Shown here piece after piece: positions 1 through 59,054 of a stretch of DNA of 59,054 nucleotides. Every line of letters starts with the position of its first letter. The stretch's first letter is position 1. The notes under the pieces were generated by a model that searched no databases, was not told the origin of the DNA, and saw only the letters and a program-made list of their open reading frames with translations. Source of the stretch: Chloroflexota bacterium (GTDB lineage: Bacteria > Chloroflexota > Dehalococcoidia > Lucifugimonadales > JADFKI01); assembly GCA_009840355.1 (NCBI GenBank), contig VXNZ01000054.1:1-59054 (forward strand), given 5' to 3'. A program made the position numbers and the translations under genes.

Positions 1-26
1 CAGTATCTAACCCATTTCTTATACTT

Positions 27-422
27 GTGCCAATATCAGGCGGACTTGGTACTAGTGTCCTTCGCGGCTTCGCAAGGAGAACCACACACTCATCCATCAT
101 CCCTCAGCCTACCAACGGTCTGGGTATCAAATGGATAGCCAGACTGGCGACTCCGGACACCAACCACGATGCTGAGCAGCCGGTCGACGCCTCAGGTCGC
201 AATGGCACGAGACGAGTTCGCAAAGCTGCGACTCCAACGTGCAGGAAGCCCACGCCGTTGCAGACGGCCAGATGGAGGGCGGTACAGAAGGCGAAGTGCA
301 AGGGACTATCCATACGTGGGATCGCCCGGGAGCTGAGCATACACAGAAACACCGTGAGAAAGTACATGAACGCCGAGAGCCCACCAATGTCGCCATCACG
401 GCTGAGGTCTAGGGCCATCTGA
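27..422 (+). pseudogene. transposase helix-turn-helix fragment (ISL3- or IS21-like)
   Basis: Only the last third of this reading frame looks like protein. Residues about 80-118 form a resolvase-type helix-turn-helix with the pattern LSIRGIARELSIHRNTVRKY, used by ISL3 and IS21 transposases to bind their ends. The first 75 residues are low quality and match nothing I recognise, and no catalytic domain follows because the frame stops at 422. Short repeats typical of an IS end come directly after. I read it as the stub of a decayed insertion sequence. The family assignment between ISL3 and IS21 is uncertain. Confidence 0.5.
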
Positions 423-450
423 TCTGATACCATAACCGAGAATGAGTCAG

Positions 451-485
451 TGACATTTATGCTGATCATTTACGCTGACATTTAT
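451..485. repeat. short repeated motif of an IS end
   Basis: TGACATTTAT occurs at 451-460 and again at 476-485, with a related TGATCATTTA between them. Closely spaced copies of a short motif are usual at the termini of IS21-like elements. This probably marks the outer end of the transposase relic at 27-422. No matching opposite end was identified. Confidence 0.45.
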
Positions 486-545
486 CCTGAACAGCGACAC
501 CGTTTACACATAGCAATAGAACATAGGAATCAGTAGGTTGACAAC

Positions 546-1625
546 TTGAGATACGTTCTAACAATAGTTGAGCAATTAGACCGTGCCGCTACTGAACTGG
601 CTACCGATCACCCCATAAACAACCGGCTGGCATTGATATTGATTGACAATGCAACTGAGCTTGTACTTCATCGTCAATGCATCGACCTCTTGGAGATGGA
701 CAATTGGGCATCTAGTGTGTGGAAGGTGCATCAGGCTGTCTCTAAGGGTAATTCACACCACCAGTTCGAGCTCTCTGATGATTCGAAGAAGTCTATGATG
801 ACGAAGAAGCAGCGAGTCGCCGCTGCCGGCAAGTCCTTGCACGGTAAGCTTAAGGTTTTGGGGCAAATGGGGGATCTATCACCGGCGGAACGGCGGTTCA
901 TCTCTGTTGCTCATGATTACAGAAATGAACTATACCATGTCGGCTTAACCCATGATGATATTGTGAGGGCTATCGCCGGACACTACTATTTGCTCTGCTG
1001 CGAGTTGTTTGTTCGGATGGAAAACGTTGGACTTTGGGGGCCCACAATTACTTCAGACGATAGATACACTGAAGTAGCAAAGCGCTATCTTCCTCACCGC
1101 GACGGGCGGGTATTGCCTTTTGGCATTAAGAATGAAGAGCTTGCGCAGAAGCTTCGTTGTGCGCTCCCAGATGGAATCCGAAACCTGGCCACAACACTTG
1201 AAGGAAGTGCCCGGGCCGCAATTAAGGCGCTCATGGACAACTTTGACTTTTTGATCCAAGACAATCCCTTTGGAGCGGACAAGGACAAAGTCTTAGAGCT
1301 TGTACAATGGCAACGAGACCTTACAGAAGCTCAGGAAAACGAAGGTGTTGATGGGTCATGGTTAGATCCAGATTATTGGGCAAGTTATATTCGGGTGGCA
1401 GCAACTTTGGAAGCAACCTGGAAGCACAAACATACTGCGGTTCCAATCCAGAGATGGATGCGTCGCGCAATTGCTGTGGGACAAGCATCTGATCCCCTAA
1501 TCGCTATGGACTTATACCAATCTCTGCGAAATGACATGTCATACCTTGAAGAAGCATTCGAGTCGTCAGCACTTGATCTGGACGGTTGGATCCAGCGTGA
1601 AATCGACAAGGCACGGGGTAAATGA
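546..1625 (+). CDS. HEPN-like protein with an Rx4H motif
   Basis: This is a 359-residue soluble protein I cannot name. An N-terminal helical region (residues about 1-160) ends in DYRNELYHVG, which gives R126 and H131 in the R-x4-H spacing used by HEPN ribonucleases. The preceding helix, with NNRLALILIDNATELVLHR, fits the helical-bundle layout of that superfamily. The C-terminal 200 residues are unassigned. The start is a TTG with a weak upstream AGTAGG, so the true start could differ. It stands alone between IS remnants, with no obvious antitoxin beside it. HEPN proteins are commonly RNases in toxin-antitoxin and phage-defence systems. That role is inferred only from the motif and the surroundings. 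Confidence 0.5.
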   Translation: MRYVLTIVEQLDRAATELATDHPINNRLALILIDNATELVLHRQCIDLLEMDNWASSVWKVHQAVSKGNSHHQFELSDDSKKSMMTKKQRVAAAGKSLHGKLKVLGQMGDLSPAERRFISVAHDYRNELYHVGLTHDDIVRAIAGHYYLLCCELFVRMENVGLWGPTITSDDRYTEVAKRYLPHRDGRVLPFGIKNEELAQKLRCALPDGIRNLATTLEGSARAAIKALMDNFDFLIQDNPFGADKDKVLELVQWQRDLTEAQENEGVDGSWLDPDYWASYIRVAATLEATWKHKHTAVPIQRWMRRAIAVGQASDPLIAMDLYQSLRNDMSYLEEAFESSALDLDGWIQREIDKARGK

Positions 1626-1721
1626 AGGAAGCTGAACGAACTGGGTGTGAATAGAGTGTCCCTTAAAGTATCCGAAGTTTATTCTGGCCGCTCCTGCTGC
1701 CTGTAAACGGCGGAGAGATAA

Positions 1722-3392
1722 TGTGTCTGTCTCATGAGTCGGCGTAATCGTCAGGATGTAGAATGTCGGGAGATTTGGGATTGTGAGGATTGCAGATGCC
1801 GATTCGAGAGATGAGCCGGGATCAGGCCTGGCTGTTACCGCCTACACTTGACGACTTAGTCCCTCCAGTTCATCCGGCACGGTTCGTAGCCGAGTTCGTG
1901 GATGCACTGAACCGCGGCGACTGGGCAGAACTAGGTGTGCAGCCGGACGGAGAGCCACTGGGAGCGCTGGCTTATCATCCCTGTGCCCTGCTGAGCGTTT
2001 GGCTGTACGGATTCATGACCGGCGTGCGCTCCTGCCGGAAACTGGAGACAGCCTGCCGGGATCAGATACCTTACCTTTGGTTGACCGGACGGCAGTATCC
2101 AGCTCACAACACGCTCTGGTGATTTTACAAGAAGCATCGCCAGAGTATGAGAAGGCTGTTCAGGCGCACGGTGCGAACGGCGGTGGCGATGGAGTTGGTG
2201 GATCTGGCAGTGCAGGCTGTGGATGGGACGAAGGTGATCGCCAATGCCGCGTTGATACAAACCTACGACGCCAAGAGGTTGCAGGAACTGATTGAACGGC
2301 TGGAGAGTGCCATCGAGTCTCTGGAGGCTCAGAACGAAGGCGGGGAGGACGGAGTTGTGGCGCGTCTCCCCGAGAAACTGGCGGAGCAGAAAGAACTGCG
2401 GCGGCGCGTCAGGCAGGCGATGAATGACCTGCCAGGTATGGAGCGTCCAAACCGATACAAGCGCCCGGCGCGCATCAACATGACCGACAAGGATGCTAGG
2501 TTGATGAGGACTCGTCAGGGCATTGTGCCAAGCCACAATGCTCAGGCTATGGTATCGCCTGTCGCCACCGATGAGGGAGTAACTGGGATGTTGGTCACCG
2601 CCTCGGACGTGGTGGACGAACCCAATGACACCGCACAACTGACTCAGATGGTGGAACAGGCCGAGGAGATGACCGGCGCGAAGGTGCCGTTGAAGCTGGC
2701 CGACGCCGGTTACTTCGCCGGTAGGCATGTGGCGGAACTGCATCGAAGAGGGCAGCAGGTGGTGATGCCTGACATGGCCCGCCCGACGGACCATCCATAC
2801 CACAAGGACCAGTTCGCATACGATGACGACACCGACAGCTACATCTGCCCCACGGACAGAATCTTCGCTTTTCCGGGATGAAGATCGACAAGACTAAGAA
2901 AGCACGAACATACCGTGTGGCTTCAGGCACAATCTGCCAGGGATGCCCCGCTTTCGGAGGCTGCACCAAGAACGGAAGGTATGGGCGCACTATCGAGATA
3001 GGACAGTACGATACGGCCTTGCGCCGCCACCGTGACTGGATGAAGACAGAAGAAGCGAAGCAAGCGTATCTGCGTCGGTTGCCTCTGATAGAGCCGCTCT
3101 TCGCCATATTAAGAAATCAACTTGGCGCGCGTCAATTCGCACTGCGAGGACTGCCCAACGTGAAAGCCGAATGGAGCATGTTCGCCACGGCCTACAACCT
3201 ACGGACTCTCTGGAAGGTGTGGCGTACCCGGCTCGACACCCGGGTAAACGCCATCTGAGCATTTTATAGAGAGTTTCCATACGTCTGGGCAAATCGGTCA
3301 CGCTACAGCTCCACTCAAGACCTGTCTACTCCGAAATCCCTGATGTCTCGACCGCATATCCGCCAAGCGCAGCACCTTTTGAGACAGACACA
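1722..3392 (+). mobile_element. IS1182-family insertion sequence (decayed)
   Basis: The element is bounded by an inverted repeat: TGTGTCTGTCTCA at 1722-1734 and its exact reverse complement at 3380-3392. Between the ends lies a single transposase reading frame that is broken twice. No target-site duplication was recognised outside the ends. The element is unlikely to move by itself. Confidence 0.75.
1790..3258 (+). pseudogene. IS1182-family transposase, broken by a stop and a frameshift
   Basis: The parts together encode a typical IS1182 transposase (DDE type, cut-and-paste). The N-terminal block contains REMSRDQAWLLPPTLDDLVP, the middle carries the catalytic VDGTKVIANA segment and KLADAGYF, and the C-terminal block contains a zinc-knuckle-like CQGCPAFGGC. 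The first 110 codons end at an in-frame TGA (2120-2122) where the family has an arginine; CGA to TGA would explain it. Reading continues in the same frame to 2881, then needs a shift to continue from about 2878 to 3258. The two lesions make it a pseudogene unless they are sequencing errors. Confidence 0.8.
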
Positions 3393-3831
3393 CTTTTACT
3401 CCGCCCCGGTGGCATGTTTTGCACCGCCCTTGACACGCAGGAGAGCAGTCGGCGCACTATACTGGCAACGCGATCACTATCTAGCAAAGTTGTCATGAAA
3501 TAATCCCTGATGATTCTCGGGCTGTCGTCTATGCGGCCTGTCGTAAAGCACCCCTATGGGGTCAATCGCATCTACTATTATATCCCACCTCAAGCGGGCA
3601 ATTACCACTTCCGGATTCCTTGGACAACATCGTAGACGATAAGTTTTCTCGTCGATGCATGGTCCAGGACGAGAGTGATCTGAAGGAAGAGCGAGACAGT
3701 CCCGGAAACGAGTTAATCGTCGCTCGCGCAAATCACCTTTTCAGATTCGTTCAGAAAGGAGGCGCTAATCCGTGTGAGCCGATTTTGAGAACCGACCCAT
3801 AATCTAGGTAATAGGACGAAACTCCGGTGAC
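3393..3831. other. no gene recognised
   Basis: This stretch lies between the right end of the IS1182 element and the stop codon of the recombinase. A minus-strand frame at 3477-3731 has a faintly protein-like C-terminal part but no start signal or recognisable family, so I do not call it. Confidence 0.5.
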
Positions 3832-4821
3832 TCAACCCGAGCCGTAGAATCTCGCTACCGCCCCGCGTCCAGCCTGCTCGGCGCGAGTGTACCTGGCGGG
3901 CATCGTCGGTGACTGCCATCTACCCGCCGTCATCAGTGCCGGCAATTCCGTCCCACCGCGCGCTAGGTCCTGAGCCATTCCCACGCGGGCTGAATGTCCG
4001 GTAAACCCTTCTCCCAGGCCTGCTGCTTCCGCCGCGGCAGTAACTCTGCGCGCGATCTGATCATCTGAGAGTCCAAAGAGCGAATCGCTGGCGCTCGCAT
4101 CGGTTGGTCTGATGGCCCTCAGCGCTTCCATCGTTGGAGCGGAAACGAATAGTACCGCGCCCTCCCCTTCCGGGTCGGTCTTTGACCGAGCGACCGTCAG
4201 CCTGCCGGTCCCATCGCCTTCCTCAACGAGTTCTCCCCAGGTCAGGCTCTCCGCTTCTGAGCGCCTGAGCATGCCGTCCCGCATCAGCGAGATAAGCGCG
4301 ATGTCGACCAGACCCCTTGCCTGCGCTGTCCCGGTGGTCTCGAGTGAGCCGCCACGCCCGATTCGAGGGGCACAAGCCGTCGCGCGAATTGCGGCTAGGC
4401 TCGCGGCGGTCAGTCCAGCAGCTTGTTTCTGCGCTCTGCCGGCAGCTCTGGTAATTCCACGCATCGTGGCTCGAACGCCCTCGTCCTCAGTGGGGTTAGG
4501 AAGATTGGCCTGGCGATGGACGGAGCCAACAGCAGCTAACCCCATACGGATAGTGCCGGGCTTTCGGCCGTCAGCGGCCCTCTGCGTGATCCAATCGGCA
4601 AGATGAACAGGCTCTGAGGGAAAGACGGGATAGCCGCTGTCACCTGCGAACATTTCCCACTTCCTCCACTGCGATATGTAATTAACACGAGTGGTTGGAG
4701 CGAGAGAATCTTCGAGAGCTTCGGTGATGCGGCGCCTAGCCTCCTCCGACACAGGCACAGGCGAGCCGGTTGTCTGTTGACGTTGTGGGTCAAGACTTTG
4801 AAGCAATTTACAGCAAACCAT
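3832..4821 (-). CDS. tyrosine recombinase / integrase
   Basis: This 329-residue site-specific recombinase has an N-terminal SAM-like core-binding domain (about residues 25-125, with APTTRVNYISQWRKW) and a C-terminal catalytic domain. All the usual catalytic residues are visible: Arg in MLRRSEAESL, Lys in ARSKTD, His-x-x-Arg in GHSARVG, Trp in GRWQSP and the nucleophilic Tyr in ARYTR. It looks intact. The annotated ATG at 4821 directly touches a 36-bp palindrome (4822-4857) with no room for a conventional ribosome site. A GTG start about 22-24 codons further in (VPVSEEARRR) is therefore possible. A related recombinase with the same design lies at 37861-38820, and two relics of the family lie near 51.0 and 55.2 kb. 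Confidence 0.88.
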   Translation of the reverse strand: MVCCKLLQSLDPQRQQTTGSPVPVSEEARRRITEALEDSLAPTTRVNYISQWRKWEMFAGDSGYPVFPSEPVHLADWITQRAADGRKPGTIRMGLAAVGSVHRQANLPNPTEDEGVRATMRGITRAAGRAQKQAAGLTAASLAAIRATACAPRIGRGGSLETTGTAQARGLVDIALISLMRDGMLRRSEAESLTWGELVEEGDGTGRLTVARSKTDPEGEGAVLFVSAPTMEALRAIRPTDASASDSLFGLSDDQIARRVTAAAEAAGLGEGFTGHSARVGMAQDLARGGTELPALMTAGRWQSPTMPARYTRAEQAGRGAVARFYGSG

Positions 4822-4857
4822 CTAAATGCATTATTAATGAAATAATAATGCATTTAG
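4822..4857. repeat. perfect 15-bp inverted repeat with 6-bp centre, candidate crossover site
   Basis: CTAAATGCATTATTA (4822-4836) is followed by ATGAAA and then the exact reverse complement TAATAATGCATTTAG (4843-4857). Arms of this size around a 6-bp spacer match the geometry of Xer/dif-type core sites, where two recombinase monomers bind. It abuts the start of the recombinase gene, so it could serve as the recombination site, as an autoregulatory operator, or both. Confidence 0.75.
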
Positions 4858-5198
4858 CCAAATTCCAAAACCAGTTTGCAGTCCTGTTTCAATCAATCAC
4901 GTCCGCTCTGCCCTACAGATTCCCTCCCGAGGAACTTAATGATGTCGCCGTCCTGCCGGATAAGAAGGCATCCAATGCCTCTACACCGATGACTTCCCAC
5001 TAGGCCGCCCATAGCAGCCAGCCTGCGCTGCCCAATCAACACTCTGAAGCTCAGCTCACACCCCCGATCAAACGTGAGCGACGCATCACCCTCCTGTCGA
5101 TGGACTGATCCCCCTAATGTTATTCGAGTGATACTAACGCATTGGGAGCCAAGATGGAACGTGACGACTCCGTTATGACATCGGATTGAAGCGGTCCG
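4858..5198. other. no gene recognised
   Basis: No supported coding frame or RNA was seen in this stretch between the recombinase palindrome and the DUF4326 gene. The plus-strand frame crossing 4770-5003 overlaps the palindrome and has no family resemblance. Confidence 0.5.
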
Positions 5199-5474
5199 CT
5201 ATGCTGCGTTGACAATTTCGATGTGTAAGTCGGCGTGGCAGGGTTCGTCTTCGCGACACCAACAGCAGACGAAGTCAAAGCCATTCAGTTCTCGGCGCAC
5301 AAAACCCTCGTCGATCCCCAACTCACCTGCGTAAAATGCACATCGGTATTCGGCAATCTGCCCCGCCTTCGTTCCCTCGGTGAAGGGGTTACCTAGCACC
5401 CCTGGGCGGCCCACATACTTTGCGCGAGGAGGCATACGCCAACCCTTGACTCTCCTCCGCCGGATCCTCTCCAT
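5199..5474 (-). CDS. DUF4326 family protein
   Basis: This small protein of 91 residues matches DUF4326. The family hallmark RVKGWRMPP-x-AKYVGRPG-x-LGNPF lies near the N terminus, and the C-terminal CCWCREDEPCHADLH supplies the conserved Cys/His cluster. DUF4326 proteins occur mostly on phages and plasmids and their biochemical role is unknown. I chose the ATG at 5474 because AAGGA lies eight bases upstream. The longer frame to 5561 lacks a ribosome site. It sits just downstream of the partition region. Confidence 0.8.
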   Translation of the reverse strand: MERIRRRRVKGWRMPPRAKYVGRPGVLGNPFTEGTKAGQIAEYRCAFYAGELGIDEGFVRRELNGFDFVCCWCREDEPCHADLHIEIVNAA

Positions 5475-5538
5475 AAAATAGTCCTTATCAATTGATGACA
5501 TCGCAGAAGCGATCGTGCAACTATGGTGGATCACCACC

Positions 5539-5942
5539 TTACCACTGTAGAGGTTAAGCACGATACCACAATACCACTAAACAACCTCACGCCTAAAGCA
5601 CATCACAATGTTCGGAGGAGTCCACCATGCTACTTTTACACGTAACTACTAAACCACTAAACAACCAAGGGCGCATACCACCGTTTTTAAGTACTGTGGC
5701 CAAGTTATCAAGGATAGCCAATTGTCATTAAGCTGAACACTGGCAGTGGCATGGAGACGTGAAGATGTAGATGTGAGCGGAAGTGGGGCTGATGAAGGAA
5801 AGCAGAAATGGGCGGGTAGCGACGAGGAATCCCCAGTTCTGGTCGATGTGGCGACGTGGAACTTCGCCCACAACTATACCACTAAACGACTATACCACTT
5901 TGGAACTATCCTTCTAAGCGACGAATCTTCTAAACGACGACA
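5539..5942. repeat. partition-site-like repeats, downstream cluster
   Basis: This non-coding stretch holds repeated variants of TACCACTAAACAAC: 5572-5585, the longer TACTAAACCACTAAACAAC at 5647-5665, 5877-5890, and partial copies at 5539, 5891 and about 5931. The 19-base form recurs inverted at 6934-6952 on the other side of the parA operon with 17 of 19 bases identical. Such arrays are typical of plasmid centromeres (parS) or of operators bound by the small partition protein. The role is inferred from position and repetition. Confidence 0.6.
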
Positions 5943-5951
5943 GCGTTAAGA

Positions 5952-6233
5952 TCAGGCGACGGGTTCCATTCCGTACTTCTCAAAGAGCAGATTGAGCGCC
6001 TCCGCGATCAACACTGGCCCCAGCTGAGGCCCCGTCCCTGTGTACTGCTGAGCCACTAGAAGATTGAATGCTTGTGACGCTTCTGGAGTGACGCGGAAGT
6101 GCTTGTCGATCAACTTCCGCTTCACCTGCTTTTTCACATCTTCCTGATCTTCCTGTACGTAATCCGGAAGGCCAGTGTGTTCGTTTGCGACGAAGTTCTC
6201 GAACCTGCTCTTCTTCCTGGTTGACTGTACCAT
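5952..6233 (-). CDS. small DNA-binding partition partner (ParB/ParG-like)
   Basis: This small charged protein of 93-94 residues is translated right after the ParA gene: its start overlaps the parA stop (GTG at 6236 or ATG at 6233 against TGA at 6233-6235), with GGAG just upstream. An unstructured, lysine-rich N-terminal half (STRKKSRFENFV, DVKKQVKRKLID) is followed by a helical C-terminal half (TPEASQAFNLLVAQQ, LIAEALNLLFEKYG) that resembles ribbon-helix-helix dimers. In ParF/ParG-type systems such proteins bind centromere repeats and stimulate the ATPase. I do not recognise a precise family. The assignment rests on operon position and the flanking repeats. Confidence 0.65.
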   Translation of the reverse strand: MVQSTRKKSRFENFVANEHTGLPDYVQEDQEDVKKQVKRKLIDKHFRVTPEASQAFNLLVAQQYTGTGPQLGPVLIAEALNLLFEKYGMEPVA

Positions 6234-6916
6234 CACTGTGCTCCTCTAATTTGTTTGGCGATCCAATGCCATGACGAGGTGATTTCGGGACCAGCTTTCC
6301 CGCGCGGCGCATACTCACGACCAGTCTGTCCGTCCCTGAAGCCATCCTGGATTGCGGCCCGCTGAGTTATGACTACGGGGCAGACGGGCAGGTCATAGCC
6401 GGCGAGCGCTGTCGAGGCATCTTCGTTTATCGGCGAGCGGGGCCTGCCCCTGTTGACGACGACACAGCCGGGCACACCGGCGTTTCTGACTATTGCGACC
6501 GTTGTCCCTATCGCCTCCATCTCTGCGAGTGACGGTCCGGATGGAATGACGACGTAATCTGAGACTTCCATTGTGACAATGACAGGCTGCCGAACCGAAG
6601 GCGGCGTGTCTATGAACAAGATGTCTATACCTTCATCTCGGCAAGCCTTGCAAACTTCAACTACCTGTTCGAGGTTGATACTTCCGACGTCATCCAAATC
6701 TGCCTTCAACAGGAATGGTCTGTTGTCGTTGAGCAGCCTAAGTCTCCGTTGCGCCCAAGATACAGCCGTGGCCTGTGGGTCCAGATCCAGCACGGCAACA
6801 GTTCCCATGCCCTGTCGCTCCGCTTCCACGGCCCAGTTGATTGTGAGATGGGTCTTGCCCACGCCTCCCTTTTGGGCGACCACGCCAATTACGTCCATCC
6901 TGCGAATTTCTCCCAT
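6233..6916 (-). CDS. parA: ParA family partition ATPase
   Basis: This 227-residue protein is a classic small ParA/MinD-type ATPase. It has a deviant Walker A motif KGGVGKT (residues 16-22), DLDPQ at about 44-48, and the switch II region LFIDTPPS near residue 100. Such proteins bind ATP and nucleoid DNA and drive segregation of low-copy plasmids or integrated replicons. The lack of an N-terminal helix-turn-helix marks it as the short (type Ib-like) form, which leaves operator binding to the partner encoded immediately downstream. Upstream and downstream non-coding DNA carry inverted copies of the same repeat. Confidence 0.9.
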   Translation of the reverse strand: MGEIRRMDVIGVVAQKGGVGKTHLTINWAVEAERQGMGTVAVLDLDPQATAVSWAQRRLRLLNDNRPFLLKADLDDVGSINLEQVVEVCKACRDEGIDILFIDTPPSVRQPVIVTMEVSDYVVIPSGPSLAEMEAIGTTVAIVRNAGVPGCVVVNRGRPRSPINEDASTALAGYDLPVCPVVITQRAAIQDGFRDGQTGREYAPRGKAGPEITSSWHWIAKQIRGAQ

Positions 6917-6933
6917 ACCACCACGCGACTACC

Positions 6934-7052
6934 GTCGCTTAGTGGTTTAGTATTTCAGTATTTTAGTTTCTTAGTTGTGAAGTGGTTTAGTGATAAAGTT
7001 GGAATGTCGGTAAGGCGTATAGTAGTCACGTGGTAGTGTCGTTAAGTCGCTT
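6934..7052. repeat. partition-site-like repeats, upstream cluster and parA control region
   Basis: The sequence upstream of parA contains inverted copies of the repeat found downstream of the operon: GTCGCTTAGTGGTTTAGTA (6934-6952), AGTGGTTTAGTG (6981-6992) and GTGGTAGTGTCGTTAAGTCG (7030-7049). Read on the minus strand they match the TACTAAACCACTAA core. Their place between parA and its likely promoter suggests a combined centromere and operator. Confidence 0.6.
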
Positions 7053-7064
7053 GAATAATCTTGA

Positions 7065-7219
7065 CTGACGCGCGTCAGCAAGGCAATGAGTTTTGGCACT
7101 TCTTTTCGTTTAATTTGTGATCGAATTACACTGGAATTTGGCCAACTGATAGGCAAACTTGCAATCATACGCATGATGAAGTTACAATTGGACGCGCCTA
7201 AACCTTGCAATTATACGCA
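7065..7219. promoter_or_regulatory. palindrome and direct repeats upstream of the replication operon
   Basis: CTGACGCGCGTCAG at 7065-7078 is a perfect 14-bp palindrome. Two copies of CTTGCAATYATACGCA follow at 7158-7173 and 7204-7219, identical at 15 of 16 positions and 46 bp apart. Both lie upstream of the ATPase-primase-helicase-initiator gene series, so they are plausible operators. No convincing promoter hexamers were identified. Confidence 0.5.
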
Positions 7220-7243
7220 ACTCCGCGTAATGGGATTTGCCTC

Positions 7244-8596
7244 ATGACTCCAGCGACAGTCTATCCTAGGTATGCTGAGCATCGTCTTCTAGAGGCGCTA
7301 GAAGACTCTCCGGTCGTCTTGATTAACGGGCCGCGTCAGTGTGGTAAGACCACGCTTGCTCAGACGATCTGTGCGCCTGAGTATCTTGGGAGTCCCTCCA
7401 GAGAGCGAATTGCCGCCAACATTTCTCACTCTGGCGCGTACAGCATTCGAGGAAAGTACGACTACATCAGTCTGGACGACGACAATTTGCGCGTCGGCGC
7501 ACAAGAGGACCCTGTCGGTTTTGTTGACGACCTCCCAGACAACGTCGTGCTTGATGAGGTCCAGCGAGCACCTGAGTTGTTCACTGCTCTGAAAGTCGCA
7601 GTCGACAGAGATCGGACGCCGGGACGCTTTGTGCTTACCGGTTCGTCCAACATCCTTCTCCTGGAAAGATTGGCCGACTCACTTGCGGGACGTCAAGAGG
7701 TGGTTCGCCTGCATCCTCTTTCTCAAGGAGAGATAGAAGCGGGAGTCACGCATCTCGAAGATACCGTACCGCATGCCGACCCTACAACCGATTTTCTCGG
7801 CAGGATTTTTGGAGATGGGTTCAGAATCAGCAGGTCAGCCCGCCTCGGCAGGCAGCTGTACAGTCGAATAGTCGCGGGCGGATTTCCTCCGGCCCTCGCT
7901 CGCACCGCGGCTCACCGTCGGGCAGCGTGGTGCAGAGCATACGCTGAGGCCCACGTGCAGCGCGATGTGCGAGACATGGCGCGTATCAGGAGTTTAGACG
8001 TCATCCCAAGACTGCTGAACGCAGCGGCTTCCCAGACTGCCAAACTCTACAATCTCTCCGAGCTTGCTGCTCCATTCCAGCTGAGCAGGCAAACGATAGG
8101 CGACTATGTGACACTCCTCGAAAGAGTATTCTTACTGGAAAAGTTGCCACCCTGGCACGGAGGGCGCGGCCAACGACTCCTGAAGACTCCAAAACTCCAT
8201 CTGGGGGACACGGGACTCGGCTGTGCACTGCTGGGACTGGACGAAGAAGCCCTAGCAACCAACCGCGAAGTCAGAAGCAGTCTCCTGGAGACCTTCGTCT
8301 TTCAGGAACTTAGGCGACAGGCGAGCTGGAGCATCAATCCTCACTCGTTCTACTACTACCGGGATAAGGATCAACAGGAAGTAGATATCGTAGTCGAGAG
8401 AGGTTCATTGGCCGTAGCCGGTGTTGACGTTAAGGCCGCTGCGACAGTTGTGTCCTCCGATTTTCGTGGATTGCGGAAGCTCAAGAGAATAGCCGGAAGC
8501 AGATTTACCAATGGCGTGGTGCTATACGACGGTGAAACGGTTACGAGGTTCGGCGACAGACTATACGCTGTACCCATACGGCACCTCTGGAAGTAA
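7244..8596 (+). CDS. AAA_14/DUF4143 ATP-binding protein
   Basis: This 450-residue protein belongs to the common ATPase family that pairs an N-terminal AAA_14 domain with a C-terminal DUF4143 nuclease-like domain. Walker A is GPRQCGKT (residues 29-36) and the Walker B-like acid pair is in VVLDEVQRAP (about 101-110). A winged-helix segment (about 270-300) precedes the C-terminal EVDIVVE/VDVKA motif of a degenerate PD-(D/E)XK fold. The biological role of the family is unknown. I chose the ATG at 7244 because the TTG at 7205 lies inside a direct repeat. It begins a same-strand series with primase, helicase and initiator (gaps of 31, 12 and 43 bp), although it may be cargo rather than a replication factor. 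Confidence 0.82.
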   Translation: MTPATVYPRYAEHRLLEALEDSPVVLINGPRQCGKTTLAQTICAPEYLGSPSRERIAANISHSGAYSIRGKYDYISLDDDNLRVGAQEDPVGFVDDLPDNVVLDEVQRAPELFTALKVAVDRDRTPGRFVLTGSSNILLLERLADSLAGRQEVVRLHPLSQGEIEAGVTHLEDTVPHADPTTDFLGRIFGDGFRISRSARLGRQLYSRIVAGGFPPALARTAAHRRAAWCRAYAEAHVQRDVRDMARIRSLDVIPRLLNAAASQTAKLYNLSELAAPFQLSRQTIGDYVTLLERVFLLEKLPPWHGGRGQRLLKTPKLHLGDTGLGCALLGLDEEALATNREVRSSLLETFVFQELRRQASWSINPHSFYYYRDKDQQEVDIVVERGSLAVAGVDVKAAATVVSSDFRGLRKLKRIAGSRFTNGVVLYDGETVTRFGDRLYAVPIRHLWK

Positions 8597-8627
8597 GCTT
8601 GGACCGATCGGAACTTAAAGGGAGTGA

Positions 8628-9803
8628 GTGAAGATAGTGCCGCAGCGCGAGTACTCAGACGCAAACTGGCGGACCATGGCGCCCGATGTCTGCACCCGGC
8701 TCTTGGGAGACCCGTCAAGTCGTTCCAGCAAAGAGTGGCGCTGGGGACGGAAAGGCTCATTTCGGCTGAGTCTAGAAACGGGGACGTGGAATGACTTTGA
8801 ATCTGGCGAGGGCGGGGGAGTGATAGCGTTGATAATGCGGGAGGAACGTCTTGAGAAGGATGGTGCTCTTGCTTGGCTTGAACAACATGGCTTTTTGAGG
8901 AGACAGGGCCACCAGGGTCCCGGTTGCAATGATCTGCGGCAAAGGAGTCACGCAGAACGAGCTGAGACATCGCCAATCCACCGAAGTATGACCAGAAGAC
9001 CTGCGCGGCACCCAGAGGAGGCTGTCCGCTGGATAAGGAGCCAAGTACTGCCAATCGCCGATACGCCTGACCACCCGACCCGCGCCTGGATGCGCAGACG
9101 AAACCTTTGGCGTTCCGAACTGCCCTTGCCTCCCTCACTACGCTGGGTTCCTGCCGATGCTCCGGTCTTCAGGAGGTCGCACTCCGGCGTGGGTGCGGTA
9201 GCCTTCCCACTCGCACCGATTTCGGCATGGCGTGACGCTTTTCCAGACACGCCACAGCCCACCGCGGTCCAGCTTGTTTGCATTGACGCTGATGGGCAGC
9301 GAGCTGATTACGAAAACTCCCAGGGCAATCGTGTGGACAAACCGAAATTTGGAAATGCCAGACTGGCCGTATGGGCGGTGGGAAACATCGGAGGGGACGC
9401 TGTGACGGTGTGCGAAGGTGCCGCGGATGCACTTGCGCTTGCCGCCCGCGATCCCGATCCCGTGATTGCCACACTAACGACTCCTCGTCCAGCACTTCAA
9501 TGGAGGGACGAGTTATCAATTTTCGAAACTGTGACTCTGTGGCCCGATATGGACGATATGGACAATCATGGACGACGGCCGGGGCTGGACGCGGTGGTGG
9601 CACTTGCCCAAGCTAGGAAACTTGCAGGGCAATCCGTCGATGTGATGGGTGTCGAAATCGGCAAAGATGCTGCAGACGCTGCGCACGAGGCTCCACTAAA
9701 CGACATCGATAAGGAAGAGCTCCTCAATTTTGCTCAGGAATTGGAAGCCGAAGGCCTGACAGAGTTCGAGGCACTCAGGTATGCCTCTACACTTCTCAGA
9801 TAG
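8628..9803 (+). CDS. TOPRIM-domain plasmid/phage-type primase
   Basis: This 391-residue protein looks like a DnaG-type primase of a mobile replicon. Residues about 43-75 (KGSFRLSLETGTWNDFESGE) match the CHC2-like N-terminal domain of such primases but lack its zinc cysteines. The TOPRIM domain supplies VCEGAADALAL near residue 262 and the metal-binding WPDMDDMDNHGRRPG near 305. It would synthesise RNA primers for the adjacent replication proteins. The start is a GTG with AAAGGGAG upstream. It ends 12 bp before the helicase gene, consistent with one transcript. A different, broken TOPRIM primase lies at 42953-43985. Confidence 0.82.
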   Translation: MKIVPQREYSDANWRTMAPDVCTRLLGDPSSRSSKEWRWGRKGSFRLSLETGTWNDFESGEGGGVIALIMREERLEKDGALAWLEQHGFLRRQGHQGPGCNDLRQRSHAERAETSPIHRSMTRRPARHPEEAVRWIRSQVLPIADTPDHPTRAWMRRRNLWRSELPLPPSLRWVPADAPVFRRSHSGVGAVAFPLAPISAWRDAFPDTPQPTAVQLVCIDADGQRADYENSQGNRVDKPKFGNARLAVWAVGNIGGDAVTVCEGAADALALAARDPDPVIATLTTPRPALQWRDELSIFETVTLWPDMDDMDNHGRRPGLDAVVALAQARKLAGQSVDVMGVEIGKDAADAAHEAPLNDIDKEELLNFAQELEAEGLTEFEALRYASTLLR

Positions 9804-9815
9804 GAACTCCAGACT

Positions 9816-11030
9816 ATGACGACAAACAGCACGAACGGACATCTCGCAGCAAACCGCATCGAGGTCGAACCAACAGATCGGCAGCGGGCAGCGCATGAAC
9901 TGGCAGAGGCCTTCGTCGCTGCTGGTGGAGTCGACTGGACCACGGTGGAATCTAGCCTGAGACTGCTGACTGACTCGGCCGGATACATATCTCCGGCGGT
10001 CGAGTCCGGCAGAACTGCTGCTGCAAGAATCAACGAGGCTATTCTTACCGGACAGGAGCCGTTGCAAGCGGACTTCGATGCTGTTCGATTCGCTCTGGAA
10101 CAAATGCAACGTGCCGAGCCGCTTGAGCTCGTCGACGGACTACCGGAGCAATACTGGCAGGGCTGGTTGGTTGAGAACTGGCTACCACGTGACTGCGTCT
10201 CAATGCTGACGGGAGACGGAGGGGTTGGAAAGTCTCGCCTCGCTCTCCAACTCGCATGGAGTTTGAGCGGCAATGGCCAGTGGCTGGGCGAGACCGGATT
10301 GATGCCACCGAACGGGGCAGACTACGGTATGGGTTTCGAACCCCTTGGGCCCGGCACCATAGTGTACGCTACGTGGGAGGATAGCCCGGAACAGATCAGG
10401 GGCCGACTATACTGGCTTGAGCAATCCGGAAAGACGGGCGACGGTCAGAACTTCAAGATTGCGGACATGCGCTCAAGGGGGCACCTATGGGCCTCGGGCC
10501 AGCACAATGCCGTGCCGGGTTTGACTCCGGCAGGAAAGATGCTGCGCCATGCGGCTGAACAGCACAAAGCAAGGCTTCTGGTAATTGACACACTTGGAGT
10601 CGCCAACGGCGCCAGTGAAATTGACAGGGCTCAGGTCGGGGCGTTCTTTGCGGACTGGGCCGCCTGGGCCGATGCCAACGACTGCGCCGTGCTCCTCATA
10701 GCCCATCCACCCAAAACACCCGGCGTGGCCTACTCGGGTTCAACCGGAATTTTGGGCGGCGTCAGGGCGATGTGGACGATTGAGAGGGTCAGGAGAGATT
10801 GTCAGGGCGACTGCGGATCCCCTAAAAACTGCAATTGCGAGCCAGCATATGCTTATCGCCTAGTGAACGCAAAGCAAAATTACAGTCGGAACACGGGTTC
10901 AGTCTGGCTCACCAATCGCAATGGCGTCTGGTTCGAGAGTAACGGACGAGTTCCCGACTACGGCGACGAAGTGGCTCGCCCTTCACGGCATAACGACGAT
11001 GCCGATGACATGTTCAAGGATGCACTCTAA
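9816..11030 (+). CDS. RepA-like replicative helicase (AAA_25 ATPase)
   Basis: This 404-residue RecA-fold ATPase resembles the hexameric RepA helicases of broad-host-range plasmids. Walker A is GDGGVGKS (residues 133-140) and Walker B is LLVIDTLG (about 255-262), followed by the LLIAHPPK segment typical of AAA_25. The N-terminal 110 residues are helical and unassigned. An odd feature is a cysteine cluster near residue 328 (CQGDCGSPKNCNC), with spacing that could bind zinc, inserted after the core. It lies between the primase and the probable initiator and should unwind the iteron origin downstream. Confidence 0.82.
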   Translation: MTTNSTNGHLAANRIEVEPTDRQRAAHELAEAFVAAGGVDWTTVESSLRLLTDSAGYISPAVESGRTAAARINEAILTGQEPLQADFDAVRFALEQMQRAEPLELVDGLPEQYWQGWLVENWLPRDCVSMLTGDGGVGKSRLALQLAWSLSGNGQWLGETGLMPPNGADYGMGFEPLGPGTIVYATWEDSPEQIRGRLYWLEQSGKTGDGQNFKIADMRSRGHLWASGQHNAVPGLTPAGKMLRHAAEQHKARLLVIDTLGVANGASEIDRAQVGAFFADWAAWADANDCAVLLIAHPPKTPGVAYSGSTGILGGVRAMWTIERVRRDCQGDCGSPKNCNCEPAYAYRLVNAKQNYSRNTGSVWLTNRNGVWFESNGRVPDYGDEVARPSRHNDDADDMFKDAL

Positions 11031-11073
11031 GCGATGGTTGCGAATCAACTTCAGGCCTTGTAGGAAGACGAGA

Positions 11074-12339
11074 ATGACAAGAACCAGCCAGGAATCTCTT
11101 GTATTACTCACCGATGCCGTCTGGCGAGATGACGGTAACGACGGTGAATGCCCGCTTGGGAAGCGTCCAAGATTTCGGCAACTCGATGATCTGATCTCTA
11201 CAACCGCCTGGGGCACGGAGGCACGAGAGGAATTCTTTCGACGCTGGGCTATTGTCGAAAAGGCGACGGATAAGAGCTTTGAGGTAAGCAGTTTCGCCGA
11301 GCTTGCCCATATGCACTGGGAGGAAGCTGCTAAGGCCGAACCCGAGATGAAACACCCCTTGGCTCCCTTGATCTCTGCTTGGCAGTCTGGGCCGTTGGAA
11401 GTCAAAGCCGTGCGAGACGCGAATGGGCACCTCAGAAGTGATACGATCGCTCCTCGTATTGCCATGCGCGACAGTGGAAACGCTAAGGCCGACAGACTCT
11501 ACCTGGCTCCAGCCCATTTCGGTACCGACAATGACGGAACCCAAGTTTCGCTTCCTGGATTCGAGGATGGGCGAGCAAATGGCCGGATTCCAGTCCTACC
11601 CGTTAACCTCTACGATCTCGGAGTGACGGCCGGTGAAGCTCGAGGTGGACGAGGAGCCGCACCGATTCCCGCTCGAATGCTCGTCAAGCTTGCCGCCGCA
11701 CCGTCAGCTGTCGTTCGGCACGGCGAACGCTTTGTAACATATGCAATCACTCTTCGCGACCTGAGAGGTGCACTATATCCGCCTGAGTATCTCGACGGCA
11801 GGCTGCGCCGCCAGCGTTCGGTAGGGGAGATTTGGCCGAGAATACGCGAGGCGATCCGGGTCATTAACCAGGAAGCCAGAATACCGGTGCTCGACCCGAA
11901 GACCGGCTACGGATACTATCACCACCTGCTACGCATCAATGAGAACTTCGGCCGAATCGACCTTGATATGCCAATTGGGGTCGTACTGGATATCCCACCA
12001 GAAGTTGAAGGCGGCGTCCAATTGCCACATCGGCTCGATCAATGGGGAGCCGAGAGTGCTCCAGCTTACAGAGCGCTATTGGGCTTGTCGTTCTTGTGGC
12101 ACGAGCCCGGGAGAACCCACGCACCAGTGAAGGGCGGGCGATGGGTGCGAAAAACTGGGATAGAGGCCTACGAGCCTTTGACCGACGACGATGCGATAGC
12201 TTTGACTTTTCCAAGTAGCAGACACAGTAACAAGCGGCTCTTAGTACGCCGGGCGTGGAACGCCTTGGAGAACCTTGAGGATTACGGTGAACTGCGTATA
12301 GATGCACGCCGTATTCTACCGCCTGCAGATCTCGAATAA
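11074..12339 (+). CDS. probable iteron-binding replication initiator
   Basis: This is a 421-residue basic protein with no signature I can name outright. The region around residues 190-330 (PARMLVKLAAAPSAVV, ITLRDLRGALYP, WPRIREAIRVIN) and the C-terminal segment RHSNKRLLVRRAWNALENLE look like two winged-helix DNA-binding units, the usual build of plasmid initiators. The ATG at 11074 has GGAAG 10 bases upstream. The frame extends to 10921, but that part overlaps the helicase gene and is not protein-like. It is last in the replication gene series and is followed immediately by nine iterons, the strongest argument for its role. Confidence 0.65.
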   Translation: MTRTSQESLVLLTDAVWRDDGNDGECPLGKRPRFRQLDDLISTTAWGTEAREEFFRRWAIVEKATDKSFEVSSFAELAHMHWEEAAKAEPEMKHPLAPLISAWQSGPLEVKAVRDANGHLRSDTIAPRIAMRDSGNAKADRLYLAPAHFGTDNDGTQVSLPGFEDGRANGRIPVLPVNLYDLGVTAGEARGGRGAAPIPARMLVKLAAAPSAVVRHGERFVTYAITLRDLRGALYPPEYLDGRLRRQRSVGEIWPRIREAIRVINQEARIPVLDPKTGYGYYHHLLRINENFGRIDLDMPIGVVLDIPPEVEGGVQLPHRLDQWGAESAPAYRALLGLSFLWHEPGRTHAPVKGGRWVRKTGIEAYEPLTDDDAIALTFPSSRHSNKRLLVRRAWNALENLEDYGELRIDARRILPPADLE

Positions 12340-12343
12340 GTAC

Positions 12344-12542
12344 TGCCATTTGAAGATACACAGGCTACCATCTGACGATACAAGCCACTACCGCCTGATG
12401 ATACGACGAATGCCGTTTGAGGATACGGTTAGCTCCGCTTGACGATACAGAAACTGCCATCTGATGAAACGGTCAATACCATCTGACGATACGCTCAGAG
12501 CCATTTGACGATACAGAAATTACCTTTAGACGATACGTAATC
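12344..12542 (+). repeat. nine iterons with 22-bp period, probable replication origin
   Basis: Nine direct repeats of consensus TRCCATYTGACGATAC begin at 12344, 12366, 12389, 12411, 12433, 12455, 12477, 12499 and 12521. Spacing is 22 bp throughout except for one step of 23. Twenty-two bp is two helical turns, so bound initiators would align on one face of the DNA. The array starts 5 bp after the stop codon of the probable initiator gene. The GACGATAC half is the best conserved part. Confidence 0.9.
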
Positions 12543-12746
12543 GGGCGAATTCGTATTGTATTTGCGAGTCTCTACATGCTACGAGCGACTAACTCTACTA
12601 CCCTACACCTACTCTCTACATGAGGAGGTGGTAGGGACAGGAAGTGAGGCTTCGTCCAACTCGCTCACTTCCTGTTACCAGCCTCTTCAATTGGGCAGCG
12701 ACCCTTAACTAGAAATAAGCGCTATTCGAGACCATGATACTTTCCA
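12543..12746. other. origin-proximal region with an 11-bp inverted repeat
   Basis: An AT-leaning segment (12543-12600) follows the iterons and could be the unwinding region. CAGGAAGTGAG at 12638-12648 and its exact reverse complement at 12664-12674 form a hairpin with a 15-base loop. No T-run follows, so a simple terminator is unlikely. A replication-related structure is possible. No gene was seen. Confidence 0.5.
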
Positions 12747-13393
12747 TCACTTCGCGCCTGACACCGGCACCGGGACGCCGGGATTGAGGATGTGGATGCC
12801 ACCGGAACTACCGCAATAGACATTGCCTTCAGAGTCCACTGTCATGCCGTCCGGGATGCCCTCTCTATCATCAGGTCGCATTTCAGCAAACAGTTGGTCG
12901 GATGCCAGGTCAAGGGTGCCCAGGTCAGCGGATATGCGGAAGACGCCGGAGATGCTCTGCTCCCATTGCTCCCGGGGGCGACGGAATGTCCAAGGATCGG
13001 TGGAGTAGATGCTGCCGTCTGACTTTAACACTACGTCGTTCGGGCGGTTGATCTGGGGACATTCGATCCAGTTGGCGTTGACTGTGGTTGAGCCGTCGTC
13101 TCCATGCGGCTGATGCGACGCCCATCGTGCTCGGCAGCGATAAGTCGTCCCTGCAGGTCTCTGGTCAGCCCGTTGTGGCGGTTCACGGGCTGCGCCTCGA
13201 CGGTAAGAAAACCCAGGTATTCATGTCCGTCCTCAGCCAATCCGCCATCCATCGTGAAGCGCATGCGCCGGTCGTTATGGATGTCACTGAAAAGCAGGTG
13301 CCCGCCGTAATCGTCGTCCGGGCCAGCCTACCACAGCGGACCTTCAGCAGAGCTTTCAGCGCCGCCAAAACTGAAGTTTTGGGAGTCGGTCAT
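12747..13393 (-). pseudogene. SMP-30/gluconolactonase-like protein, decayed
   Basis: The fragments together read as a beta-propeller of the SMP-30/gluconolactonase/LRE family: GGHLLFSDIHNDRRM, then VNRHNGLTRDLQGRLIAAEH, NRPNDVVLKSDGSIYSTDPW and GIPDGMTVDSEGNVYCGSSG. The frame starting at the ATG at 13393 meets an in-frame TAG after EGPLW. A frameshift near 13100 moves reading to the next frame. The protein also ends early, after HILNPGVPV, without the last blade. Intact relatives hydrolyse sugar lactones, but this copy is dead unless the lesions are read errors. Confidence 0.75.
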
Positions 13394-13694
13394 GGGGACA
13401 TGATCAGAGCGATGACGATAGCCTTTCGATAGGCATGTCCGTGCCTCCTGTCCGCTGGTATGCTGTGGGTAAGTCCGTCTGAGTGGGCGTCACATTATCA
13501 GATGGCGCAGCTCGGGACTAAATGGGAGTGAGCGGCATCGATTGAAGCCTTCATACGACGAGAGTTAGACCTAGCCGGTGCTACTACCCCTTCACGGTAT
13601 ACTGCCCATGATGACACTTGGAGCGTCCCTTGTGCGTGAGACAAATTGAACCCAAGAGCAGGGACGACGACATCTCTGTCGGAGAGGATTTACG
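13394..13694. other. no gene recognised
   Basis: About 300 bases lie between the decayed lactonase and the DUF1937 gene. No coding frame, RNA or clear promoter was identified. Confidence 0.45.
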
Positions 13695-14114
13695 ATGACC
13701 ACAGTTCCGCTGTCCGGATTCCTGCCGGCTGACGCCTTGGACGAATTCAGGAGATTCGACGGTCCCCTTATCTACCTTGCTGCACCGTTGGGACATCCGG
13801 AGCCCTCGATAAGGCAAGAGCGATTTGAGAGTGTCAACAACTATTGCGGATATCTGATCCGTCAGCGCGTGCTCGTTTTCTCGCCACTGTCGTTGGGCGC
13901 TTCTCTCGATGAGAATGCCATATCCAACAGCGCCTGGTACGCCCTTGGGCTCCAGATGCTGGCGCGCTGTGACGAGCTACGGATTCTCGCACTGGACGGA
14001 TGGGAGGAAAGTGTCGGAGTATCCCTTGAGACAAGGTACGCCAGACAGCTGAGTATCCTTGTTTCAGTCGCCGACCCGCTCACTTACGAAGTGACGTTGC
14101 TGCACGGTAACTGA
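13695..14114 (+). CDS. DUF1937 family protein (deoxyribosyltransferase-like fold)
   Basis: This 139-residue protein matches DUF1937, a phage- and plasmid-associated family with a nucleoside 2-deoxyribosyltransferase-like fold. Seen features are LIYLAAPLGHPEPSIRQERF at residues about 25-45, VFSPLSLG at about 60, MLARCDELRILALDGWEES near 95-110 and the conserved ETRYAR segment. The start ATG follows GAGAGGA. Its substrate is unknown. It lies alone between relics, with no partner gene. Confidence 0.75.
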   Translation: MTTVPLSGFLPADALDEFRRFDGPLIYLAAPLGHPEPSIRQERFESVNNYCGYLIRQRVLVFSPLSLGASLDENAISNSAWYALGLQMLARCDELRILALDGWEESVGVSLETRYARQLSILVSVADPLTYEVTLLHGN

Positions 14115-14213
14115 AGTTATCGCTGTCAATTGTCGCTGCCTCCTGTGAACTTCGGGATTTATCTGTAGCTTATTAGGAATTGCACGGATGCGCGTAACCT
14201 GACAAAAGGCTCT

Positions 14214-14549
14214 ATGAATTGGGTTCCAGACATCCTGAGGCGAGGCAATCACGGCGATTCTCCGCATGCTCGGTTGGTGGACAATCGGGGCTACCTGCCG
14301 CAGGGGGCCGAGGAGTCCGAGGTGCTGTTCACGCTGATAGCCGAGCGCTACGAGCGTCGCTCGCTCGACATCACATCCAACCTGGTCTTCTCAGAGTGGG
14401 AGAAGATCTTCGCCAATCCGATGGCGACTGCGGCTGCGATAGACAGGATCGTGCATCACTCGGTCATCCTGGAGTTCGACCTGCCGAGCTACAGGACCGA
14501 CGCGGCGCAGAGTCGGCAGGCGGAGAACGGGACAGACCGGCAAATCTAA
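14214..14549 (+). pseudogene. IS21 IstB C-terminal fragment
   Basis: Residues about 42-112 match the C-terminal half of the IS21 helper ATPase IstB: FTLIAERYERRSLDITSNLV, FSEWEKIFANPMATAAAIDR and IVHHSVILEF. The P-loop half is missing, and the first 40 residues are unrelated. The frame ends just before a cluster of IS-end repeats, which fits the 3-prime end of an otherwise deleted element. Confidence 0.8.
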
Positions 14550-14665
14550 TTGACGCGTCAAATGCGAATCGTCGCGTCAACATCGCGTGAAATCAGCAGT
14601 CAGACAAGGAGTGAAAGCGGCAAAATCCATTGACGCAACCGGCAAAAATGATTGACGTGTAACAG
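14550..14665. repeat. IS21-like right end repeats
   Basis: Several copies of a short motif TTGACGYRTM or its variants (near 14549, 14571, 14630 and 14652) are spaced through this stretch directly after the IstB fragment. Multiple terminal repeats are normal for IS21 ends. Confidence 0.5.
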
Positions 14666-14785
14666 CGGCCAGAATAATTGTCGTTGACCACCTCAAACCT
14701 TTTACATAGACGACGGATGTTTGATGTACAATACGCCGACGAACTTTTCGCAGATGTAAGAGTGGCGGAGGCGAAAGTCAGAGAA

Positions 14786-15883
14786 ATGAAGGTTGTGATA
14801 ATGCTGATAGCCGTGGTGTTCATCAGCCAGCTTCTAGCCTGTGATGAACTGGCGCGGGTCCAGGATGAAAGCGCACCCGTGGCGACACCGATGTTACCGG
14901 CTATCCCTGAACAGCCAAGGGAAGCTGAAGAATCTGGCGCCAAGCCGAGCACTCCTAAGCCAGCTTCGACTCCCGCTCCGGCGAATGCACCACTTTCGGT
15001 AGTGACTCCGTTTGCCGTGCTGCCGTCGTACACACCACAACCAACGGCCACTAGGTCGCCCGCATCAACCGCAACTCCAATCTCCCCAGAAGAATTTAGG
15101 GCTAAAACGGCTGAGAACATCCAGCGTTGCAAGCACTGGGCCATGCAGAACCTAGAACCAATCGAATTCTCTCGATTCGATAGGCTTAACCCTAAGACGA
15201 TGAGTGACCTCGACAGGATTCTGTGGGGAAATATGGTCAGCAATCCCTACGGCAGATATTCGCTTTTTGAGCCAAGAGAGGGCGAGACGGAGTGGTGCAT
15301 GGACTACTGGTCCGAACCCCTAACGGAGCAGAACGCGCATAAACGGAATGACCAGTTTCGTGACGAGTGCATCTATGGCATAGTGCGTCGGGCGCGAAAC
15401 TACGAACAGAAGATAAAGGAATGGGCCGAAATCGCCAGTGAGAAGTACGATGTCGATGTATCCCCAGTCATCGTCAATCAGCACATCCGCGTCATGAATT
15501 GGATGGATATTGACGGTGCGGATCTGCTTCAGATACAGGAATCTCCTGCTGCGCTTGTAAGGAGAATATACGAGAGTAGGGATGAGGGGTATTACGGCAG
15601 ATATCAAGGCACTGAGAACTTCCCGTCGAAGGACACGCCTTCAGAGGTGTTGGAATGGTGGGGTATAGAGGACGCCTTTTTCTACGTCATTGACCCTGAC
15701 ACTAACGAGTGTGGACTGTACTACCCACAACTTTTCTTCGGACGCTGGATTCCCATAGATGATTACGGGACAGAGGATGAAGCTCAGCAATACAAGGAGT
15801 CCATTGAAGACCTACGGACCGAAGATGAGTGGCCTGACTGGGCCGATGGCCCGGCCCGCGACATCCTGATTCAGCTAGAATAA
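14786..15883 (+). CDS. predicted lipoprotein with Thr/Pro/Ala-rich linker
   Basis: This 365-residue secreted protein begins with a lipoprotein signal: MKVVIMLIAVVFISQLLAC puts the lipobox LLAC at residues 16-19, with Cys19 as the lipidated residue. A Pro/Thr/Ala/Ser-rich linker follows (about 25-110), then a globular domain (about 115-365) rich in Trp, Tyr and acidic residues that I cannot assign. I chose the ATG at 14786 over the TTG at 14678 because the latter lies in IS-end DNA and would bury the signal peptide. The protein is probably tethered outside the cytoplasmic membrane. The following BI-1 gene starts 29 bp after it on the same strand. Confidence 0.7.
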   Translation: MKVVIMLIAVVFISQLLACDELARVQDESAPVATPMLPAIPEQPREAEESGAKPSTPKPASTPAPANAPLSVVTPFAVLPSYTPQPTATRSPASTATPISPEEFRAKTAENIQRCKHWAMQNLEPIEFSRFDRLNPKTMSDLDRILWGNMVSNPYGRYSLFEPREGETEWCMDYWSEPLTEQNAHKRNDQFRDECIYGIVRRARNYEQKIKEWAEIASEKYDVDVSPVIVNQHIRVMNWMDIDGADLLQIQESPAALVRRIYESRDEGYYGRYQGTENFPSKDTPSEVLEWWGIEDAFFYVIDPDTNECGLYYPQLFFGRWIPIDDYGTEDEAQQYKESIEDLRTEDEWPDWADGPARDILIQLE

Positions 15884-15912
15884 ATTCTCGTGGGTAAATT
15901 CAGGGAACGGAT

Positions 15913-16623
15913 ATGACCACGTACAGGAAAGCCCTAGTCGAACAACCAGACCGCGCAGACACGATCTACACCGAAGCCCTGTTTAGAATGTTCGGGCTTG
16001 TGGCGCTTGGCGTTGTGGTTACAGCCGTTGCGATCTGGGTTGGCGACGCGTTCATTCTCGGCAAACATATCTTTGGAAATGGCTGGGTAGGAGTCCTGCT
16101 ATACGTCGGAGCTACCCTTGGGGTACTGATAGCATCCCATATTGTCGCCAACAAAGGGATGCTGGGCCTGGCGACTGCCCTCTACCTCGGCTTCGCTGCC
16201 CTTGAAGGCTTCTTCATTTCTCCGATCCTGGAACTGGCAACCGGCGAGTCGATGGCGATAGCGTTCATACTGGTCGCTGCACTCTTCGTTCTAATGGCAG
16301 CTATTGGTCTGCGAACGAAGAGAGACCTCTCCGGAATGGGTTCGATGCTCTTCTTCACGCTTTTCGGGGCGGTGGTCGTCTTGTTGCTTGACCTGTTCAT
16401 ATTCCAGTCCGGCTCTGTGCAGATCATTATCAGCATCATCCTGTTCCCCGTGTTTCTCGGCCTGACTGTTTGGGAGACGAGGCGCATGAAGATTCGTGCC
16501 CAGGAGGCCGCACTTGAAGGCGATGCGGCCAGCGCGGACAAGGTTGCCGTGCAGGCCGCGATTGGGCTGTACCTGAACGTATTGAACCTGTTTCTGATCG
16601 TCTATGACTGGCTGCCATTCTGA
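15913..16623 (+). CDS. Bax inhibitor-1 (BI-1/YccA) family membrane protein
   Basis: This 236-residue protein has about seven hydrophobic helices and matches the BI-1/TMBIM family. The family features are the N-terminal EALFRMFGLVALGVVVTA helix, ISPILELATGES after the third helix, and the C-terminal AIGLYLNVLNLFLIVYDWLP. Bacterial members such as YccA and YetJ are implicated in protease modulation and calcium leak. The substrate here is unknown. GGGAACGG precedes the ATG. It looks intact and may be co-transcribed with the lipoprotein upstream. Confidence 0.88.
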   Translation: MTTYRKALVEQPDRADTIYTEALFRMFGLVALGVVVTAVAIWVGDAFILGKHIFGNGWVGVLLYVGATLGVLIASHIVANKGMLGLATALYLGFAALEGFFISPILELATGESMAIAFILVAALFVLMAAIGLRTKRDLSGMGSMLFFTLFGAVVVLLLDLFIFQSGSVQIIISIILFPVFLGLTVWETRRMKIRAQEAALEGDAASADKVAVQAAIGLYLNVLNLFLIVYDWLPF

Positions 16624-16710
16624 AGGATTGCGTCTGCTGCACCCGACGGTCCGTCGGGGATTGGAGGATTTGGCAGCAGTCTGATTAGGGCCTGGCAGTT
16701 ATTCAAAAAG

Positions 16711-18135
16711 GTGGCGGAGTGGAGCCTGACGGCCGTAGCCCTCGGATTGATATTCCTTCTGGGCATAGGTGTCGTCTTTGCTTTTGTGGATACTTTTTCA
16801 TCAGGCATTTCCAGCGGCCTCAGTGCCACACTCCTCGGCACTATCGTGCCGCTTCTGGTGGGAGCACTATTCGGCGCTCTAGCCGCTTCCCATAAAGGCC
16901 GGCGAGTTTGGTTGTGGGCAATCCTCTGCGGAATTCTGCCGATTTCGCTTTTCTTTCTAGCGTTCAACAAATGCTATCGGTGTGATGCTTCTGACGGTAA
17001 CAACTTTGCTGCCCATTGGCTTATCGGGCTTTCTGCACCAGCTTTGTTCATTGGTTTTCTGGTCTGGCAATTTGACGTTGATGACCCGGAAAGAGAGCAG
17101 TACCGCCTGACCGAAGAAGCCGAGCCGAGCCCCAGTGATAGATACCATGCGGAGAAAGTGGCGATGCTTGAGATGATTAACGAGCAGCGCAGGCTGGCCG
17201 CAGTGTCTCCTTTGAGGCTGGGTCACAATGAAGCCGCCCAGCTTCACGCAGAAGCGATGCGGGACGATTGTTTCGTATCGCACTGGGACACGGATGGCTT
17301 GAAGCCATATATGCGTTACAGCTTGGAGGGTGGCTATCAGTACAATGCGGAGAACGTCGGTGGATTTTACGACTGCGGCCCCTTTGACCCCTATGAAGAT
17401 GTTGAAGCCACACTCGAAGCATACGTGCTGGGTTTCATGGATAGCGAAGGACATCGTGAAACGATGCTGGACCCTCTTTATCGTAAGGTCAGCATTGGAA
17501 TCGCAACAAATAGGGGCATCTGGGTAGTTCAGCATTTCGAGGGAGAATACATCGAGTTTGACGAGCTTCCTTCTCTGGATGGCGGAATTCTCTCAATGTC
17601 TGGGCACGTTAAGGAAGGCGCTCAAATGGATGAAGATGTTGGCGTGATGATTGAATACGATCCGCCAGTTAGAGAACTCACGATTGAGCAGCTTGAACAA
17701 ACACAGTGCTACAATCCAGGCTTGCCCGTCGCTATTGTTCTCAAGAATCCCTTCGATGAATATGACCTTGACGACCCTGATGTTCGTGTTGAAATTTATG
17801 AGATGCTGGCTTCTCTGGAAGACAGCCCGATTCCACATGAAGAGTGCAGAGACCCTTACAAGATGGATCTCGCAGATAGCTACTCCAGGAGCGACGGGTC
17901 TGAGAGCAGATTTGGCCTAGGTCAACCTGATGAAATTTCCGAACGTGAGGTATATGTATCGTTTATGCTTGCGGAAGAGTGGAGCATAACCAACTTCGGA
18001 GAATTCTCAATGCGAGCAGACATCGGAAATGTAATGGCAGACTACGGGTCTGGAGTCTACACAGTTACAATTGTGGCAACGATCGCTGGGGAGTTGTCCC
18101 CCATTTCCGTTTACGCGGTATTTGTGGACTGGTGA
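16711..18135 (+). CDS. CAP-domain (SCP/PR-1) membrane protein
   Basis: This 474-residue protein starts with four hydrophobic segments (about residues 5-30, 36-62, 68-90 and 102-122) and carries a CAP domain at about 145-285. CAP signatures are AAQLHAEAMRDDCFVSHWD (supplying the conserved His), NAENVGG and SEGHRETMLDPLYRKVSIGI. The remaining 190 residues are an acidic, beta-rich domain I do not recognise. CAP proteins bind lipids or ligands outside the cell, and bacterial roles are mostly unknown. The start is a GTG at 16711. A slightly longer start preceded by GGAGGA at about 16663 cannot be excluded. Confidence 0.78.
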   Translation: MAEWSLTAVALGLIFLLGIGVVFAFVDTFSSGISSGLSATLLGTIVPLLVGALFGALAASHKGRRVWLWAILCGILPISLFFLAFNKCYRCDASDGNNFAAHWLIGLSAPALFIGFLVWQFDVDDPEREQYRLTEEAEPSPSDRYHAEKVAMLEMINEQRRLAAVSPLRLGHNEAAQLHAEAMRDDCFVSHWDTDGLKPYMRYSLEGGYQYNAENVGGFYDCGPFDPYEDVEATLEAYVLGFMDSEGHRETMLDPLYRKVSIGIATNRGIWVVQHFEGEYIEFDELPSLDGGILSMSGHVKEGAQMDEDVGVMIEYDPPVRELTIEQLEQTQCYNPGLPVAIVLKNPFDEYDLDDPDVRVEIYEMLASLEDSPIPHEECRDPYKMDLADSYSRSDGSESRFGLGQPDEISEREVYVSFMLAEEWSITNFGEFSMRADIGNVMADYGSGVYTVTIVATIAGELSPISVYAVFVDW

Positions 18136-18321
18136 CTGGTGAAACGACCGTCTGGTGAACCTAATGTCTTCCATTCATTAACCGCTATCATACGTTACAA
18201 AACCCACGCTGCGCGTATGCTACACGACAGCCTGACTCCCACAATTGATGCGTGCACTAGCTGCCTCTACTCGGCCGATCAGAGGCGGTTAACCGCTCAT
18301 TTGCTAATCCAAACCATCAAA

Positions 18322-21300
18322 TCACATCAAGGGATTAGGATACCTTGAGCTAGTCAAAGGGAAGTACTGATCTGCGGTCATCTCCTCGGGATCACGGCTT
18401 ACCTTTTGAGGTGTCTCTCGGGCAGGTCTCATCCGATCCACCACCTCCATCGTCCGCACGCTCACGGTGCAAACTCGCCGTAGCAAGTCAATCACATGCT
18501 CCTTGTAGTTCGCGAACCTGTAAGTGTTGAATTTCGCAGCGATAGTCGGATCCCGCGGCTTCTTCTCCTTATACTGGTCCAGCACCCACTCCAGCGCCGA
18601 CCGGTTCCCCAGCCTGTACTGCCACGCATCCGCCGGAACACCCCGCAGCACCGTCTCGCTGTCGATCTGAATCTCCCCCCGCTCCTTGTCCCGAGCATTT
18701 GCCCGCAGCATCACCTTCGGTGCAGAACCTGTGGAATCCCCTGCCTTATCCACCCTCTCTAGCGCATACGGCTCCACATCCTCAAACCCGATATGCAACT
18801 CCAGCAGCTCCCGCCCCATCTTCACCCACGCCGCCCAGTCGTGATACAGCGGCAGCCGCGGAAACTCCCGCAGCAGGTCAACCGCATACTCGTGCCGGTA
18901 CGCCGGATCGTGCAGCACCGCGTACGTGTACGCGAACACATCCTCCGCCGTGATACTCGGCCCTCCCGCGACCTCCTCGAAATGCTCTCCGAACTCCTTG
19001 CGGTAGTGCGCGTTGATCCGCCGCAGCCCCCACTCCGTGATGTTGCTCACCCGCTCCCCGTCCTCCGTGTAGCGGTAGAGCGGCAGGCACTGTGTGTTCC
19101 CGTTGTTCGTACCTGCAAATTTAAGCTCGGGGATTCTGTTAGCCGCTAGAACTGAAAAATGGTCGGAAGAAGGACCTTTGAAGCAAATAAGTTTGTTTTT
19201 ATGGTCCAGCTTCTGTCCAAACATCTCGTAATGGTTTCTCGTCAGCACATCGTTCATCGTGAAGTTTGCAAAATGATGCTTTATCGTGAACGGTCGATAC
19301 AGAGATTGGATGCGGTCCGCCTCACTGTACATTATCCGCCGTCCTCGGCGAAATTCATTCCGCAAATCACGACTCCACTTGATCGTTGATGGAAAGGAAA
19401 TGTCATTTCTGTCTAATAGATTATTGTAAGTATCGGCAAAGAAGAGCGCCTTATATCGAAGGCTGTGGATGTCGAAATCAAATACCCACTCGTCGCGGCT
19501 AGTCATAACACCATTGGAGAACAACTTGAAAATGGCACTTTCTTCATCGGCTGACTTAGTGAATTTCGTCTGTCTATCTGCGATAGGAATGAGCCTTTCA
19601 AATTCAGGATTGGACTGATTGAGCCAGTTATCAAGCTTGTCAGGGATTATCTCTTGGAATTCAATGTCAGCCAATTCTGCCTTGCTCAAGTAGGCTAGTT
19701 TGTCAAGTGCAATCTCAGCGTCCTCACGCCTGGCGTAGTGTATGCCGCACTCGCCTATATTTGCCTTTTCACGAACGAAGAAACCTATGGCGACGCCCGT
19801 CTGTATGCCGAACACATTATGCGTCGTCCCTGAAATCTTGGGATTGCGGCGCACATCCGAACCGAGGTCAAGAATGTAAATGTCACTGAACTCTTGCCCA
19901 GCTACCTTGCGGAAGCCGTCATCCTGCCGCGTGTCAAGATACGCTCGATTTGTGATGAACGTGATCATGCCATCGTTCGCAAGCCTGTCGCTTGCCCAGC
20001 GTATGAACCTCTTGTACATATCGTATTGATGGGTTCTCTGCGCCGTACTTTCGTTGATATATGTGTCCCTGATGCGACGGTCGATTTCTGGATACTTGCG
20101 GTTCGCGCCTCCGTCGCCCCAAAGCTCTGCGCGGTCGTTATACGGCGGATTCCCCAAAATCACGCTTATCGTCTTCTCGTTCTGCAAGTTCACGCGCATC
20201 CAGTTCTCGGTGGACATCCCGCCCAGCTCGAACGCGCCCTGCCGCTGCACCGCGCCGCCCGTCGCCCCCTGCCAGTCCATGTTGTCCAGCGTGTCCACGA
20301 ACACCAGGTTCGGGAATTCCAGGTAGCGCCCGGTCTTCTCACGGTAGGTGTATTCGATGTTCAGGTTGGCGATGTAGTACGGCAGTATTGCCACCTCGTT
20401 CGCGTGCATCTCGTTCAGGTACTTGCGCTCCAGCCTGTCGGCCGGCAGGTATTCGATGAGGTTCGTGATGAACGTGCCTGTTCCGGTGGCGGGATCGAGA
20501 ATCTGCACGTTCTCGTCGGCGAGGCTGCGCCCGAAGTGCTTACCCAGCAGGTAGTCGGCGCCCCGGATGATGAAGTCCACAACCTCGTTCGGCGTATAGA
20601 CGACGCCCAGCCTGTCGGCGGCGGCGGGATTGTACGCCTTGTAGAAGTCCTCGTATATCGCTTTGAGGAAGCTCTGCTTTTCGGCGTAGTCGGCGATCTG
20701 TAGCGCCGCGACGCTTATAGCGTTGTAGTATCGAAGAAGCCTGTCCATCGCCTCCTTCTTGACACCACCGATAAAGAAAGTCTGCTCCAAATTATCGAGT
20801 TGTCGTGCGATATTGTTTTCACTATGAAACTGCGTCTCACGGAAGATATTCAGGAAAATATCCTTAGTCAGAATGTGCTGCAACAGCATCTCCCGCACAT
20901 CCAGTTCCGACACATCCGGCCCGATGCTCTGGTGGCAAAGGTCGAGGAACTCCGCCGCCGCCCTCCGGTACTCCGCGTTGTGCCGCTCCGCCTCCTCGAT
21001 AGTCGCCCGCAGGCGGTCCAGTACGCTCGGCAGGTCGTCCTTGAACTGTGATTGTGCCCTTCGAAAGTCCTCGATTTCCGGCAGCTCATAGTCCAGGAAC
21101 CGCTGTATCAGCCGGTGCAGCTCCCCCGTGCGCGTCATATCCACGCGCATCGCGGTTTCGCCGTTCTGCACCAGCACCGCCGTTTCCGAGTCCTCGAAGA
21201 TGATGTTGTCGGTCGGATACCCCCGGTTGAACTTCGCCTGAATCTCGGCATCAAGGTCGTCGTGCGTATCCTTCGCCTCCCAGTACCCCCGCGCCATTAG

Positions 21301-21510
21301 CAGAACGTCTCGTACTGTTCCGTCTGGTATCACGCCTCTGACTGTCGGGCGCTCCGCAACCAGCTCGAAATCCTCCCTATGTTCGCGACAGTATGAATTT
21401 AGGCAGTTTTCGAACGCACGGCGAACGCTGAGCTCGTTCCTTGAGCCACCAAAGCGGATCAGTCGTTCTAGGTCCTGCCTGTACCGCTCAATATGTGGAT
21501 AAGTAGGCAT
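18322..21510 (-). CDS. single-chain type ISP-like restriction-modification enzyme (nuclease-adenine methyltransferase)
   Basis: This 1062-residue protein fuses nuclease, methyltransferase and target recognition. The N-terminal Mrr-like nuclease has D63 and E78-A-K80 in VIPDGTV and YWEAKD. A long helical linker leads to an N6-adenine methyltransferase with SAM motif DPATGTGTF (about 338-346) and catalytic NPPYND (about 453). The C-terminal part (about 850-950) with EDVFAYTYAVLHDPAYR and LPLYHDWAAW matches the specificity domain of type ISP enzymes. Classical type ISP enzymes also carry a helicase between nuclease and methyltransferase, which is missing here, so it may act like a type IIG enzyme. 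It should methylate its site and cut unmodified DNA. No separate specificity subunit was seen. Confidence 0.85.
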   Translation of the reverse strand: MPTYPHIERYRQDLERLIRFGGSRNELSVRRAFENCLNSYCREHREDFELVAERPTVRGVIPDGTVRDVLLMARGYWEAKDTHDDLDAEIQAKFNRGYPTDNIIFEDSETAVLVQNGETAMRVDMTRTGELHRLIQRFLDYELPEIEDFRRAQSQFKDDLPSVLDRLRATIEEAERHNAEYRRAAAEFLDLCHQSIGPDVSELDVREMLLQHILTKDIFLNIFRETQFHSENNIARQLDNLEQTFFIGGVKKEAMDRLLRYYNAISVAALQIADYAEKQSFLKAIYEDFYKAYNPAAADRLGVVYTPNEVVDFIIRGADYLLGKHFGRSLADENVQILDPATGTGTFITNLIEYLPADRLERKYLNEMHANEVAILPYYIANLNIEYTYREKTGRYLEFPNLVFVDTLDNMDWQGATGGAVQRQGAFELGGMSTENWMRVNLQNEKTISVILGNPPYNDRAELWGDGGANRKYPEIDRRIRDTYINESTAQRTHQYDMYKRFIRWASDRLANDGMITFITNRAYLDTRQDDGFRKVAGQEFSDIYILDLGSDVRRNPKISGTTHNVFGIQTGVAIGFFVREKANIGECGIHYARREDAEIALDKLAYLSKAELADIEFQEIIPDKLDNWLNQSNPEFERLIPIADRQTKFTKSADEESAIFKLFSNGVMTSRDEWVFDFDIHSLRYKALFFADTYNNLLDRNDISFPSTIKWSRDLRNEFRRGRRIMYSEADRIQSLYRPFTIKHHFANFTMNDVLTRNHYEMFGQKLDHKNKLICFKGPSSDHFSVLAANRIPELKFAGTNNGNTQCLPLYRYTEDGERVSNITEWGLRRINAHYRKEFGEHFEEVAGGPSITAEDVFAYTYAVLHDPAYRHEYAVDLLREFPRLPLYHDWAAWVKMGRELLELHIGFEDVEPYALERVDKAGDSTGSAPKVMLRANARDKERGEIQIDSETVLRGVPADAWQYRLGNRSALEWVLDQYKEKKPRDPTIAAKFNTYRFANYKEHVIDLLRRVCTVSVRTMEVVDRMRPARETPQKVSRDPEEMTADQYFPLTSSRYPNPLM

Positions 21511-21666
21511 TCAAGATCCTCGTTAATTTCCTCGATAAGTTGTGTGAAATGCAGGAAATGCTAATCACTGAGTCCTTCCTCGTCAAGTGCGCCGCGAAAC
21601 ACGCTTGTAGTAGTCAGTCCCCTCCAACTTGACAGTGCCTCCTACCCAACGTTATCGTTGTGTTAT
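21511..21666. other. intergenic region between divergent genes
   Basis: The methylase gene and the nucleotidyltransferase relic are transcribed away from this 156-bp gap. Promoters for both probably lie here, but no consensus hexamers were picked out. Confidence 0.35.
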
Positions 21667-22103
21667 GCTTCCTGATTTCAACCAGGCCAGTCTACTGCCC
21701 CCGGGCATTCATCGGGCCAACTGGGATGAATTTGCCCAAAGATACGGGCGAAATCCTTGGTGAAGAAGTCTTCTGGCCGGACTCAGAATGGCTCTTGAGA
21801 ACTTGAGAGACGCCGGCTGCCAGACAGCTTACATAGACGGGAGTTTCGGCACAGACAAGGAGCACCCGAACGACTACGACGCATGTTGGGAAGAGGCCGG
21901 AGTCGATCCCTATCTGCTGGACCCGGTTCTGCTAACCTTCGACCTGGGAAGGGCGACACAGAAAGCGAAGTATCTGGGGGGCTGTTCCTCGCCTCCGTTG
22001 TTGCAAACGCAGAAGGTCTGTCTTTTCTGGAATTCTTCCAGACGGACGGGGATACCGGAGAACCGAGGGAATTGTCGTCATCGATCTGGAGGAACTGACA
22101 TGA
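21667..22103 (+). pseudogene. DUF6932-type nucleotidyltransferase-like gene, broken
   Basis: Joined across frames, this encodes a family seen in toxin-antitoxin-like pairs: MLPDFNQASLLPPGIHRANW at the start, then AYIDGSFGTDKEHPNDYDAC, a minimal-nucleotidyltransferase GS...D-x-D motif, and FLEFFQTDGDTGEPRG near the end. An in-frame TGA interrupts it after NPW (about 21766-21768). Two compensating frameshifts are needed near 21978 and 22068. Intact relatives are putative nucleotidyltransferase toxins paired with a helix-turn-helix protein, and such a partner follows here with an overlapping stop/start. Confidence 0.65.
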
Positions 22104-22522
22104 TCAAGAACGAGAGACAATACCGTATCACCAGGGTCCAGGTGAGACGCTTCGAGCGATCGCTGGAAGTGCTTCTGCAGAGCAACGAAGAGGAAGAGGA
22201 TATACATCCACTAATCGCCAAGGCGCGTGAGGACGCAATACGCAGCCAGCTTTCAGATCTCAGGTCTGAGCTTCGGGAGTATGAGGCCCTGAAGGCTGGT
22301 GATTTCGAGTTGGACCAGCTTGGAGTCGTGTCCGGCCTGCCGGCGATGCTCATCAAGGCTCGGATCGCGCGGGGAATGAGTCAGAGGGACCTGGCTGAGC
22401 GGATCGGGCTGAAGGAGCAGCAGATACAGCGCTATGAGGCCACCGACTATGCTTCGGTCAGCCTCTCCCGGATTAAGGATATTGTTGGTGAGTTGAGTGA
22501 AGAGAATTCCCTACATGGCTAA
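22100..22522 (+). CDS. XRE-family helix-turn-helix protein
   Basis: This 140-residue protein has a charged coiled-coil-like N-terminal half (FERSLEVLLQSNEEEEDIHP, ISQ/ELREYEAL region) and a C-terminal XRE helix-turn-helix at about 88-135 (ARIARGMSQRDLAERIGLKE, QIQRYEATDYASVSLSRI). It starts at an ATG overlapping the stop of the broken nucleotidyltransferase gene (ATGA), so the two were once translationally coupled. It is a plausible antitoxin or repressor that has outlived its partner. The TIR-like gene begins 32 bp downstream on the same strand. Confidence 0.8.
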   Translation: MIKNERQYRITRVQVRRFERSLEVLLQSNEEEEDIHPLIAKAREDAIRSQLSDLRSELREYEALKAGDFELDQLGVVSGLPAMLIKARIARGMSQRDLAERIGLKEQQIQRYEATDYASVSLSRIKDIVGELSEENSLHG

Positions 22523-22554
22523 GACTGAACGGTAACTGTGGGTGAGGAAGTGAA

Positions 22555-23490
22555 ATGGCTAATAGACGGACTATCAGTCGAGACGATTCTAACCTTCCAA
22601 GCCTGCTTGTATCGAGAGAGGAGGCAAAGCAACGGCTGGGCGACCAAATTACAAGAGGGAGAGCTCTCCTGAAGCGCTTGGATGAAGGTGTGGAAGCTTT
22701 GAAAACTTTGCCACCTGAAAAGGGCTTCATCAGATCGATTACGGAAGGTCATCCTAAACACGACTTAGGGATGTCAATTCGCGAAGAGCACGAAATATGG
22801 ATGAAGTATATTCAGACCTTATTCGCTGCAACCTTCGATGAGGGCCAGTATTACAGCGAATTCCTACATGAACGTGCTAAGCCACACATAGGTTCAGTAA
22901 CAGATTACTATGGCGGGTTTTTTCGACGCTTTTTACGTAGGCAAGTTGCTACTCTTGTTTCTATTAAAGAGCGTGTAAGTCTATTAGATGAGCCGGCTGC
23001 GATTGTTTCAGACAATAATGCCGCTCCAACCTCTGTTGTGTCTGCGAGAAATGTTTTTATTGTTCATGGTAGAGATAGAGGTGTTCGAGAAACGGTTGCT
23101 AGATTTGTGGAACATCTAGGTCTTCACGCAGTTATTCTGGATGAAATACCCAACCTGGGACGTACCGTTGTGGAGAAGTTTGAACAAGCTGCAGCTGAAC
23201 ACAATGTACGCTATGCGATTGTTCTGATGACACCAGATGATGTAGGAGCATTAGCTATTGAAGTGGACGAATCATCACCCCGCGCTCGCCAGAATGTCAT
23301 ATTTGAGCTCGGTTACTTCATCGGTAAGCTAGGTAGGGGAAATGTCTGCCCGCTTGTCAAAGGGGATGTCGAAATTCCTTCGGATTTTTACGGGGTTGTG
23401 TACGTACCATTAGATGATTTCGATGGTTGGAAGAGTAAGTTGAAGAGTGAAATGGAAGCCGTAGGACTTCCCATTCACGAGGCGAGTTGA
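22555..23490 (+). CDS. TIR-like nucleotide-binding effector (PF10137 type)
   Basis: This 311-residue protein has a helical N-terminal domain (about 1-150) and a C-terminal TIR-like domain (about 167-300) of the predicted nucleotide-binding type. Visible landmarks are [42 protein letters not shown] and [16 protein letters not shown], with E251 the probable catalytic acid. Related domains cleave NAD or act as abortive-infection effectors. It shows no sensor or cyclase partner nearby, so it may work alone or with the XRE gene just upstream. AT-rich codon use in the middle contrasts with the neighbours and suggests separate acquisition. Confidence 0.82.
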
Positions 23491-23514
23491 CCCGCCAATC
23501 CAGTCTTCACCAAT

Positions 23515-23960
23515 TCACGGCACCATCGCCAGGCTCCCCGTCGGATCCGGCACAAGCTCTAGGTAGATCAGTGTCGTCTGTATCGATGAGTGCCCCAGCC
23601 AGCGCGACAGGTAGTTGATGGGGATGCCGTTCATCAGAAGATGCCGTGCGTAGCTGTGTCGCAGCGTATGGTTTCCGAGATGGCGGCCCGGTGGAACCGC
23701 CCCGAGCTGCTCGGCTCTCGCGTGCGCCCGCTGCACCCAGCGCCAGGCCGTGCTCCGGTGAACGTCAATGAGGCGACCCTCGGAGACATTGCCGTAGGAC
23801 AGCGCGACGGAGAATGCAGCACCAAGCTCCGGATGCACAGGCACAATCCTTGATTTCCTGCCCTTGCCCTGTCTTACACGAATCGTCGGCAGTTCGGCAT
23901 CGAGCGACAGGTCCGCGATCTCAAGCGCCAGTGCCTCCGATACGCGCAGGCCGGCTCTCG
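23515..23960 (-). pseudogene. XerC/D-like integrase, N-terminally truncated
   Basis: About 149 residues are nearly identical to the C-terminal catalytic part of the integrase at 57983-58633, including AGLRVSEALALE (Arg), RQGKGRKSRIVPVHPEL (Lys), HTLRHSYARHLL (His-x-x-Arg), WLGHSSIQTT and the Tyr in LIYLEL. Homology starts abruptly at the ARAGLRV segment, so the N-terminal 70 residues present in the other copy are missing and replaced by unrelated sequence. It converges on the TIR-like gene with a 24-bp gap and is oriented opposite to the second copy. It is probably inactive, although the adjacent recombination-like sites remain. Confidence 0.82.
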
Positions 23961-24058
23961 CATTTCTTACAGAAAGGTGGTTTTGTGGCTGGTCTGGAAC
24001 AGGAATAGCAAGTCTGTGCTGTTGGACCAAGAGATACTCCGCAATGCCAGCAAGTCAT
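23921..24058 (-). other. short CxxC-rich frame at the integrase breakpoint
   Basis: A 45-codon frame starting at an ATG at 24058 reads CWHCG, then CYSC, then CKKC, the spacing of a small double zinc ribbon, before running into the integrase sequence out of frame. It could be the 5-prime remnant of a zinc-ribbon gene fused to the truncated integrase, or chance. No ribosome site was recognised. Confidence 0.3.
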
Positions 24059-24091
24059 TAAGTTAATGCCTTCGCTTTAGGTCTCGACGCC

Positions 24092-24207
24092 GTGCAACAC
24101 CGTCTCCGAGTCATTGTTGCATATCCGGAGGAAGTTGTCAGGTTTAAGGAGAGCGCTCAGGTAGGGAAAGGTTGGTCGAATGCAACAAAAGTGGATAAAT
24201 TGTTGCA
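24092..24207 (+). repeat. 116-bp integrase-associated repeat, copy 1
   Basis: This segment matches the reverse complement of 56985-57100 over 116 bp with about 17 mismatches (roughly 85 percent). It lies just upstream of the truncated integrase and ends in the core site at 24181-24207. It also contains TGCAACA (24093-24099) and TGTTGCA (24115-24121), a second, wider inverted pair of the same core motif. Its association with both integrase copies suggests an attachment region comparable in position to an integron attI. Confidence 0.8.
24181..24207 (+). repeat. recombination-core-like site 1
   Basis: TGCAACAAAA, a 7-bp centre GTGGATA and AATTGTTGCA form an inverted repeat with 8 of 10 arm positions paired. 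The counterpart at 56985-57011 has perfect 10-bp arms around a 7-bp centre. The half GTGGATAAATTGTTGCAGCC recurs at 25242 with one change in 20 bases, across the toxin-antitoxin pair. This is the geometry of a tyrosine-recombinase core site. Confidence 0.7.
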
Positions 24208-24305
24208 GCCTGTCATCCCTGTGCGTTGGTCGGTGACGACCCCTCCGGTGCAATCAAGGCCGCGCAGACCAGCAGCCTTTCCGACCCCATCCGTCATGTC
24301 GGTCG

Positions 24306-24731
24306 TTATCGGACTTCCATTTCCTCTCGGAATGGATTTATCACCTGCAGGCCATCGTAGTCTTGCTGCGCGCTCAGGTCTTCGGAATAGACCGCATCGC
24401 ACCCCAGGGCACGAGCTGCCGCAAGAATCGCGCTGTCCCAATAGGACAGCTGATAGCGCCTACTGATTGCAACGGCGTCACGGAACACATCAAGTGTGAC
24501 ATCTTGGACAGGGAATTTCAGGAGAGTTCCCAGAAAAGCCAACGCATCATCGTGGGTCAAACGGCCCAAGCGTGTGCGGCGTGTTGCCTGGTAGTAGAAC
24601 TCCTGAAATACTTGCACTGAGACCGCTAAATCAGATCGTTTCAACAGATCGCGGGCGCGCCGGCGTTTGTGGGCCTCTTCCGGCAATGGGCTGACGGCGT
24701 AGAGCAGCACGTTGGTGTCAGTGAGTCGCAT
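24306..24731 (-). CDS. vapC: PIN-domain toxin (VapC-like)
   Basis: This 141-residue protein has the PIN nuclease fold. Acidic active-site residues are visible: D5 in LTDTNVLLYA, E44 in VFQEFYY, and the aspartates in LSYWDSAILAAARALGCD and VYSEDL. PIN toxins cleave RNA, often tRNA or rRNA, and are held inactive by their cognate antitoxin. The start overlaps the end of the upstream antitoxin by 14 bp, as expected for coupled translation. The 3-prime end faces the core site at 24181-24207. Confidence 0.87.
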   Translation of the reverse strand: MRLTDTNVLLYAVSPLPEEAHKRRRARDLLKRSDLAVSVQVFQEFYYQATRRTRLGRLTHDDALAFLGTLLKFPVQDVTLDVFRDAVAISRRYQLSYWDSAILAAARALGCDAVYSEDLSAQQDYDGLQVINPFREEMEVR

Positions 24732-25020
24732 TGGTCCTCTCGATCACTTCGGCGTACAGCTCATCGCGAGTCAACCTTTCCGACACTCCCACACCGCGGG
24801 CATCGAAGTCTGCAAGCACTTCGTCCAAGTCGCGCGGACGAAGCACGATGGGTATTTGTTCTTGATTCGGAACGGTGGAAATGCTGACGACAGGCCTGTT
24901 TCTTGCGAGGCTCCGCAGGAACTCCCTTACCAACGCCGAAACCGACGTGTCCAACTCCGCCGCACGGATGCGCGCCATCCGATGGGTCTCCTCGTCAACG
25001 GACACTGTGATGTTCTTCAT
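24718..25020 (-). CDS. vapB: ribbon-helix-helix antitoxin (VapB-like)
   Basis: This 100-residue protein has an N-terminal ribbon-helix-helix (MKNITVSVDEETHRMARIRA and SVSALVREFLRSL) followed by a flexible acidic tail with LDEVLADFDARGVG that should wrap the toxin. I chose the ATG at 25020 because GAGGG lies nine bases upstream and the longer frame to 25314 crosses the cassette-end repeat. It is expected to bind the palindrome at 25039-25053 and repress its own operon together with VapC. Confidence 0.82.
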   Translation of the reverse strand: MKNITVSVDEETHRMARIRAAELDTSVSALVREFLRSLARNRPVVSISTVPNQEQIPIVLRPRDLDEVLADFDARGVGVSERLTRDELYAEVIERTNATH

Positions 25021-25038
25021 TGCGTTACCCTCACAGAA

Positions 25039-25053
25039 ACTGTGATTCACAGT
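25039..25053 (-). promoter_or_regulatory. toxin-antitoxin operator overlapping a -10 box
   Basis: ACTGTGATTCACAGT is a palindrome with 7-bp arms around one central base. On the minus strand TATACT overlaps its edge and would act as the -10 element for the antitoxin gene starting 18 bp downstream. This is the expected layout for autoregulation by a ribbon-helix-helix antitoxin. Confidence 0.65.
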
Positions 25054-25222
25054 ATAGAGGAACTGGGTTCTCCCTTCAAGAGTATCCGGTTTCAACTCCA
25101 AGGCCTCAACCTGTACGTGAAGGTTGCCCGCCACTACGTCGGTGGTCAGCCATGTGCGGCATTTACTCGGTTGTTCGATCCAGTGGCAGGCAATGGTAAT
25201 GGCCGAGTAGATGCCGACATGA

Positions 25223-25263
25223 AAGTCACGCCGCAAGGGTTGTGGGTAAATTGTTGCAGCCAG
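25223..25263 (+). repeat. cassette-end-like repeat 2
   Basis: AAGTCACGCCGCAA (25223-25236) is followed by GTGGGTAAATTGTTGCAGCC (25242-25261). The second part repeats the half-site at 24191, and the first part is identical to 26171-26184. The repeat lies between the toxin-antitoxin operon and the EEP gene, so it marks the boundary of two one-operon units. Confidence 0.65.
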
Positions 25264-25332
25264 TTCTCCTAGGCCCTGAGCCGGCGAGTGTCGTTGCTTA
25301 GCGGTTCTATCCATCCTAATTGCTCAGAGATT

Positions 25333-26055
25333 CTAGCTCTGGACAGATATGACGGCAGCAACGCCGCAATGGTCCGACAGCTTGCTACTGCCAGCTATGT
25401 TGCTGATAACGCTTAGGGATTCGGCTGCGAACTCGTCGCTCAATGCCATGTGATCGATACAGCGGCGACCCCTGTGCCCAAGCACGGAGGTGGCAATGGT
25501 CAAGTGCTTGGGCATTGCTCCTTTCAATGCTGTTCGCAGTTGGTGCGGCACAGATCTCCCTTGGCCTATCCTCTGGTTGAAGTCACCCGTTACGATCAAT
25601 GGTCGATCTTGCACGCCTTCTAGCAGATTGGTAAGCCCTTTTAGATAACGTGCGTGATCCTCCCAACGCTTCTTCCGTTCTGACTTTCGGTAATCCTCGG
25701 TTCTGGACCCGCTCCAGGGAATGCAGGTTCCGATCACTGTCACCTCGCCAACCGGAGTCCGCGTTACTCCGGACACGTAGCGGCCAGGAGGCATGTCCCC
25801 GTCCCCCAGATCATCAACGTGCTCCCAGGGATACCGGGACCAGAGTATGACCTTTCGCCTGTTCTTCGTGAGTGGGTATCCATAATCGGGCTGCGAGGAG
25901 ATTACATGCCCGTCTGGTGCCAGCAGATCCTCGGAGGTCTCAGTCAAACAGATAACGTCAGGGCTATGGAGGTCGATCTGTTTGCGGATTTCAGGGGTTC
26001 GTCGTGATCTGGGAGTTGCCCACTGCACGTTCCAGTTGACCAGGCTCATTGTCAT
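25333..26055 (-). CDS. endonuclease/exonuclease/phosphatase (EEP) superfamily protein
   Basis: This 240-residue protein carries the EEP (DNase I-like) fold. The motifs, in order, are LVNWNVQW, ICLTETSED (metal-binding Glu), VIGTCIPWSG, VTGDFNQRIG (Asp and Asn), RCIDHMALS and LSDHCGVAAV (catalytic His). Relatives hydrolyse DNA, RNA or phosphoester-containing small molecules. The exact substrate is not predictable. I chose the ATG at 26055 (MTMSLVNW) because AAGGAG precedes it by about nine bases. It has no signal peptide and sits alone between two copies of the cassette-end repeat. Confidence 0.83.
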   Translation of the reverse strand: MTMSLVNWNVQWATPRSRRTPEIRKQIDLHSPDVICLTETSEDLLAPDGHVISSQPDYGYPLTKNRRKVILWSRYPWEHVDDLGDGDMPPGRYVSGVTRTPVGEVTVIGTCIPWSGSRTEDYRKSERKKRWEDHARYLKGLTNLLEGVQDRPLIVTGDFNQRIGQGRSVPHQLRTALKGAMPKHLTIATSVLGHRGRRCIDHMALSDEFAAESLSVISNIAGSSKLSDHCGVAAVISVQS

Positions 26056-26170
26056 AGCTTTGTCTCCTTGAATCATCGTCCAGCAGTCCGCGATTCAATC
26101 ACGTGTGGTATTTCTGATTGCGCCTGTCGCCATCTGAGGTCTCTCGACTCGGTAGCAAAGGCTGACTTGC

Positions 26171-26206
26171 AAGTCACGCCGCAATAGATGAGAGTAAAAT
26201 CTTGCA
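26171..26206 (+). repeat. cassette-end-like repeat 3
   Basis: AAGTCACGCCGCAA at 26171-26184 is identical to the copy at 25223. It is followed by GAGAGTAAAATCTTGCA, a divergent version of GTGGGTAAATTGTTGCA. The stop codon of the next gene (26230) is 24 bp away. TGCAAG and CTTGCA at the two edges can pair. Confidence 0.55.
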
Positions 26207-26229
26207 TGTGTCCCAAGTCCGTCATCCAT

Positions 26230-29200
26230 TCAAGGTGAACTGCTGTCGACACTGTCAAAGTCTCCCCAGCACTCCAACGTGCCGTCCGATCGGAGGCCGC
26301 AAGTGTAACGATCCCCTGCGCCGATGGCAACGAACTCCCCTTCGAATGGAGGAGACGTCTGCCCGTATTCACCGGAGCCCCAGCAGTGTACTGAGCCACT
26401 TATGTCTATGGCGCAGGTATGCGACGTACCCGTGCCAACAGCTATGAACTCACCCGATTCGGGTCGGCCCGATACTTGCCCGTGTTCGTCTGAGCCCCAA
26501 CATTGGATGGCTCCTTCTTCGTCAATGGCGCAGGAGTGCCTTGCGCCCACGCTGATGACCGTGAAGCCGCCGGCAGTTGGGCTCCCTGACACCTGCGCAG
26601 AGTCGTCCACTCCCTGACAGGAGATTTCGCCATTCTGGTTGAGTGAGCAGGCATGGCTGGGTCCTGCGGACAGCGCGCCTGGAACGGCAACCACCGGCTC
26701 GATCTCAGGTGCGAAGTACCACTGTTCCGGGAATCCGGTGTTTGGTGTTCTAAGTGGCCAATCGTTGGCCGCAATATCAGGCACGTTTCTCAGCTCGTTC
26801 TTCTTGACGATCATGCCCTGCACCATCGGTGAGAGGCCGACTATGCCGATGTTGTACTGGTTCTCCACGATGAATTTGTAGATTTCCCTGCCGAGAGCGT
26901 TGCGCTCCGTCTCCTGCAGGCCGGGACCGCGGCCGTGCATCTCCAGCAGGTCCAGAGACTCCTGTGCGCAGGGGAAGGCATATTCGGCTTCTGGATTGAC
27001 GAGCCACTGGGCGCAGCCCGGACCATGGAAGGAACCGATTCCTGCTGGGGCACGCTTGCCAACCGAGCTGAAGGTAAATCCGGTCGTATCTTCGTTCCAT
27101 ACCATGACAGCCCACTCGTTCGTCTGCCAGCGCGTGAAATGCTGCGTTCGCGTGGTCACGTTCACATCCGTCTTGACACCGACTTCTTCCCACGCGCGGC
27201 CTACCAACTGTGCCGTGTCCGGCCAAACGCGGAATGAGTCCGTTGCTGTGATGCTCATTACGATTCTCTCACCGCTGCTGAGACGCCACCCCTCGCTGTC
27301 TTTGTCAGGGAATACGCTGTCAAGGAGACGATTAGCCTCTTCCATGTCGTACGCGGTGCGAAGATTGGCGATGTCGTCACCCGGATAATGTGCATGGCCA
27401 GGAGACGGCACACTCTGCCTGATTTCACCAAAGCCGAGGAACTGAATCTCCTGGATTGCACTCCTGTCGATGGCAAGCGAGAGCGCCTGGCGGAACTCCT
27501 TCGTTCTGATGGCGTCACCCGTGGGGCCCGGCATGCTCATGTTGAAGAAAAACGCCGCGTCTGAGCCGCCGAACGCAGGCCAGGTCAGCAACTTGTAGCC
27601 GCCCTCAGACTCGGCATCCTTAAGCGGATTGAACTGGTCAATTTGAATATGGCGACCCTGCATGTCGATCTCGCCCTGCGCTGCACGCAGGACGCCACTT
27701 TCGATGCTCTCCACCAATGTCAGCTGAATGCCGTCGACGTATGGAAGCTGGTTGCCGACCTCGTCGACTGCCCAGAAGTACGGGTTGCGCTCGGTCATCA
27801 CCACCTGATCGCCTAACTTATTCGTGAACCTCCACGGCGCTAGACTGGGCTTTTCTGGATTGAGGTTGTACTGCGTCCTGTAGTTATAATACTCGACCCA
27901 GTCACCGAATCCTGCGGCCTGTGCCTCCTGCCCAACGTCGGAATTATAGTCAATATGGAACTGCTGCATATAGTGGGAAGGCGCCCATGGAACGTTCCTA
28001 GATGCGCCATAGCATGCCTCATCAGCCTGTGCCACGATCTCAAGGAACAGGAAGTTAGGCTGCGGGAATACGAACTTCACCGTGGTGTCGTTTACCTTTT
28101 CGATGCTGCCGACCTCGTTCCCTATCCTAAGAAAGACAGGTATATCCTGCGTCAGATCCTCGTTGAGCAGCACATTCTCATAGTTCCACAAGAAGTCGTC
28201 TGCGTTGAAGTTATCACCGTCGGACCACTTCATGCCTTCGCGCAAGTAGAACGTCCACTCCTTGCCGTCCTCGGACATCTTCCAGTCCTTGGCGACGGAT
28301 GGGACCAGCGAGAATCCGTCCTGCGAAAATCTCACAAGCGAAGCCCGCGACAACCGGAAGAAATTACAGCCGTCAGCAGGGCCAAGGTAGAAACGCCGCA
28401 GGATGCCGCCATATTCACCCGTGTCTTCGATTGTCGGAATGGTCAAGGGCTCCGACGGCAACCTCTCGCATACGGACGATAGTTCACCAGACGCCACCTT
28501 CTCCGCAAGGTCAGGCGATTCCGAATACTCGGAACACTCAGCATCTGCCCGGGTGCCGAGTTCAACGCCGAGCGTAAAGGCTGCGGGCTGACCCGCGTCG
28601 TAAGTGGTCGCCTCGATGGTGTATGTCCCGCTGTCCAGGCTCTCCAGTATGCCCGAATCCGTAGATGAATTGAGGGTGAAATCCGAATGGTCGTCATCGT
28701 CGTCCTCATGCACTATGTGACCGTCTATCCCTTCACCCTCCCTGATGTACAGGTAAGTGTCCACTTCGGACTCGAGGGTGACTGCAACGTCTCCGGGTTC
28801 AGCGAGAGTGAAAGAGTAAAAGCGGGCGTAACTGCCGATACGCACGCTGGATTCGCATTCGCTGTCCCAAGTACCGTAAACGGTCGTAGACTCTGTGACA
28901 ACTTCCAAGCAGGTGTCGGAAACTGCAGTTGGCGTTCCGGTCACTGTCTCAGACCATGTTCCCGATCCTGCGCCGTGGACCGCACGCATCTGTACGTCGT
29001 AGGATACGTCAGCTTCGAGTCCGGTGAGCGTGTATCTTCGAGCTCCACCGGTCCATACTTCAGTAGCTACCGTCCAGTTTCCGTCCGACTTGTCGGCCGA
29101 ATCGCTTTCTATGTAACGGATGTCATAGGAGGCAATGTCGGTTCCGCCCGTCTCCTCCGGAGCGGTCCAGACAACTGTCAGAGCCTGTCCACCCGGGCTG

Positions 29201-32200
29201 ATGCTCTCGATAACCGGGGCTCCGGGCGCGTTCGCGTGGTTGATGTTAATCGTGTAGTGCTGCGCCCCGCGTCCGTCTTCAGGGATGACACGCAGGGTTA
29301 TGACGGTCACGACCGAATCAAGGTCGATCTGGTGTCCTGCAACCGAGGCGTCCGCGTCAGGTATTGCGCTGCCGTCCTTGTCGTGAATCTGTACGGTGGC
29401 GCCTGCATCGCCTGTAGGTATGATCGTAACCCGCGACTGGCCGACTACCGCCGTATAGCTGGTGTGTGCAGGGTCGAAAGGAGGGACCAGCGCGCCAGGG
29501 CTTACGGTGAGCCCGCTCAACAGCGCCTTACACGATGGGGTGCCGAGTTCTTCGAGGTCGTTATCCGGCACATCCAGCAGACCTTCCGGGACACAACCAA
29601 TCAATCGGTTGGTCCTCATATGCACTCGCTCGAGGTTTGTGAGGTTCCCTAGCTCCGTAGGTATTGTGCCGCTCAGTTCATTGTGATTGAGAAGCAGATC
29701 CTTAAGGTTTGTGAGATTTCCAAGCTCCGGCGGTATTGAACCGCTCAGGCTGTTGCTGCCGAGCCACAAATCTTCGAGACTGTCCAGCTTGCCCAGTTCT
29801 GGCGGTATCGGGCCTCTCAACTGATTGCTATACAGAAGTAGAGAACTGAGGTCTGTGAGTTTGCCCAAATCGGGCGGCATTGAGCCGCTTAACTGGTTGT
29901 AGGAGAGTCCCAAGAACCCTAGATTGGCAAGGCTGCCGAGTTCCGACGGTATCGGACCACTCAGGCTGTTGCTGCCGAGCCACAGACTCTTCAGATTGTT
30001 TAGGTTGCCCAACTCCTGTGGTATATGACCGCTCAGGCTGTTGCTACTAAGCCAGAGATACTGCAGATTCCCGAGCTTGCCCAGTTCTGGTGGTATCGTG
30101 CCATGCAACTGATTTCTAATCAGAATCAGAAAACTGAGGTGGGTGAGTTCGCCCAGCGTTGAAGGAAGTCTGCCGGAAACTTCCGCTTCTCGAAATTCGA
30201 TCCCATATACCCGGTCGGAGTGTAATTCAATCCCCTCCCACTGGGCGATGGGAAGATTCACGCTCCAGTTGAGTGACTGCTCACCACGCAGGATGTCCCG
30301 TGATGCCAGCAGCGCTTCGCAGTCGTCGACTATGCCGTTTCCGGTGTACCCTGACACCGCTGTGCTGCCGGCACATTCCGCACTGCGAACCGTGATGCTG
30401 ACTGCCAACGAATCCGTGTCGCCGTCACTGTCTGTAACTTTGAGCGTATATATGGTTTCCTCGGCAGCAACCGAAGCGGTCGAGACTTCGATCCGCGGCG
30501 GCGGCCCGGAAACGAAGGCCACGCCATTGCCGGGTTCGGGAGACAGGGAGTAGGTCAGTGGTCCGTTGCCTCCGATCGCCTGGGGAAGCGTGCGATTGTC
30601 CTCTTCTCCAGCAATGAATGCGTAGGCAACGTTTGCGGCCTCGAAAGCCGGCGCAGTGTCCTCCTCGTCATCGATAACGTACAGCGAAAGGGACTGAGGC
30701 GCGATCACCCCCTCGTCGCTTGCGTTGTTCGCAGTGGCGGATAAAATCACCTCCACGCTTCCGGTCCGGTCATCGTTATCCACCGCGGTGACCGTCACCG
30801 CGCCGTGACTCCGCGTCCGTCCTGCAGGTATGGTGAGCGTCCTGTTCTTACTGAGAGTAGCGGCATCGTGCGATGAAGCGGATATCGTCACCTTTGTGTC
30901 CTCACTCGACGGCCTGTGCAGTGTTGCGGTAACAGTACTGGTACCTCCGTTCTCCGACAGCCAGTAACTCGACAGTGCAAGGCCAACCCTCGGTGTGGAG
31001 GAAGCGGAGCGGCGGAAGTTCGCGGTAATTCCGCGTCTCTCGTTGAGAGTTCTAACGGCGTCGGCCGGTCCGTCAACGCCGGTGGACGGATCATCCGCAG
31101 AAACTCCCACAGGATCGCCGTTGTAGGTCAGTCTTGGATTCGAGAAGTAGGCAAGCCTCGGGCAGTATGCTTCTTCGCCGAGAATGTTTACACACTGCCT
31201 ATCGTATGACATGATTGTGCGCCAGCGCGTCGATTCCGGCGCGCCCGGTTCGAAGGCACGCTGGTTCACATAGCCGTAGTGCCAACCTTCAAGAGACGTT
31301 TCTTCTGATTCCTGCAACGACACATACCGGTCGTGGAGGAGCCCCATGTTATGCCCCAGCTCGTGCGCGAAGACCAGTCCGCCCCAGGGCGCCGCTCGTG
31401 TGATCCCAAATGACCCCTCAAAATATGCTATTCCGGCGAATGTATATTCCCATGTCCAGGCAGAGAGCAAGTGAACTAGGTCGGCAGAGTAAGTCTCTCG
31501 CAGGCTGTGAACGTGGTCTATGTGGCTGTCCAAGTCATCCTCGAGCCTCTCGAGGTCAATAAGTATTTCGCCGGATTCGATGTAGTCCACTTCCTCCCGC
31601 AATACCAGTCTTATCCTGTGGAATGCGCCGCTGTTCGCGTATGCCTGGTTGGTCTGGGCGACGTATAGGTCGATCAGCGCTTCGATGCCTGCTCTACCTC
31701 CCATCAGAATCTTGGCGGCAGGTGTGTAGAACACCATTACGTCTATCAATGAACCGTCATCATCGGAGATGGAAACGTCAAGCGCCTGTTGGGATCCCTC
31801 ATCTGAGTCGGGCGGAGCTTCAAGAGGCTCGGCCAGAGGCGGCAGGTCAGATTCGTCAATCTGCCGAATCACATATGAGCCGGTGCTCGTAGTCGTGATC
31901 GTATAGACCGCCTGAGGTGTGCGCACCGTGCCGACTACTACGTCTCCATTCACTACCATTGTCATGGTGCCTAGTTCCACATCGTCGAGATCACCCCAGA
32001 ATGCGTACCCCGATGCGGTCGGTTCCACATGCTCGATTCTGCCCGTGAATACGGCGTCCTCAAACAGGTTGAGCGTTACAGTTCGGGGCGCAAGGCGTCT
32101 TACCTCCCCTGTGCCCAAGGGTCTCGATACTGATGCCAATGATGGGTCGAGTTGCGCGAAGTCGATATTCGCGAATCGGCTGACGTCGGACTCGACGCCG

Positions 32201-32505
32201 GGACTGGGCGGTGGTTCACCCTCGATATCGAAGAACAATCCCTTAACCTGTTCTTCGCCGTCGTCCCCTTTCGATCCATCGGACGCTGGGACAGATACGG
32301 GGGTTGGAGGGGGCGGCTCGACTTCCTCCGGGACGATCGTAGCCGTTGGTGCTATTCCTTGCGAGGAGGCAGGCGACGGCAGCGCGAGCAAACTGACCAT
32401 CGCAAGTAGGACTATGGCCGTAACCAGCAGTGCTCTTACTGAACGACTGCTGGACGTAACGTCTAATGCCCGGGCATGTTCTGAGACCAATACGCTGTTG
32501 CCCAA
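26230..32505 (-). CDS. giant extracellular chimera: metalloprotease, LRR, FN3, SBP family 5 and RCC1 domains
   Basis: This 2091-residue protein starts with a signal or anchor (about residues 24-48, LLVTAIVLLAMVSLLALPSP). A zinc metalloprotease domain follows (about 240-505) with HELGHNMGLLHD near 380, then Calx-beta- and cadherin-like beta domains (515-710). Plant-type leucine-rich repeats cover about 717-985 (LxxLxxLxLxxNxLSGxIPxELG). Next come a cadherin-like beta sandwich (995-1085), an FN3 domain (1090-1195), a PPC-like domain with a DDDDDH run (about 1198-1320), a full ABC-transporter solute-binding domain of family 5 (about 1345-1930, WTFYLREGMKWSDGDNFNAD) and RCC1-type repeats to the end (SCQGVDDSAQVSG, HSCAIDEEGAIQCWG). 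All parts are in one uninterrupted frame. It is presumably secreted or anchored and may bind, cut and deliver peptides. Its function is inferred only. Confidence 0.82.
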   Translation of the reverse strand: MGNSVLVSEHARALDVTSSSRSVRALLVTAIVLLAMVSLLALPSPASSQGIAPTATIVPEEVEPPPPTPVSVPASDGSKGDDGEEQVKGLFFDIEGEPPPSPGVESDVSRFANIDFAQLDPSLASVSRPLGTGEVRRLAPRTVTLNLFEDAVFTGRIEHVEPTASGYAFWGDLDDVELGTMTMVVNGDVVVGTVRTPQAVYTITTTSTGSYVIRQIDESDLPPLAEPLEAPPDSDEGSQQALDVSISDDDGSLIDVMVFYTPAAKILMGGRAGIEALIDLYVAQTNQAYANSGAFHRIRLVLREEVDYIESGEILIDLERLEDDLDSHIDHVHSLRETYSADLVHLLSAWTWEYTFAGIAYFEGSFGITRAAPWGGLVFAHELGHNMGLLHDRYVSLQESEETSLEGWHYGYVNQRAFEPGAPESTRWRTIMSYDRQCVNILGEEAYCPRLAYFSNPRLTYNGDPVGVSADDPSTGVDGPADAVRTLNERRGITANFRRSASSTPRVGLALSSYWLSENGGTSTVTATLHRPSSEDTKVTISASSHDAATLSKNRTLTIPAGRTRSHGAVTVTAVDNDDRTGSVEVILSATANNASDEGVIAPQSLSLYVIDDEEDTAPAFEAANVAYAFIAGEEDNRTLPQAIGGNGPLTYSLSPEPGNGVAFVSGPPPRIEVSTASVAAEETIYTLKVTDSDGDTDSLAVSITVRSAECAGSTAVSGYTGNGIVDDCEALLASRDILRGEQSLNWSVNLPIAQWEGIELHSDRVYGIEFREAEVSGRLPSTLGELTHLSFLILIRNQLHGTIPPELGKLGNLQYLWLSSNSLSGHIPQELGNLNNLKSLWLGSNSLSGPIPSELGSLANLGFLGLSYNQLSGSMPPDLGKLTDLSSLLLYSNQLRGPIPPELGKLDSLEDLWLGSNSLSGSIPPELGNLTNLKDLLLNHNELSGTIPTELGNLTNLERVHMRTNRLIGCVPEGLLDVPDNDLEELGTPSCKALLSGLTVSPGALVPPFDPAHTSYTAVVGQSRVTIIPTGDAGATVQIHDKDGSAIPDADASVAGHQIDLDSVVTVITLRVIPEDGRGAQHYTININHANAPGAPVIESISPGGQALTVVWTAPEETGGTDIASYDIRYIESDSADKSDGNWTVATEVWTGGARRYTLTGLEADVSYDVQMRAVHGAGSGTWSETVTGTPTAVSDTCLEVVTESTTVYGTWDSECESSVRIGSYARFYSFTLAEPGDVAVTLESEVDTYLYIREGEGIDGHIVHEDDDDDHSDFTLNSSTDSGILESLDSGTYTIEATTYDAGQPAAFTLGVELGTRADAECSEYSESPDLAEKVASGELSSVCERLPSEPLTIPTIEDTGEYGGILRRFYLGPADGCNFFRLSRASLVRFSQDGFSLVPSVAKDWKMSEDGKEWTFYLREGMKWSDGDNFNADDFLWNYENVLLNEDLTQDIPVFLRIGNEVGSIEKVNDTTVKFVFPQPNFLFLEIVAQADEACYGASRNVPWAPSHYMQQFHIDYNSDVGQEAQAAGFGDWVEYYNYRTQYNLNPEKPSLAPWRFTNKLGDQVVMTERNPYFWAVDEVGNQLPYVDGIQLTLVESIESGVLRAAQGEIDMQGRHIQIDQFNPLKDAESEGGYKLLTWPAFGGSDAAFFFNMSMPGPTGDAIRTKEFRQALSLAIDRSAIQEIQFLGFGEIRQSVPSPGHAHYPGDDIANLRTAYDMEEANRLLDSVFPDKDSEGWRLSSGERIVMSITATDSFRVWPDTAQLVGRAWEEVGVKTDVNVTTRTQHFTRWQTNEWAVMVWNEDTTGFTFSSVGKRAPAGIGSFHGPGCAQWLVNPEAEYAFPCAQESLDLLEMHGRGPGLQETERNALGREIYKFIVENQYNIGIVGLSPMVQGMIVKKNELRNVPDIAANDWPLRTPNTGFPEQWYFAPEIEPVVAVPGALSAGPSHACSLNQNGEISCQGVDDSAQVSGSPTAGGFTVISVGARHSCAIDEEGAIQCWGSDEHGQVSGRPESGEFIAVGTGTSHTCAIDISGSVHCWGSGEYGQTSPPFEGEFVAIGAGDRYTCGLRSDGTLECWGDFDSVDSSSP

Positions 32506-32872
32506 TAATTACCAAGGTGTCTCTATAGCACGGCATCGAGTATATCAGACTACGAATCGTATAGCTTAACCGAAGTGACTTGACAAATCTGTTCAATAGA
32601 CGTCCTTCTTCGAGGGACAAAGGACGGCGCATCACCGCTACCGCGCTGGAAACGTTTATGCGAGTTCCCGAAATACTGTTGAGATCTCTCACTGCACGTT
32701 ATCTGGATAAATACCGTCCATACTGGGACTTTCGGCGATAGATCAGATTCCGGCGGGTTATGACTCTCTTCTTGACATGATGCGGCAAGCGACCAGGGTG
32801 ATCGTGCCCTGGATTGCAGTAGTCGAAGTTATGGCTCACTGGCTCTGATATTTCATCCCCACTAAGAAGGTG
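32506..32872 (-). promoter_or_regulatory. intergenic region with a candidate promoter for the giant gene
   Basis: On the minus strand TTGTCA (32586-32581) and TATACG (32563-32558) are separated by 17 bp, a plausible sigma-70 promoter about 50 bp before the start codon. No other gene was recognised in this 367-bp stretch. Confidence 0.4.
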
Positions 32873-34054
32873 TCACGCGGCGCAAGAGTCGTTCACTAGT
32901 AACTCGGATTCGACATAGTTTTGAAGCTGTCGGGCATAAGTCCGCGTCAGTTCCACCTCAAGATGCTCCAGATTGAACTCAAGAGACAGCGGATAGTGCG
33001 TGTCGATGTCGGGTGAGCGAAGCAAGGACGACACGTTCAGTGCCTTCAGGCGGGCTCCCAGAGCGGGATGAGAGTCTGCGGCCCGGGTCCTCGCGGCGGC
33101 GGCGTAGCTGAGTATCCTGCTCACTACCGACCTAGTCGACTCTTCCCGAGCAAAATAGCTGAACCATTCGGGGTAATTGTGCAAAGTCCGGTTTTCTCTC
33201 ATGAGTGAGACGAACTGTCCGTCGATGTTCTCCGAAAGCAAGTTTCCATAGCCCACAACCTTCAGCAGTCCGTTGCTGATGTGGACCCGTCCATAGACTT
33301 CCGAGGCTATCTCGTCGCAACGAAGTTCGCGCCTTCTCGAAATTGCGTTGTCGAGTATGCGGAACATTCCATGATATGCGAGGGTGATGAGCATCGGGAG
33401 GACGAGCACAATCCCATTGATGCTCCAGTCGATTTGAGACTTGATGGCGTGTATGCCGCTTGTGAGGGAAGCGTACGCCGGCGCGATCTGCGTACTGTAA
33501 ACCGTGTCCCGTCCGGTGAAGTGGGCAAATTCGTGCGCAAGCACAGCTTTTGTCTCGTCCAGCTTCATCACCCTGAGAAGCGGGGCACTGACATAGAGCG
33601 AGCGTCCTTCTACAACAGGCGAACGCCACTGCCCCAATAGCGACACCGGATTTTCCGTAACGTAGAAATTGGCGGACATTCCGATCAGAATGTTGTCGGG
33701 CGGAGCGGCCCCGACCATGTCTGCGCACTGTTCGGCCATATCCCACAGGGCGGGGTAATCGGCCTTCGAAGCTACCATCGCCAGTTCGGAACTTCCCGTT
33801 CCCTTAAGCGTCAGCCCCGCCGCCTGAAAGCAGATGTAACCTCCAACGAGCGGAATCGGGAGTATGTACAAGAGAAAGAAATATCTGCCTGTTTCAATTG
33901 CTCCCCAGACGACAAATCCACAGATCGCCAGGATTCCTAGAAACATGACCGGCCACAGCAGGAACGTACCAATCCGAAAGGCCAATCCCAGCCCCACGAG
34001 AGCCACAGGAATGCGCGTGCCGGTCGTTGGTGCGCGCATTTTCATATGCCCCAT
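32873..34054 (-). CDS. M48 family membrane metalloprotease (HtpX-like)
   Basis: This 393-residue protein has two N-terminal membrane segments (about 28-50 and 58-78), then a zinc protease domain with HEFAH at 174-178 and the third ligand in RRRELRCDEIA about 65 residues later. A further hydrophobic stretch lies near 215-235 (IVLVLPMLITLAY). The layout matches HtpX/Ste24-type M48 proteases, which degrade misfolded membrane proteins. It lies between the giant secreted protein and the TPR-CAP gene on the same strand, so the three may serve the cell envelope together. Confidence 0.85.
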   Translation of the reverse strand: MGHMKMRAPTTGTRIPVALVGLGLAFRIGTFLLWPVMFLGILAICGFVVWGAIETGRYFFLLYILPIPLVGGYICFQAAGLTLKGTGSSELAMVASKADYPALWDMAEQCADMVGAAPPDNILIGMSANFYVTENPVSLLGQWRSPVVEGRSLYVSAPLLRVMKLDETKAVLAHEFAHFTGRDTVYSTQIAPAYASLTSGIHAIKSQIDWSINGIVLVLPMLITLAYHGMFRILDNAISRRRELRCDEIASEVYGRVHISNGLLKVVGYGNLLSENIDGQFVSLMRENRTLHNYPEWFSYFAREESTRSVVSRILSYAAAARTRAADSHPALGARLKALNVSSLLRSPDIDTHYPLSLEFNLEHLEVELTRTYARQLQNYVESELLVNDSCAA

Positions 34055-34093
34055 AAATTCACTCGGTTGTTGTCAAGGATTCGAGTATCATAT

Positions 34094-34123
34094 CTAGCGT
34101 TGGAAAGGCTAGCGTTGGAAAGG
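34094..34123. repeat. tandem 15-bp duplication upstream of the M48 gene
   Basis: CTAGCGTTGGAAAGG occurs twice head to tail (34094-34108 and 34109-34123) in the gap between the M48 gene and the TPR gene. It is either a replication-slippage duplication or a pair of regulator sites. Confidence 0.6.
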
Positions 34124-34191
34124 TATCTATGCTAGGTGCGGAGATGCCGCTTGGGGCGCCACAACGAGGAATCAAGCGCCGTTGGCGGAGA

Positions 34192-36006
34192 TCACTCCAG
34201 CGGGACTTCACGTGAGTTTTCAGGCTCCGGCGGAAAGTGCGATGGGCGCTCGGCGTCATGAGGAATCTTCCAGGCGATGAGAAACTCTGCCTGCACTTTT
34301 TCTTCCCCTTGCGATCCTGAAATTCTAGTGGTCACTGCGATATCCTGCCAGTCAGACCGCAACAGGATATCCTGGTGGTCTGCAAGGAGAGCCGATGCCG
34401 CCAGTTCGCCCGTCTTGTCGTGCCTGAGTAAAAGAGTGTATGGTGAGGTCTCTTCGAGAGCGAATGCCTCCGGTAGAACGTCCCTGAGCAATGGGCTGTG
34501 CGCTCCGTTGAAGTACCAACGTGCTCTCCACCCGGGACCGAGGTAACCATATCGCGTTATGTCCTCGCGTAGGGTGTCATCATCCGGAATTTCTGCCATA
34601 GGCCTGTATTTTCGCGCCATCGACCGCAGAGGATAATTTATCCTGAGCCTCGGGACGCCTGCCGCTTCACGAGCGTTGTTGATGTGTCTAACAGCGTAGG
34701 CACTACCGTCCGTAGTTCCGTAACCGATGGCCACGAAGACACCGAAGCGTGAGTGCGAGTCGTCGGTATACCCGCACGCTATTCCGAAACCCAAGTCTTC
34801 GTATGCCAGGTCGCTTAACTGACGGCGCAGCACTTCGGCCATTCCCTCAATTATCTCCTCATCCGGCGTATGCATCGGCCACGTCTCCCTGTAAAAGGCC
34901 ATGCCTGACCAGCCTGCATACTCGTCCTCGCCTTCCAAGACATATTGATCGAATTCCCTGTAGACCTGCTCCGGGCTTTTTATTTCTTCCTCGGCATATC
35001 TTGTTGCGATCTTCAGCGCCGCCTTCCCCAAGGCCGAACTTGGCATCGCTTCCGGCAGGCCCTGCCGCGCCCTCCAGGAATCAACCGCATCTCGCACTCC
35101 ATCCACGATGTTGAATTGCCTAATTGTGTTGATGATGTCATAAGGAGTGTATGGACGGACGCCGCTGTCCGCGCCGGCGTAGTAGGCGTTGCTGAAATAA
35201 TATGTGACGTAATCCGTATTCAGCTCAATCGCCTTGCGAAAGTCCTCTGCGGCCTCGTCATAGTCTCCCCCCTCGGTGAAGGCATGCCCCCTGGATACAT
35301 AAGCCTGTTCGTTCCGGGGGTCCATGAGCAGCGCTTCTCTCAGGTCTGGCATCGCCTCTGAAAACTCGCCCTTGAAAACGTGAGTGCCCCCTCTGTTGCT
35401 GTGGTACACAGATACTCCCGGTCGTAGTCTGATTGCCGCTCCGTAGTCTTCTATGGCCTTGTCAAATTCTCCAACCGCTCTGTAAGCATTCCCTCTGTTG
35501 TTGTGTACGGCGGCAATTCTGGCGGAGAAGTGGCTTATGTATTCTTGCGAGCGCAGCCTCGCCTCCTCGCTCTCAAACGTCTTCTCCTCACGGTCGTGGA
35601 GCATTTGGGTTGGGAGAATGTCGATGGCCCTCGTGAAGTCACTGATGGCGTAGTCGTGTGCGCCCTTGTTGTAGTAGATCAGTCCACGGGACGTGTATGC
35701 CTCGGCGTCGCCGTAGTTGACGTCGATTCCGTGCATGCCCAGCTCAATGGCCTTGTCATAGTGAGCCAACGCCGTATCGAGATCGCCGGCCGCCCAGTAA
35801 ACGTTCCCCTTGAGGCGGTAGGCCTCGCTGTTGATGGGATCGACTCTGATGAGCTCGTCGAAGCAGGACAGGGCCTCGCCGTACTCTCCGGCGTTCAAGT
35901 AGTTGATGCCCGCTTCGAGGAAGGTTTCTTTTTGTCCTGACTTGAACACGTTGGTTGCGCGTCGCCATAATTTTCCAACCATTTGGCTAACCTCGCTCTG
36001 TAACAT
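34192..36006 (-). CDS. TPR protein with C-terminal CAP-like domain
   Basis: This 604-residue protein has six or more tetratricopeptide repeats over residues about 25-285 (for example GEYGEALSCFDELIRVDP, GEFDKAIEDYGAAIRLRP, GGDYDEAAEDFRKAIELN). The second half contains a CAP-like segment (about 370-495) with SGMAFYRETWPMHTP, FGVFVAIGYGT and INNAREAAGVPRLRINYPLR, then a beta-rich C terminus. No signal peptide is visible, although positives precede the first TPR. TPRs bind partner proteins. The CAP part parallels the CAP membrane protein at 16711-18135, suggesting a shared pathway. The substrate is unknown. Confidence 0.72.
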   Translation of the reverse strand: MLQSEVSQMVGKLWRRATNVFKSGQKETFLEAGINYLNAGEYGEALSCFDELIRVDPINSEAYRLKGNVYWAAGDLDTALAHYDKAIELGMHGIDVNYGDAEAYTSRGLIYYNKGAHDYAISDFTRAIDILPTQMLHDREEKTFESEEARLRSQEYISHFSARIAAVHNNRGNAYRAVGEFDKAIEDYGAAIRLRPGVSVYHSNRGGTHVFKGEFSEAMPDLREALLMDPRNEQAYVSRGHAFTEGGDYDEAAEDFRKAIELNTDYVTYYFSNAYYAGADSGVRPYTPYDIINTIRQFNIVDGVRDAVDSWRARQGLPEAMPSSALGKAALKIATRYAEEEIKSPEQVYREFDQYVLEGEDEYAGWSGMAFYRETWPMHTPDEEIIEGMAEVLRRQLSDLAYEDLGFGIACGYTDDSHSRFGVFVAIGYGTTDGSAYAVRHINNAREAAGVPRLRINYPLRSMARKYRPMAEIPDDDTLREDITRYGYLGPGWRARWYFNGAHSPLLRDVLPEAFALEETSPYTLLLRHDKTGELAASALLADHQDILLRSDWQDIAVTTRISGSQGEEKVQAEFLIAWKIPHDAERPSHFPPEPENSREVPLE

Positions 36007-36185
36007 TTGCAGTTTCCCGAATGGAAGAGCTCTCTGACAGCGAGTCTATTCCGTTCAGCGCAAATAGAAAAGGGCCATGCTGGCGTGTCGCGGGATCCCT
36101 TAACTGCTGAATGTGACCGCGTTGCCTCGAATTTCTGATGTCCACTGAGTAAGAGTTGCTTGAGGAAACGGGGTCTGGCGAGTGC

Positions 36186-37487
36186 TTACCTGTCGGCGGG
36201 GATGTGATCGAGCCCGACTTCATAGATGACGGCGCCGCTCTCTTCGTTCGAGAAGCGGGTATTCCTGTAACCGCCTGTGAAAGGGGAGAAGCCGTAATCA
36301 GTTACGGTAGCCTCCTTCCCGTCTCCCTTCGGAGGATGCAGCGTCACCTTCCAGTATGGAATGTCATTTGGAGCTATAGGTGGACCGTAAATCTCGACCG
36401 TGTTATAGCACCTGGGGCCGAGCAGCGCCCTTCCGTTGATATAGGGAAACCGCATCGAGCCGATCCAGTTCTCCTGGTTGACGGCGAGATCCGTTATCCA
36501 CAGTCCATACCATCGTCCCACTGAGTCATCAGGACCATCCTGTCCGATGCGAAGCAGGTACTTGCCTGCGCCCCAGTCGTAGTTCCGCCTGACGCCAATG
36601 AAGTTGCCCTCGTGCCCTGAGGACTCCATAAATCCGCCATCGGGAATTCTGGCGTTGGTCAAGTTCCTCTCTTTCCACCGAGAGAAAATCAATCCTTTGC
36701 CAGTATTGCGGCTTGAGACATTGGCGTTGTTGTTATGCACATCGGTCTGCAGCCCGAAATAGTATCCGATGCCATCGACATCTCCACTGCAGACCATCAG
36801 GTATATGCCGTTGCCTGTACCGGCTAACTCAATGTCGTTATGTATCTCGATTTCGACTGTAATTTCGTTGAGCGCGCTCTGCTGGTTTCGCAGCGGGTTC
36901 TGGTAGTCCCAGTCCCACCAGGCATAGACCATGTGCTCAGGTGGTGTTCCCATTGTAGTGAGTTCTCTTTCTTCTGATGTCGGAGTTGCCGTTGCCGTCC
37001 GTGTAGCAGTGGCAGTCGCTGTAAGCTTAGGGGATGGAGTAGTTGTGGGCGTAACCATCGGCGTTACAGTTGCCGTGGGCGTCAGTGTGAAAGTTGGAGC
37101 CACAATCGTAATCGTAGGAGTGGGCGTGAGGGTGCTGGTAGGCGCCGATGTTGTCGTAGGCGTGTGGGTAGGTGTTGATGTGTTGGTTGTTGCGGACACA
37201 GGCGTCGGAGTCGCCAAAGTATCTGCAGGCCTTGCAGTGTTAGTAGCGGTTGGTATCGGAGACATGGCTGGCGCTAACAAAGGTTCAGGTATCTGTGTCG
37301 CGGTCACAGATGGCGTCGCACTGGGCAACGTCAATGTCCTCCGCTCGGTTGGCTCATCCGCTTGCACCGGAGAGGGAGGTGGCGCACTCATTCTCTGCGA
37401 CGGCGGAGACATTAATCCGGTGAACACTTCGTTCCTCGCAAATATAATCACCGCGGCCACGACGATCACACCAACCAGCACGACCAA
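36186..37487 (-). CDS. membrane-anchored Thr/Pro-rich protein with C-terminal beta domain
   Basis: The N terminus is a transmembrane helix (VVLVGVIVVAAVIIFA) followed by a long Thr/Pro/Ala-rich linker (about 25-170) and a folded domain (about 185-400) rich in Trp, Tyr and Gly, resembling a carbohydrate- or ligand-binding beta sandwich. The listed start is a TTG. The same frame stays open upstream through a basic segment (THRRRPKGGNHWRAVRRRQR), a natural cytoplasmic N terminus. That extension lacks a start codon in frame, but an ATG in the neighbouring frame at about 37582 precedes it, so one base may be missing. The protein would expose its domain outside the cell. Confidence 0.65.
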   Translation of the reverse strand: MVVLVGVIVVAAVIIFARNEVFTGLMSPPSQRMSAPPPSPVQADEPTERRTLTLPSATPSVTATQIPEPLLAPAMSPIPTATNTARPADTLATPTPVSATTNTSTPTHTPTTTSAPTSTLTPTPTITIVAPTFTLTPTATVTPMVTPTTTPSPKLTATATATRTATATPTSEERELTTMGTPPEHMVYAWWDWDYQNPLRNQQSALNEITVEIEIHNDIELAGTGNGIYLMVCSGDVDGIGYYFGLQTDVHNNNANVSSRNTGKGLIFSRWKERNLTNARIPDGGFMESSGHEGNFIGVRRNYDWGAGKYLLRIGQDGPDDSVGRWYGLWITDLAVNQENWIGSMRFPYINGRALLGPRCYNTVEIYGPPIAPNDIPYWKVTLHPPKGDGKEATVTDYGFSPFTGGYRNTRFSNEESGAVIYEVGLDHIPADR

Positions 37488-37599
37488 CGCCCCAATTCGC
37501 CAGTGACGCTGGCGGCGGCGAACAGCGCGCCAGTGATTGCCGCCTTTAGGACGGCGGCGGTGGGTGTGAAATGACCAGTCATGAAAGTGGTTTTACGGC

Positions 37600-37860
37600 A
37601 CTGTCTAACTCACGGGATGCCCAAGGCGCACACTCGCGAATGGATTGGAGTATTCCCAACCGCTCCAAAGTTGCGTCATTAATTGGAACTAGATGATGGC
37701 ACTTCTATTTCTTTTCACACGCAGCCAGGGTACCGCTATACGCGTTGACGAGAGGAGTGTTCTAATCTACTGACTGTCACGGAAGCGTCAGCCTATAGGC
37801 TGCGCCTATGTGTGCGCCGCTGCACGGCAAGTTATCTCTAAATTGTAGGCTCACAACATA
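37600..37860. other. no gene recognised
   Basis: The gap between the Thr/Pro-rich gene and the recombinase relic contains a small hairpin near 37790 (GCCTATAGGC). No gene was seen. Confidence 0.4.
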
Positions 37861-38820
37861 TTAGACGAGCCACTTGAGGGCCACAAGCGCCTTCTCGCTC
37901 CTGGTATACCTCGCCGGCATCGACGGCGACTTCCAGCGGCCGTGAGTCTGCACCGCCTGAAGCGGAGCTCCCCGTCGCGTCATCCTGATCGCCAGGCCCA
38001 CACGACCGGAGTGTCCAGAGTACCCCTCTCCCAGGCCCGCAACCCTTGCCATGCTGTCCACTCGCCGGCTTATCTGCGACTTCGACAGCCCGAAGGCGAG
38101 ATCATCATCGGTCCACGTCTCAGTGTCCCCTCGCAGCTGCTTCAACGAAGTCAGGGTGTCAGGAGTGACCACCACATAGGCCCCTTCCCCTGCCTGATCT
38201 GTTTTCGATCGCTCGATGTACACCAGCCCTGCGCCATCCTCGGCATCAAGCACGTCGCGCCACCTGAGAGCTGCGGCCTCAGATATCCGAAGGCTCGCGT
38301 CAGACATCACGGACGCCAGAGCGATGTCCAGCCGGCCGCGCCTAAGCGCGGTCTCCTCCGACTCAAGCGAGCCTCCCCTGGATATCCTCGGATTGAGCGC
38401 CGTCGCCCGGATCGCGGCGAGCGCATCGGCATCAAGTGGTCTTGCCTGCTTCTGGCTGACACCCAACTGCCGTGACAGTCCCCGAAACGTCTCGGTGACG
38501 CCGGCAGTCTGGGGTGACTCCAGTCCAACGCGGCTGTGAGCATTGACGATAGCGGCGACCGCAAGCCGGATCGTGGACATGCTCTTTTCATCGTCTGCAA
38601 GCTCCACGGCATATGCGGCCAGTACCTCCGGCTGAGCCGGAAGTGCGGAGTAGTCTTCCTGCTCGCATCAGCGCCTGAATTTACCGAACTGGCTGGCGTA
38701 CTTTATGCGAGTGTTTTCAGACTAGGCGCTCTCGAGAGCGTCCGCCACTCGCCAGCGCTGGTCGTCCGTCAGAATCGCCGGAGCGTTCTCGGGCTGTGGT
38801 TGCTGTGCCTGGAGGGTCAT
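37861..38820 (-). pseudogene. tyrosine recombinase with two in-frame stops
   Basis: The full frame runs from an ATG at 38820 and encodes a paralogue of the recombinase at 3832-4821. TAG (38722-38724) and TGA (38668-38670) interrupt the N-terminal core-binding domain, after ALESA and after KFRR, where a tryptophan would fit. The downstream 248 residues retain every catalytic residue: Arg in LRISEAAAL, Lys in ERSKTD, His-x-x-Arg in GHSGRVG, Trp in HGRWKSP and Tyr in ARYTR. A 10-bp inverted repeat with a 6-bp centre lies 18 bp upstream of the start, the same design as at the first copy. Confidence 0.85.
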
Positions 38821-38837
38821 TGTCGCTACTTCCTAGT

Positions 38838-38863
38838 TGCGGTATAAGTGTAATTATACCGCA
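38838..38863. repeat. perfect 10-bp inverted repeat with 6-bp centre, candidate crossover site
   Basis: TGCGGTATAA (38838-38847), GTGTAA, then TTATACCGCA (38854-38863). It sits 18 bp upstream of the recombinase start codon. The arms differ from those at 4822-4857, but the 6-bp spacing and the placement are the same. Confidence 0.72.
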
Positions 38864-39035
38864 TTTAAAAAGGGCCGAAAAACGCCCAGAAAAAGCGGTG
38901 CGAGAACAGTGGTTTCACGGATTATACGGTGCCGCGCTACACGAGTATCTTCGCCTGAGAAATCATCGTGCCGGCAAGGATAGTCGACGCGCGCAGATGT
39001 GACTTCCCTGTCCATTCTCAGCTATGGAGATTCGT
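38864..39035. other. short intergenic gap
   Basis: No gene or clear signal was seen between the palindrome and the stop codon of the possible nuclease gene. Confidence 0.4.
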
Positions 39036-39689
39036 TCATAAGGGTAGGTAGAAAAATCCCAGCCCCCTAAATCGCAATGCTGTCCAATCCCGACCATCGA
39101 TCCACTCTCTCATCTGAGGCGCAGTTACACCTATTCCTTGAATATCTGACAGACTTCCGGTCCTCGGCTGGAAATATTCTCCTGCATTCATCGCGTTGCA
39201 TTTCGATTCCCAATTCGGGCCTGACGCACGTACTCCTGAAGGGGAGAGCTTCCTCACCTCAATGGTGGTCGAATCCTTTGCCAAGTATTTTGACGGTATG
39301 CATTCCACAGGAACCAGCCAGGTGTCTTGCAGAAGGTCTGGTGTATTTTTGTATATCTTGCACCACTTACTATACAGCGGGAAGACGTAATGGACTGCGC
39401 CGGGGTGTCCAAGCCGCTCCATCGCCTTATGCTGCCTTCTGTTTATGGTGAATTTGTAGAGTGTGTCTACCCTCAACGTCGCCCATGGAGACTTAAACTG
39501 GAGCATCAAGGCAACACCCTTGGGAGCATTCCTGATCTTGGCGTCCAGCCCTTCTTGTCGTTCTTCTCGTTGAGTCAGGCCATGCCAGGAGGCTTTACGA
39601 AACGGAGGGTGACTCCTAATATGCTGGATCATTTCCGCGCAGACGTTTAACTCCAGTGTCTTTTCCGAAACTTCTTTTCTCTTGGTCAT
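39036..39689 (-). CDS. unassigned protein, possible PD-(D/E)XK-like nuclease
   Basis: This 217-residue protein is one I cannot name. Residues about 1-75 contain KTLELNVCAEMI, LTQREERQEGLDAKI and, 12 residues on, VALMLQFKSPW. An acidic residue followed by Q-x-K on a beta strand is compatible with the catalytic core of PD-(D/E)XK nucleases, but this is weak evidence. The rest is Trp- and Tyr-rich with no signature. I chose the ATG at 39689 (MTKRKEVS) because AAGGATCAGG lies just upstream. It lies between the recombinase palindrome and an AbiE pair on the same strand, a typical place for defence cargo. Confidence 0.55.
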   Translation of the reverse strand: MTKRKEVSEKTLELNVCAEMIQHIRSHPPFRKASWHGLTQREERQEGLDAKIRNAPKGVALMLQFKSPWATLRVDTLYKFTINRRQHKAMERLGHPGAVHYVFPLYSKWCKIYKNTPDLLQDTWLVPVECIPSKYLAKDSTTIEVRKLSPSGVRASGPNWESKCNAMNAGEYFQPRTGSLSDIQGIGVTAPQMREWIDGRDWTALRFRGLGFFYLPL

Positions 39690-40103
39690 GTCCTGATCCT
39701 TATCTGCGACGACCCAGTCCGTTAACTCTGGCTGCCGCTGCTCGGGAAGACACCGACGCCAGCAACCCTCCATTCCGGCAGCTGTCGCCGCGACTGGATT
39801 CCAGATGTCCCGCGCAGCCGCCCCCGTTTCAGCGATGTTTTAGCGGATGCGACGCACTCCAATTTCGTTCCTGTTGTCGTGTCATAAGAGAACAGGACCT
39901 TCGATGCTGAAGCTACGTTGTTGTGCTGACGCCTTGATTTTGCATCGTTGTTCGCCGGCAGGTCGAAGACAATTTCTGGTTTGTGACACCCAACGCGGAT
40001 ACTCTCGTCCTTCCGGCCGCCTTTGCTGGCGATGGACACATGTCGCACGGACCGGGCCATTCACAAGCTGACTCTTCGCGCTGAAATCACTTTGATACGT
40101 CAT
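39690..40103. other. no gene recognised
   Basis: The 414-bp gap between the AbiE toxin gene and the possible nuclease gene has a minus-strand frame (39722-40060) without ribosome site or family resemblance. I left it uncalled. Confidence 0.4.
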
Positions 40104-40925
40104 CTATCGTGAGCGCTCGCTCATCAGGTCTTCGCTGAAGGCGACACAAGACTCGGCGATGAAGTCGGGATCTTCAATGCCGAATACGTGCTGCACGACC
40201 AGATCGGTCCCCAGACCAGACCGGGACACGAACAGTTCCTCGAACTTGGCGAGCGCCTCGGCAGTCACTTCGCGAGACACCTCCGCCGACTCCAGGACTC
40301 GGAACTCGTCAGCCAGAGTTGTCGTTCCGACGGAACGCAGCAGTCTGTAGATGTCGAATGCGTCCTTGTGAAGTCGTGACCGGCGGGATGGATCGTCAAT
40401 CCGCTCGGCTATCTTATGGACCTTCGCGACAAGCAGAGCACCCGGACCCGCCACTTTCAAGGTACAGTGCCTTTTGCTTCCCGGAACCATTGACCTGATC
40501 GATGTTGCTTTATGACTGACCAGAGCGCCCTCGAGACCGTGAGTCTTGCGCGCGGCCCTGTTGCCGTGGACGCCGAGACGCGCGCCTCTGCTTCCAGGAC
40601 CGCCCACCGCTTCCGGCACCAGCAGGTCGATGTGTGATCCGTCTTCTCTGGTGTATATACCTGGCTGCGTCGTCGGCTTGAATCCGGCTTCGCCCATGGC
40701 TTCGATAAGAATTGGAAAGTCGCCTAACAGGTCAGGGTCTATCGCAATATCGGCGTCCAGCGTGAATGGTGATACGGCGAAGTCACTGTCGTAAGCTCCG
40801 GTATGAACGTAAACGGCCTGCGCGCCTACCAGGATGACCGCTTCACGGTGAGGTCCCAGAGCTTCCACGGCGTCCAGTAGACCCTCGCGGGCGACTATGT
40901 ACGGCTGGATATCCAAAGTTTCCAT
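40104..40925 (-). CDS. AbiEii-like nucleotidyltransferase toxin
   Basis: This 273-residue protein belongs to the nucleotidyltransferase superfamily of type IV toxin-antitoxin systems. The active-site region is ILVGAQAVYVHTGAYDSDFA followed by TLDADIAID (residues about 30-63), giving the D-x-D pair, with HIDLLVPE and the helical KVHKIAERIDDPSRRSR segment later. AbiEii-type toxins transfer nucleotides to target RNAs such as tRNA and cause growth arrest during phage infection. Its start overlaps the end of the upstream AbiEi-like gene by 31 bp, the classical operon order. Confidence 0.8.
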   Translation of the reverse strand: METLDIQPYIVAREGLLDAVEALGPHREAVILVGAQAVYVHTGAYDSDFAVSPFTLDADIAIDPDLLGDFPILIEAMGEAGFKPTTQPGIYTREDGSHIDLLVPEAVGGPGSRGARLGVHGNRAARKTHGLEGALVSHKATSIRSMVPGSKRHCTLKVAGPGALLVAKVHKIAERIDDPSRRSRLHKDAFDIYRLLRSVGTTTLADEFRVLESAEVSREVTAEALAKFEELFVSRSGLGTDLVVQHVFGIEDPDFIAESCVAFSEDLMSERSR

Positions 40926-42031
40926 GCCTCCTCGTTAATCCGCATCCACTCGAGTAGCCCATCCGCCTCCACAGGAGACCTGCCAGTCCCCGTCATCAGG
41001 TCTACCAGGACCTGCGTGACGCGAGCGTATGTAATGCCATCCTCGTGCTGAGTGCGTTCGAACACCACCGGATCAAAAGGACGTACTATCAGAACATTCC
41101 CTCCCGTGTCTGCCGGCCGAAGCCCCAGCGCCAGGGCGTCGGCCTCGGGGTCTTCCGTGTACAGCGTCAGCAGCCTCGGCACAGCCACGGGCGCCAGCCT
41201 GTAGGCGGCGAATGAACCGGTGACGGCGTACCGGAAGTCTGTGAAGCGGAGCCGCTCAAGTAGTGCTCTTGTGCCGCGCGGCTCAAGCCAAGTCGTCGGG
41301 GTGTTGGACCTGGTAAATTCGTAGTCCATTGCCCACCTGCGTGACAAGGTCTCCCAGTCCACGGAGACAATGCGTCCCCTCGGACCTTCTCTGATAATGA
41401 TCGCGTCCCTCTCCAACAGATCGGCCACTCTCGACACTGTGCTGGGGGAATTCTGCGTTTCGGCGGCAATCTCGCGGGTTCCGAAAGGCGCGCGGTAGTC
41501 CAGGAAGGCTCTGACGATGCGGCCAGCCCGCCCCCCTCTCAGTGAGCGAAGGGAGCGCTTCTCACGGAATGGATTTCTGTCCGCTCCATGTGTCTCGATG
41601 AAGATGGCAGGGTTTTCGGAGACAAATCGGACATTTCCGGTCGAGTCGGCGTAGCTGATACCATTTGCATCAAGCCGTTCCCTTGCCAGGGGGCTCAGGA
41701 AGGAGGAGATGAGCAACGGAATGGGGTCAGTATCGTAGTATCTTCTTCGATCGTTCAGCGAATCCGCCAGCTGCAGCAGTTGGCCGGAGATGAAGTTGAT
41801 ATAATTGGGTTGGCTCGGATTGACCTTTACTTCTACGACGACAAGTGAGGATGCGCCCCGTGGATCCTGAATTTCCCATGTCGCGTCAGACCTGGGAGAA
41901 TCGAAACCGTCGAAGCGTGTGCAGTCGTGCAGGGTCCACCGCGGTGGCAGGCGGCCACTTAGGTCATCAAAAATGGTTCGGGCGAGTGTCGTTGCAGTAG
42001 AGAGTGTGTTGCGCATTATGTGCAACAGCAT
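40895..42031 (-). CDS. AbiEi-like antitoxin with nuclease-like N-terminal domain
   Basis: This 378-residue protein is encoded directly before the nucleotidyltransferase. Residues about 55-150 (SSLVVVEVKVNPSQPNYINF, SGQLLQLADSL, GISYADSTGNVRF) resemble a PD-(D/E)XK-like domain in which E-x-K lies on a strand. A winged helix-turn-helix follows (about 165-205, FGTREIAAETQNSPSTVSRV), and the C-terminal half matches the AbiEi-type fold (YAVTGSFAAYRLAPVAVPRL). Antitoxins of this family repress their promoter and phosphorylate or otherwise neutralise the toxin. The start could also be the ATG five codons in (42016). Confidence 0.68.
   Translation of the reverse strand: MLLHIMRNTLSTATTLARTIFDDLSGRLPPRWTLHDCTRFDGFDSPRSDATWEIQDPRGASSLVVVEVKVNPSQPNYINFISGQLLQLADSLNDRRRYYDTDPIPLLISSFLSPLARERLDANGISYADSTGNVRFVSENPAIFIETHGADRNPFREKRSLRSLRGGRAGRIVRAFLDYRAPFGTREIAAETQNSPSTVSRVADLLERDAIIIREGPRGRIVSVDWETLSRRWAMDYEFTRSNTPTTWLEPRGTRALLERLRFTDFRYAVTGSFAAYRLAPVAVPRLLTLYTEDPEADALALGLRPADTGGNVLIVRPFDPVVFERTQHEDGITYARVTQVLVDLMTGTGRSPVEADGLLEWMRINEEAWKLWISSRT
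42007..42027. promoter_or_regulatory. inverted repeat over the AbiE start region
   Basis: TGTTGC (42007-42012) and GCAACA (42022-42027) are separated by nine bases across the start codon of the AbiEi-like gene, with another TGCAACA at 42039. AbiEi proteins bind inverted repeats near their promoter, so this may be the operator. Confidence 0.45.
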
Positions 42032-42531
42032 AAACCATGCAACACTGTCCAGTCAAATTGCCGCCGCTAACGGAATAAATCTGACCAAGCGCCTCACGCA
42101 GAGCCTATAACGCAACAGGCCCTTCAGCAAGGACTATCTGCTCAAAATCTTATTGTCTTGCCTGTCGTGAGGCCGGTTTGAACGCCCATCTTCCGACTTT
42201 CGATGCAGCAGCGTACATCGCCTTGCTGACCTTGATTGCGTCGAAGACCAACACTTCCTGGAGCGAAATGACCTTTGCTCTGATTCGCTAAACTCCGGCG
42301 GCGCACCAGCAAATATACGGCCAGTGATCTGCGAATCTGCGCGGGAACACCAACGAAGGCACGCGTCGCGTCCTCAGCCCGGTCTATGAAAGCCATCACC
42401 CTAGGTACCACAGCAAGGAAGTAGATACTTGGATTAGATCCGAAGGCCACCAGTGTCACCGATGACGACTAGAGTCATCTACTGACGTCCATCTCTGCAA
42501 CTGTTGCGAACCCTCTCCAGGCGAACCAGTG
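42032..42531. other. no gene confidently recognised
   Basis: This 500-bp stretch contains a minus-strand frame (42142-42459) with protein-like wording (FIDRAEDATRAFVGVP) but no ribosome site and no family I recognise. It may be a gene fragment. Confidence 0.4.
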
Positions 42532-42822
42532 TCATGCATCGTCTTCGTTGATCACCCTGACGAAGGCGTCATCCAGCTGTGCCTGGCGGGAATGAAACTC
42601 CCTTAATCTGGACGTGACTTCTTCGTAAAGAGAGTCCGCATCGAAAGGTTCGTCAGACAGCATGGCCGGAAGCATCACTTCGTGCATCAACTTGTCCACA
42701 GTACGACGCAGATACAAGGTATTGACATGGCCCGCCAGGTACTGTGCCGCCTTCTCAACATCGAAATCGACTAGTCCCCGTATGACCTCGTCCTTTGAGT
42801 ATTGGGTCTTGTGGTCGCTCAT
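42532..42822 (-). CDS. small acidic protein of unknown function
   Basis: This 96-residue helical protein has no family I recognise. The sequence alternates charged and hydrophobic residues over its length (DEVIRGLVDFDVEKAAQYL, YLRRTVDKLMHEVMLPAML) and ends acidic (INEDDA). AGGAGTAAAG directly precedes the ATG, a strong ribosome site, which supports real expression. It lies upstream of the AbiE pair on the same strand and downstream of a primase relic. Confidence 0.6.
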   Translation of the reverse strand: MSDHKTQYSKDEVIRGLVDFDVEKAAQYLAGHVNTLYLRRTVDKLMHEVMLPAMLSDEPFDADSLYEEVTSRLREFHSRQAQLDDAFVRVINEDDA

Positions 42823-42952
42823 CTTTACTCCTGTAAGAACTTCGCGCGAGGAATGGCTTAACCTATCCCGATACGCGCTTATGCTAGGCTTTTGCCAGCG
42901 GATCGGCGAACGAAGGTGTGCCTAACTTCGCAAGTGTGAGAGCCGCCCACAC

Positions 42953-43985
42953 TCAGTGGCCTGCCGGCGTACATCTACTCTCGTCCGCTCTGGACACCAG
43001 CAGCCTGCGCGCCGATTTAGCGGACAGCAGCTCTCCGGACTCCAGGTCGACGACACCGTTTGCGACCCCCCTGTAACGAGGGTCCGCGTCGATCTCGCTC
43101 TCATCACAGACAAGCAGATGCTTCGGCAATTTATTCAGCTGCCGCTTCTCCTGAAACGCGAGACGCATCGCAGCCGGCACACCGGCTATGGACTAACCCT
43201 GTTCCACCGCTCTCAGTGCCCTGACCGCCGAGAAGAATGTCCCGTCGTCGTCGTACGGCGGCTGATCGCCGCAATTGACCATCCTTCTCAGGTAATGCTT
43301 GCCCACGCTTGAGATCAGGCGGCGAAGGTCCCCTGCGTCACGGCTCCACGTGCCGTTCCGTCGCAGCACCAGGAACTCGACGCCTTCATTGCCGGTGACC
43401 GCCAGCAGCTTCTCGGCCTGGTTCTCCAAAACAATATGGGCGAGGCCCGATTCGTTGAAGGTTGGGTCTGCGCTGAAGTCGGCGAGATACGTCCCGGAGT
43501 CGAAGTTCATTACATGAGCCAGACGCCGCAACTCGGAGGAGAGCTTGATAGGCTGCTGTGCGCCCTTCTCCCTGATCGGCCCACCCGTGGCCCTGAGGAA
43601 GTGAGCGAAGCCTCTGCTGGTCGCAATGCGCCTTCTGGCGTCGTCTGTAGATATGTCGGCTATGTCCGCCCTGTCGGGCATGCCCGCGAGGTCCACGACC
43701 CGCACCGAGCGGGCGACGCCGTCCATCCTGTTGCCGATGGCGCGCATCGCCCTTATGCCGTCGTGGTCATTGTCCGGAAACAGCACCACATCCACACCGT
43801 CGATCTCGTCAAAGTTGATGGTTCCGGCGGAACCGCTACCTCCGCTCCAGCAAGCGCAGGCGAATCCGGCACTCATCGCCGCGGCTACCGCCTTCTCACC
43901 CTCGCAGACGACCAAGGGCTCGCCACGGCTGGGCCTGCCGGCAGGCAGCAGCAGGTATGAGTCCCTTGCGGACGAAACACCCTTG
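42953..43985 (-). pseudogene. TOPRIM primase/helicase fragment, broken
   Basis: The reading frame encodes the middle of a phage- or plasmid-type primase-helicase. The TOPRIM part has VVCEGEKAVAAA and VLFPDNDHDGIRAM, and after an in-frame TAG (43193-43195) the same frame continues with CDESEIDADPRYRGVANGVV, typical of the D5/P4-type helicase N-terminal region. Both the N-terminal primase domain and the C-terminal helicase core are missing. It has no start signal; homology simply begins near 43985. This is a second, unrelated replication relic besides the replicon at 8.6-12.5 kb. Confidence 0.78.
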
Positions 43986-44012
43986 ATCGTATTAGTGACG
44001 GAGGATAAGAAT

Positions 44013-44201
44013 ATGGCCTATACGAAATGGGAAGAGCAGGATGACGGACGCTGGAAGAAAATCCTACATTTGCCCCCCGAGGAGACTCATATTGAACTGA
44101 TGCGGATGATACACGTCCAGGATCAGGAAAATGGGAAGCTTTGCGAATGCTGCCGGAGAAACCCGAGAGAAGATCATGGCGATGGTTTTGTGGACATATA
44201 A
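44013..44201 (+). CDS. small Cys-containing protein of unknown function
   Basis: This 62-residue protein has an unusually good ribosome site: GGAGG ends eight bases before the ATG. It starts MAYTKWEEQDDGRWKKIL and contains a compact CECCRR cluster and an acidic His-rich C terminus (EDHGDGF), which could bind a metal. No family is recognised. It lies between two relics, divergent from the primase fragment and upstream of the Uma2 remnant. Confidence 0.5.
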   Translation: MAYTKWEEQDDGRWKKILHLPPEETHIELMRMIHVQDQENGKLCECCRRNPREDHGDGFVDI

Positions 44202-44257
44202 TGCACGGAATGCATAGATAGTAACCTAGTCAAAGCAGAGTGACTTAGCCATCATTC

Positions 44258-44638
44258 ATGCACAGCCCAGATTCGTTCTTGGGAAGAAAGCGGGAGTTGT
44301 ACGCTGAGATTGGCGTGGGAGAATACTGGAGCTTCGACGCGACCGGCGGCGAGTTCTACAGGGAGCCCTAGTGGGTGAGCGTCTGGTGGACGGGAAGTAT
44401 CGCTGGCTGAAGATGCGGTGTAAGACCGATGGGCGTGTGTGGTCGCACAGCGAGGCTCTGAAGCTGGAGCTATGGTGGACGGACGGGGACCTTCGCTTCT
44501 GGGACCCCGCTGTAGAGAGTTGGCTTCTGAGGCGCGAGGAAGAGCGAGCCGGTCGTATGGCTGCTGAGGTCCGCGCCGGAGCTGCTGAGGCTTGCGTGTG
44601 TCAACGCCGACGCAACTTTGTGCATTTTCGTGTCGATG
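44258..44638 (+). pseudogene. Uma2 family endonuclease, truncated and frameshifted
   Basis: The frame from 44258 reads FLGRKRELYAEIGVGEYWSF and, after a shift near 44370, LVGERLVDGKYRWLKMRCK and LKLELWWTDGDLRFWDPAVE. These are the C-terminal half of a Uma2 (DUF820) PD-(D/E)XK-like protein. The N-terminal half is absent, and the 3-prime end runs into the left end of the ISNCY element. The gene was probably interrupted by that insertion. Confidence 0.75.
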
Positions 44639-44640
44639 TG

Positions 44641-46227
44641 CAGCGATAATGTCCGGCTAAGTGTTCAGCGATTCTGTCCGTTCGTGTAGTTGGCCATAGT
44701 ATCAGATCGTCGGATTCTCGGCGTCACGACAGCTCCCACCATATCCAGACTCTCCGCCGCCAGGTACTTCCTGACGGTGTTCCTGCTGATCCCTAGGTTC
44801 TTAGCGATTGCGCGGTTGGACGTGCCTTGCAGCTTGGCTCAATGGATAGCCTTCCACCACGCCCTCTGTCGCCGATTGGGCTTCCTGCGCAGCACAGTGA
44901 CGGGCTGATGTGTTCCGTTGACACCATCAGCGGCTGCGCCCGCCGCGATCTGCGCGTATCTGTGCATCCAGCCGCTGTCCGCGTTGTTGGGATGAACGTC
45001 CCGAGCGATCATCTGAGTAGTGTCACGCAAGACTCCCGGACGGGGTGGAGCCTCCTGTGACGGGATGATGTACCTCTCGTGCTGCACCCGCAGAGTTCCG
45101 TCCAGTCCCTCCAGCACTTCCACCTTCGATCCGGCATAGGTCCCCGGCTCCACATCAGGCAGCAGCTGCAGAGTACGCCAGCGATACTTCACTGTGTTGT
45201 CCCTGGCGACCGTGCGCCAGTGCTTGTAGCAGAGGATACGGTCAAGATAGATGTCGGGATCAAGTGGACGGTACACCACACCGGGCTGCCGTGCCGGCAC
45301 CTTGAAGCGTCCGTTGAAGCGAGGCAGGAAGTCCGCGAGTACAGCGTTGGCTTCGGGGATGGTGGACGCACCGGCGAGGCGAAGCTCGCTGATCAGCCTG
45401 TCCTGGAAGGTTCCCGCCATACGTTCCACCCGACCCTTGCCCTGTGGTGACCGTGCGAACACCAGCTGTATGCCCAACTCGTCCATCGCGCGAGTGAACT
45501 GCGTGGCAGTCCTCACCTTCCGTCCTCTCCCGGAAGTCTGCTTGAAGACGGAGTGCCTGTCGGAGTAGAGCGCCAGCGGTATGCCCCAGTGCCCCATCAG
45601 TTCCTCGAGCATCTCGAAGTAGTCGCGGGTGGTCTCCTCCTGACAGAAGAGTGCACCGGCCACACACCCGGTGGCATCGTCCACCGCGATCAGCAACGTG
45701 AACTGCGGTCCGTCCTTCCCCAACCACCTGTGATGGCTGCCGTCTATCTGAAGCAGCATCCCTTCAAGGGGCATCCTCTGTCGACGCACGCGATGCTTCG
45801 GCGGACGCCTGCTGCGAGGACTGCTCACCCCAGCCTTCACCAGTAGGCGATGGAGCGTGCTCCTGCCGATCTCGATGCCTTCCCTCTCGCCGAGCAACTC
45901 GCTCAGGTGCGTATGGTTGACTCCTGCGTATCTGGTCTGCGCCAGGGCAACGACTGCATCAGCCATTCCATCCGGTGTAGCGTTGGCAGGTCTGCGACCC
46001 CTGTTGCCGTGAGCGAGTGCGGCTGCTCCCTCCTGTCGATATGCCGCCAGTATGCGCCTGGTGTGGCGTGTGCTCACTCCGATCAGTGTCGCTGCCTGCT
46101 CCGTCGTCATGTATCCCGCCAGTAAGTTGTTGAGTACCTGAAGTCTTGCCTGTTCTTGCTGCGTCAATGTCACATGCTCCATCATGCGGACATTGTCGCT
46201 GAGCAGTTAGCACGGACGGAATCGCTG
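44641..46227 (-). mobile_element. ISNCY-family insertion sequence
   Basis: Each end carries two tandem copies of a terminal motif: CAGCGATAATGTCCG (44641-44655) and CAGCGATTCTGTCCGT (44666-44681) on the left. On the right, their inverted counterparts lie at 46187-46201 (14 of 15) and 46212-46227 (15 of 16). One intact transposase gene lies between them. It is inserted against a Uma2 gene on the left. Confidence 0.8.
44839..46185 (-). CDS. ISNCY-family transposase
   Basis: This 448-residue DDE transposase has an N-terminal helix-turn-helix region (LTQQEQARLQVLNNLLAGYM, TEQAATLIGVSTRHTRRILA) and an rve-type catalytic core. D-D-E residues are visible in LLQIDGSHHRWL, LYSDRHSVF and GKGRVERMAG. 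The C terminus is basic. The frame is intact and both ends of the element are recognisable, so this is the most plausibly active IS in the window. Confidence 0.88.
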   Translation of the reverse strand: MMEHVTLTQQEQARLQVLNNLLAGYMTTEQAATLIGVSTRHTRRILAAYRQEGAAALAHGNRGRRPANATPDGMADAVVALAQTRYAGVNHTHLSELLGEREGIEIGRSTLHRLLVKAGVSSPRSRRPPKHRVRRQRMPLEGMLLQIDGSHHRWLGKDGPQFTLLIAVDDATGCVAGALFCQEETTRDYFEMLEELMGHWGIPLALYSDRHSVFKQTSGRGRKVRTATQFTRAMDELGIQLVFARSPQGKGRVERMAGTFQDRLISELRLAGASTIPEANAVLADFLPRFNGRFKVPARQPGVVYRPLDPDIYLDRILCYKHWRTVARDNTVKYRWRTLQLLPDVEPGTYAGSKVEVLEGLDGTLRVQHERYIIPSQEAPPRPGVLRDTTQMIARDVHPNNADSGWMHRYAQIAAGAAADGVNGTHQPVTVLRRKPNRRQRAWWKAIH

Positions 46228-46274
46228 AGCAACAACAATTTTCGCCGGATTAGATTTGAGCCACCCTAGTCCTA

Positions 46275-47076
46275 TTACCGCTCTATTTGTGTCTCTTCAG
46301 ATGTTGATGTCAGCAGCCTGCTCGATGTCAGCAGACCGGACTGCCGCTTGTCCTTCAGCCTGTAGTTCTCCCCGCGGATGTTGATGACGTGACTGTGGTG
46401 CAGTAGCCTGTCGAGGATCGCGGTAGCTATCACCGCGTCACCCAGCAGCTCACCCCAGTCGGCGAAGCCCTTGTTCGACGTCAGTATGATGCTGCCACGC
46501 TCGTACCTCGCCGACACCAGGCTGAAGAACGCCGTTGCAGACTCCTTGTCGTATGGCCAGATGCCGAACTCGTCCACTATCAGCACCTTGGGAACAAGGT
46601 ACACCCGCATACGCCGGTCCAGCCTGCCTTCTGCTCTCGCCTTCCTCAGGTCCTCCATCAGGTCGTAGGCCCGCACGAAGTAGGCTCCATACCCGTTCTC
46701 TATCGACTTCAGAGCGAGCGCCACCGCAAGGTGCGTCTTGCCCACTCCGGGAGGACCCAGCAGCAGCAGGTTACTGGCTTCCGCCGCGAAGGCGAGTGTG
46801 GCGAGTTCCTTCACCTGTCTTTCGTCTATCGAGGGCTGGAAGTCGAAGTCGAACTCCTCCAGTGTGCGATGGAAGGGCAACTTCGCCATGCGCGTTCTGG
46901 TGGTCATGTAGCGCTCCCTGCGAGCGGACACCTCCACTCCCAGCAGGTCGGAGAGCATCTCGGGGGTACGGTAGCTGCTTCCTGGCAGCGTCGTCCAGCC
47001 TGCTGTCCAGCACCTCCATCACCTGTGTCATACCCAGCGTCTCCAGGTGGCTGCGTGCCTGTTCAAGAGCGAGCAT
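46275..47076 (-). pseudogene. istB: IS21 IstB helper ATPase, frameshifted
   Basis: The N-terminal part starts at an ATG at 47076 (LEQARSHLETLGMTQVMEVL), shifts near 46960, and continues to 46275. The second part holds Walker A GPPGVGKTHLA, Walker B VLIVDEFGIWPY and the typical ARYERGSIILTSNKGFADW. IstB assists the IstA transposase. The shift, close to a run of C, breaks the link between the DNA-contacting N terminus and the ATPase core. It pairs with the degraded IstA gene upstream. Confidence 0.82.
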
Positions 47077-48000
47077 CGCACACCTCCACCGGCCAGCAGC
47101 TCGTATATGTCCAGCGAACGACGCTCAACCTGCTGGGCTGACACCTGCACCGCCAAAGCTTCACGCTTGGGCCTCGTCTCACCGTTCACCGACCCGTCCC
47201 ACTGGCCGGGCAGTGTCAGCCTCTGTCCGCGCCTGTGCGCCCGAGGATGCACCGCCAGGCTCTCGTTACCACACCATATCTCCACCATCCCGGCGTTAAC
47301 GCCGACTTGCGCCATGTTGCTTGACCACGACCACGGTACTCCGTACCGCGATCCGTCCCAGTTCACGTATCCGTCACGTCCTACCTTGCGGTCCTCGCGA
47401 AGGTACACGCCCAGGGTGGAACGCTCAGGCAGCGCACCGAGGCTGCTGCGCTCGATGCCAAGCATCGCCTTCGGAACCTTCTCGGTCGTGCCGTGCACTC
47501 GCTCGTTGGCGACTTCGACACACCATGCCAGTGCCTGCCTGTTCAGGTCGGCGTCGTCACTGAACCGCACAGACGGCCAGAAGTTCCCCTTCACGTACTT
47601 CACGCCGTTCTCAACCTTCCCCTTCGTCTGCGCCCTGTATGGCTTGCACAGCCTCAGCTCGAAGCCAACCCTGCGTGCGAAGTCCAGCATCCGAGAGTTC
47701 CACTCGTGATCGCCGTCCTCGTCATCGCGTTCGATAACCACCACCTTGGCGTTGTCGTACAGGCAGCGCCTCAGCACTCCGCCGAAGTAGTCGAAGGCGT
47801 TCAGGTGACACCTGATGAACGTCGGCACGTCCGCACGGACGAACGAACTCCACGTAGATGGCGGGAGAGAAGCCCAGAACCATCACGAACGCCACATACG
47901 ATGCCTGCGCCCGTCCTCTCCCTTGTAGCTCACCACGCCGCAGTCCACCTGCGCTTGCTCTCCCGTGCCAGTCTCAAACCGCATCGTCGCCTTCGGCTGG
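47028..48000 (-). pseudogene. istA: IS21 IstA transposase, N-terminally truncated and frameshifted
   Basis: The long frame from 47828 carries the catalytic second half of IstA (LYDNAKVVVIERD with Asp, YRAQTKGKVENGVKYVK with Glu, and the C-terminal GYVNWDGSRYGVPW). Upstream, the sequence with FETGTGEQAQVDCGVV and the first catalytic Asp lies in another frame. The helix-turn-helix N terminus is missing altogether. The next IS21 element starts within about 50 bp, so the two elements meet head to head. Confidence 0.8.
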
Positions 48001-48130
48001 CTCGGCTATGAACGGCGGCGGCATAATGTACCACGAAGGAGGATAGACAAGCCGATTGCGGCGGTCTAAAACCATACCGTCTGTCACCTTCCTGTAGAGT
48101 CTGCCGAGACTCGAAGGAAGGTGATCATGG

Positions 48131-49618
48131 ATGTACATCGTGGACATGTATTTGCGTGTGCGCAGGGCGTGCCTGGTGGAGGGGATGAGCATCAGGGAAG
48201 CGTCCCGGGTGTTCGGGTTGCACCGGGACACCGTGCGCAAGATGCTGTCGCACTCGGTGCCTCCGGGCTACCGCAGGAAGCGCCCACCGCGACGACCGAA
48301 GTGGAGCCCTACACGGGCGTCATAGATCGCATACTAGAAGACGACCTGAGTGCGCCGAGGAAGCAGCGCCACACGGCCAAGCGCATCTTCGACCGGCTGA
48401 AGGCCGAGCACGGGTTCGACGGCGGCTACACCATAGTCAAGGACTACGTCCGTGATCACCGGCGCGTGGCGCGCGAGATGTTCGTGCCGCTGGAACACCC
48501 TCCCGGTCACGCACAGTGCGACTTCGGTCAGGCATGGGCGACCATAGGTGGCGAGAGGCGCAGGATCCACTACTTCGTGATGTCGTTTCCGTACAGCGAC
48601 GGCGTGTTCGTGAAGGCATATCCCGCCGAGACGACCGAGGCGTTCTGCGACGGGCACGTGTCGGCGTTCGCCTTTCTGGGCGGCGTTCCGCAGGGCATAC
48701 TGTACGACAACACGAAGCTTGCCGTGGCGAAGATACTGGGAGGAGGGCGACGCAAGCGCACGAGAGCGTTCACGGAGCTTCAGTCGCACTATCTGTTCGC
48801 AGACAGGTTCGGTAGAGTCGGCAAGGGCAACGACAAGGGCATTGTCGAGGGCATGGTGGGATACGGCAGGAGGAACTTCCTTGTTCCGGTCCCTAGGGTG
48901 AAGGACTTCGATGAGCTCAACGCGCACCTGGAGCGTGAGTGCCTGGAGCGTATGGACGCAAGGCTCAGGGGACACACCGAGACGATAGGTGAGCGTATGG
49001 AGCGTGACCTCGGAGCGCTGCTTGCGCTGCCCGCGGCTCCCTACGACGCGAGCGACAAGCATGCCACCCGTGTGAGCTCGCAGTCGCTGGTGCGCTACCG
49101 CAGCAACGACTACTCTGTTCCCGTTGAGGGACGTGCTGGTAAGAGGCTACGTCGATGAGGTGGTCATCAGCTGCGGCACCGAGGTGATAGCGCGTCACCC
49201 CAGGTCGTACGAACACGGTGACTTCGTCTTCGATCCGATGCACTACCTTCCGCTGCTGGAGCAGAAGACCGGAGCTCTGGATCAGGCTGCCCCACTCGCC
49301 GGATGGGAGTTGCCCGAGGAGTACGGCAGGCTGCGGCGTCTGCAGGAGGCCCGGATGGGTAAGCCCGGCAAGCGTGAGTTCGTGCGAGTGCTCAGGTTGC
49401 TTGAAGACTTCCCCGATGACGAGGTTCACGCCGCAGTGCGCGATGCGATCAGTCGGGGAGCGACCGGCTACGACGCGGTCAAGCACCTGCTACTGTGCAG
49501 GATCGAGGGACGGCCGCCAAGGCTCGACCTCACACTGCATCCGCACCTGCCGAGTGTGAGCGTCAGCACGACGTCCGCGGGAGACTATATGAAGCTGCTT
49601 GGAGAGAAGGCATCGTGA
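48131..49618 (+). pseudogene. istA: IS21 IstA transposase with two frameshifts
   Basis: The N-terminal frame (YLRVRRACLVEGMSIREASR, HRDTVRKML) carries the IS21 helix-turn-helix. A shift near 48320 leads to the catalytic core (HAQCDFGQAWATIGGERRRI with Asp, LYDNTKLAVAKIL with Asp, GKGNDKGIVEGMVGYGRRNF with Glu). A second shift near 49135 leads to the C-terminal RDVLVRGYVDEVVI part ending at 49618. Only the two shifts separate it from a normal length of about 495 residues. Confidence 0.82.
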
Positions 49619-50376
49619 GCGACAGGCCGACACTGCTGCTGGAACATCACTTGAAGGAGCTGAAGCTGCCGACCTTCCTCAGGGAGTACGGCAAGATAGC
49701 GGCCCAGTGCGCCTCTGAGGGTGTGGACCATCCGGATTACCTGCTGAGGCTGTCGGAAATGGAACTCATAGACCGCCGACACCGCCTGGTGGCGCGCAGG
49801 ATCAAGGCCGCGCGCTTCCCCGCGGTCAAGAGCCTCGACACCTTCGACTTCACCGCCATACCGTCGGTGAACAGGCAGCTCGTGACGCAGCTTGCGCGCT
49901 GCGAGTACATCGAGCATCGTGAGAACGTAATCGCCATAGGCAACAGCGGTACCGGCAAGACGCACATCGCGCTGGGACTGGGACTCGCCGCCTGCCAGAA
50001 GGGACTGACGGTCGGCTTCACCACAGCGTCGGCCCTGGTGAACGAGCTTATGGAGGCACGGGACGAGATGAAGCTGCTGAACCTGCAGAAGAGGCTTGCC
50101 CGCCTCAAGCTGCTGATCATCGACGAACTGGGCTTCGTGCCGCTGTCACGCACTGGAGCGGAACTGCTCTTCGATGTCTTCAGCCAGAGATACGAGCGTG
50201 GCTCGATCCTGGTGACAACGAACCTGCCATTCGACGAATGGACCGAGATGTTCGGGTCGGAGAGGCTGACCGGCGCTCTTCTTGACAGGCTCACTCACCA
50301 CGTTCACATCATCGAGATGAACGGCGACAGTTACCGCCTCAGACAGAGCGGTAGAGCAACCGCTGCATCGTCCTGA
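49615..50376 (+). CDS. istB: IS21 IstB helper ATPase
   Basis: This is a 253-residue AAA+ protein. Walker A is GNSGTGKTH, Walker B is LLIIDELGFVPL, and the sensor region has SQRYERGSILVTTNLPFDEW and LLDRLTHHVHIIEM. The GTG start overlaps the istA stop (GTGA at 49615-49618), which gives translational coupling. It looks intact. IstB assembles on target DNA and recruits IstA. It can serve only if a functional IstA is available. Confidence 0.9.
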   Translation: MSDRPTLLLEHHLKELKLPTFLREYGKIAAQCASEGVDHPDYLLRLSEMELIDRRHRLVARRIKAARFPAVKSLDTFDFTAIPSVNRQLVTQLARCEYIEHRENVIAIGNSGTGKTHIALGLGLAACQKGLTVGFTTASALVNELMEARDEMKLLNLQKRLARLKLLIIDELGFVPLSRTGAELLFDVFSQRYERGSILVTTNLPFDEWTEMFGSERLTGALLDRLTHHVHIIEMNGDSYRLRQSGRATAASS

Positions 50377-50437
50377 AGTCGAACTACGACCTCAAGCCGA
50401 TCCCCACTGAAGGGGGCATATTCCCTTAGCAGTTAGC

Positions 50438-50453
50438 ACGGACATAATCGCTG
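50438..50453. repeat. solo ISNCY terminal motif
   Basis: ACGGACATAATCGCTG, the inverse of a CAGCGATTATGTCCGT end motif, is preceded by GCAGTTAGC exactly as at the right end of the ISNCY element (46205-46227). There is no transposase next to it, so this is the scar of a second copy or of a recombined end. It truncates the adjacent IstA fragment. Confidence 0.6.
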
Positions 50454-50459
50454 AACATT

Positions 50460-50819
50460 GGCGGCAAGTGGTACAATTTCTCGCCGCCGCGGTGGTCCAT
50501 CATCATCGCGCCCTTGACACTCGGCCGGCGCCTCGGATGAACGTAGTTCTTCAGCGTGCTGTAGCCACCGTCGTAGCCCATCTCCCTTATCTCCCTCAGC
50601 AGCACCACGCAGTTCTCAAGTCCTTCCGCCAAGCTACTCCTTGTAGCCGTCCAGCTTCGATCCCCTCTTCACTCTCGGCTCGGGCTTGGGGCCCCCTGGC
50701 GACCGCACATACTTGCGTACCGTGGCCCTCGATATGCCAAGATCCTCCGCGATCCCGCGGATCGACCTCCCCTTGCCCTTCAACTCGTAGATCTCTCTCA
50801 CTGTCTTACCCCCTAACAT
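50460..50819 (-). pseudogene. IS21 IstA N-terminal fragment
   Basis: The frame from 50819 (VREIYELKGKGRSIRGIAED, ISRATVRKYV) carries the IS21 helix-turn-helix. It shifts near 50635 and continues with VVLLREIREMGYDGGYSTLK and NYVHPRRR before homology is cut off by the ISNCY end motif. It belongs to a third IS21 copy, different from the two in 46.3-50.4 kb. Confidence 0.78.
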
Positions 50820-50932
50820 TGGGCAGCTGCACCTCCTGTCGGATGTTCCGACTAAGATGCACTCCGCTTAGGGGTGGGTCAATTCAAACTTGGCGATTTC
50901 GGACATTTTAGCGTTGGCGCTTACACTAGACC

Positions 50933-51169
50933 GAGGAGGATTTGGTGTTCGGGCTGTCGATGTCGCAAATCATCCGATACGTGGTCGGCATGACGAGATC
51001 CGCAGGACTGAGCGATGGGCACTCTAACCACTCGGGGGTGTGGGTTTGGCTATCAGGATAGCACGCAGGGAGCTCTGCGGTGCGGACGCACGGGTGCTGG
51101 AAGGTTCCCTCAATACCGACGAGGAACACCAGGAGCGAGAGGGCGCTGGAGGCACTGGAATGGCTGTGA
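50933..51169 (+). pseudogene. relic of the palindrome-associated recombinase, C-terminal part
   Basis: Reading from 50933 gives EEDLVFGLSMSQI, then SAGLSDGHSNHSG and VRTHGCWKVPSIPTRNTRSE, ending with ALEALEWL and TGA. This matches the end of the recombinase at 37861-38820 (DDDLAFGLSKSQI, HGRWKSPSMPARYTRSEK). A stop lies in the middle, and the catalytic Arg of His-x-x-Arg and the Tyr are lost (Tyr to Asn). It sits a little downstream of the ietS end on the opposite strand. Confidence 0.75.
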
Positions 51170-51206
51170 TGCCCGCTGCCTTTTAGGGGAAGAGCGAGAC
51201 AGAGCC
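51170..51206. other. short gap
   Basis: Only 37 bp lie between the recombinase relic and the convergent GIY-YIG-like gene. No terminator was resolved. Confidence 0.3.
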
Positions 51207-51416
51207 TTACGCGTGATAACCTCGGGTTCTCTTCTGGTTTCGTTCAGTTCGCAATGCGCCAGTACGTGTTTTTGCTCTACCTTCAACTGTTAATTTGCCT
51301 CCGGGGCGTGCTCTTTGATGCTCGCGTTCACGACGTGCCGGATTGTTCGTAACACCCCGATGAGATACCTTCCGGCCGACTCGGTATGTGTAGTTATAAG
51401 TGTTTCTTCGTGGCAT
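51207..51416 (-). CDS. small GIY-YIG-like domain protein
   Basis: This 69-residue basic protein starts MPRRNTYNYTYRVGRK and continues VSHRGVTNNPARREREHQRA. That is the pattern of a stand-alone GIY-YIG nuclease-like domain (strand with Tyr, then H-R-G-I/V-T-N-x-x-x-R-R-E-x-E-H). The C-terminal GKLTVEGRAKTRTGALRTER resembles the end of that fold. GAGGTGA precedes the ATG at 51416. A catalytic Glu at the usual later position was not identified, so activity is uncertain. It lies downstream of the ietAS pair on the same strand. Confidence 0.62.
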   Translation of the reverse strand: MPRRNTYNYTYRVGRKVSHRGVTNNPARREREHQRARPGGKLTVEGRAKTRTGALRTERNQKRTRGYHA

Positions 51417-51597
51417 TACGGTCACCTCTTCATTCAGACTTTCTTTGCTTCCATATTGACGTCGACTTGACTCCGCGAGCAGCCCAGCTAATGCTATGCA
51501 AATCTTGAGCAGGATATCTTTGAGCGATTGCCTAGCACTTTATTGCGACCCACGTCTCGTTTTCAGATGTTGTCCCCGATATCGGAAGGTTCACCAC

Positions 51598-53862
51598 TTA
51601 CATTATCCGCGGTGTTACTGTTACCGGCAGCCGCAGTTTCGGTGTGATGGGAATTAGCACACCAGCGAACGTTCGGACAATCTGATTGTATAAGTCTGGA
51701 ACACTGGGAGTCTTGATTCCTATTACGAGAGCGTATGGAACCGGACTATCGCTATTGCTCTTGGATCCTGGCTGCCGGCCATGGTTGTAGATGTCAAATA
51801 CGGGGTCTGAGAGTGATGTGGCTCGAAATCGCTTTGTGCTCTTTACACAAGGTTCCCATTTCAGCCCGCCTTCTCGCAATTCAAACTCACTTCCTCCATA
51901 CATGGCGTTCTCCGAAAAGAACGACTTCGATTTCGGGTGGAGAGACTTCTTACCATCACGATAGTTGTATCGAGCACTATGTGGGCGGAAGGTTGCCTCA
52001 AAACCACTCTCCGTATATGAGGCGACAAATTCGGGACAAACATTTGGAGCAATTAAGATCGTGGCAGTGATGGTCACCATCCCTTCGAGTTGTGTGCTCG
52101 GCATCGGAATTGGGGCACGCAAATGGGAGCCTATCGGTAGTACTCCCTGGTACAGGACGACAGCCTCGTCGTCCGGACAAGTAATCATTAGATTGGGGTC
52201 CAGTTCAAATTTTCCCCATCCTACCTCTTGCCGGCTATTGCCGTCGTCCTGAGCCTTGTGAATCATTAGTGCCCTTATCGCTAAAGGATTCACATCGCTG
52301 CCCAGCTGTAAGCTTAGGCCAGCGGCAGCATTCAACAACAATGGAGTCGCGAAGCTTGTTCCACTTACTGGTCTTGAACGACTGTTGGCACCGATCACAT
52401 GAAAAGGCTGGTCTTGCGTACCACCGAACGCTACTCCATCCGGCTTCACCAGCCCTGGTGCTCTTCCTGGCCCGACAGAACTGTAGTCAGCTCGCCGCCA
52501 AGGGCCTGTTAATTTATCAGCAGCTCCAACGGACAGCGCGTTCACGGCGTCTGCGGGGGGCTGAATGCGATTCAGTCCGCTGGCCGCATCACTTTTGCCA
52601 GAGTTGCCGACTGCAACAGCAGGAATGAACTGAGAACAAGCGAATCGTTCGTCTAAAGCCGATGTCCAATAAGAGATCTCATCATCTGAAACTGGAATGC
52701 TAGGCCCAATGCTAAGATTGACGCATTGGTATCGGCCTGTATTTTGATCGAGATGAGAGGTTATTCGGTCGACAACTTCGAAATACTCGAAGTTGAGTGG
52801 GTCAGAATTCACGGTGTTCTGGTCCAATACTCGAATATGATCCACCTTTATTAACGGTCTTCTGGGTATCTGATCAACAGACAGTTGGCCAAACAGGAAA
52901 GCAGAAGTTACAGCTAACCCGTGAGCTTCACAACTCGGATTTGGTGGGCCAATCCCGGAGGGTTCGGTCACCGAAACCCAAGGAGACAGCTGTGATCTCA
53001 AGTGGTTGGGTATCCCACCATCAAAAATTGCCGCTTCATTACCCTCTGACAATGGTGGTTCACTGGGGAGAGCAACCGCAAACGAACCATTGTTTACGTC
53101 ATCTCGAGTTAAACCAGGGTGTAAGGGCCGCATCGAAGGCATTTCACGAGCCACTCTCACAAACGAGTGCCTAGCTACTTCAACTACACTTGATGGGCCT
53201 ACCTCAACCGGAAAAAAGGTTAGCCCTCCGATATCACGACGTTTCTCTGTATAAACAGTCGCGGACAATAGAGAGGCATAATCTATGAATGACCGGACCA
53301 CATCTTCATCACTGGCGTTATGAAGGATTACTTCGAGCATTACGGAGTCTCTATCATCAGGTATTGACCTGACCTTCGTTTCGGCGTGGAAGGCCGAAAC
53401 ATTTTCGATTGTCCGCAAAGACCCTGACACACCAGAGCTTTCATCCCAAGTGCGTATGCTGCCTGCCCATCGAGCGAACGACTGACGGGCACCTGCCACA
53501 AACAGCTCATCAGTAGTAGCTTGCTCTGGATGTCTATCGGTGCCCCATCTTTCTGGGGCAACTTGCACCGATCGGCTTCCTATCGCGCGAAGCCCAACTG
53601 AACTAAAGAGATTATCTGGAAAATCGCTCTTTGCAATAAACCGGGGATGCATGGTTACTACTGCGACCGCCCTGTCACTGGGACACGTCTCTGGTGGTTG
53701 GGAGCTGATGTACTCATAAGCCTGGGAGAGCTTCTGGTCCAATCTGTCTAGTTGACTCCCAAAATCGTAAGGTAAGACTTTCTGATTGCCGCCGGAAGGG
53801 ACATCAACTTCATACGTGAGCCTCTCACCTTGGCCGATGATAAAATTGTCCTCGCGAGGCAT
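51598..53862 (-). CDS. ietS: IetS-like subtilisin-family serine protease
   Basis: This 754-residue protein contains an S8 subtilase domain (about residues 270-530) with the complete triad: Asp in AAIFDGGIPNH (about 281), His in CEAHGLAVTSA (about 312) and Ser in SGTSFATPLLLNAAAG (about 501). The oxyanion Asn is in PAVAVGNSGKS. An N-terminal 250-residue domain and a C-terminal beta domain lack assignments. No signal peptide is present, so it acts in the cytoplasm. It starts 40 bp after an AAA ATPase gene on the same strand. ATPase plus subtilase is the composition of the IetAS anti-phage system, and the protein length fits. The mode of activation is not known from sequence. Confidence 0.85.
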   Translation of the reverse strand: MPREDNFIIGQGERLTYEVDVPSGGNQKVLPYDFGSQLDRLDQKLSQAYEYISSQPPETCPSDRAVAVVTMHPRFIAKSDFPDNLFSSVGLRAIGSRSVQVAPERWGTDRHPEQATTDELFVAGARQSFARWAGSIRTWDESSGVSGSLRTIENVSAFHAETKVRSIPDDRDSVMLEVILHNASDEDVVRSFIDYASLLSATVYTEKRRDIGGLTFFPVEVGPSSVVEVARHSFVRVAREMPSMRPLHPGLTRDDVNNGSFAVALPSEPPLSEGNEAAIFDGGIPNHLRSQLSPWVSVTEPSGIGPPNPSCEAHGLAVTSAFLFGQLSVDQIPRRPLIKVDHIRVLDQNTVNSDPLNFEYFEVVDRITSHLDQNTGRYQCVNLSIGPSIPVSDDEISYWTSALDERFACSQFIPAVAVGNSGKSDAASGLNRIQPPADAVNALSVGAADKLTGPWRRADYSSVGPGRAPGLVKPDGVAFGGTQDQPFHVIGANSRSRPVSGTSFATPLLLNAAAGLSLQLGSDVNPLAIRALMIHKAQDDGNSRQEVGWGKFELDPNLMITCPDDEAVVLYQGVLPIGSHLRAPIPMPSTQLEGMVTITATILIAPNVCPEFVASYTESGFEATFRPHSARYNYRDGKKSLHPKSKSFFSENAMYGGSEFELREGGLKWEPCVKSTKRFRATSLSDPVFDIYNHGRQPGSKSNSDSPVPYALVIGIKTPSVPDLYNQIVRTFAGVLIPITPKLRLPVTVTPRIM

Positions 53863-53901
53863 GTAGTTAACTCCCTATAAGGTCGATGTACCAGTTGGTC
53901 T

Positions 53902-54975
53902 TCACAATTGCTTTCGGATTGTGTCGCGCGAAATCCCCGTAAACTCCGAGATTTTTCTTTGGGATATGCCAGCTCTAGCCAGTTGACGGGCGAAGGCCAA
54001 CTTCTCACGTCTTGGTTGAGACTTGCATAGATCCGCCGCAACTTGAATCATCACATCTTCAATGCTGACATTCTGAATTACGGCAGTTCTCTTGGAAGAT
54101 TCTATCGTTCGTGTCACATCAGAGAACGAACTACCGCGAAACAACGAAGCCAACAGCTTCGCTGGGATTAGTGTCCTCTTGGCCTGAGGGACGAGTTGGC
54201 AGATCAGTTCTTCCAAGTCCGATTGCATAGGTAAGGGAAATTCAAGCACTCTATCAAATCGCCTCCAAACGGCTGGATCGAGCAGATCTGGATGATTTGT
54301 TGCAGCTATCAATATTCCAAAAGTGGGCCAGCGGTCGATTTCTTGAAGCAGCACTGTTACCAGCCGCTTTAACTCCCCGATTTCTAAACCGTCATCTCTT
54401 CGCTTCGCCAAGGCGTCGAACTCATCCAGTAACAGAACTCCAGGACTGCGCTTAGCATAATCCAGAACTGTACGGATATTGTTACCGGTCCTCCCTAGGA
54501 AGCTGCTCATAACGGCAGAGAGGTCCAATGTGAGCAATGGGAGCTCTAGTCGTTCCGCGAGCCAAGTGGCAGCGAGAGTCTTCCCTGTACCCGGATCTCC
54601 GACAAACAACATTGAGTTAGTTGGGTTCACTCCGACTTCCGATAGGCGCTCTTCTGCGTGACGCTCCGCTATGACCTCCTCAAGGGCCGTACCGACCATT
54701 TTGGGCCAAACTGGGGAGACTGGGACAGCTGGATTACTGTCCCAACGTAGCAGTTCCAATCTAGAATCAACATCGACGGGAAGCGGCGAGGCCTCAGATC
54801 TCAACATGTTCGTCCGATCTAACATCCCTAATACTGTCGAAATGCCGTTTGTAAGATCGGGTCTACGTTTGACCAGTGAGGGAGCCGCCTTTCTAAATAA
54901 GGCTGCAACGTCATCCAATTTTCCATCTGCAGCTAGGCGTGTTATATGGACGAATTCTCTATCTATATCAGGCAT
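53902..54975 (-). CDS. ietA: IetA-like AAA ATPase
   Basis: This 357-residue AAA+ ATPase has Walker A GDPGTGKT (126-133), Walker B LLLDEFDA (181-188), sensor 1 in IAATNHPD and arginine fingers in WRRFDR (238-241). An N-terminal helical region (MPDIDREFVHITRLAADG) matches the start of known IetA proteins. The C terminus ends in a helix-turn-helix (GISQRKISEFTGISRDTIRK), unusual for this family and possibly autoregulatory. I chose the ATG at 54975, not the frame start at 55143, because a perfect promoter lies between them. The likely role is sensing or remodelling a phage component to trigger the protease. Confidence 0.85.
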   Translation of the reverse strand: MPDIDREFVHITRLAADGKLDDVAALFRKAAPSLVKRRPDLTNGISTVLGMLDRTNMLRSEASPLPVDVDSRLELLRWDSNPAVPVSPVWPKMVGTALEEVIAERHAEERLSEVGVNPTNSMLFVGDPGTGKTLAATWLAERLELPLLTLDLSAVMSSFLGRTGNNIRTVLDYAKRSPGVLLLDEFDALAKRRDDGLEIGELKRLVTVLLQEIDRWPTFGILIAATNHPDLLDPAVWRRFDRVLEFPLPMQSDLEELICQLVPQAKRTLIPAKLLASLFRGSSFSDVTRTIESSKRTAVIQNVSIEDVMIQVAADLCKSQPRREKLAFARQLARAGISQRKISEFTGISRDTIRKQL

Positions 54976-55057
54976 TAGTCCATTCCTGTGGAGTTCAAGT
55001 ACGAAATGATTATAAATTAAGTGGACTAATATGTCAATATCACTTATAGTTAGTCCA
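54975..55057 (-). promoter_or_regulatory. perfect-consensus sigma-70 promoter with three TTAGTCCA boxes
   Basis: On the minus strand TTGACA (55037-55032) and TATAAT (55014-55009) are separated by exactly 17 bp, 34 bp upstream of the ietA start codon. TTAGTCCA or its inverse occurs three times: 54975-54982 by the start codon, 55022-55029 inside the promoter spacer and 55050-55057 just upstream of -35. Such placement suggests a repressor controlling an intrinsically very strong promoter. Confidence 0.82.
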
Positions 55058-55145
55058 TAGGCATTTCTTATCAGATTCAGAGTCACGTAGAATGGCTCAC
55101 TAAATGCAGACTCTCTTGTCGCAATCAAGGCGACCACACTCAAGC

Positions 55146-55372
55146 GTGGGCCTGCGCATCTCGGAAACTGCCCGGGTGCGGTGGTACGACGTGCTTGATA
55201 TTCGGGAAGATGCCGGACTCGTGCACAGCGAGCGCTCCAAGACGGTCCAGGAGGACGAGGGTGCCTACGTGGCGATCATCCGACCGGTGAGGATTTGGCA
55301 TTCGAGCTGTCGATGTCATAGATCAGCTGGTGGGGTTACGATATAGCGAGAGCTGCGGGCCTAGGGTATGGT
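55146..55372 (+). pseudogene. relic of the palindrome-associated recombinase, middle part
   Basis: Reading gives VGLRISETARVRWYDVLDIR, GLVHSERSKTVQEDEGAYVA, a gap, then GEDLAFELSMS, a TAG stop and RAAGLGYGD. This corresponds to the catalytic Arg and Lys regions of the recombinase at 37861-38820 (LRISEAAALRW, ERSKTDQAGEGAYV) and continues to the segment seen again at 50933. The N terminus and the His/Tyr part are missing. Confidence 0.72.
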
Positions 55373-55523
55373 GATTAGAGCCACTGCAGGCACTGCAAGT
55401 CACCAATGATGCCCGCGGGGCATACAAGGGGCGTGATAAGGCGCTTGAGAGGTCATTATTTGTAAATGGAGAGGTCGAGGCATTTCTTTTGTTAGAAGTA
55501 ACTCAAGGTAACGGGAGTTTACA
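55373..55523. promoter_or_regulatory. upstream region of the two-gene TM/SEC-C module
   Basis: This AT-rich gap leads to the TTG start of the next gene, which is preceded by GGGAG about seven bases upstream. No hexamers were assigned. Confidence 0.3.
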
Positions 55524-56102
55524 TTGAACACACAATTCAACAACTCTGCTAATCTCTCAGTGGAATTGTCGGCGTCCGAATTGGACACTAATCTGCTATT
55601 CGAAGACTTCAATGATGATCCTTCATTCAAGGCTGAGTTACAAGCAGCGACTGTTCTTCTTATCCCTTCTGATCTGAAGCCTGAATACGAAGGTCCGGTT
55701 TTCCCCGCTTCGACACGCGAAATCTTCCGCATCCTTAGTGAAGAACTGAAGGGACGAGCTGTTGTTAACTCTCCGATAAAAGATGAAGACTACGTCGAGT
55801 TCGAATATCGATCTGAGGATATCCTCCTTCCGGTTCTGTTTATCGGAAAGCTCATTCTGTTGCCTTTAGTGATCAGTGTCCTAGGCACTTTTCTCCATGA
55901 CCGTTTGAAGAAACCTAATATCGAGAAATCTGACAATACCGTTAAGAGCGAAATCCACTTTGTGCACAGCAATGGAACACAGCTGCATTTCAAATATGAT
56001 GGGCCAGCAGACACTTTCGAACGAACAGCAATGGAACATTTCGAAAACTTAGGGCTGACGGTGAGTGGAGGAGAAAGCACATCTTGCAAGAAGAGAAACT
56101 GA
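55524..56102 (+). CDS. unassigned protein with one membrane segment
   Basis: This 192-residue protein has an acidic N-terminal domain (about 1-95; FEDFNDDPSFKAELQ, STREIFRILSEELKG), one hydrophobic helix (about 102-125, LLPVLFIGKLILLPLVISVL) and a C-terminal domain (about 140-190; KSEIHFVHSNGTQLHFKYDG). I do not recognise a family. The start is a TTG with GGGAG upstream. Its end overlaps the next gene by 19 bp, so the two products probably work together, one anchored in the membrane. Codon use is more AT-rich than in the replicon genes, in line with recent acquisition. Confidence 0.62.
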   Translation: MNTQFNNSANLSVELSASELDTNLLFEDFNDDPSFKAELQAATVLLIPSDLKPEYEGPVFPASTREIFRILSEELKGRAVVNSPIKDEDYVEFEYRSEDILLPVLFIGKLILLPLVISVLGTFLHDRLKKPNIEKSDNTVKSEIHFVHSNGTQLHFKYDGPADTFERTAMEHFENLGLTVSGGESTSCKKRN

Positions 56103-56983
56103 ATTTGCGTCGCGCCATGGATCAACCGAAATTCCAGTTGGCACGCCGCCATCTTCGTGATTATAGAGACCGTGTTGACACTAGTCTTTCGCAAGAATAC
56201 TGGCAAAGCCTATCTCCTTTGAAAAGAGAGGCAGTCAACGGCGGTGACCAATTGACCGCCAAGGCTGTTTGGTGCCTCGAGACTATTGGTCGTATTCAAG
56301 ACCACTTCGTCACTGCTTTCAATCAGATCATGTCTGGTGAGTGTGAGGAAGCTTGGCAACAGTTAGAAAGATGCGAGATCGAGATAAGCTTCTTAGATAG
56401 GCATTTCAGTGAAAGACCTGGAGAGTTTGGTGTGGAACACGCTCGCATCCACACGAAGAAATGCCAAGAATTGTACCTGCTGAATTGGGGGTTCAGTCCA
56501 GCCTTTCTTTGCAAGGATATTCGCTGTTCGATTTGTAACGCGAAAATCACTCTTCGAAGTGAATGTGGACATGAACTCGGTGAGATACACGATGGAGAGA
56601 TGTGCGGCAGGGTCGTGAAAGATTTTGAGCTCTTGCATATTGCTCTAGTAGAGAAGCCGGTCCAGAAGTATTCCGTTTTCTTTCCCGATGGCAACGATGA
56701 CGACCGCTTGGCTCCCATAAAATTCTTGGGCCGCAACTTAATCTCGCCTTGGCATCGCTGGAGCTATTACAAAGAGGTAAGGCGACAGCATCATCCTGTC
56801 TTTAGGAACGTCAGACGTAACGACCCTTGCCCCTGTGATTCTGGTCGGAAATACAAGCGCTGCTGCCTTGGCAATGAGGAACTGTTTCCTCATTTTCAGT
56901 TCTCATTTGAGGAACACACCGCAAATGAAATGTCACCTTTAGAGGTGATCCGTCCTCGAAGAAGCCAGATTACTTTTCGTTAG
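56084..56983 (+). CDS. SEC-C motif protein of unknown function
   Basis: This 299-residue soluble protein ends in a SEC-C zinc motif, RRNDPCPCDSGRKYKRCC (about residues 242-259). It has a second Cys cluster in the middle (CSICNAKITLRSECGHE and EMCGRV, about 147-175), which suggests another zinc site. The remaining sequence is helical and unassigned. SEC-C motifs bind zinc and often dock to other proteins or nucleic acids and turn up in defence loci. The TTG start has GGAGGAG upstream and overlaps the previous gene. The stop codon is one base from the recombination-like site at 56985, so this module looks like the cargo unit ending at that site. Confidence 0.72.
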   Translation: MQEEKLNLRRAMDQPKFQLARRHLRDYRDRVDTSLSQEYWQSLSPLKREAVNGGDQLTAKAVWCLETIGRIQDHFVTAFNQIMSGECEEAWQQLERCEIEISFLDRHFSERPGEFGVEHARIHTKKCQELYLLNWGFSPAFLCKDIRCSICNAKITLRSECGHELGEIHDGEMCGRVVKDFELLHIALVEKPVQKYSVFFPDGNDDDRLAPIKFLGRNLISPWHRWSYYKEVRRQHHPVFRNVRRNDPCPCDSGRKYKRCCLGNEELFPHFQFSFEEHTANEMSPLEVIRPRRSQITFR

Positions 56984-56984
56984 T

Positions 56985-57100
56985 TGCAACAAAATACCTA
57001 CTTTTGTTGCATCCGACCGACCCCTCCCTACCTGAGCGCTACCCTTAAACCTGACAACCTCATTCGAGTATGCAACAATGACTCGGAGAAGGTGTTGCGC
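56985..57100 (-). repeat. 116-bp integrase-associated repeat, copy 2, with a perfect core site
   Basis: This is the inverted counterpart of 24092-24207 (about 85 percent identical). Its outer end is TGCAACAAAA (56985-56994), TACCTAC, then TTTTGTTGCA (57002-57011): perfect 10-bp arms with a 7-bp centre. The SEC-C gene stops immediately to the left, and the antitoxin-toxin-integrase operon starts to the right. The position is that of an attachment site used by the integrase. Confidence 0.78.
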
Positions 57101-57334
57101 AGAAACCCGCAAGTAAGCGCTCGCAGCTGTCGGGTAACCACAACTACGGTGTCGATAAGCCCAACTAAGTGAGCATTGGCTGCACCTTCGGCCCAGATAA
57201 GTGCAACTTCGAGGTCGGTGTGGCAGCAGACACCACGGCACTCTCCCGCCGGCGCAGGCCCTCCACTGGCACATCAGCCTTATTATGGTTAGACTGTAAT
57301 AAGTTCCGAAGCAGCTAGGCCGGGGGAGACACAC
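57101..57334. promoter_or_regulatory. operon leader with operator-like inverted repeat
   Basis: CTTATTA (57279-57285) and TAATAAG (57297-57303) form a perfect 7-bp inverted repeat about 32 bp before the antitoxin start. This fits an antitoxin operator overlapping the promoter. The first 170 bp of the gap carry nothing I recognise. Confidence 0.5.
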
Positions 57335-57565
57335 ATGAACATCACGCTGAACATTGACGAGGAGACCGTCAAGAAGGTCCGCAAAATAGCCATCGACAAG
57401 GACACGACCCTGACGGAGATGGTCAGGGACTACCTTACCTGGGTGGCAAAGGGCGATGCGCTGGAACGTCAGCAGAACATTGCCGCGCTCGATGAGTCTT
57501 TCGAGAAACTGAGCCGCGACATGGGACCACGAAACTGGAGTCGTGAGGACCTTTATGCCCGATAG
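57335..57565 (+). CDS. vapB: ribbon-helix-helix-type antitoxin (VapB-like)
   Basis: This 76-residue protein starts MNITLNIDEETVKKVRKIAI and continues DTTLTEMVRDYLTWVAKG, a ribbon-helix-helix DNA-binding unit, followed by a toxin-binding tail (LDESFEKLSRDMGPRNWSRE). GGGGGAG lies upstream. The gene overlaps the toxin gene, consistent with coupled expression. It differs clearly from the antitoxin at 24718-25020, so the two modules were acquired independently or diverged long ago. Confidence 0.83.
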   Translation: MNITLNIDEETVKKVRKIAIDKDTTLTEMVRDYLTWVAKGDALERQQNIAALDESFEKLSRDMGPRNWSREDLYAR

Positions 57566-57986
57566 GAACTTCATCGACACCAACATCCTCGTGTACGCCT
57601 ACGACAGCGCCGATCCCGCTAAACAGGAGCAAGCTCGTCAGATTATAAGGAACGGCATCGCCGACGAGACTGCCGTGTTGTCCGCGCAAGTACTCGGCGA
57701 GTTCTTCACGGTAGTGACTTCGCGCATACATATCCCACTAACTGCCGAGGAAGCAGAGGAAGTCCTGGGCATCCTCAGCGTGCTGCCGGTGGTCGAGATA
57801 GATCTTCGGCTGGTTCGCCGTGCGACCGGCATACATAGGCTCTACGGCATCAGTTACTGGGACTCCCTGATTGTAGCGGCAGCCCAGAGAGCTGGCTGTA
57901 CGCAGATTCTCACCGAGGACCTGAACACCAGGCAGTCCTATCAGGACGTACTGGCCGTAAATCCCTTCAGTGAGCATGGGCAATGA
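57555..57986 (+). CDS. vapC: PIN-domain toxin (VapC-like)
   Basis: This 143-residue PIN nuclease starts MPDRNFIDTNILVYAYDSAD with the first active-site Asp. E in AQVLGEFFTVV and the aspartates in ISYWDSLIVAAAQRAGC and LTEDLNTRQ complete the site. I chose the ATG at 57555 because GAGGAC precedes it; the frame start at 57543 is a GTG. It overlaps the antitoxin at its start and the integrase at its end (ATGA), so antitoxin, toxin and integrase form one coupled operon. Confidence 0.87.
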   Translation: MPDRNFIDTNILVYAYDSADPAKQEQARQIIRNGIADETAVLSAQVLGEFFTVVTSRIHIPLTAEEAEEVLGILSVLPVVEIDLRLVRRATGIHRLYGISYWDSLIVAAAQRAGCTQILTEDLNTRQSYQDVLAVNPFSEHGQ

Positions 57987-58633
57987 CCACCGAGACCCTG
58001 CCAGCAACTACCGCACCCGTACCGGCCACCCGCCGTCGCAGGCCCCGCTGCCAGTATCCCAAGAAAGTCCAGCAACTGGCTGAAGCAGTCGAGAAGAAAC
58101 TTCCAGAGTACCTAGAAGCGCACGAAGTCCAGGCCATCATCAAGGCAGCAGAAGATCCCAGGGCACGACTCCTGATTATGGAGCAGTGGAGAGCCGGTCT
58201 GCGTGTCTCCGAGGCTTTGGCTCTTGAGGTGGCCGACCTGTCGCTCGATGCCGAACTTCCCACACTCCGGGAGCGACAGGGCAAGGGCAGGAAATCAAGG
58301 ATAGTGCCGGTGCACCCGGAACTGGGAGCTGCGTTTCAGGTTGCGCTGTCCTTCGGCAACGTCTCAGAGGGGCGTATCATCGACGTTCACCGCTCGACTG
58401 CCTGGCGCTGGGTGCAGAGGGCGCACGCAAGAGCCGAGCAGCTCGGGGCGGTTCCACCGGGCCGGGAGATCGGAAATCACACGCTGCGTCACAGCTACGC
58501 ACGGCATCTTCTGATGAACGGCATCTCCATCAATTACCTGTCGCGCTGGCTGGGGCACTCGTCGATACAGACAACGCTTATCTACCTAGAGCTTGTGCCG
58601 GATCCGACAGGGAGCCTGTCGATTGTGCCGTGA
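57983..58633 (+). CDS. XerC/D-like tyrosine integrase coupled to a toxin-antitoxin pair
   Basis: This 216-residue protein has a short basic N-terminal arm (PATRRRRPRCQYPKKVQQLA), a reduced linker (about 38-72) and the catalytic domain. Arg is in AGLRVSEALALE, Lys in RQGKGRKSRIVPV, His-x-x-Arg in HTLRHSYARH, His in WLGHSSIQTT and Tyr in TLIYLEL. The usual N-terminal SAM-like DNA-binding domain is missing or very short, so it is smaller than normal Xer proteins. Its ATG overlaps the toxin stop. A near-identical truncated copy lies at 23515-23960 in inverse orientation, and both are linked to the 116-bp repeat and its core site. Confidence 0.85.
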   Translation: MTTETLPATTAPVPATRRRRPRCQYPKKVQQLAEAVEKKLPEYLEAHEVQAIIKAAEDPRARLLIMEQWRAGLRVSEALALEVADLSLDAELPTLRERQGKGRKSRIVPVHPELGAAFQVALSFGNVSEGRIIDVHRSTAWRWVQRAHARAEQLGAVPPGREIGNHTLRHSYARHLLMNGISINYLSRWLGHSSIQTTLIYLELVPDPTGSLSIVP

Positions 58634-58746
58634 ACAGAAGCGCTGCCGAATCTTCTAAAGGCAGGGTTGGGTGAGTTATGCCCAGCCGACATTGGGGAAG
58701 TAATGTTAGATGTTGTGGAAATTGAGAAAGCGTGAGTAAGAGAAAG

Positions 58747-58804
58747 GGCGTATCCTTCCAGTCGACTAAACCGTCTATAAGACGAAAAACTGGAGGGACA
58801 CGCC
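58747..58804 (+). repeat. IS256 left end with internal inverted repeat
   Basis: GGCGTATCCTTCCAGT near 58754 and ACTGGAGGGACACGCC ending at 58804 are imperfect inverses (two mismatches in 16). The unit lies directly upstream of the IS256 transposase start and is probably the element's terminal region. Confidence 0.5.
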
Positions 58805-59054
58805 GTGCGAGAAGTATACCAGAACGAAGAAAAAGAGAACGTAGTTGGCGATACGCTGGAATCTATGGTGAGGGAAGGAGCGAGACGGATGCTTGCTGCC
58901 GCCCTCGAAGAGGAGATGAGCAGATTCTTGGGAAGGGAGCGCTACGAGAGGGGCGAAGAGTTTCGCGGATACAGAAACGGCTATCACCCAAGCCGTGAAC
59001 TGACGGTGGGATTGTCGGCGGTGGAGGTGAAGGTTCCGAGAGTGTCGGACGTGC
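58805..59054 (+). CDS. IS256-family (mutator) transposase, cut by the window edge
   Basis: The first 83 codons of a mutator-type transposase are present and the frame runs off the window. The GTG start reads REVYQNEEKENVVGDTLESM, then GARRMLAAALEEEMSRFLGR and ERYERGEEFRGYRNGYHPSR, the standard IS256 N-terminal domain ending at VKVPRVSDV. GAGGG lies upstream. Catalytic residues are beyond the window. Confidence 0.85.
   Translation, partial: MREVYQNEEKENVVGDTLESMVREGARRMLAAALEEEMSRFLGRERYERGEEFRGYRNGYHPSRELTVGLSAVEVKVPRVSDV

Follow-up and report, generated by a model that had tools for sequence, protein, structure and literature searches.

Few ligand binders in bacteria are as numerous as the binding proteins of transporters, and solute-binding protein (SBP, or Venus-flytrap) domains also occur in receptors such as the BvgS-type kinases. 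Among proteases, the ADAMs combine their catalytic domain with disintegrin and EGF-type modules. Among solved relatives whose ligand is known, SPH1118, a pectin/galacturonate binder (PMC9314435), is the closest to the family-5 SBP domain described here. Sponge symbionts, Chloroflexota included, are reported to carry LRR, cadherin and FN3 proteins as well as restriction systems (PMC6306507, PMC8163846). Here we analyse a 59,054-nucleotide stretch of DNA from a Chloroflexota bacterium of the class Dehalococcoidia (contig VXNZ01000054.1; hereafter the window), in which a single gene brings a metzincin protease, a series of adhesion-type modules and a complete SBP domain together in one chain.

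Domain organization of the 2091-residue protein

As originally predicted, positions 26230-32505 hold one open frame of 2091 residues; it is uninterrupted, without internal stops, and lies on the minus strand, which had not been given (Table 1). Its first codon is TTG, the start being ambiguous between residues 1 and 6, both TTG. The zinc metalloprotease, plant-type LRRs, adhesive beta domains and RCC1 repeats that had been read from the letters all scored above the Pfam cut-offs (Reprolysin_3/4/5, LRR_1/LRR_4/LRR_14, Cadherin-like, fn3, SBP_bac_5 and RCC1_2, the last with an E value of 1.9e-22). PPC alone stayed below, at 18.9 bits for residues 1228-1299 against a cut-off of 25.9; homologous regions of sister proteins within the genus exceed it. 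The RCC1 part comprises about four blades, versus seven in a full propeller, and model confidence is low there. Since the signal region, with its one hydrophobic core, contains no cysteine, there is no lipobox, and a sequence scan of the protein found neither a second membrane-like segment nor an LPxTG motif. LRR, FN3 and cadherin-type modules thus coexist with a secretion signal. The domain type at residues 611-708 recurs in giant open reading frames of the order; repeated cadherin-type domains were seen in open frames of 7000-9000 residues in G012, G017, G049, G193 and G194. A search of 250 order-level genomes returned no full-length ortholog, and the openly accessible literature yielded no published protein with this domain order, in agreement with the initial impression that none had been described.

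Table 1. Features of the 2091-residue protein and their positions in the window
Feature	Residues	Position	Strand	Remarks
Single open reading frame, 2091 aa		26230..32505	-	
Signal peptide region	1-49	32359..32505	-	hydrophobic core around residue 25; lacks Cys and lipobox
Probable propeptide	50-243	31777..32358	-	kept in L198 (50% identity); weak ADAM17 prodomain and protease match
Adamalysin/reprolysin-like metzincin protease	244-500	31006..31776	-	Pfam, relatives, model comparison
Zinc motif HELGHNMGLLHD	381-392	31330..31365	-	Met-turn RTIMSY follows
Ig/Calx-beta-like beta-sandwich	501-610	30676..31005	-	weak Pfam; 65% identical stretch in L198
Cadherin-type domain	611-708	30382..30675	-	resembles protocadherin EC domain (VIA-align Z 11.4)
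Plant-type LRR	709-990	29536..30381	-	about eight 24-residue repeats and N-terminal cap
Cadherin-like beta sandwich (PF12733)	991-1092	29230..29535	-	Pfam
FN3	1093-1195	28921..29229	-	Pfam
PPC-type domain	1196-1318	28552..28920	-	common to many secreted proteins of the same genome
Complete family-5 (cluster C) solute-binding domain	1324-1932	26710..28536	-	
Four-blade RCC1/BLIP-II-like cassette	1937-2091	26233..26697	-	Pfam; nearest relative L047, 58%

A frameshift or mis-joining near residue 1330 had been named as the finding that would undo the prediction. The junction there is the PPC-to-SBP border at 1318/1324, which has neither a frameshift nor a stop, with even GC. Along the frame GC is 0.53-0.62 and GC3 0.58-0.76. 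Both SBP junctions are short inter-domain linkers that match the start and end of the binding domain of the free copies. Mis-assembly driven by repeats was considered and is unlikely given this even composition and the short exact repeats, the longest match between the frame and ten paralog loci of its own genome being 28 nt.

The protease domain has the zinc site (HExxHxxGxxH/D) and the Met-turn that characterize the adamalysin-like metzincins. PF13583, PF13688 and PF13582 exceed their cut-offs over it, its relatives are 37-59% identical, and the zinc-motif residues and RTIMSY are intact and conserved in 3-4 aligned relatives. Structure prediction, one of the checks proposed at the outset, gave an intact SBP fold (pLDDT about 95 in an AlphaFold model of the PPC-SBP-RCC1 part), whereas the protease model reached a mean pLDDT of only 46.9; at that confidence it matches CpaA, ADAMs and snake venom metalloproteinases (VIA-align Z 12-15.6), and its last part resembles a protocadherin domain (Z 11.4). 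In another genome of the order (G248), L198 shares this protease half, with identities of 50-65% depending on the domain, up to a contig end that follows directly on the LRRs; it has no known SBP and was not taken as an ortholog of the whole protein.

The embedded solute-binding domain

The match to SBP_bac_5 covers profile positions 2-345 of 368 (E 2.5e-54; 185.3 bits against a cut-off of 32.4), and the 609 residues of the domain align end to end with solved SBPs of 600 residues. The fold is the two-lobe fold of cluster C, with a TM score of 0.90 (target-normalised) to open SPH1118 (7veq); 5ipw was also matched. The family-5 solute-binding domain of the original prediction is therefore complete; "peptide-binding" is the one domain label of that prediction not supported as such. 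SPH1118 residues Arg57, Arg294, Arg466, Arg496 and Trp594 are kept in the fused SBP and Arg438 is not; two of those kept, Arg57 and Trp594, are key residues of the pectin/galacturonate binder and are hardly conserved in OppA. Judged from these residues, a sugar acid would be as plausible a ligand as a peptide. Nearly all of the positions that are near-invariant in a set of 28 other SBPs are retained (64 of 65), and pairwise dN/dS against relatives is 0.09-0.15, values for which dS is near saturation and which include the time before the fusion.

Two close paralogs of the fused SBP, 74-75% identical to it, are encoded in the same genome. L036 (contig 23), a lipoprotein of 725 aa, has a charged stalk and belongs to a full operon that also encodes two permeases and two oligo_HPY ATPases; L035 (contig 21; 1011 aa) has an ordinary signal peptide, the SBP, a PPC-like domain and an extra C-terminal domain, and is adjoined by an FtsX-like permease gene, not by opp genes. 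At 17 pocket positions, taken as the ligand-contact or nearby sites of SPH1118 (PMC9314435), the fused SBP equals L036 in 15, which is not significantly above the 74% background (binomial, about 0.14 by hand estimate). The free paralogs of the genus have a lipobox and a stalk, and those of the same genome lie in opp-like and opu-like operons, which bears out the earlier remark that SBPs are normally free or lipid-anchored and that a fusion is unusual. The fused SBP has lost both lipobox and stalk. Partners of ABC importers are lipoproteins or free SBPs encoded with a permease and an ATPase; L036 is such a protein and the fused SBP is not, and the window ORFs that were scanned yielded neither a permease nor a transporter ATPase.

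In the tree, the window SBP falls inside the genus clade of free copies (support 100/97) and was thus captured from the transporter family of the lineage itself. Its branch is long (0.27 versus 0.016-0.16 in the genus relatives), which could reflect relaxed constraint, and its grouping with L035, which bears on a joint origin, has weak support (73/63). Of 132 SBP_bac_5 matches, drawn from five genomes of the genus, only those in two non-lipoproteins, the window protein and L035, lie in frames longer than 824 residues. A class-level search with the SBP, at E values up to 1e-80, returned no further fusion, and no giant frame with SBP_bac_8 or Peripla_BP_6 was found in the genus. SBP frames of 964-1011 aa elsewhere in the order were rejected as fusions: their N-termini are lipobox-like, they contain a coiled stalk of about 300 residues, and little follows the SBP before the frame stops. 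In L201-L204, which are SBP proteins of the order and likewise begin with a lipobox-like sequence, the stalks of about 300 residues ahead of the binding domain are alanine-rich coiled segments.

A second SBP family in giant proteins of the genus

Another species of the genus (G001) encodes two giant signal-peptide proteins with an embedded SBP of the OpuAC (glycine-betaine) type: L230 (1712 aa), with the order subtilase-LRR-OpuAC-PPC-LRR, and L047 (1755 aa), with the order GLUG-LRR-PPC-OpuAC-PPC-RCC1-CARDB. Their OpuAC domains are 77% alike, and that of L047 is 64% identical to a free copy; no other OpuAC frame longer than 759 aa was found in 118 genomes of the order. In both L047 and the window protein the RCC1 cassette stands after an SBP, and the two cassettes are 58% identical, the best match of the window's cassette among 247 genomes (the next is 45%). 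G001 also encodes L051, a subtilase-PPC-RCC1 protein without an SBP. The free OpuAC of the window genome (L239) is a lipoprotein adjoined by permease and ATPase genes; the fused SBP copies carry ordinary signal peptides with no lipobox, and no permease of their own kind was found beside them. In a free SBP of G001 (L040, 8002-10311), the stretch VVWNEDTAGFTFSSIGKRA occurs a second time, nearly identical and in frame, which may be an artefact of assembly.

Within one genus, secreted chains of the same kind contain SBPs of two families and proteases of two classes, unrelated in each case, which we read as recurrent reuse. Tentatively, and going further than this, we suggest that the genus repeatedly turns unrelated ABC-transporter SBPs into ligand-sensing modules of giant secreted proteases or adhesins, which would be targeted or switched by a nutrient or osmolyte.

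Genomic neighbourhood

The window is mobile and defence-rich, with a type IIG restriction enzyme, a TIR effector, an IetA-like AAA protein and subtilase, PIN toxins, integrases and pieces of Mu-type transposases. At 51598-55143 (minus strand), a 754-aa subtilase lies beside an AAA ATPase with a PADLOC match to IetA (E 3.6e-83), and the two are likely an IetAS defence pair. A defence cluster at 18322-23490 consists of the type IIG restriction-methyltransferase, then a DUF6932/HTH gene and then a TIR-domain effector (PADLOC PDC-S35), and an AAA_14/DUF4143 ATPase at 7205-8596 (plus strand) matches the PADLOC candidate PDC-S01 (E 5.7e-149). C-terminal pieces of Mu-type transposases, apparently IS21-like remnants, occur on both strands at 47028-49158, and at 57543-58633 (plus strand) a PIN toxin gene and a short phage integrase overlap. 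L047 in G001 also lies near a resolvase gene and near PIN and integrase genes resembling those at 57543-58633 of the window. The L047 locus also has, at 12628-13899, a staphylococcal-nuclease domain fused to ankyrin repeats, near the OpuAC-containing giant protein.

Discussion

We propose, with moderate confidence, that the window protein is a secreted surface-binding protease-adhesin in which a transporter SBP has been reused as a ligand-recognition module. The ordinary signal peptide would export the 2091-residue chain, whose location would be extracellular; the LRR, cadherin-like, FN3, PPC and RCC1 modules would tether it to a surface, which may be that of a host, a matrix or a neighbouring cell; the embedded SBP would close on a small ligand, which is probably that taken up through the free paralog; closure would position the chain or signal occupancy, possibly with some coupling between binding and cleavage; and the metzincin would cleave nearby proteins. 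Of the roles put forward originally, interaction with the environment is the best fit.

The other role put forward, the cutting and handing over of peptides, fares less well. Here the embedded SBP would bind the fragments released by the protease or by partner enzymes and deliver them to the Opp permease of contig 23, and it is true that the genome retains this permease and that the pocket residues are nearly equal to those of the free copy in the full opp operon. Nevertheless, we consider this unlikely: the fused SBP has no anchor, no permease was found near it among the ORFs scanned, so bulky a chain would need to dock at the membrane, and no transporter genes were found to adjoin the two OpuAC chimeras. 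Besides, the pectin/galacturonate-binder residues that are kept suggest a ligand that may not be a peptide but something sugar-like, in which case the protease would not produce it.

It also seems doubtful that the fusion was accidental and the SBP a mere passenger, a folded spacer with no role in binding. The free shuffling of modules in many orders within the genus, the long branch of the fused SBP and the failure to find a full-length ortholog speak for a passenger, but the invariant and pocket residues are almost all retained, pairwise dN/dS is low, and a second SBP family shows the same design.

Finally, that an assembly chimera or a frameshift fused two genes near residue 1330 is very improbable, for although the assembly is a draft (57 contigs, estimated contamination 4.27%) and the exact junction has been seen in one genome only, a single frame of even composition runs through two independent junctions with linkers at the domain borders and no long exact repeat in common with the paralog loci compared, fusions of the same type occur on other contigs and in another assembly, the SBP-adjacent RCC1 cassette is common to the window protein and L047, and the finding of two SBP families and two protease classes in chains of the same kind within one genus argues strongly against an artefact. 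Most likely, the chimera is real and part of a recurrent pattern.

If the reuse of SBPs in secreted protease-adhesins is true, it would open a route to small-molecule-guided extracellular proteins, and these would form a new class in which a small nutrient or osmolyte does the targeting or switching. As a free paralog with the same pocket is present in the same genome, the ligand of the fused copy and its effect on cleavage or adhesion are directly testable. The window protein also illustrates, in one specific case, how modules are shuffled on mobile islands rich in defence genes, in Chloroflexota that may be symbiotic.

The window protein shows both similarities to and differences from the known systems: (i) It shares the fold and the complete domain of the family-5/cluster C SBPs (PF00496; SPH1118, OppA-like 5ipw), at about 28-32% identity. 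However, these are separate secreted or lipid-anchored partners of transporters, whereas the window SBP is internal to a protease-adhesin, with no permease gene found beside it. (ii) With the adamalysin-type metzincins (M12/reprolysin-like; CpaA, Mep72, ADAMs) the window protease has in common the HExxHxxGxxHD motif and the Met-turn, and its low-confidence model gives fold matches; the ADAMs, however, are not known to carry its LRR, SBP and RCC1 partners. (iii) The module types are those of the eukaryotic-like proteins of sponge symbionts, among which no SBP-containing member was found in the literature searched. Restriction-modification and mobile elements are present in the window, as they are reported to be in sponge symbionts. 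(iv) While the SBP of the BvgS-type kinases is fused to membrane signalling domains, and the window protein has neither a membrane nor a signalling domain, in both cases a binding domain of the transporter type has been reused outside transport.
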